Part shown: one piece after another, positions 1-48,555 of the stretch | Numbering within the stretch: the stretch's first letter is position 1 | Layout: each line of letters starts with the position of its first letter | Notes under the pieces: model-generated | What the model was told of the DNA's origin: nothing | The model's database searches: none | What the model saw: the letters and a program-made list of their open reading frames with translations, nothing else | DNA from: a virus | Virus record (IMG/VR): IMGVR_UViG_3300009597_000020 | Coordinates: 1-48,555 of that record | Length of the DNA stretch: 48,555 bases | Direction: 5' to 3' (one strand) | Translations under genes and position numbers: made by a program

Positions 1-60
1 TTTGTTGATTTATATTAAAAAAAAAAAAAATAAAAAAAGAAAAGAAAAAGAAGAAAAAAC
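1..60. repeat. Left terminal A-rich tract and near-copy of right end
   Basis: Positions 3-30 match 48522-48549 in direct orientation with one mismatch (A14 against G48533), then run into a long A-rich, purine-only stretch. This looks like the two ends of one locus split by the assembler at a homopolymer, or a short terminal redundancy. The A-tract upstream of the 111-139 promoter could also act as an UP-like element or an easily melted site. Confidence 0.6.
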
Positions 61-110
61 CAAAATAATACATCGGAAAAACTTACCGACAAAGTGGTTG
101 AAATGAGCCA

Positions 111-139
111 TTGACAGTATAGGGGGAGTATGGTACACT
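111..139 (+). promoter_or_regulatory. Sigma70-type promoter for the first early gene
   Basis: TTGACA at 111-116 is a perfect -35. A 17-base spacer follows, then TACACT at 134-139 (5 of 6 to the -10 consensus). Transcription would start near 146, just before the ATG at 156. This is one of the strongest promoter matches in the window. Confidence 0.8.
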
Positions 140-149
140 ACTCGAGTAG
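138..149. promoter_or_regulatory. Operator-like palindrome over the first transcription start
   Basis: CTACTCGAGTAG is a perfect 12-base palindrome beginning inside the -10 hexamer and covering the expected +1. The placement suits a repressor binding site, but no repressor gene is recognised in the window. Confidence 0.5.
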
Positions 150-155
150 GCAGCT

Positions 156-521
156 ATGCGTAACAAAATAAAGCACTTACTAGCTTCCAAGGCACTGAAA
201 CCAAAGGGTTTAGGGCAAGTACGGCAAGTGTTAGGCAATGGTCCAAGGGTAGCCAGAAGATCACCAGAACGTCAAAGATTCCTTAAATGTCTGCGTGAAA
301 TCGCTAAAGACTTAGGACTTCCTCCAGGATTTCACAAGGTTTATACCTCTGAGGAGCTAGAGAGGGAACGAATAGCTAGCAAACGGCAACTGGAATCGAG
401 AATAAAAAATATTGACGTGAAAGCAATAGAAAAGTCTTTCCAAATGAAAGAAGACCTGAAGAAACTGACAGTAAACGATTATATAATGTTTGCAGCAAGT
501 ATTCCTAAGAAACGAAACTAG
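156..521 (+). CDS. Small basic early protein of unknown function
   Basis: A 121-residue protein rich in Lys and Arg, especially in the first 50 residues, with a helical charged middle (about 67-100). I recognise no family. It is the first gene behind a strong promoter and its stop codon lies inside the 5' arm of a strong terminator hairpin. This layout (promoter, basic protein, terminator, more early genes) resembles phage antiterminator loci, but antitermination is only an inference from position and charge. No clear Shine-Dalgarno precedes the ATG; the leader is only about 10 bases. Confidence 0.75.
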   Translation: MRNKIKHLLASKALKPKGLGQVRQVLGNGPRVARRSPERQRFLKCLREIAKDLGLPPGFHKVYTSEELERERIASKRQLESRIKNIDVKAIEKSFQMKEDLKKLTVNDYIMFAASIPKKRN

Positions 522-568
522 ATGGGTAAACGTTCTTTGAAACACTAGTTTCGTTTCATTTTTGTTTT
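509..568 (+). terminator. Rho-independent terminator overlapping the first gene's stop
   Basis: Bases 509-521 and 545-557 are perfectly complementary (13 pairs), separated by a 23-base loop. They are followed by a T-rich run (559-568). The 5' arm contains the last codons and stop of the first gene, so most transcripts from the left promoter should end here unless read-through is favoured. Confidence 0.75.
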
Positions 569-579
569 GAAAGGATCAA

Positions 580-678
580 ATGATTAACCCTGAAAAACTC
601 GAACTAATCAATGAAACGATTAAATTCGTTTTGTTGATTATTACAGTTAGTCTCTTAATATGGGGGATTGAAGTATGA
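580..678 (+). CDS. 32-residue single-span membrane peptide
   Basis: A tiny ORF with the Shine-Dalgarno AAAGGA just upstream. Residues 1-12 are polar; residues about 14-31 (FVLLIITVSLLIWGIEV region) form one hydrophobic segment, so it is probably a membrane peptide. Its stop overlaps the next start (675-678). Function unknown. Good ribosome site and tight coupling support it being real. Confidence 0.6.
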   Translation: MINPEKLELINETIKFVLLIITVSLLIWGIEV

Positions 679-824
679 TTACTGATTTAGTTTACTGCCA
701 ATTTTGTGAACAGCCAATTGAGGACGGGCAAAGGGTATCTGTAATTGAAACGAATGAAAATCCAGTGTTAGTTTATCATGAGATATGTTTAGAGATAGCT
801 TTAAGCAAGGAGCTAACAAAATGA
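675..824 (+). CDS. 49-residue treble-clef-like zinc protein
   Basis: The protein has CQFC near residues 8-11 and an HEIC motif near residues 36-39, a CxxC...HxxC arrangement typical of small zinc knuckles. No family is assigned. It is joined by ATGA overlaps to the genes on both sides. The small proteins at 1499 and 45883 share the CxxC...HxxC spacing style, so this phage seems to use several such folds. Confidence 0.65.
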   Translation: MITDLVYCQFCEQPIEDGQRVSVIETNENPVLVYHEICLEIALSKELTK

Positions 825-1327
825 CAGCAGAAGGATACATTCGTTGTCACTACACTTCACCAGAAGGTATTGAATGCGGGTCATGGTTGCCGCGCGGGAA
901 AGGAAACTTATGCCCTGTTCACATTGGCATGGTTTCAGCATCATTAGCAGCAAATGGAACGAATAAAGATGAATTCCTAGAAGCTGCAAAGTTATCTCAG
1001 GCTCCACTAAGGGACTTGATAGCAAACAAAGACAAACAAGAACAATGCAACATCATTGATGCTCATCTGGCGCGAGTTTACAAAATCATCGAGGAGCAGA
1101 AACTAATCGCGTCGTCGTACCGAGCATTACGCGGCGAGGTCATCGAAGGCATGAGCCTTGAAGAGATTCAGGCACGACGATTAATGAAAGTGCCTAAATC
1201 CGTGGGTAAACCATCAGCAGGTCGAATTAGTGCCAAAAAGACTACAGAAGACAATATCAAGGCACTACTAGCAAAGAACCCCAAAATGACTGAAGCAGGA
1301 GCGCGAATGTTGTTAGGTCTTGATTGA
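821..1327 (+). CDS. Hypothetical early protein with Cys/His N-terminus
   Basis: A 168-residue protein. I chose the ATG at 821 because AAGGAG sits at 807-812 and the start overlaps the preceding stop; an in-frame ATG at 785 has no such support. The N-terminus has C8, H10, C18 and, after a GSWLPRGKG stretch, C29 and H32, which could bind zinc. The remainder is helical and charged, and the tail (about 120-168) is basic and contains a KNPKMTEAGARMLL repeat-like helix. Function unknown. Confidence 0.7.
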   Translation: MTAEGYIRCHYTSPEGIECGSWLPRGKGNLCPVHIGMVSASLAANGTNKDEFLEAAKLSQAPLRDLIANKDKQEQCNIIDAHLARVYKIIEEQKLIASSYRALRGEVIEGMSLEEIQARRLMKVPKSVGKPSAGRISAKKTTEDNIKALLAKNPKMTEAGARMLLGLD

Positions 1328-1343
1328 AACTTGAAAGGACAAA

Positions 1344-1502
1344 ATGACAATCACAATAACAAAAGTATCCGACAAGGAGATTCCTGAACATTGGAGAGTC
1401 GTTATTATTGAAGGCGATACTGAAACATATCATGACTCTGCGACTAGTAAAATTAATGCTTATGGGCTAATAACAAAAGAATTGATGAAAGGAAAATCAT
1501 GA
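1344..1502 (+). CDS. 52-residue hypothetical protein
   Basis: Preceded by GAAAGGA about 6 bases upstream of the ATG and overlapping the following gene by ATGA (1499-1502). The product is mixed beta/alpha by eye, with a threonine/isoleucine-rich start. No family recognised. Its place in a chain of coupled small early genes is the main support. Confidence 0.6.
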   Translation: MTITITKVSDKEIPEHWRVVIIEGDTETYHDSATSKINAYGLITKELMKGKS

Positions 1503-1735
1503 AACATATTAGTGAAGTTGCGCGCGAATCAAAAGACCCAACGATACAAGAGTTATACGAAGCGCTCAAAACAGAATGCTCATGGTGCGCGCGGCCACTA
1601 ACAAGCGACGACTACAAGCTAACAGGAGTATTCCAAGGAATGCACGCGAAATGCTTTGACATCTTTGACAGAGAACGAAACGACAAGGAAATTGACAAGT
1701 ATCAGGATTTCAATAAATACCCTTGGGAAAAGTAA
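1499..1735 (+). CDS. 78-residue zinc-binding early protein
   Basis: CSWC at about residues 28-31 and HAKC at about 49-52 form a CxxC...HxxC knuckle. The N-terminal helix contains a repeated acidic/basic pattern and the C-terminus is charged. The preceding GAAAGGA is a good Shine-Dalgarno. It is the last gene before a 100-base regulatory gap that holds an inverted repeat and a promoter. Function unknown; a small DNA- or protein-binding early factor is plausible. Confidence 0.7.
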   Translation: MKHISEVARESKDPTIQELYEALKTECSWCARPLTSDDYKLTGVFQGMHAKCFDIFDRERNDKEIDKYQDFNKYPWEK

Positions 1736-1759
1736 CATCATTATCGCCTTTTGTTCGCC

Positions 1760-1803
1760 ACTATATGTTGTGTTAATCATTCATAAAAACCACAACATAT
1801 AGT
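1760..1803. promoter_or_regulatory. 13-base inverted repeat upstream of the second promoter
   Basis: Bases 1760-1772 and 1791-1803 are perfectly complementary with an 18-base spacer. The stem is AT-rich and no T-run follows on the plus strand, so an operator is somewhat more likely than a terminator. It ends three bases before the -35 of the next promoter. Confidence 0.6.
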
Positions 1804-1805
1804 AG

Positions 1806-1834
1806 TTGACAAAAAGAAAAAACTAAGGTAAAAT
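1806..1834 (+). promoter_or_regulatory. Sigma70-type promoter for the replication module
   Basis: A perfect TTGACA at 1806-1811, a 17-base A-rich spacer, and TAAAAT at 1829-1834. It lies directly upstream of the 53-residue gene and the helicase and probably drives the replication block. Confidence 0.8.
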
Positions 1835-1843
1835 AAAAAGAAT

Positions 1844-2005
1844 ATGACAGTAAAACAACTAATCAAAAAACTAGAAAAATGTAGTCAAGATGCAGAAGTC
1901 AAATTCGTGTATGATGGTCCAGATACATACACTGCGTTACACGTCAATTATGTATTAGAACCGGCAGACTTTTTGGTTGTTCTCTCAGATACGGATAGGT
2001 ACTAA
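1844..2005 (+). CDS. 53-residue phage protein of the MTVxxLIxKL type
   Basis: Starts about 10 bases after the -10, so its mRNA has almost no leader. The sequence begins MTVKQLIKKLEK and continues with a DAEVKFVYDG segment and an LSDTD tail. This pattern recurs in many small phage proteins of unknown function (helix, then a small beta-sheet). Stop is two bases before the helicase start. I cannot assign a role. Confidence 0.65.
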   Translation: MTVKQLIKKLEKCSQDAEVKFVYDGPDTYTALHVNYVLEPADFLVVLSDTDRY

Positions 2006-2007
2006 TC

Positions 2008-3711
2008 ATGCCATTCCTTAAACAAACTTGCCCACAGTGTCAAAAACTAGCCGAATTCGAGAAGGAATTCATCATTGGCTCAAGTAAGATAATTAAGTTC
2101 AAATGCGGCCATTTCATTCGTCAAGAGTCTTTACGTGTCGACAAAACTCCTGAGAATATCGTTTCACTTGACGGAAAGAAACTATTCCCTTATCAATGTC
2201 GTGGCGTAGATTTTGGCATTGCTTCTAATGGTCGCTGTTTGATTTCAGACGAAATGGGTTTAGGAAAAACTGTTCAAGCTTTATCAATCATGGCAATGAA
2301 TGAAACTGAATTCATGCCATTCCTATGTATACCCAAATCAGCACTAACAGAGCAATGGTCGCGCGAAACAATGCGTTGGATCGGGACGGCAGACATTCAA
2401 ATAATCAAAGATTCCAAAGATATATTCATTCCAGGAATGCAAGGGTACATTATTAGCTACGACATGGTCCGTCGTATTGGCGAGAGTAGTTTAAAGAAGA
2501 GCGCGAAAGCAAAACTCATAGGCGACGCAGTCGCGCGCACTCTTTATGACGATGGGCCATTGCTAACGAAGTCCGAAATACTCGACACAGTAAAAGAAGA
2601 TTCATTCCTAATCAAGCAGATCAAGAAACTAAAAATCAAAACTATCATACTCGACGAAGTCCAGCAAATCAAGAATACTGAGTCAAAGCGTACAATCTAC
2701 GTACGTGAGTTATGCAAGGAAGTTCCTCACGTAATAGCATTAAGTGGCACGCCAATAAAGAACAATGCTCTAGAGTATTTTCCTATACTCAACATTCTTC
2801 AGCCAACGATGTTTCCAAGATTCTCAAGTTTTCAAATGAACGATTGTGATACTTACTTCGACGGTTACAAATATAAAGCCGGCGGATTACGCTATCCCAA
2901 GGAGTTCCTCAATAAAACCAAATCATTCATTTTGCGACGTGAGATGAAAGATGTTAAGGACGAATTACCAACGCCTCAAGAACCGATTACTCGTAATTTC
3001 AGCTTTCATGATATGGGCAAAGAAGTCGCTGCTGAATATGAAGCAAGTCTAAAGGAAATGCTCGATTTCATTGATAATGATGATTCATTCGGTAGCTTCC
3101 AAAGTGAAGGTAACATTCTCAAGTACCTAGCAACAATGCGCCACATTACAGGACGCGCGAAAATAGACCCTTGTATTGACCATTGCATGGAATTCTTAGG
3201 TGGCACTGATCGCAAGATGCTGATATTCGTGCATCATCATGATGTGGCTGAAATCCTTCAGATGAGATTAGGCAAACTAATGGCCGAATTGGATATGCAA
3301 GCGCCAATAAGATTTGAGGCAGGCGATAGTTCTAGTGAGTTCGTGGATGCTTTTAAGAAAGGTCCTCGTATTGCCATAGTCTCTACTCTTGCAGGAGGCG
3401 AAGGAATGGACGGACTTCAAGAATTCTGCAATGATCTTATCGTACTTGAAAGGCAGTGGAATCCGGCAAACGAGGAGCAAGCTGAAAAAAGAATATCACA
3501 ACGAATCGGCCAACAGTATCATGTCACTGGAACATACTTCGTAGCAGTTGGCACTGTAGACGAGTTCTTCAGTGAAATTGTCGAAAGGAAACGTGAAATC
3601 GTGAATAAGACTTTAAGCGGTGAAGCCAGTCGTTGGGACCAAAGTAGTCTCATTAGAGAATTAACTGAGAAACTTCAGAGTGAAGGACTTAGACGATGGA
3701 GTTTGAGATGA
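2008..3711 (+). CDS. SNF2-family DNA helicase/translocase
   Basis: A 567-residue superfamily 2 ATPase. Walker A is DEMGLGKT at residues 81-88, the Walker B/DEAH-type box is DEVQ at 216-219, SGTP (motif III) is at 246-249, and the second RecA lobe ends with QAEKRISQRIGQ (motif VI) near 491-502. The LLDEVQQIKN and ERQWNPANEEQAEKR signatures are typical SNF2. An N-terminal C8-x2-C11...C33-G-H cluster may bind zinc. It should use ATP to move along duplex DNA, in replication, recombination or host takeover. It is coupled by ATGA to the next small gene and then to a Cas4-like nuclease, suggesting helicase-nuclease cooperation. Confidence 0.92.
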   Translation: MPFLKQTCPQCQKLAEFEKEFIIGSSKIIKFKCGHFIRQESLRVDKTPENIVSLDGKKLFPYQCRGVDFGIASNGRCLISDEMGLGKTVQALSIMAMNETEFMPFLCIPKSALTEQWSRETMRWIGTADIQIIKDSKDIFIPGMQGYIISYDMVRRIGESSLKKSAKAKLIGDAVARTLYDDGPLLTKSEILDTVKEDSFLIKQIKKLKIKTIILDEVQQIKNTESKRTIYVRELCKEVPHVIALSGTPIKNNALEYFPILNILQPTMFPRFSSFQMNDCDTYFDGYKYKAGGLRYPKEFLNKTKSFILRREMKDVKDELPTPQEPITRNFSFHDMGKEVAAEYEASLKEMLDFIDNDDSFGSFQSEGNILKYLATMRHITGRAKIDPCIDHCMEFLGGTDRKMLIFVHHHDVAEILQMRLGKLMAELDMQAPIRFEAGDSSSEFVDAFKKGPRIAIVSTLAGGEGMDGLQEFCNDLIVLERQWNPANEEQAEKRISQRIGQQYHVTGTYFVAVGTVDEFFSEIVERKREIVNKTLSGEASRWDQSSLIRELTEKLQSEGLRRWSLR

Positions 3712-3845
3712 AATTAACTTTTTATCGCTTCCTAATTTGGATACTATCTTTTACCAAGAAAAATAGAAAGGTAATAAAACACGCACAACTTTGGGGGATG
3801 TCAAAAAAGAGAATAACAAGATTGATATTAAGCAGGATACTATGA
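3708..3845 (+). CDS. 45-residue basic small protein linking helicase and nuclease
   Basis: Its ATG overlaps the helicase stop (3708-3711) and its TGA overlaps the nuclease ATG (3842-3845), so all three can be translated by re-initiation. The N-terminus has a hydrophobic run (FYRFLIWILSF) followed by many Lys/Arg, suggesting a membrane-edge or nucleic-acid contact. No family recognised. It may serve mainly as a translational bridge. Confidence 0.5.
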   Translation: MKLTFYRFLIWILSFTKKNRKVIKHAQLWGMSKKRITRLILSRIL

Positions 3846-4798
3846 AAATAATTGAAATCGACTCTCAAATACTAAACAGCATCCAAAATTGTGCTCTAAA
3901 GCACGAATTACAATTTGAAGAAAACTTAGCTCCTGAAAAGAAAGCAGAGCCTTTAGAAAAAGGCGACTTACTTCACAAGATGCTCGAATTGTACGATGGT
4001 TTATTAGGCAAATGCTACAATGTAAGCTCTGATACATGGTGCGCGTTAGAAGGGCAAGGATTTCTAACAGACTTCGAGAAACTACTGAGTCGAGACAAAC
4101 AAACAATAGTTTCATTTTGTATTGAAGCCGGCCAATACTTTGCAAGTAAAATGGAAATCGACACTGAAACAGCAGCAAGCGTAATTTATCAGTTCAAAGA
4201 GTATAGTTATTTCTATAACAACGATCCTTGGAGTACTTTAGCAGTTGAGGAAGTCGCAAGTAAAGTATTATTTGAAAACTCAGAACTCAAGATAATCTAT
4301 TCTGGTAAAATTGATCGCTTCGTCGAACAGGGCTCAATACGCGCGCCAATGGATCATAAGTCTAGTTCACGTCAAGGATCAGTAAGCACAATGTCAAATC
4401 AATTCATTGGCTATTGTTTCTTACTCGATACAAATCACATAATAATTGACAAGATTGGATTCCAAAAGACATTGAAGCCAGCAGAAAGATTCCAAAGGTT
4501 TATTCTCAACATTGATGATGGTCGAATTAACGAATGGAAAGAGAATAGTATAAACTACATTCTCAATCACTTGTGTTTATCCACTGCAAATCCAGAGGAA
4601 GCTCACTATTATTTCGATACATTACGAGTAAGAATCAAACAGCCCTTAATGAACCTTACCTCGTGCGACAAGTACTCAGGATGCATTTATCGCAATATTT
4701 GCGAGTCTAATCCTGAAGGCAGAGAATGGATCAAAGAGCGTGATTACATTATTCGTGAGAAATGGGACGTATCGGCAATACTGGAGGCTAAGTCATGA
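3842..4798 (+). CDS. Cas4/AddB-like PD-(D/E)XK nuclease with Fe-S cysteines
   Basis: From ATG 3842 the product is 318 residues; an upstream in-frame TTG (3791) is less likely because the ATG overlaps the preceding stop and has AGCAGG in front. Nuclease motifs: G41-x3-H45, D158 (GKIDR), D171-x-K173 (MDHKS), and Q187-x3-Y191. One cysteine at 17 and three at 275, 281 and 287 (C-x5-C-x5-C) match the split 4Fe-4S arrangement of Cas4 and AddB nucleases. It should be a metal-dependent ssDNA/dsDNA exonuclease, here making single-stranded ends for the Sak4-like recombinase downstream. No Cas1, Cas2 or CRISPR repeats are nearby, so a CRISPR role is not supported. Confidence 0.85.
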   Translation: MKIIEIDSQILNSIQNCALKHELQFEENLAPEKKAEPLEKGDLLHKMLELYDGLLGKCYNVSSDTWCALEGQGFLTDFEKLLSRDKQTIVSFCIEAGQYFASKMEIDTETAASVIYQFKEYSYFYNNDPWSTLAVEEVASKVLFENSELKIIYSGKIDRFVEQGSIRAPMDHKSSSRQGSVSTMSNQFIGYCFLLDTNHIIIDKIGFQKTLKPAERFQRFILNIDDGRINEWKENSINYILNHLCLSTANPEEAHYYFDTLRVRIKQPLMNLTSCDKYSGCIYRNICESNPEGREWIKERDYIIREKWDVSAILEAKS

Positions 4799-4962
4799 CA
4801 TCAAATAAAGAGATAGTTTCTTTAGGTCATGTAACAGGAACATTGAATGATGGTACATACATTGAGAATACTCTTTGTAAGATAACATACAAAATTGATG
4901 CTAATAATATGCCATACCTACACTCAGTAATCCCAGTATTTGAAGATGAGACAAAGCAATGA
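4795..4962 (+). CDS. 55-residue hypothetical protein
   Basis: Linked on both sides by ATGA overlaps. The Shine-Dalgarno CTGGAGG lies inside the end of the nuclease gene. By eye it is mostly beta, with a GTLNDGTYIENT turn, and has a single cysteine. No family recognised. Confidence 0.6.
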   Translation: MTSNKEIVSLGHVTGTLNDGTYIENTLCKITYKIDANNMPYLHSVIPVFEDETKQ

Positions 4963-5147
4963 CCTGCTACAATTGTGAAAGTACAGTTTTAGTTTACAGA
5001 TGCGACGCTTGCAAGGAGCAGTTTTGTTCAGTGGAATGTTTAACTGTACATTTGAAGAATATGACATTAAATAAGAAAGATTTAGAATATTTTATGGTTA
5101 GATTGGGAGGAAACGTTGAAGAAAACTCAGCACATTCACAAGTATGA
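4959..5147 (+). CDS. 62-residue MYND/B-box-like zinc protein
   Basis: Residues 3-40 carry CYNC, CDAC, CSVEC and a later His, the CxxC...CxxC...CxxxC...H spacing of small cross-brace zinc fingers such as MYND or B-box. These usually bind protein rather than DNA. The 3' part overlaps the next gene by about 30 bases in another frame. The partner is unknown. Confidence 0.7.
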   Translation: MTCYNCESTVLVYRCDACKEQFCSVECLTVHLKNMTLNKKDLEYFMVRLGGNVEENSAHSQV

Positions 5148-5382
5148 AAGAACAGAAGTAGGACGTAAAGGTTGGGTAATTTATCGTTGCATGTTGCCAA
5201 ATTGCCCTCATTTCATCAACGAGGCTTTAATCGTTGGTCGTATATCTTTGTGCCACGGAGTTTGTGATGGCGCAGTTTTGTATTCTCAGGACGATTTAAA
5301 TCAAAAGCTAAAGAAACCAATGTGCGAGCATTGTAGAATGTTACGGAAACAACAGAAGGAAGAGATAAGTAGGATTGCATGA
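5116..5382 (+). CDS. 88-residue cysteine-rich protein with TTG start
   Basis: I accept the TTG at 5116 because GGGAGG (5105-5110) sits five bases upstream and translation starts HIHKYERTEVGRKGW. The Cys pairs (CMLPNC, CHGVC and CEHC) and nearby His suggest one or two zinc sites. The tail is a basic helix. It overlaps its neighbours at both ends. Similar zinc-ribbon proteins are frequent in phages, with unknown roles. Confidence 0.65.
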   Translation: MKKTQHIHKYERTEVGRKGWVIYRCMLPNCPHFINEALIVGRISLCHGVCDGAVLYSQDDLNQKLKKPMCEHCRMLRKQQKEEISRIA

Positions 5383-5672
5383 CTTTTTTTGTTATTCAGC
5401 AAGTTTCAACAGGACTCTTTTTGCCAGCAGGAGGCAAACACCTAAAGGGACACACAGCACAAAAACCTACAAACGATAGACCACCAAGATTATTTAAATC
5501 TGAAATAAATGCAAAACGCGCATTACATTGCTATATCCAGGGCAGATGGAAAGAATCATACACAACCAGTTATGATGGAGAACCAGACTATAGCGGTCCC
5601 GAACCTGACTGGAAAACTAAGAGAGATATACAAGACTTCAAAGTGACAAAAATTGAAATGAGTATAAAATAA
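5379..5672 (+). CDS. Conserved-type phage protein of unknown function
   Basis: A 97-residue protein starting FVIQQVSTGLFLP and continuing PRLFKSEINAKRALHCYIQG. I recognise the pattern from many small phage proteins (a short beta start with a 'TGxFLP' turn, then PRLF and an alpha helix with 'AKxAL'), but none has a known function to my knowledge. It is ATGA-coupled upstream and its final base is shared with the next start. Confidence 0.7.
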   Translation: MTFFVIQQVSTGLFLPAGGKHLKGHTAQKPTNDRPPRLFKSEINAKRALHCYIQGRWKESYTTSYDGEPDYSGPEPDWKTKRDIQDFKVTKIEMSIK

Positions 5673-6550
5673 TGCCAAGCACAAAAGATCAGCAACAAGC
5701 TAAAGGATTATTCGCCTTATTCAAAGGCGCGCCTAATACTGCGAAGTCAGGAGCAGCTTATTCGTTTCCTAATCCTTTTGTATTTGACTTCGATAGGAAG
5801 ATGCCAACAGTCGCAATTAAGCATTTTCCAAATAAAGAATTCAATTGGGAGTGTTGGGATGATGTTTATGCTCTATCTGATTTTATGAAGCCTTGGTTAG
5901 AAACAGAATTTACTGATAAAGAAAAGAAATTCAGGAATCCTAACTTTGTACAATGCCCTTACGAGACTCTAATAGTGGATACTGTTACCAGTTTATCCAC
6001 AATTTGCCTTTGCTCAGTCGACAAGACTAAAGGAACAAACGTAGTTAAGATGCTACAAACTGCTCAACATGGAAAGAATGGTTCAGTTAGTGTAGAAGTA
6101 ATGGGATACGATTACTACAATGGAGAGGCCAACTTCTTTGAGCGTTACTTTATGGAGAAGCTCCGAACACTTTGGGCGCGCGAGGGGAATCCAAAGCATA
6201 TTATTGTAATCGCGCACGAGATAAGTAAAGAACAAACTGACATTAATGGCAACGTAACAATCACCAAGACTATCGTAACAGCAGGAGCCAAGGTTGCTGC
6301 ATTCATTCCTAGTAGATTTGATGAGGAGTATAGATTCCAATCAGAGAAGCCAAAATTAGGTGAAGTTGGTGACGCTAAAAGAGTTTGCATCACTTGCAAC
6401 AATGAGACAGCTAGGACTGCATACAGATTTCCAAAAGTAATTGATTTCACCGAGAAGTCACTTTATGACGAATTGAATAAAGTTGCTAAGTGGGATGAGT
6501 TAAAAAGTTCTATTACGGTACCTGATGGTGCTGTACCTACAAACAAATAA
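5672..6550 (+). CDS. Sak4-like RecA-fold ATPase (AAA_24 type)
   Basis: A 292-residue P-loop protein. The Walker A is GAPNTAKS at residues 19-26, with Ala in place of the usual last Gly before the Lys. The Walker B is LIVD at 100-103. A helix with HGKNG and the ERYFMEKLRTLW segment precede a beta strand IIVIAHE, typical of the Sak4/phage nucleotide-binding family. These are single-strand annealing or strand-exchange helpers that pair with an SSB. Here an SSB-like gene follows at once and a Cas4-like nuclease precedes, a coherent recombination set. The altered Walker A is worth checking for ATP use. Confidence 0.8.
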   Translation: MPSTKDQQQAKGLFALFKGAPNTAKSGAAYSFPNPFVFDFDRKMPTVAIKHFPNKEFNWECWDDVYALSDFMKPWLETEFTDKEKKFRNPNFVQCPYETLIVDTVTSLSTICLCSVDKTKGTNVVKMLQTAQHGKNGSVSVEVMGYDYYNGEANFFERYFMEKLRTLWAREGNPKHIIVIAHEISKEQTDINGNVTITKTIVTAGAKVAAFIPSRFDEEYRFQSEKPKLGEVGDAKRVCITCNNETARTAYRFPKVIDFTEKSLYDELNKVAKWDELKSSITVPDGAVPTNK

Positions 6551-6577
6551 ACCAAAAAGGATAAAAAGCAAACAATC

Positions 6578-6949
6578 ATGCCAGGAATCACATTTGAAGA
6601 ACAAGATATAAAAGCAGTAGGAGACTTACCAGCAGGTTGGTACAATCTCAACGTCAAGTCAATGGTTGAGGGTGCAGGAAAGAATGATCCCTCGGCTACA
6701 TCATGGGCAACAGTTTTTGTAATCACTGATGGTCCATACGAAGGACGTGAAGTACGGAACACCTTTAGCACAAACTTCAAGTCAATGGTGTACAAATACT
6801 TGAAGGCTTTTGGAGTTGATGCCGCAACTCAAGTTGGACAGTCAATTCCCATTGAGGATACAGTCAATCGTCAGATCCAAGCTTATATTGTCATGGACCC
6901 TGCGAGTGGCTTTCCGAATATCAAAGACTTCAAGCCAATTGGGAGATAA
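6578..6949 (+). CDS. SSB-like / DUF669-type protein
   Basis: A 123-residue mostly beta protein: FEEQDIKAVGDLPAGWYNLNVKS, then an ATVFVITDGPYEGREVRNTF stretch. The second stretch ('G.y.Gr.v...f') is typical of phage DUF669-like OB-type ssDNA-binding proteins. Location right after the Sak4-like ATPase fits, since the two are often paired. No acidic tail typical of SSB is present in this protein, although the next small gene is strongly acidic at its C-terminus. Preceded by AAAAGGA. Confidence 0.65.
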   Translation: MPGITFEEQDIKAVGDLPAGWYNLNVKSMVEGAGKNDPSATSWATVFVITDGPYEGREVRNTFSTNFKSMVYKYLKAFGVDAATQVGQSIPIEDTVNRQIQAYIVMDPASGFPNIKDFKPIGR

Positions 6950-6953
6950 CTGA

Positions 6954-7100
6954 ATGAAATACGAAGTCACAATTCACGTAGAAGCTGATAGTGTAACTGA
7001 AGTGGAGAAACTTCTTGATAAAACTCCATGGATAACTGGTTACGATGACATCGACGAGGAAGATGAAATTCCAAGCGATGATGAAGATGAAGTAGATTAG
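6954..7100 (+). CDS. 48-residue protein with acidic tail
   Basis: Starts four bases after the SSB-like stop. The N-terminus is a beta-alpha unit (YEVTIHVEADSVTEVEKLL); the last 18 residues are almost all Asp/Glu. The tail resembles the acidic C-terminal tails of SSB proteins, so this could act in trans beside the tail-less SSB-like gene, but that is an inference. No family recognised. Confidence 0.55.
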   Translation: MKYEVTIHVEADSVTEVEKLLDKTPWITGYDDIDEEDEIPSDDEDEVD

Positions 7101-7105
7101 TTAGT

Positions 7106-7285
7106 ATGAATCAATTGGTGCGCGTTTGCGTGGAGGATTGCATCAAACAGCATGTCGACGCGCACCAGATTTTGCTTTGGGATTATAATGCTGATAACGT
7201 CGAAGCATTAGCTTGTAAAGTATGCCAATGGATCTTACAGAAACAAAATGATGAATGGCAAGTAAAGCAAACTTTCAGGAAGTGA
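7106..7285 (+). CDS. 59-residue Cys-containing hypothetical protein
   Basis: A short ORF with C8 and C12 early and CKVC near residues 37-40, giving a possible four-cysteine zinc site. The middle (HVDAHQILLWDYNADN) is unlike known fingers. Five bases separate it from the upstream stop. No strong Shine-Dalgarno, which lowers confidence. Confidence 0.5.
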   Translation: MNQLVRVCVEDCIKQHVDAHQILLWDYNADNVEALACKVCQWILQKQNDEWQVKQTFRK

Positions 7286-7321
7286 AATTGCAAGTGATTG
7301 ATTTTGAAAGGGTTACGGTTT

Positions 7322-7561
7322 ATGCCAGCAAGTCAAAAGCAAATTGATTACATTGAAATATTATGTAACGATGTTGGATTTGATACAAGAATAAAGAGAT
7401 TAGACTTCATTAGCAACTTGTTAGGATATCAAGTCAAGTACCTTGATGATCTTGCATTACCTGAAGCTAGTCAAGTAATCGAGAAGTTAAAAGACATTAA
7501 ATCATTCAAGGCATTAACTCCTGGATTACAAGTTGATCCTGAGGATGATTATAGAAAGTAA
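7322..7561 (+). CDS. 79-residue helical protein with ASxKQ motif
   Basis: I chose ATG 7322 (preceded by GAAAGGG about ten bases upstream). The product begins PASQKQIDYIEILCNDVG and continues with LGYQVKYLDDLALPEASQVIEKLK. This small three-helix pattern ('A-S-x-K-Q-x-x-Y-I ... L...EAS.vI..LK') also occurs at the ends of phage recombination and nuclease proteins and as stand-alone proteins. Its location after the recombination set fits an accessory role. Confidence 0.65.
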   Translation: MPASQKQIDYIEILCNDVGFDTRIKRLDFISNLLGYQVKYLDDLALPEASQVIEKLKDIKSFKALTPGLQVDPEDDYRK

Positions 7562-7568
7562 ACAGTTT

Positions 7569-7751
7569 ATGCCAAGAATAGTCAAATTAATATTCACTGA
7601 TCAATTATCTCGCGGTGATGGTAAATCTGAAGAAACACTAGTTAGACGTATCCCTCAATTATTTAATATGAAAGGTGAGCTGGTTGCGGAGTTCGATCCA
7701 AAAGATGAAAAAGGGTTTTTCTTTCCAAGAAATGTTGAGAATGAACAATAA
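7569..7751 (+). CDS. 60-residue hypothetical protein
   Basis: Start at ATG 7569, seven bases after the previous stop. Mixed alpha/beta with an acidic FDPKDEKG turn near the C-terminus. Its stop TAA overlaps the ATG of the methyltransferase. No family recognised. Confidence 0.5.
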   Translation: MPRIVKLIFTDQLSRGDGKSEETLVRRIPQLFNMKGELVAEFDPKDEKGFFFPRNVENEQ

Positions 7752-8995
7752 TGGACTATATTGACATCAACTCGATAATAGTTGACGAATCATTAACATT
7801 CGATGAGTCACTACTAAAGCCAATACGTGAAAGCATTGAATCACAAGGGTGTCATCATCCTTTATTGGTTCAGGTTATTTTGGGCGGTACTAATGGTGAT
7901 GAAGCAGGAGACGCATACAAAATCATAGCAGGCAAGAAACGATTCCTTTGCTTACGCCAATTAGGAACAAAGGAGATTCCTGTAAAGATTCTTGATGCCA
8001 AGCTAACAGAACAACAAACTAAAGAATACTCACTTCATGAGAACTTACGTCGTTACAATTTACCTTGGTACGAGCAATGTGAATTAGAACTACAATTACA
8101 CGAATTGAGAATCGAACAATTAGGCAAGAAACGTGGTCCTAAGTTGACAGAAAACGGCAAAAAAGGCTGGACTCAAGCTGATACTGCTAAAGAACTAGGA
8201 ATAAGTTTAGGCTGTTTATCTGAAGACCTCGACCTCGCGCGCGCCGTGAAATTGAATCCGAGCCTTTCAAAAGTCAAGGACAAAACCACAGCATTAAAAC
8301 TAATCAAAACTGAAGCTCGTCGTAATGAGGATCAAGCTTTTAGTCTAATTCCTCCAGAGATTCAAATGAATCAGGTTTTCCTAGGAGATTCACTTGAAAT
8401 CTTGAAGCAATTTCCCGCAAACATTTTCGATGCCTGTATTACAGATCCCCCTTGGAGTCAATATGAGCGCGATACAACCCTTACAGCCCAACCAATGGAT
8501 TTACTCGGTATTTTTCGAGAGGTTTTTAGAGTTCTTAAAAGTGACGCCTTTCTTTATCTCATCTGCTCCAGTCCAGACTTTGAACTCTATAGGAATGAGC
8601 TTCCTAGAATTGGGTATGCAGTACAGGACTACCCTATCATTTGGCAAAAACCACGTACAATTACTCATGGAAGACGAAACTGGCAATATAGTCGCGACTA
8701 TGAGCCTATCCTACTCGCTGTTAAGGGAAGCCCAGTCCTTACAAGCAGTACCGAGACTTCAAGTATCCTAAAGTATGACAATCTTCATTACACCAAAATG
8801 ATTCATCCTCATGAGAAACCAATTGAGTTATTGAACCAAATAATTAATGATTGTACTTATGTTGGAGGTAAAGTACTTGATCCTTTTGCAGGATCAGGAG
8901 TTACACTAGAATCTGCTAAGAAATTATCACGCTATTACATCGGAATTGAAAAGGAAAGGAAATTCTATGACAATATTGTTAAGAGGTTACAATGA
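7751..8995 (+). CDS. ParB-like domain fused to a DNA methyltransferase
   Basis: A 414-residue two-part protein. Residues about 5-110 match the ParB/Srx domain: IIAGKKRFLCLRQLG (61-72) and ENLRRYNLPWYE (97-108). Residues about 139-165 form a helix-turn-helix (WTQADTAKELGISLGCLSEDL). Residues about 205-414 form a beta-type N6-adenine/N4-cytosine methyltransferase, with DPPW at 232-235, HPHEKP at 352-357 and DPFAGSG at 377-383. It should transfer a methyl group from S-adenosylmethionine to DNA at a site it recognises. ParB-methyltransferase fusions occur in phages and may protect phage DNA. The target site is unknown; GCGCGC is a candidate only by coincidence of frequency. Confidence 0.88.
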   Translation: MDYIDINSIIVDESLTFDESLLKPIRESIESQGCHHPLLVQVILGGTNGDEAGDAYKIIAGKKRFLCLRQLGTKEIPVKILDAKLTEQQTKEYSLHENLRRYNLPWYEQCELELQLHELRIEQLGKKRGPKLTENGKKGWTQADTAKELGISLGCLSEDLDLARAVKLNPSLSKVKDKTTALKLIKTEARRNEDQAFSLIPPEIQMNQVFLGDSLEILKQFPANIFDACITDPPWSQYERDTTLTAQPMDLLGIFREVFRVLKSDAFLYLICSSPDFELYRNELPRIGYAVQDYPIIWQKPRTITHGRRNWQYSRDYEPILLAVKGSPVLTSSTETSSILKYDNLHYTKMIHPHEKPIELLNQIINDCTYVGGKVLDPFAGSGVTLESAKKLSRYYIGIEKERKFYDNIVKRLQ

Positions 8996-9306
8996 GTGAA
9001 TCACAAATGTCTCATGATATTCTCCGTGAACTGGAACTCACCCGTAAAGCCAGAGACGCCTATTATTTGGAGGCAGAGAATAATATGGGGACGCTTTGCA
9101 GGCTAGATCGTGAACTAAAAGCCGAGCGGGAGCTATCCAAGGAGTTGCTCGAGGCGCTGGATCTTATCCCCACAATGCTGATGCAGGCAGAAGGACCGCC
9201 TTACAATGTTAGATTCAGCCAAGCAGCTTTTGAGCAGATATGCCACGCCGTTGACAAAGGAAACCTACGCGCCCAAGGCCAGCGGGAGGGAAAAGATGCG
9301 CTCTGA
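8992..9306 (+). CDS. Coiled-coil hypothetical protein, first of GC-rich cassette
   Basis: A 104-residue, mainly helical protein (long run of Leu, Glu and Arg at residues about 8-65, likely coiled coil). ATGA-coupled to the methyltransferase, yet its base composition rises sharply compared with that gene. No family recognised. Confidence 0.65.
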   Translation: MSESQMSHDILRELELTRKARDAYYLEAENNMGTLCRLDRELKAERELSKELLEALDLIPTMLMQAEGPPYNVRFSQAAFEQICHAVDKGNLRAQGQREGKDAL

Positions 9307-9574
9307 TATGCATGTACCTCCGCCCAAAGAGGACATCGAAGCCAATAGGTTAAAAGAGCCTGAAGGTGAGCGACTGAGAGCGGAACTAACCGATTGGTTA
9401 GATAAGAATGGCATTGTGAGCATTCTCATGGACACGGAAGAACATCAGGTTCAAATAGACATCGCTCCTCGATTGCCACCACGCATCAAAAACATACTGA
9501 GCCGATGGGGTTCGATCTACGTTAAAGATCCGCTCCCCGACCCGCCAGCCCAGACAGGAGGGGGAGAGAAGTGA
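9296..9574 (+). CDS. 92-residue hypothetical protein
   Basis: I chose ATG 9296 because GGGAGGG lies at 9284-9290. It overlaps the end of the previous gene by 11 bases. The protein has an acidic helical N-terminus and a MDTEEHQVQIDIAPRLPPRIKNIL segment, with a Pro/Gly-rich tail. Function unknown. Part of the GC-rich cassette. Confidence 0.6.
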   Translation: MRSDMHVPPPKEDIEANRLKEPEGERLRAELTDWLDKNGIVSILMDTEEHQVQIDIAPRLPPRIKNILSRWGSIYVKDPLPDPPAQTGGGEK

Positions 9575-9816
9575 GAGATCCACAAAGAATAGTTGTAATT
9601 ACGCAGTTGGTCCGATTGCTGTGGGAGAAGTTTCCAGACCAGCGTTTGGGCCAACTCCTAAATAACATATACGGCCCCGGACCTCACGATCTATTCCACA
9701 TTGAGGATGACGCCTGGGAGCGAATGCTAAGAAACACGCTCGCATTCAACACCACCGCCCCACAAACACCCGCACAAGTGGATGAACAATCGAGCGGGAC
9801 CGGAGTGGAGCAATGA
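9571..9816 (+). CDS. 81-residue hypothetical protein with GTG start
   Basis: GTG 9571 overlaps the previous TGA and follows a GGAGGGGGAGAG ribosome site. The product is helical at the start (VVITQLVRLLWEKFPDQRLGQLLNNI) and low-complexity at the end. No family recognised. Confidence 0.6.
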   Translation: MRDPQRIVVITQLVRLLWEKFPDQRLGQLLNNIYGPGPHDLFHIEDDAWERMLRNTLAFNTTAPQTPAQVDEQSSGTGVEQ

Positions 9817-10010
9817 CAAGAGAGCAAATCATTGAACGCGCCAAGCGCATAGGCCGAATCAACAAAGAAGGCTTGGTGCTGTGCGACAACTGCAACACGC
9901 CAGCCGATCTTGCGGCATCTAAAGCCTGGGGTTGGACGGGATGCGCTCCCTGCATGTACGGAGAGGCCGATGCTCTAGACCCAGCGGAATTTATAAGCGT
10001 GCCAGCATGA
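9813..10010 (+). CDS. 65-residue CxxC zinc protein
   Basis: ATGA-coupled upstream and preceded by GGAGTGGAG. CDNC near residue 24 and CAPC near 44 form a probable four-Cys zinc ribbon around a WGWTG loop. N-terminal helix is basic. Function unknown. Confidence 0.6.
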   Translation: MTREQIIERAKRIGRINKEGLVLCDNCNTPADLAASKAWGWTGCAPCMYGEADALDPAEFISVPA

Positions 10011-10060
10011 CCCCCGACCTCATTCCCCGCCTCAGAGCACGCAAGGAGAAAAAGCTATGA
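10007..10060 (+). CDS. Possible 17-residue leader peptide
   Basis: ATG 10007 overlaps the previous stop, and its own stop overlaps the next ATG (10057-10060). Its last codons contain AAGGAG, the ribosome site of the next gene. It may exist mainly to keep ribosomes coupled; a functional peptide is uncertain. Confidence 0.3.
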   Translation: MTPDLIPRLRARKEKKL

Positions 10061-10263
10061 GCGAATACCTTGGAACGTCAAGACGTGTTCGGGTTCGCAT
10101 AAAGCCAGGGCATCCAGGATTTCTTAATGGATACGCAGGGCAAGAGTGCGATGCGATTCTCTATGACGAGCCAGTTAACCCTCAAATAGATAGCGAACAA
10201 TTAGACCCTCCCATTCCCAAATGGCAGACAGCTCTTAAGGATTACGTTGAGGTGGTTGAATGA
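10057..10263 (+). CDS. 68-residue hypothetical protein
   Basis: Good AAGGAG 8 bases upstream. Beta-rich by eye: RVRVRIKPGHPGF, a GYAGQECDAILYDEP loop, and a WQTALKDYVEVVE strand. This resembles small SH3-like or KOW-like barrels, but that is a weak impression. Composition is slightly more AT-rich than its cassette neighbours. Confidence 0.6.
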   Translation: MSEYLGTSRRVRVRIKPGHPGFLNGYAGQECDAILYDEPVNPQIDSEQLDPPIPKWQTALKDYVEVVE

Positions 10264-10334
10264 GCAATAAAAGAATGCCAAACAGAGTGATTAAAGTCCT
10301 CAAGAGGATTATGCCTCTATGCCACATCCGATGA
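10260..10334 (+). CDS. Possible 24-residue basic peptide
   Basis: Overlaps the previous stop by ATGA and reads 24 codons, rich in Lys and Arg, ending inside the next gene. It may be a coupling ORF only. CAAGAGGA, the likely ribosome site for the next gene, lies within it. Confidence 0.25.
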   Translation: MSNKRMPNRVIKVLKRIMPLCHIR

Positions 10335-10546
10335 CACCCGCCGATCTAACCCGCTACCTCGAAGATCCAAGCTACCGCCCCGCGCTCACGGACGCGGAAC
10401 TGGCAGCGGCGCGGCAGTACTACGTGGACATGCTGAGCGGTAGCATCCAGGAGGGCGACAGCGCGTACCAGCCGTTTATCGTGGCGCTGCGGGTGGTTGA
10501 TTGGGTTCTGAGTTGGAGAAAGGCTTGCAGGAAACTACACAAATGA
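10319..10546 (+). CDS. 75-residue hypothetical protein, very GC-rich
   Basis: Start at ATG 10319 fits CAAGAGGA about ten bases upstream; ATG 10331 is an alternative. The product is helical (TPADLTRYLEDP, LTDAELAAARQYYVDML). Codons 15-60 are strikingly GC-rich against the phage backbone, a strong sign of foreign origin. Stop overlaps the next start. Confidence 0.6.
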   Translation: MPHPMTPADLTRYLEDPSYRPALTDAELAAARQYYVDMLSGSIQEGDSAYQPFIVALRVVDWVLSWRKACRKLHK

Positions 10547-10938
10547 ATCACGAAGCTAGAACCTGTTTGCATTGTGGAGCGCCGGTTCCAGAAGATGGTC
10601 GATGCAGACCGTGTTACGGTTCATGGCCAATGAGAGATCAGCCACCAATAACGGTCAACAACCGCATTGCCGAACTCGAAGCGGTCAACGCGGATCTGCG
10701 GCGGCAACTGGAGGCGGCGCAGACTATCAATCACGATATTGCTAGAACTATAAACAAGGCGTGCACCACCAGAGACCAAGCCCTCGCGGATCTCGCGGAA
10801 GCGCGGCGGGATACGGAGCGGCTGGACTGGCTGGAGCGTGAAACCATTAGTGGGAACAATCAACACTTGTCTTGGCATCTGGTTGGCGACACACTACGCG
10901 AAGACATCGACGCCGCACGCAAGGATAAGAAAACTTGA
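10543..10938 (+). CDS. Zinc-ribbon and coiled-coil phage protein
   Basis: From ATG 10543 (overlapping the previous TGA) the product is 131 residues. It begins with a zinc ribbon, CLHCGAP...GRCRPC (residues about 7-25), then a coiled coil (RIAELEAVNADLRRQLEAAQ), and then an RRDTERLDWLERE helix. The last motif recurs in phage small proteins next to coiled coils. It ends the GC-rich cassette and overlaps the polymerase start. Function unknown. Confidence 0.65.
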   Translation: MNHEARTCLHCGAPVPEDGRCRPCYGSWPMRDQPPITVNNRIAELEAVNADLRRQLEAAQTINHDIARTINKACTTRDQALADLAEARRDTERLDWLERETISGNNQHLSWHLVGDTLREDIDAARKDKKT

Positions 10939-13385
10939 ACTTCATTAATGGTCATGGTTCATCATCCGCTAAGCTAGCAATAGTAGGGGAGGCTCCCGGT
11001 AGAATAGAGGAACAAACAGGCCTCCCATTCCAAGGGCCAACTGGAGCAATGGTTAATGATTTCCTGTTAAAAGGAGGTTTGTCAAGATCATCAGTCTATG
11101 CAACTAACGTCGCGCGAGTGAGGCCACCAAATAACGACATTAGCTTAATTCACCAGACTGGTTATAAATTATCAGACTTTGAGGAAATCCTCTGGGCAGA
11201 ATTAAACGCTTTGCAACCTAATGCAGTAATAGCTTTCGGGAATACTGCATTGACGAGCCTAACAGGATTCAAAGGAATCGAGAAATATCGTGGTTCAATT
11301 CTTCCAGCACTAAAAGGTAATTTCAAAGTAATTCCAACGATTCATCCAGCGTCGTTGATGCATAAAGAGTCAGACGGTCGAATGCAAGGATGGAAAGATG
11401 CAACATTTATTCAGTGGGATGTTAATCGGGCAATTCATCAGTCTAGTTTTAGTGATTTTCGGTTGCCTGATCGTAACCTCATCGTTTGCAGAAGCAATCT
11501 CGAACTTTATCGCTTCTTCAACCGATACCAAGGGCAACCCTACGTCGCGGTTGATATTGAAACTTTTCGTACTATCCCTATTTGTATCAGCTTTGCTTTT
11601 AATTCTATTGAAGCAATAAGTGTACCTTTATTCCCCGAAATGAATCACGAGTTAAGCATTACGCGCACAGACCAAATACAAAACTGGCGAGATATTGTTG
11701 AAATCATGGCTGATCCTAAAATTCAGAAAATAGGTCAGAACTTCAAGTTTGATGAAACTTTATTAAGGAGTTGTTTAAATGGTACGCTCGGCTTTGGAAT
11801 ACATACTCGTGGGTTTTACTTTGATACTATGTTGGCTTTTCGTACATTATATCCTGAGTTACCTGGAACATTGGCTTTCCAAACCTCAGTGCTCACAGAA
11901 GAGCCTTATTACAAAGAAGAAGGAAAAGGCTACAACCCAAAAAAAGATAAGATCGATAGACTCTTACTCTACAACGCGAAAGATTCAGTAGTAACTTATG
12001 AGTGTTATGAAAAAGAATTAGCCGAATTACGTGAAAGGGGATTAGAGGATTTCTTCTTTACGAGAGTCATGCCATTGCATCCTTTTTATTCGAGGTTAGA
12101 ATCTCGTGGCATTAAAAGAGATAATCAAGCGAAGTTCATTTTAGAACAAAAATACGAAAGTTTATGGGAGGAGAAAAGTAATGAACTCGACTCACTGACG
12201 CGCGCGTTTGATGTCGAACATGTCAACGTGAATAGCCCTAAGCAAGTTGGCTTGTTGATGTACGTTGCAATGAAGTTGCCAATTCGTAAAGGGACGGGTG
12301 AACGTGAAGTAGACGCATTAATGCGTAATGTAGTACGCGATGCAACTAAAAGAAGGATACTTGAACTAATTCTTGAGCTAAGGAAAATAAGGAAAACTCT
12401 TGGAACTTATATCAATGCAGGAGTGTATAGCGACGGACAGTATAGAACTTCATACCGTATTTTGCTTGAGACTGGAAGGACATCCACCTCTGTATGCAAG
12501 CCTCCCATTACGACAGAAACGCTGGGAATGGCTTTTCAAACGATTACAAAGCATGGAGACGTTGGGAATGATCTACGATCAATGTTCATACCTAGGGAAG
12601 GATATATTTTCATTGAGCCGGATTTATCCCAAGCAGAAGCAAGAGTTGTTGCACTTTTGGCAAGAGATGAAAAACTACTCAAAATGTTCGAGTATTCAGT
12701 CGACATCCACAGAGTAACTGCATGTTGGCTGAGGGATAAAAAGATTCCATTATTAGATTATTTCTTTACTGAGACTGATGATTTTAGGTGTCGAGAAGCT
12801 GCAAATTCTTTAAATGCACAAATGAAGGAGTTAGTAAATGAGGAAGAACGTCAAGAAGGAAAGAAATTCAGGCATGCAGGACACTATGACATGGGCAAAC
12901 GAGAAGCAGCTTCTCAAATCGGAATTAGTGAGGCTAAGGCTGGAGTTGCGCTCAATAAATTTCACAGAACCAACGAAAACATACAGAAAGTATTCCATAG
13001 TGAGATTGTTGAGTACCTTAATAGGAATAATAGAATCCTTACTAATCCATTTGGACGTCAGCGACAGTTTCTTAATAAATGGGGGGCCGAGCTCTGGAAA
13101 GAGGCGTATGCCCAAATTCCACAATCTACCGTGAGCGACCATTTGAAGTTCTCCATGCTTCGTATTGAACAACGCGCTCCTTGGATCGAAATATTGCAGG
13201 AGTCTCATGATTCATTCTTGGCACAGATTAAGCCTGAGTATTTAGATGGTACTAAAAAGATTATTCGCGAAGAGTTAGAAAGTCCAATTGATTTCAGCCA
13301 ATGTTCATTACCGCGAGGTAAACTGATTATACCTTGCGATATAAGTATTAGTACAACTAACTGGATGGAGATGAGGAAAGTTTAA
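10935..13385 (+). CDS. Uracil-DNA glycosylase fused to family A DNA polymerase
   Basis: An 816-residue replicative polymerase. TTG 10935, overlapping the previous stop, starts the UDG-like domain: AIVGEAPG (15-22), GPTGAM and a later IHPASLMHK loop, as in family 4/5 glycosylases. Then comes a 3'-5' proofreading exonuclease (D207-I-E209, later GQNFKFDETLL and YNAKDS) and a PolA domain with motif A DLSQAEAR at about 563, motif B (KREAASQIGIS region) and motif C HDS at 758-760. It should copy DNA and might scan for uracil. SPO1-type phage polymerases show a comparable UDG-like N-terminus. The UDG domain may or may not keep catalytic activity. Confidence 0.9.
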   Translation: MNFINGHGSSSAKLAIVGEAPGRIEEQTGLPFQGPTGAMVNDFLLKGGLSRSSVYATNVARVRPPNNDISLIHQTGYKLSDFEEILWAELNALQPNAVIAFGNTALTSLTGFKGIEKYRGSILPALKGNFKVIPTIHPASLMHKESDGRMQGWKDATFIQWDVNRAIHQSSFSDFRLPDRNLIVCRSNLELYRFFNRYQGQPYVAVDIETFRTIPICISFAFNSIEAISVPLFPEMNHELSITRTDQIQNWRDIVEIMADPKIQKIGQNFKFDETLLRSCLNGTLGFGIHTRGFYFDTMLAFRTLYPELPGTLAFQTSVLTEEPYYKEEGKGYNPKKDKIDRLLLYNAKDSVVTYECYEKELAELRERGLEDFFFTRVMPLHPFYSRLESRGIKRDNQAKFILEQKYESLWEEKSNELDSLTRAFDVEHVNVNSPKQVGLLMYVAMKLPIRKGTGEREVDALMRNVVRDATKRRILELILELRKIRKTLGTYINAGVYSDGQYRTSYRILLETGRTSTSVCKPPITTETLGMAFQTITKHGDVGNDLRSMFIPREGYIFIEPDLSQAEARVVALLARDEKLLKMFEYSVDIHRVTACWLRDKKIPLLDYFFTETDDFRCREAANSLNAQMKELVNEEERQEGKKFRHAGHYDMGKREAASQIGISEAKAGVALNKFHRTNENIQKVFHSEIVEYLNRNNRILTNPFGRQRQFLNKWGAELWKEAYAQIPQSTVSDHLKFSMLRIEQRAPWIEILQESHDSFLAQIKPEYLDGTKKIIREELESPIDFSQCSLPRGKLIIPCDISISTTNWMEMRKV

Positions 13386-13395
13386 AGGACAACAT

Positions 13396-14613
13396 GTGCC
13401 TGAAAATTCATGGCTTGATTTACTCGTTAGTAGTACAAGTGAATTAGAATCACCAAGAAGATTCTTCTGGTGGGCAGGAGTTTCATGTATATCAGCGATA
13501 GTTAAAAAGAACGTTTGGCTTGACAAATTCAGTTATAAATTGTACCCAAATATCTACGTCCTACTAGTCTCGGCTAAGAGTGGATTAAGAAAAGGACTAC
13601 CAGTTGATTATGCTAAGGGTATAGTCGAGCGCGTCAATAACACGAGGATCATTAGCGGGCGAAACTCAGTACAAGGGGTTATAAAAGACTTGAGCCAACA
13701 AATCACTGTAGTCAATCCAGGAGAGGCAACAAAAATATACTCTGATGCCCAGGCATTCTTGTGTGCTCCTGAATTGGATTCTTTCATGGTAAAGGATGAG
13801 CAAGGACTTAGCATTCTCACAGACTTATACAATACTCATGAGCATAACAAAGAGTGGAAGAATAGCCTAAAGAGTTCACCAGTTGAAAGTTTAAAGAATC
13901 CTTGCATTACATTCTTAGCAGCATCGAACGAAGCACTATTAGAGAATCTCATAAAAGCTAAAGATATTGAAGGCGGATTCATCGCGCGTACCATGATCAT
14001 TCATGAGAGTGTTAAGAGAATTTCAAACTCATTAATGTTCAAGCCTGCTAATTTAGTCACGCGCGACGACTTAGCAAATGATCTAAAACGCTTGAATTTA
14101 GTCAAAGGGCCATTTGAGATTCCTCATGATGTTCGAGTAGCTTACGATTCTTGGTACAAAGGTTTAGACGAGTTCAATTATGACGATAAGACAGGAACAA
14201 TGGAGCGAATTGGCGATCATGTATTGAAAGCTGGAATGTTGATTAGCCTTGCTGAATCAAACGATTTAATCATAAAGATGAATCATTTTGAGGAGGCAGT
14301 AGATAAATGTACCGAAGCAGTCATTGGTACAAGGAAAACAACTATTGGAGTCGGTCGTGCCGAGAACGCCGAAGCTGCTGGAAAAGTAATGCGAATTTTG
14401 ATTGAGCAAGATAAGTACATAATTGAGCGTAGTAAACTAATGCGCTTATTGAAAACTGACGTAAACGTATTAATGCTAAATATGGTTTTGGACGATATGG
14501 GCGACAATGGAAAATGTATTTTGCTGACCTCAAGAGTCGCAGGCAAGATTTACTATCAATTGAAAGAGGAAATTGCAATGACGTATAAAAACTTTAAAAA
14601 GGAGATTAATTGA
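13396..14613 (+). CDS. DUF3987-like helicase/primase-associated protein
   Basis: A 405-residue protein with GTG start at 13396 after AAAGGA; an overlapping out-of-frame ATG (13394) gives only 17 codons. The N-terminal half follows the DUF3987 pattern: FFWWAGVSCISAIV, then YPNIYVLLVSAKSGLRKG (a P-loop-like region with SGLRKG instead of GxGKT), and a SGRNSVQGVIKDL segment. LDSFM may be the Walker B equivalent. DUF3987 proteins sit beside phage polymerases and may act as replicative helicase/primase partners. Here it is the next gene after the polymerase. The missing classical P-loop leaves the biochemistry open. Confidence 0.65.
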   Translation: MPENSWLDLLVSSTSELESPRRFFWWAGVSCISAIVKKNVWLDKFSYKLYPNIYVLLVSAKSGLRKGLPVDYAKGIVERVNNTRIISGRNSVQGVIKDLSQQITVVNPGEATKIYSDAQAFLCAPELDSFMVKDEQGLSILTDLYNTHEHNKEWKNSLKSSPVESLKNPCITFLAASNEALLENLIKAKDIEGGFIARTMIIHESVKRISNSLMFKPANLVTRDDLANDLKRLNLVKGPFEIPHDVRVAYDSWYKGLDEFNYDDKTGTMERIGDHVLKAGMLISLAESNDLIIKMNHFEEAVDKCTEAVIGTRKTTIGVGRAENAEAAGKVMRILIEQDKYIIERSKLMRLLKTDVNVLMLNMVLDDMGDNGKCILLTSRVAGKIYYQLKEEIAMTYKNFKKEIN

Positions 14614-14744
14614 TGCTTGGCCCCTCAGTAATACCTCATTGGGATGTTTGCAGATTATGTCGAATAGCAGAATGGCGCGCGTCGCTATGGTACAACAGGC
14701 TTCTAGATTGGGAGATCAAATGGCTAACTTTCAAGAAGCTCTAA
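14613..14744 (+). CDS. 43-residue Trp-rich peptide overlapping the endolysin start
   Basis: Begins one base inside the previous stop (TGATG) with AAAGGAG about 8 bases before, and runs out of frame into the endolysin start. It has CRLC and five Trp residues (WDVCRLCRIAEWRASLWYNR). The strong ribosome site argues for real translation. Lysis-related use (a small lysis regulator) is possible from the location only. Confidence 0.5.
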   Translation: MLGPSVIPHWDVCRLCRIAEWRASLWYNRLLDWEIKWLTFKKL

Positions 14745-15283
14745 ATTTCATACTAAAACATGAAGGTAGTACTTACTTTCATGATCCAGTTTCAGGAGAA
14801 AAGTCAAAGTACGGGATAACTGAAAAGTTGTTAATCAACATCAAATATGGAATAACCAATCCCAATAACTTGCAAATGTCAGACATTGAGAATGTTTACA
14901 TGACAGTATTTTGGAATAACTTAAGTCAAGTAAAATCGCAATTAGTAGCAAACAAAGTATTCGATATGATGGTTAACATGGGAACTGGTCAGGCCGTGAA
15001 ATTATTGCAAGCAAGTTTAAACTCAATGGGCGCGGCTTGCGTGATTGACGGTAAATTAGGACCTCATACAATGATAATTTTGAACTCAGCTGATGAGGAT
15101 AAACTATTAAGCGAGTTAGTATTGCAATGCGAATCCTTCTACAAGCGAATAGCCAAAGGCAACAATGCTAAGTATCTTAAAGGTTGGCTCACGCGCGCTC
15201 GTGATATTGGTACTGGCGAGCGTGATGAGGTAGCTTACAATGTATTGAGAAGTGGAAAGGATGATAAGGTGATTAAAGGATGA
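14720..15283 (+). CDS. GH108-type endolysin (muramidase) with peptidoglycan-binding domain
   Basis: From ATG 14720 (GGGAG just upstream) the product is 187 residues. An upstream in-frame TTG lies within a different reading frame's gene and adds 27 unlikely residues. The N-terminus has the GH108 pattern: ILKHEGSTYFHDP...GEKSKYGIT, with E15 the likely catalytic acid. Residues about 100-165 (GQAVKLLQASLNSMG...IDGKLGPHTM) match the C-terminal PG-binding domain found in this family. It should cleave peptidoglycan at the end of infection. No signal peptide is seen, so a holin is needed. The probable holins lie far away in the minus-strand module. Confidence 0.85.
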   Translation: MANFQEALNFILKHEGSTYFHDPVSGEKSKYGITEKLLINIKYGITNPNNLQMSDIENVYMTVFWNNLSQVKSQLVANKVFDMMVNMGTGQAVKLLQASLNSMGAACVIDGKLGPHTMIILNSADEDKLLSELVLQCESFYKRIAKGNNAKYLKGWLTRARDIGTGERDEVAYNVLRSGKDDKVIKG

Positions 15284-15501
15284 GTATTTTAAAGGGTGGT
15301 ACCCACTGGCAATCGTCGTTAAACTTAACTGATATTGAGAGGGATAATTTCTGTCAATATAAGAATATTAACAATGGAATTCATCAACATGATGATGGGA
15401 CTTATTGGTGGTATGATGAAACGCAAGCTGATGAATTTGGTGGATTTATATTATTTGAGGATGCTCTTGAGTCGTTGATTGAATACTGTAAAACACTATG
15501 A
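15280..15501 (+). CDS. 73-residue hypothetical protein
   Basis: ATGA-coupled to the endolysin, with AAAGGA nearby. Aromatic and acidic, with a DGTYWWYDETQADE segment. No family recognised. Located between the endolysin and a zinc protein at the end of the plus-strand block. Confidence 0.6.
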   Translation: MSILKGGTHWQSSLNLTDIERDNFCQYKNINNGIHQHDDGTYWWYDETQADEFGGFILFEDALESLIEYCKTL

Positions 15502-15698
15502 AACTCGAACTATACCATTTTAAATGTCCAGCTTGTTTTGCTGAGTTTTTCTTACCAACAAGACCTGGAGTAATTACTTGTACCAATCCTTCTTGTGATC
15601 TCGATTGGGCACCAAGGACTCAAAAAGGAGAATTTCAAAAAGGAGTTAAGGTAGTTACTTACTCGGAGGCTCAGATTGTTTCTCGTCAAGCAACTTAG
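15498..15698 (+). CDS. 66-residue zinc-ribbon protein
   Basis: ATGA-coupled upstream. CPAC at about residues 10-13 and CTNPSC at about 28-33 form a zinc ribbon, with a basic linker. The last 44 bases overlap the 3' end of the leftward ejection-protein gene on the other strand. No function assigned. Confidence 0.65.
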   Translation: MKLELYHFKCPACFAEFFLPTRPGVITCTNPSCDLDWAPRTQKGEFQKGVKVVTYSEAQIVSRQAT

Positions 15699-16914
15699 CC
15701 AAAAACTCCTTAGCTTCTTTAGGAAATCTGGTACTAAGTCCTTTACGTTTACTTCCACCTGCTGACTTAGTACCACGGATAATGATTTCCAGTTGCTTAT
15801 CAACTGAAGGATCAGTTCTTAGTCTTTCAGGAGTGATTGTTTCAGCTTTATTGGTTAACTCCGAATTAACCTTTTTTATTTCCTCGACAGTATCAATATA
15901 CTTGTTAATAAATGTTCTCGTGCCATGAGTACCTTGATCCTTTAGCATAGTCTCAAATAAGGGATCATTCATGTGAGGTTCTGCTGAAATTTCAAATGGA
16001 GATTTGATTTTTTCAGTCGTTGGAACTTCTTCAGATACAGTTTCAATAGGCGCGCTTTGCGGGGCTGGTTCCGCCCTAGGTACTTGCCCACCTTCAGGCT
16101 TAAGCGGTTCTACTGGCAGCGTTTCTGCGCCAGGAACGGGTACTTCCGAAGGCTTGCCAACCTTCCTACCGCTTGGCAATTCAGGCTTCACGATAGGACC
16201 AACTGGCACATCTGAATTACCCAAAGGAGCTACTGGACCTTCCATCCATTTAGTATCTGGTGTGCGTTCAGAGGATCTAATATCATTCAATGCCTCGCGA
16301 CCGCCTCGATAAGCTCCTCGAATTAATGGAATAGATCCGCCAATAGCAGCACCAATTAAAGGTGCTTTAGGAGATAAAGCATGAAAGCCATAGCCCATTA
16401 ACTCCCCACCAGCAGCACCCACTAAGGATGCTGGAAGATTCATTTTGTGGCCATACCGACTAAAAGGAACCATTTCAGTAGCTCCTTTAGCTGCTCCTTT
16501 AGCTGCTCCCATTGCAACTTGTTGAGGCTTTCCTTGACCCCCATGAAGAATTTGAGCGGCACCTAAAGTAGTTCCAACTGGATCTTCTTTTAGTGCTTCT
16601 ACAGGATGCATAAAAGGGCGCGCGAAACTCTGCAATTCACGACCAACCTTCTCAGGAGTAGGTCCTAATTCTTCTCCGGGAGCAGTTACAGGTTGACTAA
16701 TAGGCATTCCAGGAAATGTTGGGTGAGAAACAGCATTAGCTAATGACCCAGGAATATTCTGTAATGCTTGTTTAAAGCCTGATACTGGAGGACCTTTTAA
16801 CCCTTCAGGTTGAGGTACTGGCATTGTTACTTTGTTAGGATCACCTTGTTTTTTGGCTAGTAAAGATTCATAAATATCAAGGTCCTCATCGGAAAGTTGG
16901 GATAAATCTGCCAT
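15655..16914 (-). CDS. Probable ejection/internal virion protein, Pro-rich
   Basis: A 419-residue protein, last gene of the leftward virion transcript. It has a low-complexity Pro/Gly-rich N-terminus, a glycine-zipper hydrophobic stretch (about 150-185: VGAAGGELMGYGFHAL, then IGAAIGGSIPLIRGAYRGG), a long Pro/Glu-rich linker, and a basic helical tail. Such a weakly membrane-active segment suits a protein that helps carry DNA through the envelope. It shares the GGAGCC ribosome leader of the upstream gene. Assignment rests on composition and on location after two similar genes; homologs were not checked. Confidence 0.6.
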   Translation of the reverse strand: MADLSQLSDEDLDIYESLLAKKQGDPNKVTMPVPQPEGLKGPPVSGFKQALQNIPGSLANAVSHPTFPGMPISQPVTAPGEELGPTPEKVGRELQSFARPFMHPVEALKEDPVGTTLGAAQILHGGQGKPQQVAMGAAKGAAKGATEMVPFSRYGHKMNLPASLVGAAGGELMGYGFHALSPKAPLIGAAIGGSIPLIRGAYRGGREALNDIRSSERTPDTKWMEGPVAPLGNSDVPVGPIVKPELPSGRKVGKPSEVPVPGAETLPVEPLKPEGGQVPRAEPAPQSAPIETVSEEVPTTEKIKSPFEISAEPHMNDPLFETMLKDQGTHGTRTFINKYIDTVEEIKKVNSELTNKAETITPERLRTDPSVDKQLEIIIRGTKSAGGSKRKGLSTRFPKEAKEFLAKLLDEKQSEPPSK

Positions 16915-18893
16915 TATTTCTTGGCTCCTTTCCTACGAGCTTTCTCAGCTTGAATTTCTTCCATTGTTATACCGTCAGGAAGAGTACTTGAATCTTGATC
17001 TCCCTCAGATTGAATTTGCTTTGCATAATTAATGATTTCACCAATAGCAGCTTTAAGATTCTCAGGACTTTGTTTACCAGAATCCATCAAATCTTTAAAA
17101 CTCTCCATCATTGCAACGCGACCAGAAGCTCCTACGTGCATTCTCATGAGAAGAGTTTGCAATAAAGCAGCATTAGTTCTAAGTTTAGTAAATTCAGGAT
17201 TAGGTGCTCCAACAGCACCAGACATAAACTCATTCCATCGACTTGCAGCAGGACCTAAAGTCTTAACCTGCTGATCGACTAATTGATTAACTTGAGTTGC
17301 AAGATTAATAACTTGAGGAGCAGTTTCTCTCATTGTACGCGTCGTACTTGTTGCGGTGTTCGATGTATTAGCGCCAGCTAAGGTCTGGAATCCCTTAGGT
17401 GCAGGTGCTCCAGGACGCGCGACTTGAAACTGATTGTTTTCAGGATTCACGATCATTTGTTGAGGTGCTGGACGTTCCTGCCATAGTTTCTCCAACTCTT
17501 TGCTGTCCATTGGAGGCAATTTCTTTAACGCGCGCTCTTTATTACGGGCATCAACAATCTGATTAAACGATGACCCTGGATTTTCCTTCTGCTGCTTATC
17601 CAAATAAGCCTGAGCAGCAGTATATTTACCTAAATTATTAGGATCAGGATTTTTATTATAATCGTCAACAATCTGCTGAGCAACTGTCATTTCCTTCAAT
17701 GTACCAGTCAAGTCTTGATTATGAGTATCACGTAAGGACTTTCCAGCATCAGAAATCATTCCTGGAGCAATTGCATCATAGCTAATAGGAGTATTATCAT
17801 GTAATGAAGTCAAACTACCATTAGGATGCCTTTGGACCCAAATAGTTTTACCATCTTTAGTTTTGATTTCATGAGTAGTAGTCTTAATTCCAGATTCTAG
17901 TTTTCCTGCTTCTAAGTCTAGAACGTCTTCTTTAGTTTCAGGAACGTATTCTGTTGCTCGTTTTCTATTATATTCAGCAGAACCTAAATCACTTTCACCC
18001 TGAGCATATTTCCCGCGCATTTCATAAGGTAACTTCACACGATCGACTTCTAAATCAGAAGCAGTTTTAGCAGTCTTAGCCTTTTGTTCATAAGCTGCTA
18101 GTTTTCTATTATAAGGCTGATTTCTAACTGCTTCACTAGCTTGAGCTCCAGCTTTTGCATCAGTCATACCAATACCAGCGCCAGCAATACCTGCCATTAT
18201 TTGGCGTAGTTTACTTGGATGATAGTCACCAATATTAGGTTGTTCCTCAATAGTTTTTGCATAAACGTCAGTTTTTGGCAAATTATTAGGACTTTCTAAC
18301 GTTCCTGGAAACTTTGGATGATCATAAGTACTAGATCCTCGATTCAGAACTTTGTTATAACTCGATGGAGGAACCATTAATTGGCGATTTGCAATATTGT
18401 CAGTGTTTGACTCTACTTGAGGTTGAGCAACTGGTGCGCGTGATTGTTCAGGAGCTATGACTTCTTCCGGCGCGCGCATTGTAAAACTGGAGTTTGATCT
18501 AACTTCAGGAGGAACATAAGTATCCCCTTGCCAATGTCCAGCTTGACTGCGAGCCATTGGTGCATATTGAGATTCATCGCTAAACGTAGGATGATTAGGC
18601 TTCTTAAAAGTATCTGGCATATGCCCTGTATTAATATCAGGAGTTACACCAGCTTTGTAAGCACCCCGTAAATCATAGTCCTCACCAGAATCCTGTGGTG
18701 CATAACGATCTTTAAAGGACTTAAATCCAGGCTCCTCATCAGCACTCAGTTTAGTATCATAAGGACCTAACATTTTAGTAGCAGATTTGATCCAATGAGT
18801 AGCATCATCAGGATTATACGACGGATCATCAGCATTCATTGCATCCTGAACGCGCTTTTGTCGGAGAAATGCACCAAAGTCAAATTCTGCCAT
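16914..18893 (-). CDS. Probable internal virion/ejection protein
   Basis: A 659-residue, Gln/Asn/Ala-rich protein with many predicted-helical, charged stretches (about 230-330 and 500-620) and a Gly/Ala motif MAGIAGAGIGM near 230. Lacks known enzymatic motifs. Position between a coiled-coil protein and a glycine-zipper protein, downstream of the tail genes, matches podovirus ejection-protein clusters (as in T7 gp14-gp16). The stop overlaps the next gene. I place it by context only. Confidence 0.6.
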   Translation of the reverse strand: MAEFDFGAFLRQKRVQDAMNADDPSYNPDDATHWIKSATKMLGPYDTKLSADEEPGFKSFKDRYAPQDSGEDYDLRGAYKAGVTPDINTGHMPDTFKKPNHPTFSDESQYAPMARSQAGHWQGDTYVPPEVRSNSSFTMRAPEEVIAPEQSRAPVAQPQVESNTDNIANRQLMVPPSSYNKVLNRGSSTYDHPKFPGTLESPNNLPKTDVYAKTIEEQPNIGDYHPSKLRQIMAGIAGAGIGMTDAKAGAQASEAVRNQPYNRKLAAYEQKAKTAKTASDLEVDRVKLPYEMRGKYAQGESDLGSAEYNRKRATEYVPETKEDVLDLEAGKLESGIKTTTHEIKTKDGKTIWVQRHPNGSLTSLHDNTPISYDAIAPGMISDAGKSLRDTHNQDLTGTLKEMTVAQQIVDDYNKNPDPNNLGKYTAAQAYLDKQQKENPGSSFNQIVDARNKERALKKLPPMDSKELEKLWQERPAPQQMIVNPENNQFQVARPGAPAPKGFQTLAGANTSNTATSTTRTMRETAPQVINLATQVNQLVDQQVKTLGPAASRWNEFMSGAVGAPNPEFTKLRTNAALLQTLLMRMHVGASGRVAMMESFKDLMDSGKQSPENLKAAIGEIINYAKQIQSEGDQDSSTLPDGITMEEIQAEKARRKGAKK

Positions 18894-18895
18894 TA

Positions 18896-19663
18896 TTAGG
18901 CTCCTGCTCTAAATCCGCCCATTGTACCTGTGATAGCACCACCAACCATTCCACCAATACGTTGAATGTTGTCCATGATTCCAGGAGTTCCAGCCATCTT
19001 CATCAGTATTTGGTTAGCTTCCATCTCAGTGTTATATTTTAGACCAAGAGCATACAACATCTGTCGACCAAGTTCTGAAACCTGTCCAGTATTCCTATCG
19101 AATAATGCTGAATGAGCTTGAGCTACTTCACTTTGCCGAGATCCAATCATTCCTTCACCTGCTGCAATGTCAGTTGTTCCCTTCAAGCCAGCAAATTTAT
19201 TAGCATTTTTCATCGTATTCAGATCAACCTGAGCACCAGCAGTGGCATCCATTTGTCTTTGTCCCAACTGGCGCGCGATTTGGGCAACTTCACCTCCAGT
19301 ACCACCGCCGCCAGTTTTTGATCTATTAAGATTGGCCCTTTGCATCAGAGCAGTACCAGTATTAGTTACTCCACTAGTCGCTCGATTAAGATATCTATTC
19401 TCATCACCAGGAGTAAAGCCACCAGTTTCAGCAAATGCTTGATATCCAGGCTTTGCCATATCATAAGTTCCCGAAGCCTTCTTCAAAGATTCCGACGCGA
19501 CATCAAGACCATAATTAGCCTTATCATAGTCGACATCAGCCCTTCGTTGACTAGCAGCTTGTTCACGTTGCTGACCTTCGACCACAGGAGCTAATTCTTG
19601 CTGTGCCTGACTCGACGTCGCTTTTGCCGAGGCGCGCGCGTCTTGTTCGTATCGTTTGGCCAT
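18896..19663 (-). CDS. Ala/Gln-rich coiled-coil protein, probable ejection protein
   Basis: 255 residues. The N-terminal half is a coiled coil (Ala, Gln, Lys, Arg-rich). The centre holds a Gly-rich patch near residues 115-125. The C-terminal IGGMVGGAITGTMGGF is a glycine-zipper segment that could insert in a membrane. This combination resembles T7 gp14-type proteins. The next gene begins two bases after its stop. ATG follows the upstream stop at two bases. Confidence 0.65.
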   Translation of the reverse strand: MAKRYEQDARASAKATSSQAQQELAPVVEGQQREQAASQRRADVDYDKANYGLDVASESLKKASGTYDMAKPGYQAFAETGGFTPGDENRYLNRATSGVTNTGTALMQRANLNRSKTGGGGTGGEVAQIARQLGQRQMDATAGAQVDLNTMKNANKFAGLKGTTDIAAGEGMIGSRQSEVAQAHSALFDRNTGQVSELGRQMLYALGLKYNTEMEANQILMKMAGTPGIMDNIQRIGGMVGGAITGTMGGFRAGA

Positions 19664-19665
19664 AG

Positions 19666-20034
19666 TTAGACTCCTAAGAAAAGGACCTTATCTTTTACTT
19701 CCTTGAAATTGAAATGCTTTTTCAATGCTTCAGCAAAGTTATTATCATCAAGGAATACGTGAGTTCCAGCTAATCCTAATATCGTTAACTCTTGAGGAAG
19801 AATGTTGCAGAACTCTCTAATCAATTCAGCTTTAGTAAAGTTACTTAATTCTTGATCAAGCACTAAACTAACTTCAGATGTTAAGTGAAGATAAGCACAA
19901 CCAAGTAATTTACCATCAACCTCAATAACCTTGATAACTGGATATAATCTGCTAGTAATTCCAGGTAAAGGATACTGCCCATTATGAATCTTCTCAAGAC
20001 TCATTAAGTCTTTTAACTCTAAATCTCTAATCAT
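19666..20034 (-). CDS. GNAT-fold-like small protein among ejection genes
   Basis: 122 residues with the alpha/beta order of GNAT acetyltransferases: IRDLELKDLMSLEKIH, a strand VIEVDGKLLGCAYLHL, then LTILGLAGTHVFLDDN and a C-terminal HFNFKEVKDKVLFLGV that matches the family's end. T7 gp13 is a GNAT-like protein at the same place before the ejection proteins. The acetyl-CoA loop (RxxGxG/A) is not obvious, so enzymatic activity is doubtful. Confidence 0.55.
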   Translation of the reverse strand: MIRDLELKDLMSLEKIHNGQYPLPGITSRLYPVIKVIEVDGKLLGCAYLHLTSEVSLVLDQELSNFTKAELIREFCNILPQELTILGLAGTHVFLDDNNFAEALKKHFNFKEVKDKVLFLGV

Positions 20035-20525
20035 TCTTCTTCACAATTCATTGCATTGAAAATTACGGTAACTTGAATCACGTCTGACGGAACATAAGCC
20101 ATGTCGCCACCTGCAAATACAAAGGCATTGACTAATCGACCTGCAACTCCAGATTTAACATTAGAAGAGCAAACAAAGGCACCTTTTAAGTCACCAGTAC
20201 CATTCATAGTAAAACTTGCTTTTGCTGCACTATTATCTATACTCTGAGAAGCAGCAGTTCCAGCGAAGTACGTCTGACGAATAGTATTTGAGTACTCAAC
20301 GTTTTCAATCCAATCATTAGTACCATTGATTTCAGCAGCAGTGTCAGTATCAGCTACAGCAACATAAGAAACTAAGTCAATTAGTCCCACGTAAAGTGTA
20401 GTAATACCTTGACCAAAGAAAGTCTGAAGAATGAAATTCAAGCCCTCAAGAGTCAGAATATTATGACCTTTGATTACTTGACCTGATCTTAGGTTCTCAA
20501 TAATTACGTTAGGTTTTAGTCTCAT
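20031..20525 (-). CDS. Probable tail-associated structural protein
   Basis: 164 residues, mainly beta, with NILTLEGLNFILQTFFGQGITTLYVGLID and later WIENVEYSNTIRQTYFAG. This pattern ('N.lt..Gl..il..f...i...yvGl', then 'W.E...Ys...Rq.y') recurs in small phage tail or fibre-base proteins. ATGA-coupled on both sides. Likely a virion component near the tail tip or fibre base; the role is inferred. Confidence 0.6.
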   Translation of the reverse strand: MRLKPNVIIENLRSGQVIKGHNILTLEGLNFILQTFFGQGITTLYVGLIDLVSYVAVADTDTAAEINGTNDWIENVEYSNTIRQTYFAGTAASQSIDNSAAKASFTMNGTGDLKGAFVCSSNVKSGVAGRLVNAFVFAGGDMAYVPSDVIQVTVIFNAMNCEEE

Positions 20526-21985
20526 TCATCACCAGCGAATACTGCACTCGGTATACAACGCGTCGGAGCGGGTCCGGGAATAGGTGGAGGATTAGGACCA
20601 GGGCCAGGAATTTTATTAGCCGATCCAGAATCAGAGAAGCCTAAATTCTCAGTTCCCTCATTACTTGAACATACAGGTTCTAGAAGAGAAACTAACCCAA
20701 AAATCTCATTACCAAGACCACCCTTAGTATTATCCCCGGATATATCTCCAACATTAGCTGTAAAATCATATGTGATAATAGCATAAGTGGACTCTAAAGT
20801 TCCACGTGCCATGTATACTGTGAGTGCTGCTAAAAGTGTATCATCATCCGTCCAAGAACCATCCCATACAGCGCATGCAATTTGTATGCCATTTCCACTA
20901 TTTAATCCAGAGTAAATAAGTACAACAGTAGCTCCTACTCGTGCCGAAGCTACACCACACACTGCTATAAAAGAACCTGTTGCAACAGTGTGGACTGCCT
21001 CTAAAGTCCAAGAGCTAGGTAAAGTATCAGTAGAAGGGAGTGTAGCACGAGTAACACTAAGGCCATCTCTAAAAACTGAAGATGCAAAACGTACAGGACT
21101 ATAAGGAATAATAACCTCAGCACCAGTACAAATAGGTCTGTAAGAAGCAGGATTGCAGTTGCCAGGAGCACCTGTTGCCGTAGCTCCTGTGGACTGAACA
21201 CTACTAGTAGTAAGACCTGAGAAAATTGATTGGAAATATATTGTGCTTACTCCAGAAACGTCCGAAGGGTTCATTGCTAGAATGCAAAGATCAACCGCAC
21301 CACGACAATCTAGACATGCACCATATACAGATTCAGCAAAATCCCCTATGCTGCTATCGTGTCCAATAATTGTCCAGGTTCCCCATGTATTTGCTGTAAC
21401 CTCATAATCGACAAAAGCAGGTCTTTGCCAATCCTGACTACTATAATTGATACTAAATCCATTATGGACTATAACAATTTTATCTGTACTAGCATTATAA
21501 GCAGCAGATAAACCAGCGGCACCTCCACCTCCAGCAGAAGCCCTAGTAGGAGGCGTACCAGGAGTAAGAGCACTTGTAAATACTGAACCATATAAGTCTG
21601 TAGCCATGTGGAATACCTTCATGGCTAATAATCCAGCGCGCGACCAGTATATTAGGTATAAATCAGTACCTATTTGTACAGGGCAGATATTCTGATTATA
21701 CTGCTTAGTAGGATCAGTATGAGGATTAATAATTAATGGCTCATTACTTGCATCCTGAACAGTACCATTTTTAAAAACTGACAACTGCCAAGTTTGATTT
21801 TCAGATAACTGCCCAAAATTGGTACAGTGGAATAATACTGTATATTTATCTGCACCATTCTCAAAGATTCCCGCATTAGAAACTTCCCAATTAATTTGAA
21901 GGTCGTTGCCAATCTGCCAAAAGAAGTATCTACTAAGTCCAGCTTGAGGTGAAGCAACTATCGTTGATGTAGGAGTAATTGCCAT
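20522..21985 (-). CDS. Beta-propeller-like tail protein, candidate receptor binder
   Basis: 487 residues with repeated strand patterns (YTVLFHCTNFG, KIVIVHNGFSI, TVVLIYSGLN, YAIITYDFT) like sialidase or other propeller repeats. It has many aromatic and Ser/Thr residues, and a proline-rich PGPGPNPPPIPGPAP tail near the C-terminus. No signal peptide. Position between the nozzle-like gene and the ejection proteins suits a tail-side receptor-binding protein. Enzymatic motifs are not visible. Confidence 0.55.
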   Translation of the reverse strand: MAITPTSTIVASPQAGLSRYFFWQIGNDLQINWEVSNAGIFENGADKYTVLFHCTNFGQLSENQTWQLSVFKNGTVQDASNEPLIINPHTDPTKQYNQNICPVQIGTDLYLIYWSRAGLLAMKVFHMATDLYGSVFTSALTPGTPPTRASAGGGGAAGLSAAYNASTDKIVIVHNGFSINYSSQDWQRPAFVDYEVTANTWGTWTIIGHDSSIGDFAESVYGACLDCRGAVDLCILAMNPSDVSGVSTIYFQSIFSGLTTSSVQSTGATATGAPGNCNPASYRPICTGAEVIIPYSPVRFASSVFRDGLSVTRATLPSTDTLPSSWTLEAVHTVATGSFIAVCGVASARVGATVVLIYSGLNSGNGIQIACAVWDGSWTDDDTLLAALTVYMARGTLESTYAIITYDFTANVGDISGDNTKGGLGNEIFGLVSLLEPVCSSNEGTENLGFSDSGSANKIPGPGPNPPPIPGPAPTRCIPSAVFAGDE

Positions 21986-22557
21986 TATTGTTGAATGATT
22001 AGATTACCAAGTAAATAAATCTCAATTCCTGCTAAAGTGCCATCAGTACCAGATTCATCAATTCGGAATAAGTCACCATCAAGTAAAGTACCAATTGAAA
22101 ATATTTTATTAGATCCAGTAACTTGACCAACTATTAAATTCAATGGATTAGAAACTTTGAATATTGATGCAAACGTGACCCCCTGATCACGGCTAATCAG
22201 AATATCAACAATATAAGGACCGCCACCAGCTAAAGGAACCTTAGCACTAATACCTACATATTGAAGAGTCAATCTAGGTTGAAAGTTTGGTAAATCTTTG
22301 GCAACTAGATTGTTTCCGCTATTCCTTGGCAAGTACAATCTTGGCCTTGTCCAATGTGTATCGGTTCCATCAGCACGTAATCCAGGTAATTCAAACCTCT
22401 GGAAGACTCCAAAATCAATTTGCTTATTAATGTCTGCTGCTACACTAACAGTATCGACTCCCTTAGCAATAGTACTCAGCGCTTGATAAAGTCTTTGATT
22501 CTCCTTTTGTAATGGAAGGATTAACGGATCAATCTCGTTGAATACACTTTTGATCAT
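21985..22557 (-). CDS. Tail-associated hypothetical protein
   Basis: 190 residues with an N-terminal helix (LILPLQKENQRLYQALSTIAKGVDTV) and a beta-rich rest. Coupled to the nozzle-like gene by ATGA and sharing one base with the next gene. It is likely a tail component because of the context. No family recognised. Confidence 0.55.
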   Translation of the reverse strand: MIKSVFNEIDPLILPLQKENQRLYQALSTIAKGVDTVSVAADINKQIDFGVFQRFELPGLRADGTDTHWTRPRLYLPRNSGNNLVAKDLPNFQPRLTLQYVGISAKVPLAGGGPYIVDILISRDQGVTFASIFKVSNPLNLIVGQVTGSNKIFSIGTLLDGDLFRIDESGTDGTLAGIEIYLLGNLIIQQ

Positions 22558-24431
22558 TGTGGCCTAGCCAAATAAGACTTTTTAGCAAACTTATCGGAGC
22601 GATCCATTTCCATGTACTCATCAACTGCATCAGTACCAAATTGAACTGAGAATTTTTCGACGTTATTGAAATTGCATTGACGAGTTAAATCTGCAAATGA
22701 ATTAGCAACTAACGGCAAAACAGGCAAAGCGACCTCAGTAACCATATCTTGCTGACGTAGTTTTACGATTAAATTCCCAACGCCCCTAGCTCGGAATCTC
22801 ACAGCACGCAAAGTATTCAATGATCCTCTATCAGGAGTCATTAGAGCTTCACAATAATAACTATTAATCGCTTCTCCTAAATCGTCAAGTACTCCATCTT
22901 TGAGTTTATCTAACTCGTTATTACCAGCACTTCCGACCCTTAAATAATAATCAAAATCGCTAGGACCATCATCATCTTCAAATGATGCTAATCCTATAGA
23001 AGCTGGAATCACTGGCCTAAAGAAGTAAGGAGTCCAACGCAATGCCATATGATCCCAACCATGACTGAAATCAGCGACCATTAATAAATTACAATCAGAA
23101 CTACCATTAGTGGGAAGAAGAACATAAATAAGCTTCTTAAAAGGGTCAACTTGGATAGTAATGTTGAAATCATAACCATGAGTAATCGTGTCCCAAACGT
23201 CCTTAATCTTATAGCTTAACTCTGGCCTAACTACTGCTCCGGTGAATAAGAATAGTCCTGCACGATTAGCTACTAATGCAACGTCTCCTGTAGTAAGGGC
23301 AGTATTAGTCGCTGCTACTGTTCCTAGAGCAAATTGTGACGAGCCAATAGCCCCGTCTACTAGAGTTTGCGACCAAGTGCCAGGATTATCTCCGTTATCT
23401 TGTGTCGCGTATATTGAAAACGCGCGCGTGATGAACAATGTATCCCTAAGAACCAAGGCCCCTTGAGGTGCGTCTGAATCCTTTACTGTAGTGATGAATC
23501 CAGTGACGTTATTCATTGATTCTGCATCTTCAGCATAGGAAATATAGATTACATCAGAATCAGTCCTAACCACTACTAATCTATTGTGATATACGTTTAG
23601 TCCACCGGTCCTAACGGCACCCGGAATAGTTTCGAGTAGATCGAAAAGATCATCAGCAGACAGTACCAAGTCAGTATCAAAAAAATCAAGAGTGGCAGTC
23701 GTAGTAACGTTGTCATTAATAAATCCTCCCGCTGATGGTCCAAGGTAATAGTAAAGATCAGAGTTTGCCTTAGTAATAAACAACTGACGCGCGACTACTT
23801 CAGGTCCACCTGTGGGAATCCCTGTTAAATCAATTTGAACTAATCCAGGACTAGTATACAATACCGGAGTAAATACCGTTGCTATCTTAGGTCCCGGCTG
23901 AGTAGTGAATCCACTGTCAGTTATAAAAGAAACAGCAATTTTATAATCACCAATATCGACATTTCCAGCAGCACCAGTAGCAGCAGCAAATGATCCTGTA
24001 GGAGCAAGACCTGCTGCGTCACGAGTAGTCGTTAAATCCGTGTCAAGAAGTACCTGAAGATTAGGGGGAGTTCCAGAACTAGTAATAGGAAGAATATAAA
24101 CTTTATTGAATAGGTTTATAGCAGCAAAGTCCCAAACGTTTGCTGATGAAAAGATTGGAGTATTATTTTGGTCGATGTAAAGATTCCCATCCCAATCCAT
24201 CGTTAGCATGTGAAATCCAGAGTCAAAAGTTGCTTCAAACATTCTTTTGACTGGATGATTCAATGCATAACTTGGGGCTAGTCCTCCACGAATAGCTACT
24301 TGACCAGCAGCACCAAAAACTACATTTTCACAACAAGGAGCATGATCAGGAGGACACTGATCAGGCATGCCTCGCTTAAAGAGTCCCTTGAACTCTTCAA
24401 TTTCGATCTTCTCGAATTCATCTAGATACAC
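22554..24431 (-). CDS. Tail nozzle/hub-like structural protein
   Basis: 625 residues with GTG start at 24431. The Cys pair near residues 26 and 33-34 (CPPDHAPCC) follows an 'EFKGLFKRG' opening typical of podovirus-like 'GL..R......P......NV.....G....R.G' nozzle proteins. The rest shows propeller-like strands: FLFTGAVV, LYIDQNNTP, LIYVLLPTN. It probably forms the tail tube end (T7 gp12-like), joining the adaptor proteins encoded just upstream. Assignment uses pattern and order. Confidence 0.6.
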   Translation of the reverse strand: MYLDEFEKIEIEEFKGLFKRGMPDQCPPDHAPCCENVVFGAAGQVAIRGGLAPSYALNHPVKRMFEATFDSGFHMLTMDWDGNLYIDQNNTPIFSSANVWDFAAINLFNKVYILPITSSGTPPNLQVLLDTDLTTTRDAAGLAPTGSFAAATGAAGNVDIGDYKIAVSFITDSGFTTQPGPKIATVFTPVLYTSPGLVQIDLTGIPTGGPEVVARQLFITKANSDLYYYLGPSAGGFINDNVTTTATLDFFDTDLVLSADDLFDLLETIPGAVRTGGLNVYHNRLVVVRTDSDVIYISYAEDAESMNNVTGFITTVKDSDAPQGALVLRDTLFITRAFSIYATQDNGDNPGTWSQTLVDGAIGSSQFALGTVAATNTALTTGDVALVANRAGLFLFTGAVVRPELSYKIKDVWDTITHGYDFNITIQVDPFKKLIYVLLPTNGSSDCNLLMVADFSHGWDHMALRWTPYFFRPVIPASIGLASFEDDDGPSDFDYYLRVGSAGNNELDKLKDGVLDDLGEAINSYYCEALMTPDRGSLNTLRAVRFRARGVGNLIVKLRQQDMVTEVALPVLPLVANSFADLTRQCNFNNVEKFSVQFGTDAVDEYMEMDRSDKFAKKSYLARPQ

Positions 24432-24546
24432 TAGTTGCTGCCTTAACTTTTGGAGGCTTATAATATTTAAATAGTTCTTTTAAACGTTTCTGTTCCGAAG
24501 CACTTAATTTGATCCAATGCTTCTTGAATCGACGTTTACTTACCAC
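24418..24546 (-). CDS. 42-residue basic peptide between adaptor and nozzle genes
   Basis: GTG 24546 overlaps the preceding adaptor gene's last codons, and its TGA overlaps the nozzle gene start, leaving no gap. The product is very basic (VSKRRFKKHWIKLSASEQKR) and could bind nucleic acid. It explains the otherwise 109-base space and the coupling to the nozzle gene. No Shine-Dalgarno is obvious, so confidence is modest. Confidence 0.45.
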   Translation of the reverse strand: MVSKRRFKKHWIKLSASEQKRLKELFKYYKPPKVKAATSVSR

Positions 24547-25226
24547 CACCAACTACGACCAGAACCATAACGACGATGATAAGGAATTCGTCTTACTGGC
24601 AAGTTTTGCAAGCCTTTGACATTAATACCAATTACTGTATCAAGATTCTTCTGTGCAATTGCACCTAAGTATTCAGACTGCTCATAGTCTTTAATACTTG
24701 CGGCACATAATGCTGCTGTCCTATAGGATAAAAACGTTTCAGCCAAATAAGCTCCAACTGTTTCATTTACCTCGACAGGAGCAGTTATTTCTTTTTGGTA
24801 ACGTAATTGAACCTCAGTTGCTATTGTTGCTCCCAAGAGTTTAATTTTCTCGCCAATCCAGGACCAATAATTCAATGTAGTTTGCTGCTGCTCATTAGGA
24901 ATGAAACTCATCTGCTGCATGTCAGTGAAGTCACGATCAGTTTGACCTACTTGACGTTCTTTCATCCAAATTGGAATAATGATATTCGTCGGATATGCTG
25001 CAATAGTCGTCAAATCTGTAGTATTTGCTGGAACTGATAGAACTGCCGAAACTTCATGAATTACAGGAATTCCATTAAGAATTAATTCATTACGCAATTC
25101 ACGATGAGCTTCTTGAAACTTTGGCAATATCCTATTATCAGGCCAATTCAAACCCATTTCATCGTTAAGATGAATAAGGGCCGATTGTACTACTTGATAA
25201 GTCGTTGCTGATGAAAGGGCTGCCAT
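24540..25226 (-). CDS. Head-tail adaptor-like protein (copy 2)
   Basis: 228 residues. The opening TTYQVVQSALIHLND...RILPKFQEAHRELRNELIL parallels the neighbour's STARTLLND...VLLPKLVEAFRELQTKLKL, and a later TTLNYWSWIGEKIKLLGAT parallels TTLKYWQWYQQAINLIGST. The two are clearly related. The motif 'ilPkfqEA.rELq..L' followed by '.y' and 'lgat' is seen in adaptor (gp4/gp11-like) families in short-tailed phages. It ends with a Trp-rich tail (GRSWWW). Confidence 0.6.
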   Translation of the reverse strand: MAALSSATTYQVVQSALIHLNDEMGLNWPDNRILPKFQEAHRELRNELILNGIPVIHEVSAVLSVPANTTDLTTIAAYPTNIIIPIWMKERQVGQTDRDFTDMQQMSFIPNEQQQTTLNYWSWIGEKIKLLGATIATEVQLRYQKEITAPVEVNETVGAYLAETFLSYRTAALCAASIKDYEQSEYLGAIAQKNLDTVIGINVKGLQNLPVRRIPYHRRYGSGRSWWW

Positions 25227-25837
25227 TAAGGTCTATCTCCTACAGGAACGCGCCCACGATTTGCCATGATTACGTTATTCAAATCAGCTTCAGCAATTTC
25301 AGTCATAGCAGCTAACTTTTCAGCTTCACCTAATGATCCGGCAGCTAATCCTGCTGTTCTTGGGGCAAGGTATAATTCGCAATCCGTGATGACTAGATCC
25401 GATCCCGGTCCCGTTGGCTCAGTAAGCGCGCGCCAGTATTGTATTTTCACGGTGCGCGTCACAGTACTTCCAATAAGATTAATCGCCTGTTGATACCATT
25501 GCCAATACTTTAGTGTCGTAGTTTGCGCGACATAAGGCAATGGATCTTGTTCAGTCATTGGAATGTAAGTAGAATTAGCTCCAGCTTGCGCCTTTTCCCA
25601 TAAACGAATAGGCTGATCTAAGTCTGCTGGAAGTACTAATGTTGTAATTCCTATTGCGATATTCTGTGCTGCTTCCGCGCGCATAACGGGAGCCGCAGCT
25701 AATTTGAGTTTAGTTTGCAGCTCCCTAAAAGCCTCAACGAGTTTAGGTAATAGGACAGCATCAGTGAACAATGCGTTTCCATCATCATTCAATAATGTCC
25801 TAGCTGTTGAATAAACTACTGAGGCCAATACTGCCAT
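25226..25837 (-). CDS. Head-tail adaptor-like protein (copy 1)
   Basis: 203 residues, the closer of the tandem adaptor-like pair to the capsid gene. It keeps the same order of motifs as the next gene, with a NDDGNALFTDAVLLPKLVEAFRELQ opening and YWQWYQQAINLIGST core. Its last base is the first base of the next start. In podoviruses such proteins connect portal to tail. TAGGAGATAG near its 3' end serves the next gene. Confidence 0.6.
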   Translation of the reverse strand: MAVLASVVYSTARTLLNDDGNALFTDAVLLPKLVEAFRELQTKLKLAAAPVMRAEAAQNIAIGITTLVLPADLDQPIRLWEKAQAGANSTYIPMTEQDPLPYVAQTTTLKYWQWYQQAINLIGSTVTRTVKIQYWRALTEPTGPGSDLVITDCELYLAPRTAGLAAGSLGEAEKLAAMTEIAEADLNNVIMANRGRVPVGDRP

Positions 25838-25840
25838 TAA

Positions 25841-26209
25841 TTATTCCATACCCTCAAATATTGCATAGAACTTAATTACATCAGCAGCAACAGCAGCAGG
25901 AATTGCTGCAACTGCAAGTTCCCCCAAAGGGGCATCCTCAGCAGCAGCATTTGTTTGCGCGCGTATAATTAGCTTACCTAAACGCGCGTCGGCTCCATCT
26001 ATATACTCATAAACGAAGCCAGCGACCCCATGAACTAGAACTATTTTTGGTGGTCTAGTTGCTTTAACAGCAGGGATCGCAAAACTCATTATAAGTCCTC
26101 CAGTTGCATACTCAAGTGGAGTTGCGCCGACTGCAACAGTACCAATTACATGATATGCAGAATCGGCCCATTGCTTAGTGACAGTTGGTACAGCAGTTGC
26201 AGTAGCCAT
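25841..26209 (-). CDS. Virion structural protein, Ala-rich
   Basis: 122 residues with many Ala and Val, no charge clusters, and a beta-like pattern. Strong AAAGGAG ribosome site before ATG 26209. Such small Ala-rich proteins after the capsid gene are often decoration or connector proteins. Function is inferred from place. Confidence 0.55.
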   Translation of the reverse strand: MATATAVPTVTKQWADSAYHVIGTVAVGATPLEYATGGLIMSFAIPAVKATRPPKIVLVHGVAGFVYEYIDGADARLGKLIIRAQTNAAAEDAPLGELAVAAIPAAVAADVIKFYAIFEGME

Positions 26210-26221
26210 TTTAATTCTCCT

Positions 26222-26842
26222 TTATTTTGTTGCTAACTCTTTTTGAACTAGACTCGCTTTACAAACGTGACAAACTGTTTGCGCGGCATCATTTAACAAT
26301 GAAAAACAAGCATTACATTTAGGCATTTCAGACTTACGAACAGCAGCCATCCAAGGATGCTCTACAGCACTATAACCAAGCATTTCAGCCATGAGCCTTT
26401 GAGCAGAGGAAATGACGTTATGCTGATGATATTTATTCCAATCATCGTCAGCAATTCGACAGCAATTAGTGAACCAATTGTGCTGCTTATCGAGTGCTGA
26501 TTTAATTTCATCCTTAAACTTTACTTTGATTTCAGCAATAGTATACTCGCCAGGAACCCAAAATAGTCCTGGAGCAGAAAACTCATCAATTCCTAGTTGA
26601 GAGTCGACGTAATCTCTAACTATTGATTCTGCTACTATGTCAGATGGACCACGTACTGGCAATGATCCACGAGTATCATCAAGGTAAACGTAATGTAACG
26701 AATTCCCAACATGAATAATCGTTGGAGTCTTCCCGTCAGACTTCTCAATTAAAAACGCAGGAGGAATCAATCCTGGCTTAGCTTCTAACAACTCAAATGG
26801 AACAAATGATACTACAGTACATTTTACTTCAGTTGGCGGCAT
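26222..26842 (-). CDS. Hypothetical virion-module protein with C-terminal zinc ribbon
   Basis: 206 residues with AAGGAG before ATG 26842. The C-terminus has CNACFSLLNDAAQTVCHVC (around 175-193), a zinc ribbon. The middle (GEYTIAEIKVKFKDEIKSALDKQHNWFTNCCRIAD) is alpha-helical. Two genes after the capsid, it may help head completion, or regulate late expression. No family recognised. Confidence 0.55.
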   Translation of the reverse strand: MPPTEVKCTVVSFVPFELLEAKPGLIPPAFLIEKSDGKTPTIIHVGNSLHYVYLDDTRGSLPVRGPSDIVAESIVRDYVDSQLGIDEFSAPGLFWVPGEYTIAEIKVKFKDEIKSALDKQHNWFTNCCRIADDDWNKYHQHNVISSAQRLMAEMLGYSAVEHPWMAAVRKSEMPKCNACFSLLNDAAQTVCHVCKASLVQKELATK

Positions 26843-27404
26843 TTTTAATCTCCTTAGTATAACCTACAGCTTCTTTCATTCGCAAAGCATTTCCTATTGG
26901 ACTCGTATCAATCTGGTCCATGAACTTCTTTATATCTTCATCTTCTTTTATCTTCATTTCATTTGCTACATCTTGGGGAGTTCGTTTCTTTTGCCTCATA
27001 AACATATAGAACATGAATTCGACTATCTTTTGAGTAGGTTCTAGATAATTACCATCTTTACCCTCGAATACCCAAAAAGGAATATAATCACCATTGGTTA
27101 CATTGGGCAAGCTAGGATCAGCCACCATATCCTGAGGAGCCCATTTCTCTAGAATCCAACGCTCATGAACGTAATTATATTTTCTTTTGTAACGGACGCC
27201 AGTCTCAGTTCGCATAAATCTTCCATCCTCACCAAAGATATTGAATTCCCCTCGACGCCATTCAAACTGATCGTCTGACCAGGATAATCTGAAGATTGGC
27301 TTTTTATCCGGTGTTTCACCACCAAACATTGTTAGCCAAGCGTTAATATTTTGAATTTCAGTCTTCAATTCCATAAAATCGGGGTGGCTTTTATACCACC
27401 CCAT
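26829..27404 (-). CDS. Hypothetical protein downstream of capsid gene
   Basis: Length is 194 residues from TTG 27413, 191 from ATG 27404 or 181 from ATG 27374. No start has a Shine-Dalgarno, and the first two are interrupted by the hairpin at 27381-27402, so I favour 27404 or 27374 without certainty. The product is rich in Trp, Lys and Glu, with SDDQFEWRRGEFNIFG and KKRTPQDVANEMK segments. Not a membrane protein. It overlaps the next gene by 14 bases. Function unknown. Confidence 0.55.
   Translation of the reverse strand: MGWYKSHPDFMELKTEIQNINAWLTMFGGETPDKKPIFRLSWSDDQFEWRRGEFNIFGEDGRFMRTETGVRYKRKYNYVHERWILEKWAPQDMVADPSLPNVTNGDYIPFWVFEGKDGNYLEPTQKIVEFMFYMFMRQKKRTPQDVANEMKIKEDEDIKKFMDQIDTSPIGNALRMKEAVGYTKEIKNAAN
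27381..27402 (-). terminator. Hairpin after the capsid gene (attenuator or weak terminator)
   Basis: On the minus strand, GGGGTGG and CCACCCC (7 pairs, 8-base loop) are followed by GATTTT. The short T-run suggests partial termination or 3'-end protection that would raise capsid mRNA over downstream genes. It lies at or inside the start of the next gene. Confidence 0.5.
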
Positions 27405-27422
27405 ACTTTGCAAGGGAGGAGA

Positions 27423-28685
27423 TTAGTAACCAGATGGAACAGCAAGCGTATCAATATAACTTGCCGATGCCGGATTATTCATGAACAGGTTAAACGATGC
27501 CACAACGTAGAAAATCCACGCAGTCGCCACGCCACCATCACCCGCGCGAACTTCAAAGACTTTCTTGCCATCATCGGGATTAGCGTAGAATCCAGCAGGA
27601 TGCAATTCCGCGCGGCCCCAAACGTCAATGTCAATAAAGTCAATACGGGTGCGATCCCATGAATAGCTAACTTTCAAAGGCGCACCAGCAATCTGCATAT
27701 TGTCATTGAAATACATATCAAGGCCCTCTTCTTTAGCAGCCTTGTCAATTCTAATGACGTTAAATCCTAGTTCCTCGTATGCAGCACGTTGCGCAGGATG
27801 CGTCCAAGCGGTGCAGCGTCGTTTAGTATTAAGACCAACACGATCGCCGATTTTGTTAATTGCCAACCGAGGCAAAGGCAAAGTCAAAGCCGAACTATTT
27901 GCGTTGACACGATTTGCCCTGATTTCGGGATTAAGCGCACGATCAAAACCAAGCCAGGTCCCAGTACTCGCATTAGAGTCATGATACTTAACTCCTAACA
28001 TTCCAACAGGAGGAGTAGCAGTAAGACCAGAAGTAACAATCAAATCTCCAGCAGTCGCACCAGCTACGGCAGGAGTTACCTTGATTGTATTGTTGGCGAG
28101 ATCATAAAACGTGATAGTAGTTTCACCGCCAGCAGTACGATTAATGGTTAAGGCTGAGTTATAGATGTTTACGTCTTGTCCGAACCTCAACAATCTAGCC
28201 CTGAAACCATCAGTAGTTAGAGTATAAGTATCAACTCCACCAGCGGTTGCTACAGTCGTAATGGTTCCCAAAACTCCGGTACCATCACCCATGCATTGAG
28301 AATCGACGTTGCGTCGAAACTCTTTCATGGAGTCTGCCAACGTATCACGGAATGCATTAATAACAGCTTTACGTTTGTCATCAGTTGACCAAACGGTTTT
28401 AGCCGTCATTTCAATTGCTTCTTCTAGGTGGACCGAATTAATGATAGCCTTATCATAAGTCGGCATGTTACCACGACCCAAAGAACCACCATCAGGATCG
28501 TAGTACTTAAATTTCCCACCAGGGCGCATTTTCAAAGGAATACGCATATCCCTGGACGAGATTACCTCTACATTACGTTTCTCAATAGTACGATAAAACG
28601 TATCATCATAATCAAACAAAGTCGGAACATTTGGAGCTACACGTTCTAGCTCGGCCCCGACTACTTGAGCCTCATTGCCAGCCAT
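27423..28685 (-). CDS. Major capsid protein
   Basis: 420 residues. Supported by place (directly after the scaffold-like gene, before adaptors), size, and pattern: a MPTYDKAIINSVHLEEAIEMTAKTVWSTDDKRK spine-helix region, a long insertion with TTTDGFRARLLRFGQDVNIYN, and a C-terminal DIDVWGRAELHPAGFYANP. I expect an HK97-type fold. CCAGGAG precedes the ATG. A hairpin follows the stop, consistent with high expression. Confidence 0.8.
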   Translation of the reverse strand: MAGNEAQVVGAELERVAPNVPTLFDYDDTFYRTIEKRNVEVISSRDMRIPLKMRPGGKFKYYDPDGGSLGRGNMPTYDKAIINSVHLEEAIEMTAKTVWSTDDKRKAVINAFRDTLADSMKEFRRNVDSQCMGDGTGVLGTITTVATAGGVDTYTLTTDGFRARLLRFGQDVNIYNSALTINRTAGGETTITFYDLANNTIKVTPAVAGATAGDLIVTSGLTATPPVGMLGVKYHDSNASTGTWLGFDRALNPEIRANRVNANSSALTLPLPRLAINKIGDRVGLNTKRRCTAWTHPAQRAAYEELGFNVIRIDKAAKEEGLDMYFNDNMQIAGAPLKVSYSWDRTRIDFIDIDVWGRAELHPAGFYANPDDGKKVFEVRAGDGGVATAWIFYVVASFNLFMNNPASASYIDTLAVPSGY

Positions 28686-28701
28686 TACTTATTCTCCTGG
28701 A

Positions 28702-29928
28702 TTATTTCTTGGTTTTAAGAGTAACGTTACCGTTAATAATGTCAAGCTCTGACGTCTTGCTGTAGTCAATATTTTTAGGGTCATGAACTACAACTTTCCC
28801 ATTTGAAGCTGGTCTTCCAGAAGAACCAACATCACGTCTCGCTTGACCATTCTCAACAATCTCGATCTTCTTAGAGCTAATCTTCGCAGAGGTTCCTAAC
28901 GCCTCCGCAACTAGTCTGCGTCTGATAGATGGAACCACTTGCCTTGCGCGCGCCAGGAACGCGGATGTAATGCTGGACTTATCAGCAGAAGTGTAACCAT
29001 TCTTTTCAGCCTTAGACCATAAGGTACTCATGTACCTCATATGTGATGGATCTTTTTCGAGTACTTTACGTACTTCGACTATAACCTTATCCCTTATTGA
29101 TTCCTTAATGAAATCTGACATTACTTTATCAGGGTCAATTAATTTATCCTTATCACCAACGATATCAGTTACTAAAGAATCATGAATGTTGCTCAAGGTA
29201 TTAACACGGAAATCATTATAACGTTCATTACGCCAATTACTTTCTTCCTCATCAACTTTTTTAACTTCTTCCTTTACTTCTTTTACTGCATTCTTTTTAC
29301 CCTCAGCGACTTCAGCGGTGCCAAAGAGGAACTTCGACAAGCGACGCGCAGCATTCTGATCGTTCTCATCAGTTTCATTGAAAAAGTGTCTTACAACATT
29401 CTGAAGTACTGGGGCAATTGCGTTCCAATGAGCTTCTTTGTCAATTTCAAATAGTGTAGGTAGAAACTTAGATGAGAATCTTTCTAAACCGTTTTCCTGT
29501 TTCAAAGCTGACAGGAATTTAGAACCATCACCAGTGAATACATCGGACCTAATAAGCTCAAACGCCTCATTATTTTCACCGGCTTCCTTAGCATCAGCAA
29601 TCGTTGGGAAGATTTCAGTGTATTCTTTCTCACGATAAATGATGTCCTTGAATACAGGGAAATCCTTTAGAAAATCAGGATACTTTGCACGAATCTGAGC
29701 TAAACTTGGACGCTCATGAGGAGCTAAAGTTTCCTTTGGCTCTTCTTGTTCCTCTTCCTCTAACTTATCTTCTTCTATAGGCTCGTCATCGTTATCGTCG
29801 TCCTCGTTGATTACATCATCAACTTTAGGTTCCTCAACCTTTTCAACAACTTTCTCCTCAGGCTTTTCAGGAGCAACTTTATCATCAATTCCCTGCCCTA
29901 ATATTGCTAATTCTTCTGATGTAGGCAT
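28702..29928 (-). CDS. Scaffold-like protein with very acidic N-terminus
   Basis: 408 residues. Residues about 20-70 are almost entirely Glu, Asp, Lys and Pro. The central part is helical (KEYTEIFPTIADAKEAGE, then many charged heptads), and the C-terminus is basic. It sits directly upstream of the capsid gene. Acidic, helical, and adjacent to the capsid gene is the classical layout of scaffolding proteins, which form the procapsid core and are removed on packaging. GAAGGAA is its ribosome site. Confidence 0.7.
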   Translation of the reverse strand: MPTSEELAILGQGIDDKVAPEKPEEKVVEKVEEPKVDDVINEDDDNDDEPIEEDKLEEEEQEEPKETLAPHERPSLAQIRAKYPDFLKDFPVFKDIIYREKEYTEIFPTIADAKEAGENNEAFELIRSDVFTGDGSKFLSALKQENGLERFSSKFLPTLFEIDKEAHWNAIAPVLQNVVRHFFNETDENDQNAARRLSKFLFGTAEVAEGKKNAVKEVKEEVKKVDEEESNWRNERYNDFRVNTLSNIHDSLVTDIVGDKDKLIDPDKVMSDFIKESIRDKVIVEVRKVLEKDPSHMRYMSTLWSKAEKNGYTSADKSSITSAFLARARQVVPSIRRRLVAEALGTSAKISSKKIEIVENGQARRDVGSSGRPASNGKVVVHDPKNIDYSKTSELDIINGNVTLKTKK

Positions 29929-29973
29929 TTTATTATTCCTTCACTTACTGAAATTGTAAATCAATGAATCAAC

Positions 29974-29991
29974 AGGGCTTTTGCTTGCCCT
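29974..29991. promoter_or_regulatory. Small hairpin between FN3 gene and scaffold gene
   Basis: AGGGC and GCCCT (5 pairs, 8-base loop) lie just past the stop of the leftward FN3 gene's neighbour side and are followed on the plus strand by TCATTTT. No clear terminator. It may mark a boundary between the signal-peptide cluster and the scaffold-capsid block. Confidence 0.3.
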
Positions 29992-30333
29992 TCATTTTAC
30001 CACCACCGTTACCCCCGCCGGAGGGGTCAGTGCAAAAGGGATTGTAGCTTGAACCGTATTAGAGTTTGCTGATTCAGTCGTAGCATTATAAGAAGTAATA
30101 TGATAATAGAAACTTGCTCCTGAAGTTTGTACTGGCGTTGAACTATCGACGTATGTCAAAGTGTTTATAGGCAATGTAGCAACAATAGTATAAACTCCAG
30201 CAACAGGCGCGCGATAGACTTTAAATCCTGTCGCAGCAGGTCCACCAGCCTGAGTCCATGTCCAATTCAAAGTTACAGAATGACTCTGAGCGAAACAGCT
30301 AACTGAAAATGCAAGAAACAATAAGAATCTCAT
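29992..30333 (-). CDS. Secreted FN3-domain protein
   Basis: 113 residues. Residues 1-16 (RFLLFLAFSVSCFAQ) form a classic Sec signal peptide with a likely cleavage after FA-Q or similar. The rest is one fibronectin type III domain: VTLNWTWTQAGGPAATGFKVYRAP, YVDSSTPV, and ASFYYHITSYNATTESANSNTVQ. FN3 domains often bind glycans or act as spacers. ATGA-coupled to the kelch gene. It could be an envelope or matrix-binding accessory of that protein. Confidence 0.7.
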   Translation of the reverse strand: MRFLLFLAFSVSCFAQSHSVTLNWTWTQAGGPAATGFKVYRAPVAGVYTIVATLPINTLTYVDSSTPVQTSGASFYYHITSYNATTESANSNTVQATIPFALTPPAGVTVVVK

Positions 30334-32717
30334 TTTACGACTACTCCAGTAATAGTTACTTTATTTAACGAGCTTCCAGGAGGCCCAGTACCAGCCTCAA
30401 TCCCGCTCCAATTTGATCCATTCCACGTTTTGGTATAAATTGATCTGAAGGTCCCATACTCTACTTCTGACCATAAGGCAACTACCTGAGAGTTAAGAAT
30501 TGCTAATGATGGGTGAGTTGCTGATCCTTCAGAGGTACTTGCATTAACTGAACCACCTAGATTAGTACAAGAGCCACCCGAGTATTTACCAACAAGGATT
30601 TGACTCTTCTGACCAAAACTAGTTGGTCCTTCCGATTGCTGATTCCCTTGCTCTTCCCAGGCAAAATATAAGTCAGTACCATCATTTATCAAACTAGGAT
30701 GAAATGCCCAACCAGTCGTTGCATCACGATTGAGCGCGCCTGAGCATAAAGTCGTCCAGTTTGTCAAATCTGCCGTAGTCCGTAAATATAACTTAGCCAT
30801 TCCTGTAGCAGTACGCTCGGTTATCATTACGTAAGGCTGACCCATGTAAGTCGAAGAGATTTCATAAGTTCTATTAGAACCACTAACGCTTAATGATCCA
30901 CCCAATGAAACTATCGCCATTCCATCCCAACAGGATGAAAAAGCCTGAGGATTGACGTCAGTTACTCCGTTAGTAATAGTTGTTGTCGTGTACTCGGTCC
31001 AAGCCGCACAGGGGTATGTACCATTAGAAAATAAAGATAGTGATTCAATCTGAGTCTGATTTGATGCATCACCAATACGATTCCAAGCACCACCTAACTT
31101 CTCCCAAGAGTTACCATCCCACTGCAAAACGTATAAGTAAACTCGCGCCGGAGTAAATGCCTCGACCGCGCGCTCCTTAACTATCATTGTAGGAGTTCCA
31201 GCGACATCAATAATCTGACAAGGACCTTGAGTAAAACTTGAGGCTCCTACTGTCAATTGTCCTATTAAAGTACCTTCCCAGGAGTTACCATCCCAACCTT
31301 TTCCAGCAACTTGGTCAAGACCAAATGAGCTATTATTTTGCTGATGCCAACATGCCCAAGGATTACTGCTAATCATCGTAACTGAAATGTCACCACTTTC
31401 TAAATTAGCTGCTCCTGTTGCCATCGAGTTGTAAGCAGAGCCATAATTAGTCGTTGTTGATCCGTTAGTACACTGGACATAAGGCCAAAACCAACGACCA
31501 TCAGTCGCATCCGCAGGGACTCCAGTTTCTACCCAACCTCTGCATAATAGCGTACCATTACTAGCTTGATTAGGACTTTCGGCCCAAGAATCAGAATTAT
31601 GATTCAATGATCCTGCTGGCTTAGTATAAGTTTGACTGGCAGTTCCAGCAGGGGAGCAAGCAATATAACAATATGCCCAAACCTGAGTATCAGCAACAAT
31701 ATTGAATAATACTACTGCTCCCCACTCATCAAAATAAGTCATTCGCTCAAAAGGACCACTTGATGGTGTACTGGGGCTTGCAGCAGGAGTAACTTGAGTC
31801 CAGGATAATGCAACTGGATCGAGAATCCAGGTTTCATTATCGACGCCTCCAGAATCCTCACCACCATACATTAAGAACTTATCTACATTTTTCATGTAAA
31901 CAAATCCAGCCTTTTGTCGTGCTGATGGAGGAGTTCCACTTAAAGTTACAGCAGCCCAAGTTTGTGCATCAGGATTATAAGCAAAAACGGAATTCTTTAA
32001 CGTTCCATCAGTCCCACCGAAAAGATATATTTTTCCGTCTACTGTACGCGTAGCAGTAGAAGCTAATAGCAACCCAGGAGCAGGACAATTTGCAGCAACG
32101 GCAGTACAAGTAACGCCACGCGACCAAGTATTTAAGTCAACATTATAAACATTAGTACCTGTAAATCCAGAATCGCCACCATGCTCAATATGTTGATTTT
32201 GCAATGGGGCAAATGATCCTGCTGGCTGTTGAATATTGTAGTTAGGTTTAGTCGCCATTTCCATGTTGCGACCAGTTTGACCTACAAAGTCATAGAGCCA
32301 TGATGACTGTGGACGTTCTGATACTTGCGAGCCACTGAAGTTGCCATGACCATAAAGAATATTTGACGTAATATCAACTGACGATCCAGCTACGGGATGA
32401 CCACCCTCAGCCATATGCTCATTATGCCATGTTGATGAATTATCCAAAACAACCATTTTATTCTCAGCAAGTGAATAAGTCATCAAAGAACGATTAGGTT
32501 CACTTGATATTTCCCTATAATTGCATACTGCAATGGCAGCATCCAATAAAGGAATAAATTGCAATTTCTCCCAACCAACGCATTTCCATCCTGTAGCTCC
32601 TGATGGAGTCATCTGAGTCCAGGTATTAACCGTAATTGGAACTCCTCCAGCATTTGCTAGAAGATCAGCCCCATAAGTCGGCAGAGCCAACAAAAAGATT
32701 AAATAACAGTTGCGCAT
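30330..32717 (-). CDS. Secreted kelch-type beta-propeller protein
   Basis: 795 residues. Residues about 1-17 (RNCYLIFLLALPTYGAD) are a Sec signal peptide. Around 215-330 are kelch repeats: DGKIYLFGGTDG, NSVFAYNPDAQTW, DKFLMYGGEDSG and ETWILDPVALSWTQV. The remaining 400 residues show further repeats with LYVLQWDGNSWEKLGG, PYVMITERTATG and FYLFAWEEQG-like strands, suggesting a second propeller. Probably binds carbohydrates outside the cell. It overlaps the polysaccharide lyase gene by 19 bases. A galactose-oxidase-like activity cannot be judged. Confidence 0.7.
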   Translation of the reverse strand: MRNCYLIFLLALPTYGADLLANAGGVPITVNTWTQMTPSGATGWKCVGWEKLQFIPLLDAAIAVCNYREISSEPNRSLMTYSLAENKMVVLDNSSTWHNEHMAEGGHPVAGSSVDITSNILYGHGNFSGSQVSERPQSSWLYDFVGQTGRNMEMATKPNYNIQQPAGSFAPLQNQHIEHGGDSGFTGTNVYNVDLNTWSRGVTCTAVAANCPAPGLLLASTATRTVDGKIYLFGGTDGTLKNSVFAYNPDAQTWAAVTLSGTPPSARQKAGFVYMKNVDKFLMYGGEDSGGVDNETWILDPVALSWTQVTPAASPSTPSSGPFERMTYFDEWGAVVLFNIVADTQVWAYCYIACSPAGTASQTYTKPAGSLNHNSDSWAESPNQASNGTLLCRGWVETGVPADATDGRWFWPYVQCTNGSTTTNYGSAYNSMATGAANLESGDISVTMISSNPWACWHQQNNSSFGLDQVAGKGWDGNSWEGTLIGQLTVGASSFTQGPCQIIDVAGTPTMIVKERAVEAFTPARVYLYVLQWDGNSWEKLGGAWNRIGDASNQTQIESLSLFSNGTYPCAAWTEYTTTTITNGVTDVNPQAFSSCWDGMAIVSLGGSLSVSGSNRTYEISSTYMGQPYVMITERTATGMAKLYLRTTADLTNWTTLCSGALNRDATTGWAFHPSLINDGTDLYFAWEEQGNQQSEGPTSFGQKSQILVGKYSGGSCTNLGGSVNASTSEGSATHPSLAILNSQVVALWSEVEYGTFRSIYTKTWNGSNWSGIEAGTGPPGSSLNKVTITGVVVK

Positions 32718-35122
32718 CCTGCTCCTGTCGCTGTTACAGTCCCACCAACGCCATTCTTAGGTTGAGTTATCGTTACCAAACAAGTATTACTATTGTATTG
32801 TAAAGTCGTTACCCAATTTGTACCACTTGACACGGTTGCAGGAGCAGTACTAATTAAATTTGCACCTTTTGCACTAGCAAAATAAGTCACACTAAACCAA
32901 TCCTCTAGTGCTGCTGAATTAGGAGTAATTTCTAATCTCCATCCTCCAGGCTCATGAGGTGCCGTTGCTGGATCAGAAGCTATGTAATTATCGACAGGCC
33001 CAGTACCCTCAGCAGCAGTACATTGCTCGGAGCCATAGTAGCCACATTGATCATAGTTAGTAGCTCCAATCCTGAATTCAAAACCAGCACCACCAACTTT
33101 AGTAATTGTGTGTGCCGCAGGGAGAGTGACATAACAATTTAGTTCACCATCATACTGATAAGTACTGATACTAGGATCATGTGTCAACAAAGCAGCCCAC
33201 TTCTGGGGCCATAAATCTGGAAACGGCTTACTAGTTATCAAATCGTCTCTTAGAATTGTGCAATGACTAGCAGTAACAGAAGGCTCATTGACACTATGAA
33301 GTAAACTAGTTTTCACAAATGTCGAGTTTGATGATACAACATGATCCTGAATGTGAATAATTGCAGCAGTCCCAACAGGTATAAATGTAAAGGTCCTTAC
33401 TGCATTCTTAACCCTGTAGCTCCTATTAATTGTATTCGCTTGTCGAACCTGAAAATCCCCAGAGTGCACACCGTGACTCCAAGTATTATTGTAGGCTGCC
33501 GTAATATCACAAGCAAGATATGAGTAAGAAGCCCCAGGACTATAAGCTATCATTCTACCCTGATGGTACCATTCCCAACCTCGATGATGCTGCGAAGGAT
33601 CTAATGGGCTTCCTTGATAAGTACTTGTTGGCGCAATATTGCTCAAATCGCTGCCAACACGCCGTTGACCACCATCATTAGGCATTGCAGCAGTAAAGTC
33701 CATTCCATCTGCACCACGAAATGTATAAAGCTCTCCAACATATACATCACTAGGATCATTAACTAATAGAGTATTCTTACTAATTGCCTGTAATCCATAC
33801 GCTTGCCAATGTGGTGAATTACTACCAGGACGATAACTACCTCCTGCAATAGCCAACGCACCACGATTAAATATTGTAAATGCCCCTGCATTAGCTAAAG
33901 GATGCGACCAATAATTATTCCCACCACAAGCGACAGTCATATGGGTATCGTCTTCAGTCCAGCCAGTTTTTAGTATAGTAGTGTCCATTCCTGGAAAGTG
34001 CTTAACTTTTGCTAGTGTCGATCTGTCGGTTGCTGTTAGACTTGAACTATCAGGAGTAAACCAAGGCCACGTAGAAGGCTCATAACCATCAGGAGCAGCA
34101 TTGTTCCAGTTTGATAGCCTCGACCAGCCGCGCAACACAGTATCATTATAAATCGCTGCTAGTCCGTCTAATGAACCTAAATAAGCACCCGCACCAGGAC
34201 CATCATATTCTTGTGTATAATAAGGGCGTGCGATAGCTTGGAGATTATCAAGATTCATATCAGGGCGAGTCTGATACATATTTTGATATGCCCAGTTCTT
34301 CAGCCAAGGCTCATCAGTTGTAAAATAAGCAGTACCACGACCTGAAGCATTGGCCCAGGCTAACGTCGAAGTAACGTACCAAGATTTTAGGCCCAAAACT
34401 TGATTAGTGTACTCTTCAGCTTCTGGCCACATTCCTCCGCACCTTGGAGAATCTGTTATAGAAGCAGTGGAACAGCCAAAAACTTGCTTCCATGCTGGAA
34501 TAAGCATGTTAAACCATACATCTAAAGACCAACGTAAATGAGGCAGAGAAGTCGCCGCATCATCAGGGTAAATTGCCAAGGCAGCAACTAAGTGGATCAT
34601 CTGACGAAACCCAGTGATATAAAACTGATCATTATAAGGACTTGATCCTGTATAATTCCCCTCAAAATACGTCATCATTGTATAAAGAGCAGTTCGACAG
34701 TTTGTGCGCGTCGTGCCATCAAGATCGTTATAAATCCAATCGTAGCCTAAAGCGACTCCCATTGACGCAAGCCAACTACCTTCAACCTCATAATCCCAAC
34801 CTCCATTTAGCTCGTTCATCGTTTCTTTGATTTTAACGAGCCAGGCTGCATTATTAGGGCCTGCATTTTGCTTGTCTGCTAAGTATGCCGTTAAAAGATA
34901 ACGCCAATTGATTAATGTCCCTGGGGCATCAGCATCCCAATTATTCGCGGCATCGGCATAACGAGTAATCATTGTTCCTGAATTGTAAATAGTATTCAGG
35001 AATAGCGTTGTTGGAGATCCTAGTCTTGGGTGAGTCGTGACATAGGTACTCGGCAAAGTAGGAGCATGATCTCCTACGGCTGCTAGTAATGGGATAGAAG
35101 CTAAGAACAAAACTAATCTCAT
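32699..35122 (-). CDS. Secreted heparinase II/III-like polysaccharide lyase
   Basis: 807 residues. Residues 1-16 (RLVLFLASIPLLAAVG) form a Sec signal peptide. The N-terminal half is helical, with LGYDWIYNDLDGTTRTN, as in alpha/alpha-toroid lyases. Residues about 375-430 (FPGMDTTILKTGWTEDDTHMTVACGG and NYWSHPLANAGAFTIF) and SKNTLLVNDPSD resemble the heparinase II/III catalytic and beta-sandwich region. A C-terminal beta domain follows. It probably cleaves acidic polysaccharides by beta-elimination. As a capsule or biofilm depolymerase it would help phage spread; but the signal peptide means it is exported from the infected cell. Family assignment is from recognised patterns, not an alignment. 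Confidence 0.65.
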   Translation of the reverse strand: MRLVLFLASIPLLAAVGDHAPTLPSTYVTTHPRLGSPTTLFLNTIYNSGTMITRYADAANNWDADAPGTLINWRYLLTAYLADKQNAGPNNAAWLVKIKETMNELNGGWDYEVEGSWLASMGVALGYDWIYNDLDGTTRTNCRTALYTMMTYFEGNYTGSSPYNDQFYITGFRQMIHLVAALAIYPDDAATSLPHLRWSLDVWFNMLIPAWKQVFGCSTASITDSPRCGGMWPEAEEYTNQVLGLKSWYVTSTLAWANASGRGTAYFTTDEPWLKNWAYQNMYQTRPDMNLDNLQAIARPYYTQEYDGPGAGAYLGSLDGLAAIYNDTVLRGWSRLSNWNNAAPDGYEPSTWPWFTPDSSSLTATDRSTLAKVKHFPGMDTTILKTGWTEDDTHMTVACGGNNYWSHPLANAGAFTIFNRGALAIAGGSYRPGSNSPHWQAYGLQAISKNTLLVNDPSDVYVGELYTFRGADGMDFTAAMPNDGGQRRVGSDLSNIAPTSTYQGSPLDPSQHHRGWEWYHQGRMIAYSPGASYSYLACDITAAYNNTWSHGVHSGDFQVRQANTINRSYRVKNAVRTFTFIPVGTAAIIHIQDHVVSSNSTFVKTSLLHSVNEPSVTASHCTILRDDLITSKPFPDLWPQKWAALLTHDPSISTYQYDGELNCYVTLPAAHTITKVGGAGFEFRIGATNYDQCGYYGSEQCTAAEGTGPVDNYIASDPATAPHEPGGWRLEITPNSAALEDWFSVTYFASAKGANLISTAPATVSSGTNWVTTLQYNSNTCLVTITQPKNGVGGTVTATGAGCATVI

Positions 35123-35886
35123 TGCAATGTCGCCCCAATAATATTGGTGTACCCAGTCCCAGTGATCGCCATATCAGGAGTATACATATTCCCAGTACAT
35201 CCACTTGCACAAATCAAATATTCCATATACAAAGATCCAGGTGTTCCATCTGTGCCACTTGCTGCTGTCCCTCCCATTGGGATTGTAAAGCCAGAGCCAG
35301 CAGCCGCTGTATCTGCAAAATAGTAGTTAGATACAATACCCACTACTACTTCTGGCGATGTTGATGGTGTCATACTACCGCTACATACAATTGTTGCTCC
35401 TGATCCGGTCCCCGAACAGGTTTGATCCAGGGAGCTAACGACAGTGAATTGCATCGCGCCCATCCCAGCTGTACTCCATCCAGTGGAACTCGCTGTGATG
35501 ATGTACGAATTGCTAGTAGCCCCCGCGATACCGAAGGCACGATACACGATAGTACATTGGAATGCCTGAGCAACCGAACTTCCGATTTGAGTGAATGTGT
35601 CTCCACTTGGACTTCCACCAGCCGTACTTGCCAATGTTGGCGTAGGAACGGAACATCCGGCTCCAGTTGAATAGGAAACAAGGACTACTAATGCATTCCC
35701 TGCTGTAGTATTAAATCCAGTCAATGTGAAATCAGTAACGAGAACAGCCCCAGTAAGAGATGTCGCATTCACGAAAGCAGGAGACGCACCGCCAGCCGTA
35801 GATGCGCGTCCAGGGCCTGGGAATGGAATCTGTGCGGAAAATAATCCGTGCCAGAAGAGTAGAACAATCTGAATGAAGCTCAACAT
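35119..35886 (-). CDS. Secreted Ig/beta-sandwich-like protein
   Basis: 255 residues. Residues 1-18 (LSFIQIVLLFWHGLFSAQ) are a probable signal peptide. A proline/glycine linker follows, then a Ser/Thr/Gly-rich beta protein (NALVVLVSYSTGAG, SNSYIITASSTGWS, SPEVVVGIVSNYYFAD). Similar compositions occur in bacterial cell-surface beta-sandwich proteins. Cysteine pairs in CSVPTP, CSGTGSG and CASGC suggest disulfides, which agrees with a periplasmic or extracellular fate. ATGA-coupled to the lyase. Confidence 0.6.
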   Translation of the reverse strand: MLSFIQIVLLFWHGLFSAQIPFPGPGRASTAGGASPAFVNATSLTGAVLVTDFTLTGFNTTAGNALVVLVSYSTGAGCSVPTPTLASTAGGSPSGDTFTQIGSSVAQAFQCTIVYRAFGIAGATSNSYIITASSTGWSTAGMGAMQFTVVSSLDQTCSGTGSGATIVCSGSMTPSTSPEVVVGIVSNYYFADTAAAGSGFTIPMGGTAASGTDGTPGSLYMEYLICASGCTGNMYTPDMAITGTGYTNIIGATLQ

Positions 35887-36929
35887 TATCTAACCACTCT
35901 CCAATTAAGAGTGACTGCCCCAGGAGTAATACTAGAGCCACTTGGATTACAAACTTTAATGTTCAGTGTGTTAGAAGTCAACCAAGTATAAATTGCTAAT
36001 CCTCCAGTAGTTTCTGGAGCATAACCAACCACAGCAGTAATATCAGCATTAGGTGTAATAACTACTACATCAGTTGTAGCTGCTCCTGTAGCAGTGTCCG
36101 TCATTGTATCACATGCTTCAGATGCTATTGCATCAGTATCTAATGCTTTTGCGCCAGATGCAATAGTTAACGTACAAGTCGGGCATTCAGTACCAGTTAC
36201 TAATCCAAATGATTCTGTAGCAACTACTCCAGATACAGCAACTTTAACTACTCCAGCGACGCCAATAGTACCGGGTTTAATTCTCCGATATGAAGTAATC
36301 GCCGCCGGGGCGATTTCCTGGATACCATCAGCACTCTGACCAGCAGGAGCAGTCCCCTCATGATAAATGATACAACTAGCAGTCCCATCACAAGTAGCAT
36401 CTGCCGCGCCACCTGTTGATAAACTTGCTGGAATAGTAACATTCCCTGAGTCATCAACGATTACACCACTATCCTGGAGAAGTAATCCAGTGACCCCATC
36501 ATAACGTGCTAACGCATTATCAGTTGCAGACCCAGGACCAACGACATCACCAGAACCAGTTGCAGCATTACCTAAAGTTGACTGCATCTGCATGTTTGTG
36601 CCGTCATAGTTCAAAACTACAACTTGACCGACACGAATATCATTATTTGCTAAGGTCGTTGTTATTCCACCAACGACTTTAACGATAGTTTTTGCTGCCA
36701 TCCCATTATAGCTAATCGTTGCTGCTCCAGTATTAGCAGTATTAGCTTTGAAGGAATAAATCGCACCTGTAACGTAAATTCCAGGTGCAGATGATAAGTT
36801 GCAAGCATACGAATCCGTCCCACCTGCATCAGCACAGTAAGTATTAGCTAATCCAATACGCTCTACTGCCGTGACGTTCTGACCAATTGCAGGAATCGTT
36901 AGTAATAAAAGTAAAAATAATTTTTTCAT
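35886..36929 (-). CDS. Tail-fibre-like protein carrying a signal peptide
   Basis: 347 residues. Residues 1-17 (KKLFLLLLLTIPAIGQ) form a textbook Sec signal peptide. The body carries two motifs I associate with phage tail fibres: YSFKANTANTGAATISYNG...VVVLNYDGTNMQM near 60-115, and GDVVGPGSATDNALARYDGVTG near 130-150, followed by a DDSGNVTIP repeat. The C-terminal half has TCDGTASCIIYHEG and other Cys pairs (CDTM, CPTC). A fibre with a signal peptide is unexpected because fibres assemble in the cytoplasm. ATGA-coupled to the preceding gene. Confidence 0.65.
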   Translation of the reverse strand: MKKLFLLLLLTIPAIGQNVTAVERIGLANTYCADAGGTDSYACNLSSAPGIYVTGAIYSFKANTANTGAATISYNGMAAKTIVKVVGGITTTLANNDIRVGQVVVLNYDGTNMQMQSTLGNAATGSGDVVGPGSATDNALARYDGVTGLLLQDSGVIVDDSGNVTIPASLSTGGAADATCDGTASCIIYHEGTAPAGQSADGIQEIAPAAITSYRRIKPGTIGVAGVVKVAVSGVVATESFGLVTGTECPTCTLTIASGAKALDTDAIASEACDTMTDTATGAATTDVVVITPNADITAVVGYAPETTGGLAIYTWLTSNTLNIKVCNPSGSSITPGAVTLNWRVVR

Positions 36930-37417
36930 ATTGTTTGTACCGTGGCCCCAAATGTTAGTGCCCCAAGATTAATTGGTGCCCCACTCATGTTTAAAAGTCT
37001 CACAGTTATAGTATCAGCAGCAGAGACAAACATCATTCCAAGTAATCCAGCAGTAAGAGCTGAAGGCCATGCAGGATTAACTGACATTCCTGCTACTGCC
37101 CCAACTAATGCAAATGTCAACTCATCCATCAAACCGTCTTGAATCTCAGCAAAGTTCAATGACGCTGATCCTGAAATTCCAGCAGAAACTATAGGATTCG
37201 CAGGATCAGTCGCATCGACAGTAATACCATCACCCGCAACAACTGCATCGACTTGGCCAGAACCTCCAGTGGCAATTAATGTCCAAGCTCCAGTGACATC
37301 ATCAGTATAATACAAATCACCAGTAAGGAAATCTATTGCAAACTTATGCCTTGATAATCCAGTAGGAACACCAAGATAGGCCTGAACATTTGTTGGGTCA
37401 AGAACTAGAGTAGCCAT
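36926..37417 (-). CDS. Tail-fibre-associated beta protein, no signal peptide
   Basis: 163 residues. The opening is LVLDPTNVQAYLGVPTGLSRHKFAIDFLTGDLYYTDD, followed by a Gly-rich turn and VAGDGITVDATDPANPIVS, a motif common in phage fibre proteins. No signal peptide. Its last base pairs overlap the signal-peptide fibre gene by ATGA, making a fibre-gene pair. Likely a fibre or fibre-base component; inferred. Confidence 0.55.
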   Translation of the reverse strand: MATLVLDPTNVQAYLGVPTGLSRHKFAIDFLTGDLYYTDDVTGAWTLIATGGSGQVDAVVAGDGITVDATDPANPIVSAGISGSASLNFAEIQDGLMDELTFALVGAVAGMSVNPAWPSALTAGLLGMMFVSAADTITVRLLNMSGAPINLGALTFGATVQTI

Positions 37418-37767
37418 TAGATTGACTCCACATTAATCGTATAAGGCATTGATGCTGCCGAGCCTTTGACGTAGTAATCTTTTAAGCAGATTGAGTTTCT
37501 TGACGAACGACTAATAAAAGGATCAGCAGTCGCAAGCATCGTGAATCCGCCAGTTAATTTCCAGTCGCTTACAGTAATAGTATCAGTTCCCGTTGCCTGA
37601 GACTTAATCTGAAGCTCGCAAACTCGATCAGTTTGGATTGCATTATTCTTAACAGCAGTAATAAGAATTTCACCAAGCCTATTAATGAATCCTCCAGCAA
37701 TCAAGGAGTCCCAAATAGAATGAAAATCAGTATCCGCTGGCAATGTAATAGTGTACGTTGCGTGCAT
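37417..37767 (-). CDS. Small hypothetical virion protein after portal
   Basis: 116 residues, beta-rich by eye, starting HATYTITLPADTDFHSIWDSL. No signal peptide or zinc motif. Shares a single base with both neighbours at start and stop. It is the first gene after the portal; possibly a minor head or fibre component. No family recognised. Confidence 0.55.
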   Translation of the reverse strand: MHATYTITLPADTDFHSIWDSLIAGGFINRLGEILITAVKNNAIQTDRVCELQIKSQATGTDTITVSDWKLTGGFTMLATADPFISRSSRNSICLKDYYVKGSAASMPYTINVESI

Positions 37768-40013
37768 TATTGTTGTCCTTTCGGAGGTAGTGCTTGACCT
37801 TGTGGTTCAGCAGGAGCTATCATTGCCATTTGCTGAGCTTCAAGCTGAACATGCAATTGAAGATGCTGGAATAACAGACTATAGGCCATAGGATCAGTTT
37901 CTTTTAACATTAGTCCTAACTCCGACACCATATAATTTCTAACAGTCTCAGCATGAATTGCATTATCGTCTACGTCCTGTTCAGGCTCGATGAATAATTT
38001 TGTTGAAATCATTTCATTGATCTCACGCATTTGCTTAATGCGTTGATCTTCACCAGGCATCTTGAACTCAGTCATTCCAAATGCTTGACTTATCAATGAA
38101 CGATTAGGAGTATCAAATAGTGCAGCATTGATTTCTTCTGACTGTAATTGGAACAAGCTCATCAATAATGTCTGCTTTTGAGCCATGCTGATTGGGAATG
38201 ATTCATCACCTTCAGGCTCAACCTCACCAACCTTACCTGTCATTTCAGCGCGCTTGATCCAAACGTTAGCGTAACCACTCTTGGACTGTGAATCTTTCTG
38301 AGTGAACTTTTCATCCTCGACTAAATTCTCTGCATAAAGTCTTACTGACTTTTGCATTAAGTTGCACCAGAAGAAGTTTAGAAGGGACCAAATGATGCTC
38401 AACCTTTGAAGAGCCATTTGACGGCTCATGTTGTATTCTGATGCCGTCCTTGAGTTACCCTCACCAGGTCCGCCATAAATTGATGGGAACGAGCCAACTA
38501 CAAATTGACCATCATGATCTAAGTTCTGAACGAATACTGGCACTTCCTTGGATAATGTCGCTCTATCCTGAGTATAGAACGAATTCGCTAGATTCTCCCC
38601 AGGCGCGCGTTTGGCGGGATAAATCGTCCCAGGTCGCGCTTCATGTTTCCCGTATACGTCAAAGTTAAGAGTCTTAGGATCAGCAAAACCTGAGGGAATT
38701 CCACTTTCAATTGTTTCTAAGGTTAGATTAGTAGTTACGTTCCTCATCTCCTGAACTGGAGCTAACGGCTGTCCTATTGGATCAGAGTGAATGTAACGAC
38801 TTAGGCCAGCTTGCCCAACAGTCCAATAGGTGTCCATGTTCTCATCACGAGACTCAATGTAAGTACGGCCAATTAGACAAACGTAACAACCTTCAGGGAA
38901 TAATGCTTTTAGTTCATTTGCTTCTTTTTCTTGTGATTCGGGCAAGTCATCGAATACACAAGGACGGAACCAAACTCGCTTCAATGTTGCTAAGTACCGA
39001 TCGCCGTCCATGTTGTAAGAATAGGCACTAGGGCTACGACCAATTCGCTCATAAGATCCAGCATCTTCTGAACCATCGTTGTCAATTTTTTGAGCTAGAT
39101 CGTAATCGAACTTACCATCCTTATTGCAGAAGATTGATTTCAGGAATGATTTAGGCTGATCGAGTGCAAGAATTAAAGAAGGAAAGTCTTTCTGCTCGCG
39201 CGCGTAATAAGAAACCTTAACGTTCAACGGACCAAAAATGTCAATCTTCACGCGCATCTTTGGAGCAGTTTTGAATCCGTCCAATATCGGAGACGATTGC
39301 ATCGGTATTTCTTGCGGAGGCATTCCTTGAGCTTCGTCACCTTGCGCGCACTGAGGACAATTCATCTGTCCAGGTAATTCATTAGAATCCAAAAGACCAG
39401 GATCACTCCCGCCGTTATTAATGTCAGCTTCGCCATTAGGAACATAACCGCATTCAGGACACTGTAGTCCATCCTTATATTGGGGTATCTGAAGGTTACC
39501 AAAAGCCTTATCAAACTTGGGCGCGTGATAAGCGAATACTGAGCCTTGATTCCATAGCATTAATAAGGCTTGCAAAAGGACGCGCTTACCTTGATTATGA
39601 CGTGTAATTAAATCGGCAATCTTGTTGTAAGTTTTGCTTGTCTCACAATCTTCAACTGAATCAGCATCATCAGGGGGAAACCTGACCGCTGGAATCTGGG
39701 CGGACAAAGCAGCAATAATAGCTTCACCATGAGCTTTGTAAATGTTGATAACGTAGTCGTAGAAGGGCTGGTTGCTGTTTTCATCGTCTTCACCATTGAA
39801 GAATGATGTTTCTATTGGTGCCATCCAATCTTGATTAGCTTCAGACCAGAAGATAAATTGAATGCCGTGCCAGAATCTTTCGAGCTTTTTCCACTGCATG
39901 ATCTGGCGCTTACGAACCCAAGAATTCTCCTGCTCATGCTTATGCACAAGATCAATGAGAATGTCCTGAAGATTCTCAGGGAGGGATTCGTTATTCTTAC
40001 CGTAGTTTTTCAT
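37767..40013 (-). CDS. Portal protein with internal zinc ribbon
   Basis: 748 residues, the expected place and size for a podovirus-type portal. The N-terminus (VRKRQIMQWKKLERFWHGIQFIFW) is typical of P22-like portals. A loop around 165-225 has CPECGY and CPQC pairs that form a zinc ribbon, unusual in portals. The C-terminal third is helical with Gln-rich tail (LQLHVQLEAQQMAM). The ring drives DNA packaging and ejection. No Shine-Dalgarno precedes the ATG, and the 50 bases upstream form a long hairpin. Confidence 0.75.
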   Translation of the reverse strand: MKNYGKNNESLPENLQDILIDLVHKHEQENSWVRKRQIMQWKKLERFWHGIQFIFWSEANQDWMAPIETSFFNGEDDENSNQPFYDYVINIYKAHGEAIIAALSAQIPAVRFPPDDADSVEDCETSKTYNKIADLITRHNQGKRVLLQALLMLWNQGSVFAYHAPKFDKAFGNLQIPQYKDGLQCPECGYVPNGEADINNGGSDPGLLDSNELPGQMNCPQCAQGDEAQGMPPQEIPMQSSPILDGFKTAPKMRVKIDIFGPLNVKVSYYAREQKDFPSLILALDQPKSFLKSIFCNKDGKFDYDLAQKIDNDGSEDAGSYERIGRSPSAYSYNMDGDRYLATLKRVWFRPCVFDDLPESQEKEANELKALFPEGCYVCLIGRTYIESRDENMDTYWTVGQAGLSRYIHSDPIGQPLAPVQEMRNVTTNLTLETIESGIPSGFADPKTLNFDVYGKHEARPGTIYPAKRAPGENLANSFYTQDRATLSKEVPVFVQNLDHDGQFVVGSFPSIYGGPGEGNSRTASEYNMSRQMALQRLSIIWSLLNFFWCNLMQKSVRLYAENLVEDEKFTQKDSQSKSGYANVWIKRAEMTGKVGEVEPEGDESFPISMAQKQTLLMSLFQLQSEEINAALFDTPNRSLISQAFGMTEFKMPGEDQRIKQMREINEMISTKLFIEPEQDVDDNAIHAETVRNYMVSELGLMLKETDPMAYSLLFQHLQLHVQLEAQQMAMIAPAEPQGQALPPKGQQ

Positions 40014-40019
40014 TTTATT

Positions 40020-40063
40020 AATGAGGGTAATGAGAAGCCGACTAGAAACTCACTACCCTCATT
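40020..40063 (-). promoter_or_regulatory. Long hairpin just upstream of the portal start
   Basis: Bases 40020-40029 pair perfectly with 40054-40063 (10 pairs). After one mismatch, 40031-40034 pair with 40049-40052. The loop is 14 bases. On the minus strand the 3' arm ends about seven bases before the portal ATG and no T-run follows, so it is unlikely to be a terminator. It may control portal translation or mRNA processing. Confidence 0.6.
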
Positions 40064-40082
40064 TCATCTTAGCTCGCGAATA

Positions 40083-40823
40083 CTAAGACAAAGGCTGTAC
40101 GTAAATTACCATGATGTCAATGATTCCAGCAGTCAATGCTGCAACTGTTGAAGTAATTGTTAATGTCCCTGCTGCACTCATGAATACCGGAACAGCATTA
40201 GTCGGAACTAGAGGAGTGATTCCAGAAGGTCCTCCAGTATTCAAGGTTGCAATTGCTGTTGATGCGACTAATGCTGTAGCCGAAGATCCGGCAGAAGTAC
40301 CTACTCCTACGGCTGTTGCTGTTGCAAGAGCAGTAGATACACGAATAACGCCACCAATAATAATAGCATTTTTAGGAATTGTATCCGATTGTGCAAGAGT
40401 AATCAATCCAGGCGCGCCACCACCGTCAACAGCGAAGGAATAACGACCGCGCGCGAAACGAACGCCATCGAGAATGACTTGACCTGAGTTGCCTGCAACA
40501 AGGCTAGTTCCAATATCAGTAATTGCATTTCCTGTTACTGAGCCAAGGAAAATAGTACCAACAGTTGGAAGAGTAGTAGAAGTACTACGATAGACATTAT
40601 AGCCAATCGCTCCGGACATTGCATTCCATTGAACTAAGATGCAATTGTTACGATCCAAAGCAGCAATAGCAGTAATTAGATTACTAATTGCTAATTCTGA
40701 GCGACCGGAAGGATAAATTGCCTGAATAAAGTAGTAGTATGCTGTAGCTCCACCAGCAGTACCAAAATACGTTGCGAGTACGCCTGTCGGGGCAGGAATC
40801 AGGACCGACATGTTAATTGCCAT
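40083..40823 (-). CDS. FN3-like N-terminal structural protein near portal
   Basis: 246 residues with AAAGGAG before the ATG. The first about 90 residues have an FN3-like pattern: ATAYYYFIQAIYPSGRSELAISN, then ILVQWNAMSGAIGYNVYRS. The remainder is Ala/Thr/Val-rich, beta-like (GGVIRVSTALATATAVGVGT). No signal peptide. Between TerL and portal, it may be a head decoration or fibre component. FN3-type domains on capsid proteins are known to bind surfaces weakly. Confidence 0.6.
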   Translation of the reverse strand: MAINMSVLIPAPTGVLATYFGTAGGATAYYYFIQAIYPSGRSELAISNLITAIAALDRNNCILVQWNAMSGAIGYNVYRSTSTTLPTVGTIFLGSVTGNAITDIGTSLVAGNSGQVILDGVRFARGRYSFAVDGGGAPGLITLAQSDTIPKNAIIIGGVIRVSTALATATAVGVGTSAGSSATALVASTAIATLNTGGPSGITPLVPTNAVPVFMSAAGTLTITSTVAALTAGIIDIMVIYVQPLS

Positions 40824-40884
40824 TTGTTTCTCCTTTGTTACTTGCTTTTATTGCATACTAATTAAGGATTGAGCAAGTGAAACC

Positions 40885-41025
40885 TTAATAAGTTTTACCT
40901 TTCTTCTTCATCATTGCTTTTGCAAAATTATTGCCTTTTTTTGGCTTTGAAACTTTTTCCTTAGACTTCACAACAGGAGATCCAGCAGCAGCCTCGAATA
41001 ATTTAAAGTTCATTTTACCTGACAT
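40885..41025 (-). CDS. 46-residue Lys-rich small protein
   Basis: ATG 41025 lies just inside the preceding gene's end. The product is dominated by Lys (SPVVKSKEKVSKPKKGNN, then KKKGKTY) and may bind DNA or act as a packaging accessory. No family recognised. The coupled start supports it. Confidence 0.5.
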   Translation of the reverse strand: MSGKMNFKLFEAAAGSPVVKSKEKVSKPKKGNNFAKAMMKKKGKTY

Positions 41026-41350
41026 CCTTATGTCTCTCCTTGATTATTGCCTGATCCTTACGTCGCATTTCAGCTTTTACACTATTCCAATTTCGTGCAC
41101 CATGAATTGGTTGATAGTCCTTCTGCTCATCAATTCCTATACTAGATATCGAGCCACCTGCAATAAATCCTGTTTTTGTGAATATCAAATCCTCAAGATA
41201 ATTAATCCGCTGTTGCCTCATATCACATTGATTAATTAGGAATGTATTATTAGCGTACATTACCTCACGATCTTTATTAGCCAAGTCAAAGACTAATTGA
41301 AAATCGCGCTCGTTTACGCCGCCAAGAAGAGAAATGAGCCAGTTTCTCAT
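41015..41350 (-). CDS. Hypothetical protein after TerL
   Basis: 111 residues, ATGA-coupled to TerL. Mostly helical (VFDLANKDREVMYANNTFL) with a Gly-Ser loop near the middle and a basic C-terminus. No motif. May be a packaging or portal accessory. Confidence 0.55.
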   Translation of the reverse strand: MRNWLISLLGGVNERDFQLVFDLANKDREVMYANNTFLINQCDMRQQRINYLEDLIFTKTGFIAGGSISSIGIDEQKDYQPIHGARNWNSVKAEMRRKDQAIIKERHKDVR

Positions 41351-42948
41351 GCGACCATCCTTCGATGGAATCTTTTTATTGGACGTTCACTAACTGCATG
41401 TTTCTCCAGCCGACGCATATTGATATAATAACTAGTCATATCACGAGTCTGCTCAAGATTTTGAATAGTCCTTGCTACCCTAAGATGAAATTCCTGTTCA
41501 GTTTTTCCGTCACCTTTGAATCTATCAGCAGCTTCTACTAAGTACCTGAAGGCATCATAAGGATCATCACCAGGAAACTCTGCTACGTCCTCAGTATTCT
41601 TGTCATCGTAAACACAAAGTGGAATTGCCTTACGAAGTTCGACGCATTCACGGAATATCTGAACCTTAGGAAGATTAGTTTCAGGCTTCTCTGGCTCAAA
41701 GGATACTAAGTAATCTTTATAAGCGTCTAGTCCTACTTGTCGCAGGATTGTTTGGGCAGTATCAGGGTTATAACCTTGGGCCTCGATTTTACGAGCAGGC
41801 TTCGCGCGCCACCTAAAGTATTCTTGCAATAAGAGTTTACCTGCAACGCGTCGATTATCAGCGAGGCGAGGACGTAAACCTGAATAACTCTCAAATTGTT
41901 CGGCAATTGAACTGTCCTCCCCTCTATTCTGCCATGCTGATTGGCACATTACGATATCAGAATAATTTTCGCCTTCTGACAAGCGACCAATATTCGTTGA
42001 CCAATCTGATATTTTGGTTTGCTTGCAGGAGTACTCTCGGTAAATATACAATCTACTCTCAGGACTCATTGCACCCCAAAGAGCAACTGTCATTGCAGAG
42101 TATCCCCAATCAATAGCTAAAAATTTCGGCCACCATTTGGGGATTTCTATGGCATCAATTACATGTTGCGCATTCTCAGGCTCGTCTTTGAACTTCTCTT
42201 CACGATAATCATCAAAGACCTGACCACTGAACGTCCACCAATCGCCGTCAGCTTTTGCGCGCCTATCCTTTTCAGGCATCATCTGAAGTTTCATCGCATA
42301 AAGCGGATCGTTCTTCATCAGATGCGGATTGTCTGTTAGTTTAGCTTGGATGAAAATTCGTTTTAGTTTGGTTACCTTATCAATGATTATAGTGCCATAT
42401 GGTGCAGGCTCAACGAAACGCGCACGAACCCAACCATGACCAACACCGCCAGGATTAGTACCAGAGCGCATGAAAGCAGGAAGATTATCTGAAGAACTAC
42501 GGCAACGACTGAAGAGATAAGTGTATTGATACTCTGTGAACGATGTAAGCTCATCATATCCGATGTAATTGTATTCTGCTGAGTCGTATTTCTTTACATC
42601 ACTATCATATTCAATGTGACCAAACTGAATCATCGAGCCATTTGGGAATGCCCAACGTTTCTTTTCCTGATTGTATTTACCGCCAAAGTGCGCGTAGGAA
42701 GGACCTCCTGAACCAATACCGTTTTGTGACCGAACAATTAATTCAGCTTCGAGTTCAGGATAAGTCCTTCTCAATAACAATGCCTTGAACTTAGGGTGCT
42801 TGTAAAACTCGCGCACCATCGGTAACATGAGGAGCGCGTCGGATTTACCACCTCCGGCCGCGCCCCCATACATTGCCTCAAATATGGAATCCGGCAGAGA
42901 TAGGAATTCACTCTGCTTTTTATTCGGTTTCCATATTAAATCTGCCAT
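41347..42948 (-). CDS. terL: Terminase large subunit
   Basis: 533 residues. The ATPase Walker A is GGAAGGGKS at 28-36; the Walker B is IGYDELTSF (D134, E135). The nuclease domain begins with LAIDWGYSAM (D282) and ends with the DDPYDAFRYLVEA acidic helix near 465. It pumps DNA into the head and cuts it. The TerS-like gene lies 2.4 kb upstream, separated by membrane-protein genes. No Shine-Dalgarno is obvious. It shares an ATGA overlap with the next gene. Confidence 0.92.
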   Translation of the reverse strand: MADLIWKPNKKQSEFLSLPDSIFEAMYGGAAGGGKSDALLMLPMVREFYKHPKFKALLLRRTYPELEAELIVRSQNGIGSGGPSYAHFGGKYNQEKKRWAFPNGSMIQFGHIEYDSDVKKYDSAEYNYIGYDELTSFTEYQYTYLFSRCRSSSDNLPAFMRSGTNPGGVGHGWVRARFVEPAPYGTIIIDKVTKLKRIFIQAKLTDNPHLMKNDPLYAMKLQMMPEKDRRAKADGDWWTFSGQVFDDYREEKFKDEPENAQHVIDAIEIPKWWPKFLAIDWGYSAMTVALWGAMSPESRLYIYREYSCKQTKISDWSTNIGRLSEGENYSDIVMCQSAWQNRGEDSSIAEQFESYSGLRPRLADNRRVAGKLLLQEYFRWRAKPARKIEAQGYNPDTAQTILRQVGLDAYKDYLVSFEPEKPETNLPKVQIFRECVELRKAIPLCVYDDKNTEDVAEFPGDDPYDAFRYLVEAADRFKGDGKTEQEFHLRVARTIQNLEQTRDMTSYYINMRRLEKHAVSERPIKRFHRRMVA

Positions 42949-42951
42949 TGT

Positions 42952-43113
42952 TTATCTCGCGAATATCTTAATGACTTGCTCTGCGCCTAGTAATATAGCA
43001 AGCAAAGCAAAGGCAAACATTATACGCCCAATCTCTACAATTTTAGCATCCTTACCTAATACATACATAAGCAAGCCAACAATGAGAACTGCGAGTTGGA
43101 AGGAAACAATCAT
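42952..43113 (-). CDS. 53-residue two-span membrane protein, holin candidate
   Basis: ATG 43113 overlaps the preceding TGA. Residues about 3-18 (VSFQLAVLIVGLLMYV) and 30-45 (RIMFAFALLAILLGAE) are hydrophobic helices joined by a short basic loop with KDAK. This fits small class II holins or other membrane regulators. Located directly before TerL. Confidence 0.55.
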   Translation of the reverse strand: MIVSFQLAVLIVGLLMYVLGKDAKIVEIGRIMFAFALLAILLGAEQVIKIFAR

Positions 43114-43550
43114 ACAACTGGCTCAGGAGGCGGAGGAGGAACTTCAGGATTGCTCTTTGCTGCAATTGCCTGAAGTACAGGAACCTGAGCATTAAGAGCA
43201 GTAACTGCTGCATCAGAAGCGTCGGAGGATGCTTGCAGTTTATCTGCTGCGGACTGCAATAATGCTGCTGCTTCTGCTGACAACTGGCCACCAGCAATCA
43301 AACGATCAATGTCATCACTAATTTCCTGAACTACGTCTGCTTGTGCTTGTACTGCTGTTCCTATTGTTGCGACGTTACTACCTATCTTAGTCGTAGTAGC
43401 GTCTACTTTTCCCAACAATGCCTTCAGTTCTTGATCAGTCACTTTTAGCTCCTTTAATGATTGTTTAATTTCCAATAATAATTGCATGATCTTTTCTGAC
43501 GAATCAAAACCATGCAGATGAACGTCTATTCTAGTGTTATCTTCACGCAT
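43110..43550 (-). CDS. Coiled-coil protein of the membrane-protein cluster
   Basis: I take ATG 43550 (overlapping the previous stop by eight bases); an in-frame ATG at 43619 would extend it into the previous gene. The product is 146 residues: an amphipathic coil (EKIMQLLLEIKQSLKELKVTDQELKAL), an Ala/Ser/Val-rich repeat of about 70 residues, and a Pro tail (PPPPPEPVV). The pattern resembles phage proteins with a coiled rod and an anchor. Function unknown. Confidence 0.55.
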   Translation of the reverse strand: MREDNTRIDVHLHGFDSSEKIMQLLLEIKQSLKELKVTDQELKALLGKVDATTTKIGSNVATIGTAVQAQADVVQEISDDIDRLIAGGQLSAEAAALLQSAADKLQASSDASDAAVTALNAQVPVLQAIAAKSNPEVPPPPPEPVV

Positions 43551-43911
43551 CTTTTTCAACCTTGTCAATAGGCTCAAGACGAGTTTCTTTAGTAGTTTCA
43601 ATTGTCTTGGTTTTCCCATCGCCTGTACCAGTTGTTACAGTTTGCGTCATTTGCATGACTTCTTTATATTCTGGTAAAGGCTTAACTGTTAAAAACTTTG
43701 CAACTTCTAATATTGCTGAGGTCATTCCCAAGGCAAAGATTGCTATATAATACTTTAACTCAAAAACATTAAAATCGTTTGAGTCTAGGGAAGGCAGAAC
43801 AATTGCCCCTGAAATTGACGATGCTGCTCCTGAGATACCAGCGGATATTAAACCACGCAACCATCCTTGAAGGTCCAGGGCGCGCGCGTTATTGACCAAT
43901 CCCATCATCAC
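43543..43911 (-). CDS. Membrane protein, holin-like
   Basis: 122 residues with GTG start at 43911 or ATG at 43908, both reached from GAGGG. Residues about 16-40 (GWLRGLISAGISGAASSISGAIVLP) and 53-72 (YYIAIFALGMTSAILEVAKF) are hydrophobic; the tail is Thr/Lys-rich and cytoplasmic-like. The 'GWL.GLIS..ISG.AS..SG..V' pattern occurs in holin-like proteins of soil phages. Confidence 0.55.
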   Translation of the reverse strand: MMMGLVNNARALDLQGWLRGLISAGISGAASSISGAIVLPSLDSNDFNVFELKYYIAIFALGMTSAILEVAKFLTVKPLPEYKEVMQMTQTVTTGTGDGKTKTIETTKETRLEPIDKVEKDA

Positions 43912-44195
43912 TAACGACCCTCATATTTAGGATTTGGTTTAAATCCAACGCCACCAATTGCAGAATGATTAGTGCGAGAAAAGTAAAAGCCAACAATAAG
44001 GAATAATGCATTAGTTAATCCTTCAGGTATTGAGCCTTTTCCAGTCAGGCTTACAATTATCCAAATGATAATGTTGGCTAGGACTACCATTACTGCAATA
44101 CTTGACTGAGTAGCCTCCCATATAAGATTAATCTTACGTTGCCCTGCGGTAGTAATATCCTCTTGCTCGGTTGTTGTTGGTTGTAAAGGATTCAT
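43911..44195 (-). CDS. Two-span membrane protein
   Basis: 94 residues with hydrophobic segments at about 30-53 (SSIAVMVVLANIIIWIIVSL) and 60-76 (LTNALFLIVGFYF). The N-terminus is Thr/Gln-rich; the tail has a HSAIGGVGFKPNP motif. Another holin or holin-regulator candidate. Seven bases separate it from the upstream gene. Confidence 0.55.
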   Translation of the reverse strand: MNPLQPTTTEQEDITTAGQRKINLIWEATQSSIAVMVVLANIIIWIIVSLTGKGSIPEGLTNALFLIVGFYFSRTNHSAIGGVGFKPNPKYEGR

Positions 44196-44201
44196 TTTTC
44201 A

Positions 44202-44573
44202 TTATTTATCAACAATTTTAAAACTTGCTTTCAACTTTGCCATATTGTTATAAGCTAAGACTTGCGCGTCAATAGCTGCTTGAAGGAGCGCGTCATCATG
44301 AATCAATTTCTTACCTGATGCTGCAAGAGCTTCTTGAAATGTGTTTAAATAAGCGTAGAACTCATTTTTAACGGCTTGAGCTTTTAATTGACCATTTTCA
44401 GTGGTTGTATTCTGCTCAACTGTTATAATGTTGTTTTGGAGGGCTTCTAGGAGGGGATCAATACGACTATAGCCGGGGATAAAGGCATGTAATGCTGTAT
44501 CGACAAGAGGATTCTGACTAATTCCTAAGGCTACTGTTCCAATTTTCTTTAAAATACCGAGAAAACCTTTCAT
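44202..44573 (-). CDS. Helical hypothetical protein
   Basis: 123 residues, ATGA-coupled upstream. Contains LLEALQNNIITVEQ and ALLQAAIDAQVLAYNNMAKLKASF helices, with an N-terminal amphipathic start (FLGILKKIGTVALGI). It may associate with membrane. No family recognised. Confidence 0.55.
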   Translation of the reverse strand: MKGFLGILKKIGTVALGISQNPLVDTALHAFIPGYSRIDPLLEALQNNIITVEQNTTTENGQLKAQAVKNEFYAYLNTFQEALAASGKKLIHDDALLQAAIDAQVLAYNNMAKLKASFKIVDK

Positions 44574-44998
44574 TTAGTCCACTCGTCGTAAATGCTAGTT
44601 TCAAGTCCTGCTGCTTTGATGTGACGTAGCTTGTTGAGAAGTAAGTTTCCATACTTAATTCCCATTGCCATTGCCTGAGTCTTTTGGATGCCCTCATCGA
44701 AGTTATAAAAGTTTACGTGAAAGAATGCTGAGTCCGCATAAACTGCTAGGAGTTCAGTAGGATTCTTGTAGGTCTGATCTTTGGAACCATCAAGAAAACC
44801 CTGAGCATCTGAAAGGCTAGATTCTACCATTCGTTGAAGTTGCGATTCAAGAGCAATATGACCGTTAAGATAAATCTGATCAGGAGCAACGTAATATGGC
44901 ATACTGAGCCATTCAGGCTCAAGTATCTCGACCTTTTTCAGTTCGCCTTTGTTCAGTTCCTGAAGCGCACTAATTATCTGACTCAAAGTTAAGCTCAT
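44570..44998 (-). CDS. Hypothetical soluble protein of the TerS-TerL interval
   Basis: 142 residues with GAAGGGG before ATG 44998. Helical; contains ELKKVEILEPEWLSMPYYVAPDQIYLNG and LLLNKLRHIKAAGLE. No motif. The location between the terminase genes may suit a packaging or lysis accessory. Confidence 0.55.
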   Translation of the reverse strand: MSLTLSQIISALQELNKGELKKVEILEPEWLSMPYYVAPDQIYLNGHIALESQLQRMVESSLSDAQGFLDGSKDQTYKNPTELLAVYADSAFFHVNFYNFDEGIQKTQAMAMGIKYGNLLLNKLRHIKAAGLETSIYDEWTK

Positions 44999-45223
44999 TT
45001 ATGCCCCTTCATTAATCATCACTTTCAAAAGTCTCATTTGCTCTTCATGAACGTCACGCCTAACATAATAAATGTCAATCATTCTGTAAATCTCACGTTG
45101 TTGATCATGTAAAACTGATCTAATGTACAGCTTCACGTATAAGAAGGCTAGACTAACAACAGAACCTAAGATCCAAACAGTGAACTTCAAATTGTCCACT
45201 GTCAACTGAAGGCTGCTGTCCAT
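44999..45223 (-). CDS. Single-span membrane protein with charged tail
   Basis: 74 residues: a transmembrane segment at about 14-31 (FTVWILGSVVSLAFLYVKL), then a basic/acidic tail (SVLHDQQREIYRMIDIYYVRRD). The type II layout with a charged helix recalls spanin-like or Rz-like proteins, although those genes normally lie next to an endolysin. First gene after the TerS gap. Confidence 0.55.
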   Translation of the reverse strand: MDSSLQLTVDNLKFTVWILGSVVSLAFLYVKLYIRSVLHDQQREIYRMIDIYYVRRDVHEEQMRLLKVMINEGA

Positions 45224-45251
45224 TATTATTAGCTTCGAGAACTATTAGCAA

Positions 45252-45321
45252 AATTGTGCGCGTCGCTTCGCGACCTGGACAGTTAAATCTATTAATAAAG
45301 TTGTGCGCGCCCCTGCGGGGC
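45252..45321. repeat. Two imperfect copies of TTGTGCGCG plus hairpin
   Basis: Copy A: TTGTGCGCG at 45254-45262 overlaps a GTCGC/GCGAC stem (45262-45266/45270-45274). Copy B: TTGTGCGCG at 45301-45309 overlaps a GCCCC/GGGGC stem (45309-45313/45317-45321). Each has a three-base loop. On the minus strand, each hairpin precedes GCGCACAA and a partly T-rich stretch. They lie between TerS and the next gene and may be terminators, RNA-processing signals or a protein-binding site. Confidence 0.5.
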
Positions 45322-45343
45322 TTGTCGCAAAATGAATGACAAA

Positions 45344-45880
45344 TCAAACCTCAATAGTCTTGAAGTTCCCCTCGTGACGAAGTTCAGGAGCAAATACCTG
45401 GACGTTTACTTGGATTCCGTTGTTAGAATCCTTACCACGAACATTTCCAACCACTTTACTCATGTTTGCTGCTATGGAACTAAGATCAGTAGCTTTACAC
45501 TTGTCGAGCTTATCATCAGTCATGTAGCCTAAACTCGTTAACAGCTTATCCATTGCTTTATCAGCAATAGTATTCATTTTTTCTTCAATCGCAACTTCAT
45601 TTACTTTAGTTCTTCCCTGCTCGATTTCTCCAACAGCACTTTGAGAAACGCCAAACTCTTTTGCCAGAGACGTCTGACGTTCCCCAAGTCGCGCGCGCAA
45701 CGCGATTTCGTCCTTTTGTTCCTGGTCAAGTTTAGGCTTTTCAACGTTCCCAGGTTGACGCAAAGGGACGATCTCGACGTTCTCGGAGGGGACGCGCACA
45801 GTGTTAGGAGTCCCAAATCTATTGACTAGATTGCGACTCGAATTCAAACGCGCATTGATTTGTTCTTCAGTCTTGAACAT
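45344..45880 (-). CDS. Terminase small subunit (probable)
   Basis: 178 residues. A helix-turn-helix at about 66-90 (GERQTSLAKEFGVSQSAVGEIEQGR) is followed by a long helical oligomerisation region (IEEKMNTIADKAMDKLLTSLGYMTDDKL, KATDLSSIAANMSKVVGNVRG) and a C-terminal VNVQVFAPELRHEGNFKTIEV. The helix-turn-helix plus 'A-x-K-L..L..it.dk...KA.dls.i...l.kV' pattern and the 'v.V.vyaP' tail match small terminases. It should select phage DNA for packaging. Confidence 0.75.
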   Translation of the reverse strand: MFKTEEQINARLNSSRNLVNRFGTPNTVRVPSENVEIVPLRQPGNVEKPKLDQEQKDEIALRARLGERQTSLAKEFGVSQSAVGEIEQGRTKVNEVAIEEKMNTIADKAMDKLLTSLGYMTDDKLDKCKATDLSSIAANMSKVVGNVRGKDSNNGIQVNVQVFAPELRHEGNFKTIEV

Positions 45881-45882
45881 TG

Positions 45883-46044
45883 TTACTTTACCATTGCAAC
45901 GGGAATGATCTCAGAAACAATGAAACCACTTTTAATTTTCTCTGTATAACAATCTAAGTGAACAATAAAAGACTCCGAGGGACTATACATCATAGTAGTA
46001 TCCTCGCCATCCGCGATATCATCAAAGCAAAGTCTACAAATCAT
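45883..46044 (-). CDS. 53-residue CxxC...HxxC zinc protein
   Basis: Starts divergently from the right-end plus-strand promoter and ends two bases before the TerS start. ICRLC near residues 2-6 and HLDC near 31-34 match the small zinc-knuckle type found at 675 and 1499. It may regulate late genes because it is the first gene of the leftward transcript. Ribosome site is weak. Confidence 0.55.
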   Translation of the reverse strand: MICRLCFDDIADGEDTTMMYSPSESFIVHLDCYTEKIKSGFIVSEIIPVAMVK

Positions 46045-46183
46045 AATGATTTAAACCAGGAATGCATCATTGAAAGGCTAAGACGATACACTCCTGGTCA
46101 CGCGAAGCAAGTGTTAGTTAAGCCTACTATAAATAAGGTTAGCATAAAACTTTTATTTGCTTTGTTTTGTTGCACTTAAAAAC

Positions 46184-46212
46184 TTGCGTTTAGCAAACGC
46201 ATATGGTATACT
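46184..46212 (+). promoter_or_regulatory. Promoter with an overlapping inverted repeat
   Basis: TTGCGT at 46184-46189 (4 of 6 to the -35), a 17-base spacer, and TATACT at 46207-46212 (5 of 6 to the -10). TGCGTTT (46185-46191) and AAACGCA (46195-46201) form a 7-base inverted repeat over the -35 and spacer, a likely operator. It drives rightward genes from 46232. Confidence 0.65.
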
Positions 46213-46231
46213 GATACTGGAGGTGAATCAG

Positions 46232-46378
46232 GTGAAACACTGTAAACTGATTACATGCAATAAAGTAATATTAAAGGGACCCAAAGCTAAAAAGTATTGT
46301 GACAAACTTTGTAGATGGAAAGCCTGGGCGCGTCGCAATCCCCATGAAACTACAAACCCAATCAAATCAACAACTTAA
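46232..46378 (+). CDS. 48-residue zinc-finger-like protein with GTG start
   Basis: GGAGGTGA at 46219-46226 selects GTG 46232. The protein has CKLITC and YCDKLCRWKAWARR: a C-x4-C...C-x3-C set with a basic tail, as in small phage zinc-knuckle regulators. First gene behind the operator-containing promoter, so it could be self-regulating, though that is an inference. Confidence 0.65.
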   Translation: MKHCKLITCNKVILKGPKAKKYCDKLCRWKAWARRNPHETTNPIKSTT

Positions 46379-46423
46379 AGTTTCAGTAAATGAAAACTAC
46401 GAACCTTCACAAAATAAGGCCTT

Positions 46424-46567
46424 ATGATTTTATTCTTTCATGAATTTGAATCTGATAATCCTGAAGAAATCTGCAAACTCTGTCGCGAGGAGAGGAAAAC
46501 TGCCCAACCATTATGCCCATTCAGGGAAGGACTGAGACTTGAACTTGAGGAAGAAACATTGCCTTGA
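46424..46567 (+). CDS. 47-residue small protein with CxxC
   Basis: ATG 46424 is preceded by AAGG. The product has CKLC near residues 17-20, CPF near 31, and an acidic tail of Leu and Glu. Possible zinc site. Function unknown. Confidence 0.5.
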   Translation: MILFFHEFESDNPEEICKLCREERKTAQPLCPFREGLRLELEEETLP

Positions 46568-46583
46568 TATGGGACCCTAATTT

Positions 46584-46769
46584 ATGGAACATTGTATAAT
46601 CGATGAAGACGAGTACTGGCCTAACTGCTCAATTGCAGATTGTCCTTTTAAATCTTGTTTACCGTCAGACCTATGTTATAATCATCATTATGGCTTACCT
46701 CTGCCACAAGAATACTTTGATCATTACACTGAAGATGAACTGATTAATTCAGACGGTAGAATTTTCTAG
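46584..46769 (+). CDS. 61-residue acidic Cys-rich protein
   Basis: Contains CIIDEDE, then CSIADCPFKSCLPSDLC near 15-31 and an HH pair, then an acidic YFDHYTEDELINSD tail. The five Cys and two His suggest zinc. No strong ribosome site. Function unknown. Confidence 0.5.
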   Translation: MEHCIIDEDEYWPNCSIADCPFKSCLPSDLCYNHHYGLPLPQEYFDHYTEDELINSDGRIF

Positions 46770-46907
46770 TCTTTGAGAAAAGTCAACAACTGTCAATACC
46801 CGCCCGCATCTGGTGGGATGGGACCCGTCATGGAGGGGGTGGGGTATGGTATTGAACGTGCAGGAGATATGAGCCGCAAATAAACTGTGGAAAACTCAAA
46901 TAAACTC

Positions 46908-46946
46908 TTGACATTATTATTGCCTCATGGCATCATTAACCATGAG
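46908..46946 (+). promoter_or_regulatory. Promoter with operator-like repeat over the -10
   Basis: A perfect TTGACA at 46908-46913, a 17-base spacer, and CATCAT at 46931-46936 (4 of 6). CTCATGG (46924-46930) and CCATGAG (46940-46946) form a perfect 7-base inverted repeat flanking the -10, consistent with a repressor or activator site. Confidence 0.55.
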
Positions 46947-47034
46947 AACATTGTTTGTACTGCACACAACATTACGCAAGCCCCGTAAGTTAAGGCAGGC
47001 GATTAATCAAAGCGGCCGCAAGAGTTTACCACTG

Positions 47035-47053
47035 GCGCGCGCAACCTATAGGA
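47035..47053 (+). repeat. GC-repeat leader motif, first copy
   Basis: GCGCGCGCAACCTATAGGA here matches GCGCGCGCAACGTATAGGA at 47271-47289 in 18 of 19 positions. A shorter form (AACCTATA) recurs near 47852. All lie shortly upstream of a gene start. The CTATAGGA core recalls single-subunit RNA polymerase promoters, but no such polymerase gene is seen. Confidence 0.45.
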
Positions 47054-47068
47054 GCTAGATACTTACTT

Positions 47069-47097
47069 GAGCCATTCGCAGATGGCTCGCTGGAGGT
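47069..47097 (+). promoter_or_regulatory. Leader hairpin and Shine-Dalgarno for the 47102 gene
   Basis: GAGCCAT (47069-47075) and ATGGCTC (47082-47088) form a 7-pair stem with a 6-base loop. TGGAGGT follows at 47091-47097. Hairpins placed directly before a strong ribosome site often protect or tune the mRNA. Confidence 0.55.
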
Positions 47098-47101
47098 ATT
47101 T

Positions 47102-47287
47102 ATGCTGTTAATAGTTAACAAGTCCGAAATGGATCGTAAGATCGGCTGGCAGTTCGCTTGCGCGTCGTGTGGACAGTTCATCGAAGATGACGCGAACTAC
47201 TGCACTGACGCGCACCAGAACATTTATTGTTGGGATTGTGCGCCTGACAAGGATATCGATCACCCTGTTTGCGCGCGCAACGTATAG
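47102..47287 (+). CDS. 61-residue zinc-binding protein
   Basis: TGGAGG lies five bases before ATG. CASC (about 20-23), C34, and YCWDC (about 42-45) with nearby His form a cross-brace-like site (GQFIEDDANYC, then NIYCWDCAPD). It resembles LIM/treble-clef half-sites. The last codons form part of the second leader repeat (47271-47289). Confidence 0.65.
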   Translation: MLLIVNKSEMDRKIGWQFACASCGQFIEDDANYCTDAHQNIYCWDCAPDKDIDHPVCARNV

Positions 47288-47289
47288 GA
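47271..47289 (+). repeat. GC-repeat leader motif, second copy
   Basis: GCGCGCGCAACGTATAGGA differs from the copy at 47035 by one base. Here it overlaps the end of the preceding gene and lies just before the AAAGGA ribosome site of the next gene. Confidence 0.45.
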
Positions 47290-47301
47290 AAGGATAGTTG
47301 A

Positions 47302-47502
47302 ATGCGTTTCATTATTATCAATGACTATCAGGATTACCTCGGTTTCGTCTACTTGCAGGATAAACCAACCGAGCCGCTCTGGATGCAGGTTCCAAGTCGA
47401 CATTTTAGGTATGGAAACGCGCACAACGTTTCACAACATACGCCTGCACTCCAGAACTACCTTGATAAACACAGTCTCCGCTACACGATAGTTGAAGAAT
47501 AG
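47302..47502 (+). CDS. 66-residue hypothetical protein
   Basis: AAAGGA precedes ATG 47302. The product begins with FIIINDYQDYLGFVYLQDKP and ends with LRYTIVEE, an alpha/beta pattern without a recognised family. It is near a gene of similar opening (47561: YQFFLLKTDGDEYLGEL), perhaps a distant relative. Confidence 0.6.
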   Translation: MRFIIINDYQDYLGFVYLQDKPTEPLWMQVPSRHFRYGNAHNVSQHTPALQNYLDKHSLRYTIVEE

Positions 47503-47520
47503 TCCCCTATTACGCAAAGC

Positions 47521-47556
47521 CGCTTTGGAACAGCCAGAGCGCTTTGTGGAGGTGAT
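47521..47556 (+). promoter_or_regulatory. Leader hairpin and extended Shine-Dalgarno for the 47561 gene
   Basis: CGCTTTGG (47521-47528) and CCAGAGCG (47534-47541) form an 8-pair stem (one G-U) with a 5-base loop. GGAGGTGAT at 47548-47556 is an unusually complete Shine-Dalgarno. This repeats the hairpin-plus-GGAGG layout at 47069-47097. Confidence 0.6.
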
Positions 47557-47560
47557 TAGT

Positions 47561-47758
47561 ATGAAGTATCAGTTTTTTCTACTCAAAACCGATGGAGACG
47601 AGTATTTAGGGGAGCTAAAGCTAACATCTGAAGTAGCCCGCTCAACTGCAATATCAATTTGGGCAATTAAACGCGTGCCCGTTCGAGTTTACCGCGTTTC
47701 CAAGGAAATAGGCTTTCACTGGCTAACTGTTCCGGAAAACGGAATGCTGAAAAAATAA
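47561..47758 (+). CDS. 65-residue hypothetical protein
   Basis: ATG 47561 is chosen because of the complete Shine-Dalgarno GGAGGTGAT just upstream; upstream in-frame ATG 47492 lies before the hairpin and is unlikely. The product starts YQFFLLKTDGDEYLGELKL, then has WAIKRVPVRVYRV and a beta-rich tail. No family recognised. A terminator follows closely. Confidence 0.65.
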   Translation: MKYQFFLLKTDGDEYLGELKLTSEVARSTAISIWAIKRVPVRVYRVSKEIGFHWLTVPENGMLKK

Positions 47759-47761
47759 TTT

Positions 47762-47803
47762 TCAGGGCAATGCATTTTTCCTTTGACATTGCCCTGATTT
47801 TTT
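47762..47803 (+). terminator. Rho-independent terminator overlapping a promoter
   Basis: Bases 47762-47772 and 47787-47797 are perfectly complementary (11 pairs, 14-base loop), followed by TTTTTT (47798-47803). It ends the rightward unit from 46908. The next promoter's TTGACA overlaps the loop and the second arm. Confidence 0.85.
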
Positions 47804-47811
47804 GCTAGAAT
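47783..47811 (+). promoter_or_regulatory. Sigma70-type promoter for the last gene
   Basis: A perfect TTGACA at 47783-47788, a 17-base spacer, and TAGAAT at 47806-47811 (5 of 6). The promoter's -35 sits within the upstream terminator, giving very compact insulation. The leader is about 75 bases long. Confidence 0.8.
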
Positions 47812-47891
47812 GTATTTGTAGTTAGGAAGTACATTCTGGCAGGAGAGCGGTAACCTATAAAAATTGCCGCATGAAAGGTAAAGGAAAATTT

Positions 47892-48260
47892 ATGAAACAG
47901 ATTACTGATGAAGTGACGGTAAAACTTACCGGATTAGATGGCAAGGAAAACGCCATCGTGAAGCCAGTTCAATACGTTGAATTGGAGACTGCTGAAGATG
48001 TATTGAATTTCATGTCAACGGCGGAAAACATTCCATTGATTCTCGCTGCCGCAAACTATGGTTTCAACTTAAAAGCTCGCGCAAAGGTCACTGCTGCAAT
48101 CAAACAAGAGAATCAGGGTCCTGAAGTTTCCGTGAATCGTCTTCTCACCCAAATGGAAAAGAATCACGAGAAAAACGGCAAGCCTTGGAATGAGGAAATC
48201 AAGGCTACGAAACGCGCCTTTATTATGGCGAATTTGGGAGAATTCGGAATCGAAGCGTAA
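47892..48260 (+). CDS. Hypothetical early protein of the right end
   Basis: From ATG 47892 (AAAGGA upstream) the product is 122 residues; ATG 47871 is a possible alternative. The N-terminus is beta-rich with acid/Leu (TDEVTVKLTGLDGKE), then AEDVLNFMSTAENIPLILAAANYGFNLKARAKVTAAI, a helical part, and a basic end (KNGKPWNEEIKATKRAF). No family recognised. It stands alone between a promoter and a terminator, so it is probably strongly expressed. Confidence 0.7.
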   Translation: MKQITDEVTVKLTGLDGKENAIVKPVQYVELETAEDVLNFMSTAENIPLILAAANYGFNLKARAKVTAAIKQENQGPEVSVNRLLTQMEKNHEKNGKPWNEEIKATKRAFIMANLGEFGIEA

Positions 48261-48286
48261 TTGATGTAGTTCGTTGTAACATTTTT

Positions 48287-48322
48287 ACCCTGGGCCAAAT
48301 TAATGACCCAGGGTATATTTTT
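48287..48322 (+). terminator. Rho-independent terminator of the last gene
   Basis: Bases 48287-48295 and 48307-48315 are complementary (9 pairs, 11-base loop) and are followed by a T-rich TATTTTT. It ends the 47892 transcript, 26 bases after the stop codon. Confidence 0.85.
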
Positions 48323-48521
48323 GTCTTGAAAACGTCAATTTGACGGTCGCCTGACTAACCTTGGTGGTACTCCTGACTCAAGAAAAACCAAAGAAAATTG
48401 TACTAACTTAAAAGCGTAACTGGCTTTATTTTCAATACTTTAGCTAACTTTAAGGGAGTGAGTAGTACTCCCCCCTATTTCCTTTTTGGCCTGTTTGGCC
48501 TTCGTTTTGGGGTTCGTTTTG
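48323..48521. other. Noncoding right-end segment
   Basis: No ORF of note. Contains a 13-base palindrome CGTCAATTTGACG (48333-48345) and a GGGAGT/ACTCCC hairpin (48454-48459/48467-48472) followed by a T-rich stretch, plus short tandem-like TTTGGCC and TTCGTTTT repeats. The hairpin's AGTAGTACT core recalls the palindrome near 140 in the left end. If the genome is circular, this segment lies directly upstream of the left promoter. Confidence 0.5.
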
Positions 48522-48555
48522 TGTTGATTTATGTTAAAAAAAAAAAAAAAAAAAA
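48522..48555. repeat. Right terminal near-copy of left end, poly-A
   Basis: TGTTGATTTATGTTAAA and a run of 20 A end the contig; it equals positions 3-30 with one base changed. See the left terminal tract. Confidence 0.6.

Follow-up and report, generated by a model that had tools for sequence, protein, structure and literature searches.

The window, i.e. the whole stretch of 48,555 nucleotides that was analysed (positions 1-48,555 of IMGVR_UViG_3300009597_000020, one strand), originates from an uncultured soil phage. All five ORFs of the preliminary description were found on the minus strand, with the starts at 36929, 35886, 35122, 32717 and 30333. Overlaps of 4 bases were located at 36926-36929, 35119-35122 and 30330-30333; at 35886 the genes touch in a single base, and at 32699-32717 the overlap extends to 19 bases. 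This confirmed that the genes are joined by overlaps or 1-base contacts. The start codons of the five genes are fixed because the stop/start junctions overlap or touch. The genes are translationally coupled and sited between portal-like and scaffold-like genes, as had been described. The portal-like protein (748 aa; 37767..40013, minus strand) and the K/E-rich scaffold-like protein (408 aa; 28702..29928, minus strand) were both named by position, size and relatives, and neither had a library family match. The former shared 32-37% identity with the equivalent gene of relatives and was present in 83 related loci; matches of the latter were found in 86 loci. The major capsid protein (27423..28685, minus strand) corresponded to phrog_14242 (E = 2.6e-10) and was 51-57% identical to those of the first relatives. 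Another low-charge, fibre-like protein with no signal is encoded at 20522-21985.

Besides the five, two genes without signals separate the portal gene from the first of the set. The 116-aa protein (37417..37767, minus strand) is conserved after the portal, with matches in the loci L010, L011 and L013, and in relatives its gene directly precedes a signal-bearing fibre gene. The 163-aa protein (36926..37417, minus strand) is, judging by its ORF and N-terminus, a low-charge protein of structural type; no match was obtained for it in the library family searches.

The N-termini were evaluated with a home-made, simple n/h/c-region signal scorer, with which seven known E. coli signal peptides scored 4.0-7.0. 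The values of the 347-, 807-, 113- and 795-aa proteins were 6.55, 5.69, 5.48 and 4.78, respectively, and none of the other genes in the 59-gene list reached 4.7 (4/5 vs 0/54 flagged; Fisher p ~1e-5 by our own arithmetic). A second ORF set added one membrane-like ORF of 53 aa at 42952-43113. The four scorer-positive proteins had a basic n-region, a hydrophobic h-region and small residues at -3/-1. The 255-aa protein failed due to the lack of a positive n-region and the presence of Q and H within the hydrophobic run. Thus, the earlier claim that all five genes encode apparent Sec signal peptides held for four of them by the scorer, the 255-aa protein being atypical, though the signal of its homologue is typical. 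Downstream of the cleavage site, the maximum 19-residue hydropathy of the 113-, 795- and 347-aa proteins was 1.35-1.66, and no further transmembrane segment was detected in these three by the hydropathy scan. In 18 related genomes and the window taken together, about 3% of the proteins of at least 200 aa were signal-bearing. In the controls, the scorer flagged Lom, Rz and Bor and nothing else in lambda, one borderline protein, gp14, in T7, and none of the 28 virion-module genes of the Acidobacteriota isolate phage Tunturi_3. That all phages of Acidobacteriota do this is ruled out by the signal-free virion-module genes of Tunturi_3. The predicted export of the set by Sec and signal peptidase I is well supported.

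The first gene (35886..36929, minus strand) encodes a 347-aa protein with the signal MKKLFLLLLLTIPAIG^Q. Its residues 29-112 matched the solved tail fibre gp47 (PDB 9b45, E = 0.0012), and its C-terminus showed homology (E = 1e-5 to 1e-6) to fibre-like proteins that carry signals in relatives. The AF2 model of the C-terminal domain (residues ~250-347, pLDDT 68) resembled BFVD viral fibre domains with E values of 2e-4 to 8e-4, and, in the PDB, fibres and H-type lectins weakly (E > 0.1); the modelled domain may be fibre/H-type-lectin-like. No virion attachment domain was recognised in the protein with Pfam, PHROGs and NCBIfam, the N-terminus being the signal. The 347-aa protein is likely a fibre/lectin-like binder.

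The 255-aa protein (35119..35886, minus strand) carries the atypical signal MLSFIQIVLLFWHGLFSA^Q without a basic n-region. With 6 Cys and less than 5% charged residues its composition is lectin-like, and the protein is likely to be a lectin-like one. A homologue with 28% identity over 192 aa (E = 2.6e-8) and a typical signal was found in the unrelated phage G023/L173. The last gene of the set (29992..30333, minus strand) encodes a 113-aa protein with the signal MRFLLFLAFSVSCFA^Q and a single FN3-like domain. The Pfam fn3 match was weak (E = 0.03), and the protein shared 42% identity with a 111-aa signal-bearing protein of G023, the FAQ site being invariant; it is likely FN3-like. Its matches to DUF963 and a ClC channel were dismissed as chance.

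The 807-aa protein (32699..35122, minus strand) has the signal MRLVLFLASIPLLA^A and is likely, on the basis of homology, a polysaccharide-lyase homologue of the heparinase II (HepB) type. It matched PDB 2fuq with E = 8.6e-18 (phmmer) and NCBIfam HepB NF045571 with E = 5.5e-25, but with 87.4 bits vs the equivalog cut-off of 600. Similarity to HepB (heparin lyase II, PL21) lies mainly in the C-terminal half, residues 382-625, and the N-terminal helical region is weakly traceable. In the alignment, one His ahead of the AGAF motif was kept and the others were replaced. The single-sequence AlphaFold model of the protein was discarded, having a mean pLDDT of 34. HepB is secreted in its source organism. 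The 795-aa protein (30330..32717, minus strand), with the signal MRNCYLIFLLALPTYG^A, consists of Kelch beta-propeller repeats and a further C-terminal half; the Pfam matches were Kelch PF24681 (E = 7e-18, 65.1 bits vs the cut-off of 50) and PF01344 (42.7 bits vs the cut-off of 20.1).

In about 70 of the relatives with both genes visible, portal and scaffold genes are directly or nearly adjacent. In the nearest relatives L011, L012/G003, L013 and L172, signal-bearing fibre-like proteins are encoded between the two, and in L010 elsewhere in the late operon. In the relatives with a 72-75% identical capsid protein, the tail-fibre-like proteins were divergent and signal-bearing, and three of four occupied this same position. 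These fibre-like proteins of relatives align at 20-35% identity, the signal being kept in all of them. Each of the 11 proteins in which the fibre N-terminal module was found starts with a signal peptide, nearly always with Gln at +1; eight of them lie outside the model, and in two the module is internal (residues 94-164). In G027, a signal-bearing fibre contains a GDSL-esterase-like insert, below the Pfam cut-off. The phage G023 (58.5 kb), in which no match to the terminase, capsid or portal models of the window was detected, carries an uninterrupted run of five signal-bearing genes in its late module and shares the 255-aa and 113-aa families with the window. Adjacent signal-gene pairs were observed 6 times vs 0.8 expected (0/1000 permutations).

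When the 807-, 795- and 255-aa proteins were each used as the only query, scanning the collections gave no match (in PLSDB, with the 807-aa query only). The tblastn search of INPHARED resulted in small partial or weak matches only; therefore, described phages essentially lack these proteins. In the literature searched, no account of tail fibres with signals was found. The earlier statement that no such system had been described stood for the exact five-gene make-up, which is unique among the sequences searched; it did not stand for the general architecture, a fibre module behind a Sec signal and a series of such genes within the virion module, which by sequence comparison recurs in other uncultured soil phages.

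Gln is at +1 in 3/5 genes of the window. [AGSC]^Q sites occurred in 23/35 phage signal-bearing proteins, which can be compared with 24/36 (67%) for a Granulicella plasmid and 1/11 (9%) for the rhizobial pSymB. Across three aligned N-termini of fibre-like proteins, the +1 Gln was invariant while the preceding hydrophobic runs differed. The signal-bearing proteins contained 1.9 Cys per 100 aa vs 0.6 in fibre-like proteins without a signal (p = 3e-6), and were about 2-fold as Cys-rich as others. GC and GC3 of the five genes corresponded to those of the phage core genes, and recent host gene capture is unsupported by base composition. The capsid alignment against 85,000 bacterial genomes gave no prophage or genome relative. 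The host probably belongs to Acidobacteriota.

Starting from the gene order, the signal-like N-termini, the homologies and the recurrence in other phages, all read from the sequences, we infer that the five genes form an accessory export cassette, which was inserted between the portal and scaffold genes and shares their expression late in infection. The host Sec pathway would carry each protein out and signal peptidase I would cut it, mostly exposing Gln. Folding of the mature proteins would take place outside the cytoplasm, probably with disulfides, and their targets would be extracellular glycans: the fibre- and lectin-like proteins may bind sugars of the host surface or matrix, and the heparinase-II-like protein may depolymerise an acidic polysaccharide. 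The extracellular task would be matrix clearing or receptor masking; with host exopolysaccharide loosened and/or surface receptors occupied around the dying cell, progeny could escape without re-adsorption. The explanation we favour, with reasonable, if limited, confidence, is a fibre-derived, glycan-active cargo that is expressed late, exported by Sec and active outside the cell. The confinement of signals to these genes within the window, the signal-bearing fibre-like proteins of relatives and G023, the clustering of signal genes, the +1 Gln use, the Cys content and the heparinase II homology speak for this explanation; against it are the weak signal of the 255-aa protein, the restriction of the heparinase similarity mainly to the C-terminal half, the transfer across the outer membrane, and lysis, which would release cytoplasmic fibres anyway, so that it is not obvious why export would be needed. 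The preliminary reading, an exported polysaccharide-degrading or surface-binding set or a modified fibre system, is thereby partly supported: the 807-aa protein is a lyase homologue, the 347-aa protein is tail-fibre-like, and action outside the cell has the best support.

The fibre-like protein, and perhaps others of the set, could also be alternative virion fibres that are exported, undergo oxidation in the periplasm and join the particles at or after lysis, the signal serving folding and not an extracellular task. The location in the late operon beside head genes, the phage-fibre motifs with the modelled C-terminal fibre fold, and a Cys enrichment compatible with periplasmic folding would suit such fibres. 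However, the N-terminus is the signal itself, with no recognisable virion-attachment domain in place, the neighbouring lyase, Kelch and FN3 proteins are atypical as fibre parts, the close relatives G005 and G006 have no signal-bearing fibre at all, and the product of 20522-21985 could be the receptor-binding protein. We regard this reading as unlikely.

The heparinase-like and Kelch proteins are of host type, and active CAZyme genes are known on soil phages (PMC9485262, PMC6172770); the set might hence comprise moron or auxiliary metabolic genes, i.e. secreted host proteins acquired by the phage for carbon acquisition or without special use. A PEP-CTERM protein, carried by one relative, would fit as well. 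Nevertheless, several signal-bearing proteins, including the first of the five, are built of phage-fibre modules and not of host enzymes, the base composition is that of the phage core, and the recurrent clustering suggests selection as a set, which makes acquisition from the host quite improbable. Hydrophobic N-termini do occur on some phage virion proteins, as the borderline T7 gp14 indicates; that those of the window are membrane anchors, virion-assembly helices or products of wrong start sites is nonetheless very hard to reconcile with the starts fixed by overlapping stop/start codons, the small-residue^Gln site invariant after hydrophobic runs of differing sequence, the absence of an extra transmembrane segment from the 113-, 795- and 347-aa proteins, and a site preference like that of Granulicella exported proteins.

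The proposed export cassette has partial counterparts among known systems. Phage polysaccharide depolymerases (tailspike lyases, plaque-halo enzymes) likewise place glycan-active or -binding proteins with fibre-type C-terminal domains among virion genes, whereas in the window a signal precedes the fibre module. To our knowledge, the known free and virion-bound depolymerases are made in the cytoplasm, freed by lysis and devoid of a Sec signal. A Sec signal on a phage product acting at the host surface is shared with lambda Lom, Bor and superinfection-exclusion lipoproteins; these are single small morons, in contrast to the window, where large fibre-like and enzyme-like proteins of several domains are encoded one after another. 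The V-Csn chitosanase is a soil viral CAZyme auxiliary metabolic gene, in the description of which secretion and periplasm are not mentioned (PMC9485262). As in such cases, an uncultured soil phage encodes a homologue of a carbohydrate-active enzyme; the window differs by five exported-type proteins, including phage-fibre modules, within a head-gene operon.

A wider proposal, which we put forward tentatively and with slightly more doubt than confidence, is a new effector class: tail-fibre modules repurposed as Sec-secreted, disulfide-stabilised extracellular proteins and clustered with glycan-active enzymes, in a cassette shared and shuffled among unrelated Acidobacteriota-type soil phages, which, in the surroundings of the lysing cell, would remodel the matrix of the host or mask receptors. 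Soil phages with such sets probably act on their surroundings via free proteins besides virions. Fibres of tailed phages assemble in the cytoplasm, and their secretion is not expected. If fibre modules are routinely placed behind Sec signals in soil phages, this would amount to an extracellular phage protein arsenal apart from the virion, relevant to how biofilms disperse, how superinfection is controlled and how polysaccharides turn over in soil. The combination of a signal peptide, a fibre module and Gln at +1 is a simple and testable genome signature and may hint at the phylum of the host for uncultured phages.

The five minus-strand ORFs at 29992-36929, encoding proteins of 347 aa (35886-36929), 255 aa (35119-35886), 807 aa (32699-35122), 795 aa (30330-32717) and 113 aa (29992-30333), were present as described preliminarily. 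Neighbouring ORFs overlap by 1, 4 or 19 bases, and this fixes their start codons. The apparent Sec signals reported for all five were recovered for the 347-, 807-, 795- and 113-aa proteins. These were the only genes flagged among the 59 listed for the window by our own scorer, which combines n-region charge, an 8-residue hydrophobic core and the -3/-1 site. The N-terminus of the 255-aa protein, hydrophobic and ending in FSA^Q but devoid of a basic residue, failed. The scorer recognised 7/7 known E. coli signal peptides. With lambda, only Lom, Rz and Bor were flagged, and with T7, one borderline protein; in the Acidobacteriota isolate phage Tunturi_3, none of the 28 virion-module genes, annotated tail fibres included, was flagged.

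Residues 29-112 of the 347-aa protein matched gp47, a phage tail fibre of solved structure (9b45; E 0.0012), and its last 120 residues share homology with fibre-like proteins from relatives. When modelled from four sequences with AF2, at a pLDDT of 68 (by block values, about 80 within the domain), this C-terminal region was similar in fold to viral fibre domains of BFVD (E 2e-4 to 8e-4) and, more weakly, to PDB tailspikes, R-pyocin fibres and H-type lectins. The 807-aa protein is a heparinase II homologue (E 8.6e-18); its match to NCBIfam HepB (E 5.5e-25) lies far under the equivalog cut-off. Kelch repeats were detected in the 795-aa protein (E 7e-18) and a weak FN3-like match in the 113-aa protein. 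The 255-aa protein matched no family in the libraries searched and has a signal-bearing homologue in another phage, L173/G023 (E 2.6e-8).

The capsid alignment search of IMG/VR gave 252 relatives, of which 80 were kept. Portal and scaffold genes are adjacent or nearly so in most of these, with a gap of 1.1-1.8 kb, roughly the length of the scaffold gene itself; the gap is enlarged in the nearest relatives. At this position, a gene homologous to the 116-aa one of the window is present in L011, L012/G003 and L013; the large protein encoded after it has a signal of Sec type and the classical phage-fibre motifs GGDLSGTYPNP, TLTNKT and TTAGDIIYGG. The arrangement in L172 is the same, with a signal-bearing fibre-like protein; in L010 such a protein lies downstream of the tail genes, and in other members of the group signal-bearing proteins precede or follow the terminase. 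Adjoining signal-bearing gene pairs numbered 6 against 0.8 expected (0/1000 permutations). No signal-bearing genes were found in some relatives (G005, G006). Between cargo and scaffold genes, many relatives also have one for a PurD-like protein (GARS, ATP-grasp; L011:7360-8676; L013:7529-8758; L012 and L014-L017 by similar N-termini), which the window lacks. In distant relatives, signal-bearing proteins about 120 aa long are encoded close to the terminase (L003:7389-7760; L006:5386-5754; L051:1561-1926; L033:777-1145); they appear FN3-like by eye and are similar in design to the 113-aa protein.

Further phages were brought in by scanning for the N-terminal fibre module ('APSGSC...GxLYSCxSGTW'). 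L173/G023 (58.5 kb, GC 56%) gave no match to the terminase, capsid or portal models of the window. Its late module (39771-45484) contains five signal-bearing genes in a row, and two more lie at 670-1344. Besides the homologue of the 255-aa protein, its signal-bearing proteins include one of the 113-aa protein (42% identity, E 6.5e-10). Signal-bearing fibre-like proteins were also found in L174, L176/G026 and L177/G027, one of those in G027 having a GDSL-esterase-like segment (E 1e-6, just under Pfam's cut-off). Among the phage proteins collected, an N-terminal signal was predicted in 11/11 module-containing proteins (8 outside the model), even where the module is internal; the association is strong but not statistically clean, since the proteins, being homologues, do not count as separate cases, and the A-Q site was part of one of the two patterns used for searching.

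Independent signs of export were found in the cleavage sites and the cysteine content. The [AGSC]^Q site occurs in 23/35 phage signal-bearing proteins, 24/36 of those of a Granulicella plasmid and 1/11 of those of S. meliloti pSymB, and in alignments of divergent homologues the cleavage-site Gln is kept throughout, whereas the hydrophobic run differs. The Q-rule was described for Bacteroidetes, Acidobacteria not being mentioned there (PMC5837995). Gln at +1 in two thirds of the predicted SPI substrates of the phages and of Granulicella tundricola pACIX901, a single plasmid, suggests that the rule is also valid in Acidobacteriota. The median Cys content per 100 residues was 1.9 in signal-bearing proteins (200 aa or more) vs 0.6 in signal-less, low-charge fibre-like proteins (p 3e-6), as expected of proteins oxidised outside the cytoplasm. 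By the main rival explanation, which we consider rather unlikely, the fibre-like proteins would be virion parts that have to be oxidised in the periplasm before attachment.

Gene order, signal-like N-termini, homologies and recurrence are read directly from the sequences. True export of the proteins is considered very probable. The five genes would be co-expressed late with the head genes, and their products exported by Sec and cleaved by SPI in an Acidobacteriota (or Bacteroidota) host, folded with disulfides and released outside by lysis at the latest. A fibre- or glycan-directed function, as proposed preliminarily, is likely: the fibre/lectin-like proteins would bind glycans of the host surface or matrix, and the lyase homologue would cut acidic polysaccharide. 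More tentatively, progeny might be freed from the matrix, and re-adsorption to debris or superinfection prevented. There are known precedents for exported phage proteins, for free depolymerases and for soil viral CAZymes. Sec signals ahead of tail-fibre modules, in multi-gene cassettes common to unrelated phages, were found neither in the literature searched nor among annotated phages, and could prove a class of their own if secretion is shown. Two signal-bearing proteins of related phages, L021:2776-3426 with a PEP-CTERM-like end and L066:200-922 with a weakly VPDSG-CTERM-like end, are apparent phage-encoded exosortase substrates.

The window (GC 41%, 48,555 bases, an IMG/VR virus record) has a leftward late operon from about 45880 to 15655. 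Its terminase (phrog_979, E 2e-45) and major capsid protein (phrog_14242) were identified by match, and the portal-like (37767-40013) and scaffold-like (28702-29928) genes, which flank the five, were named solely by order, size and relatives. The rightward early half encodes an SNF2 helicase, PD-(D/E)XK nuclease, AAA ATPase, ParB/methylase, UDG-DNA polymerase A and GH108 endolysin; uracil-DNA glycosylase and DNA polymerase A are fused in a single ORF (10935-13385). The phage looks lytic, since the genes scanned included no recognisable integrase. A low-charge, Cys-rich (11 Cys) protein of 487 aa (20522-21985), lacking a signal and a homologue in relatives, is a candidate receptor-binding protein of the virion itself.
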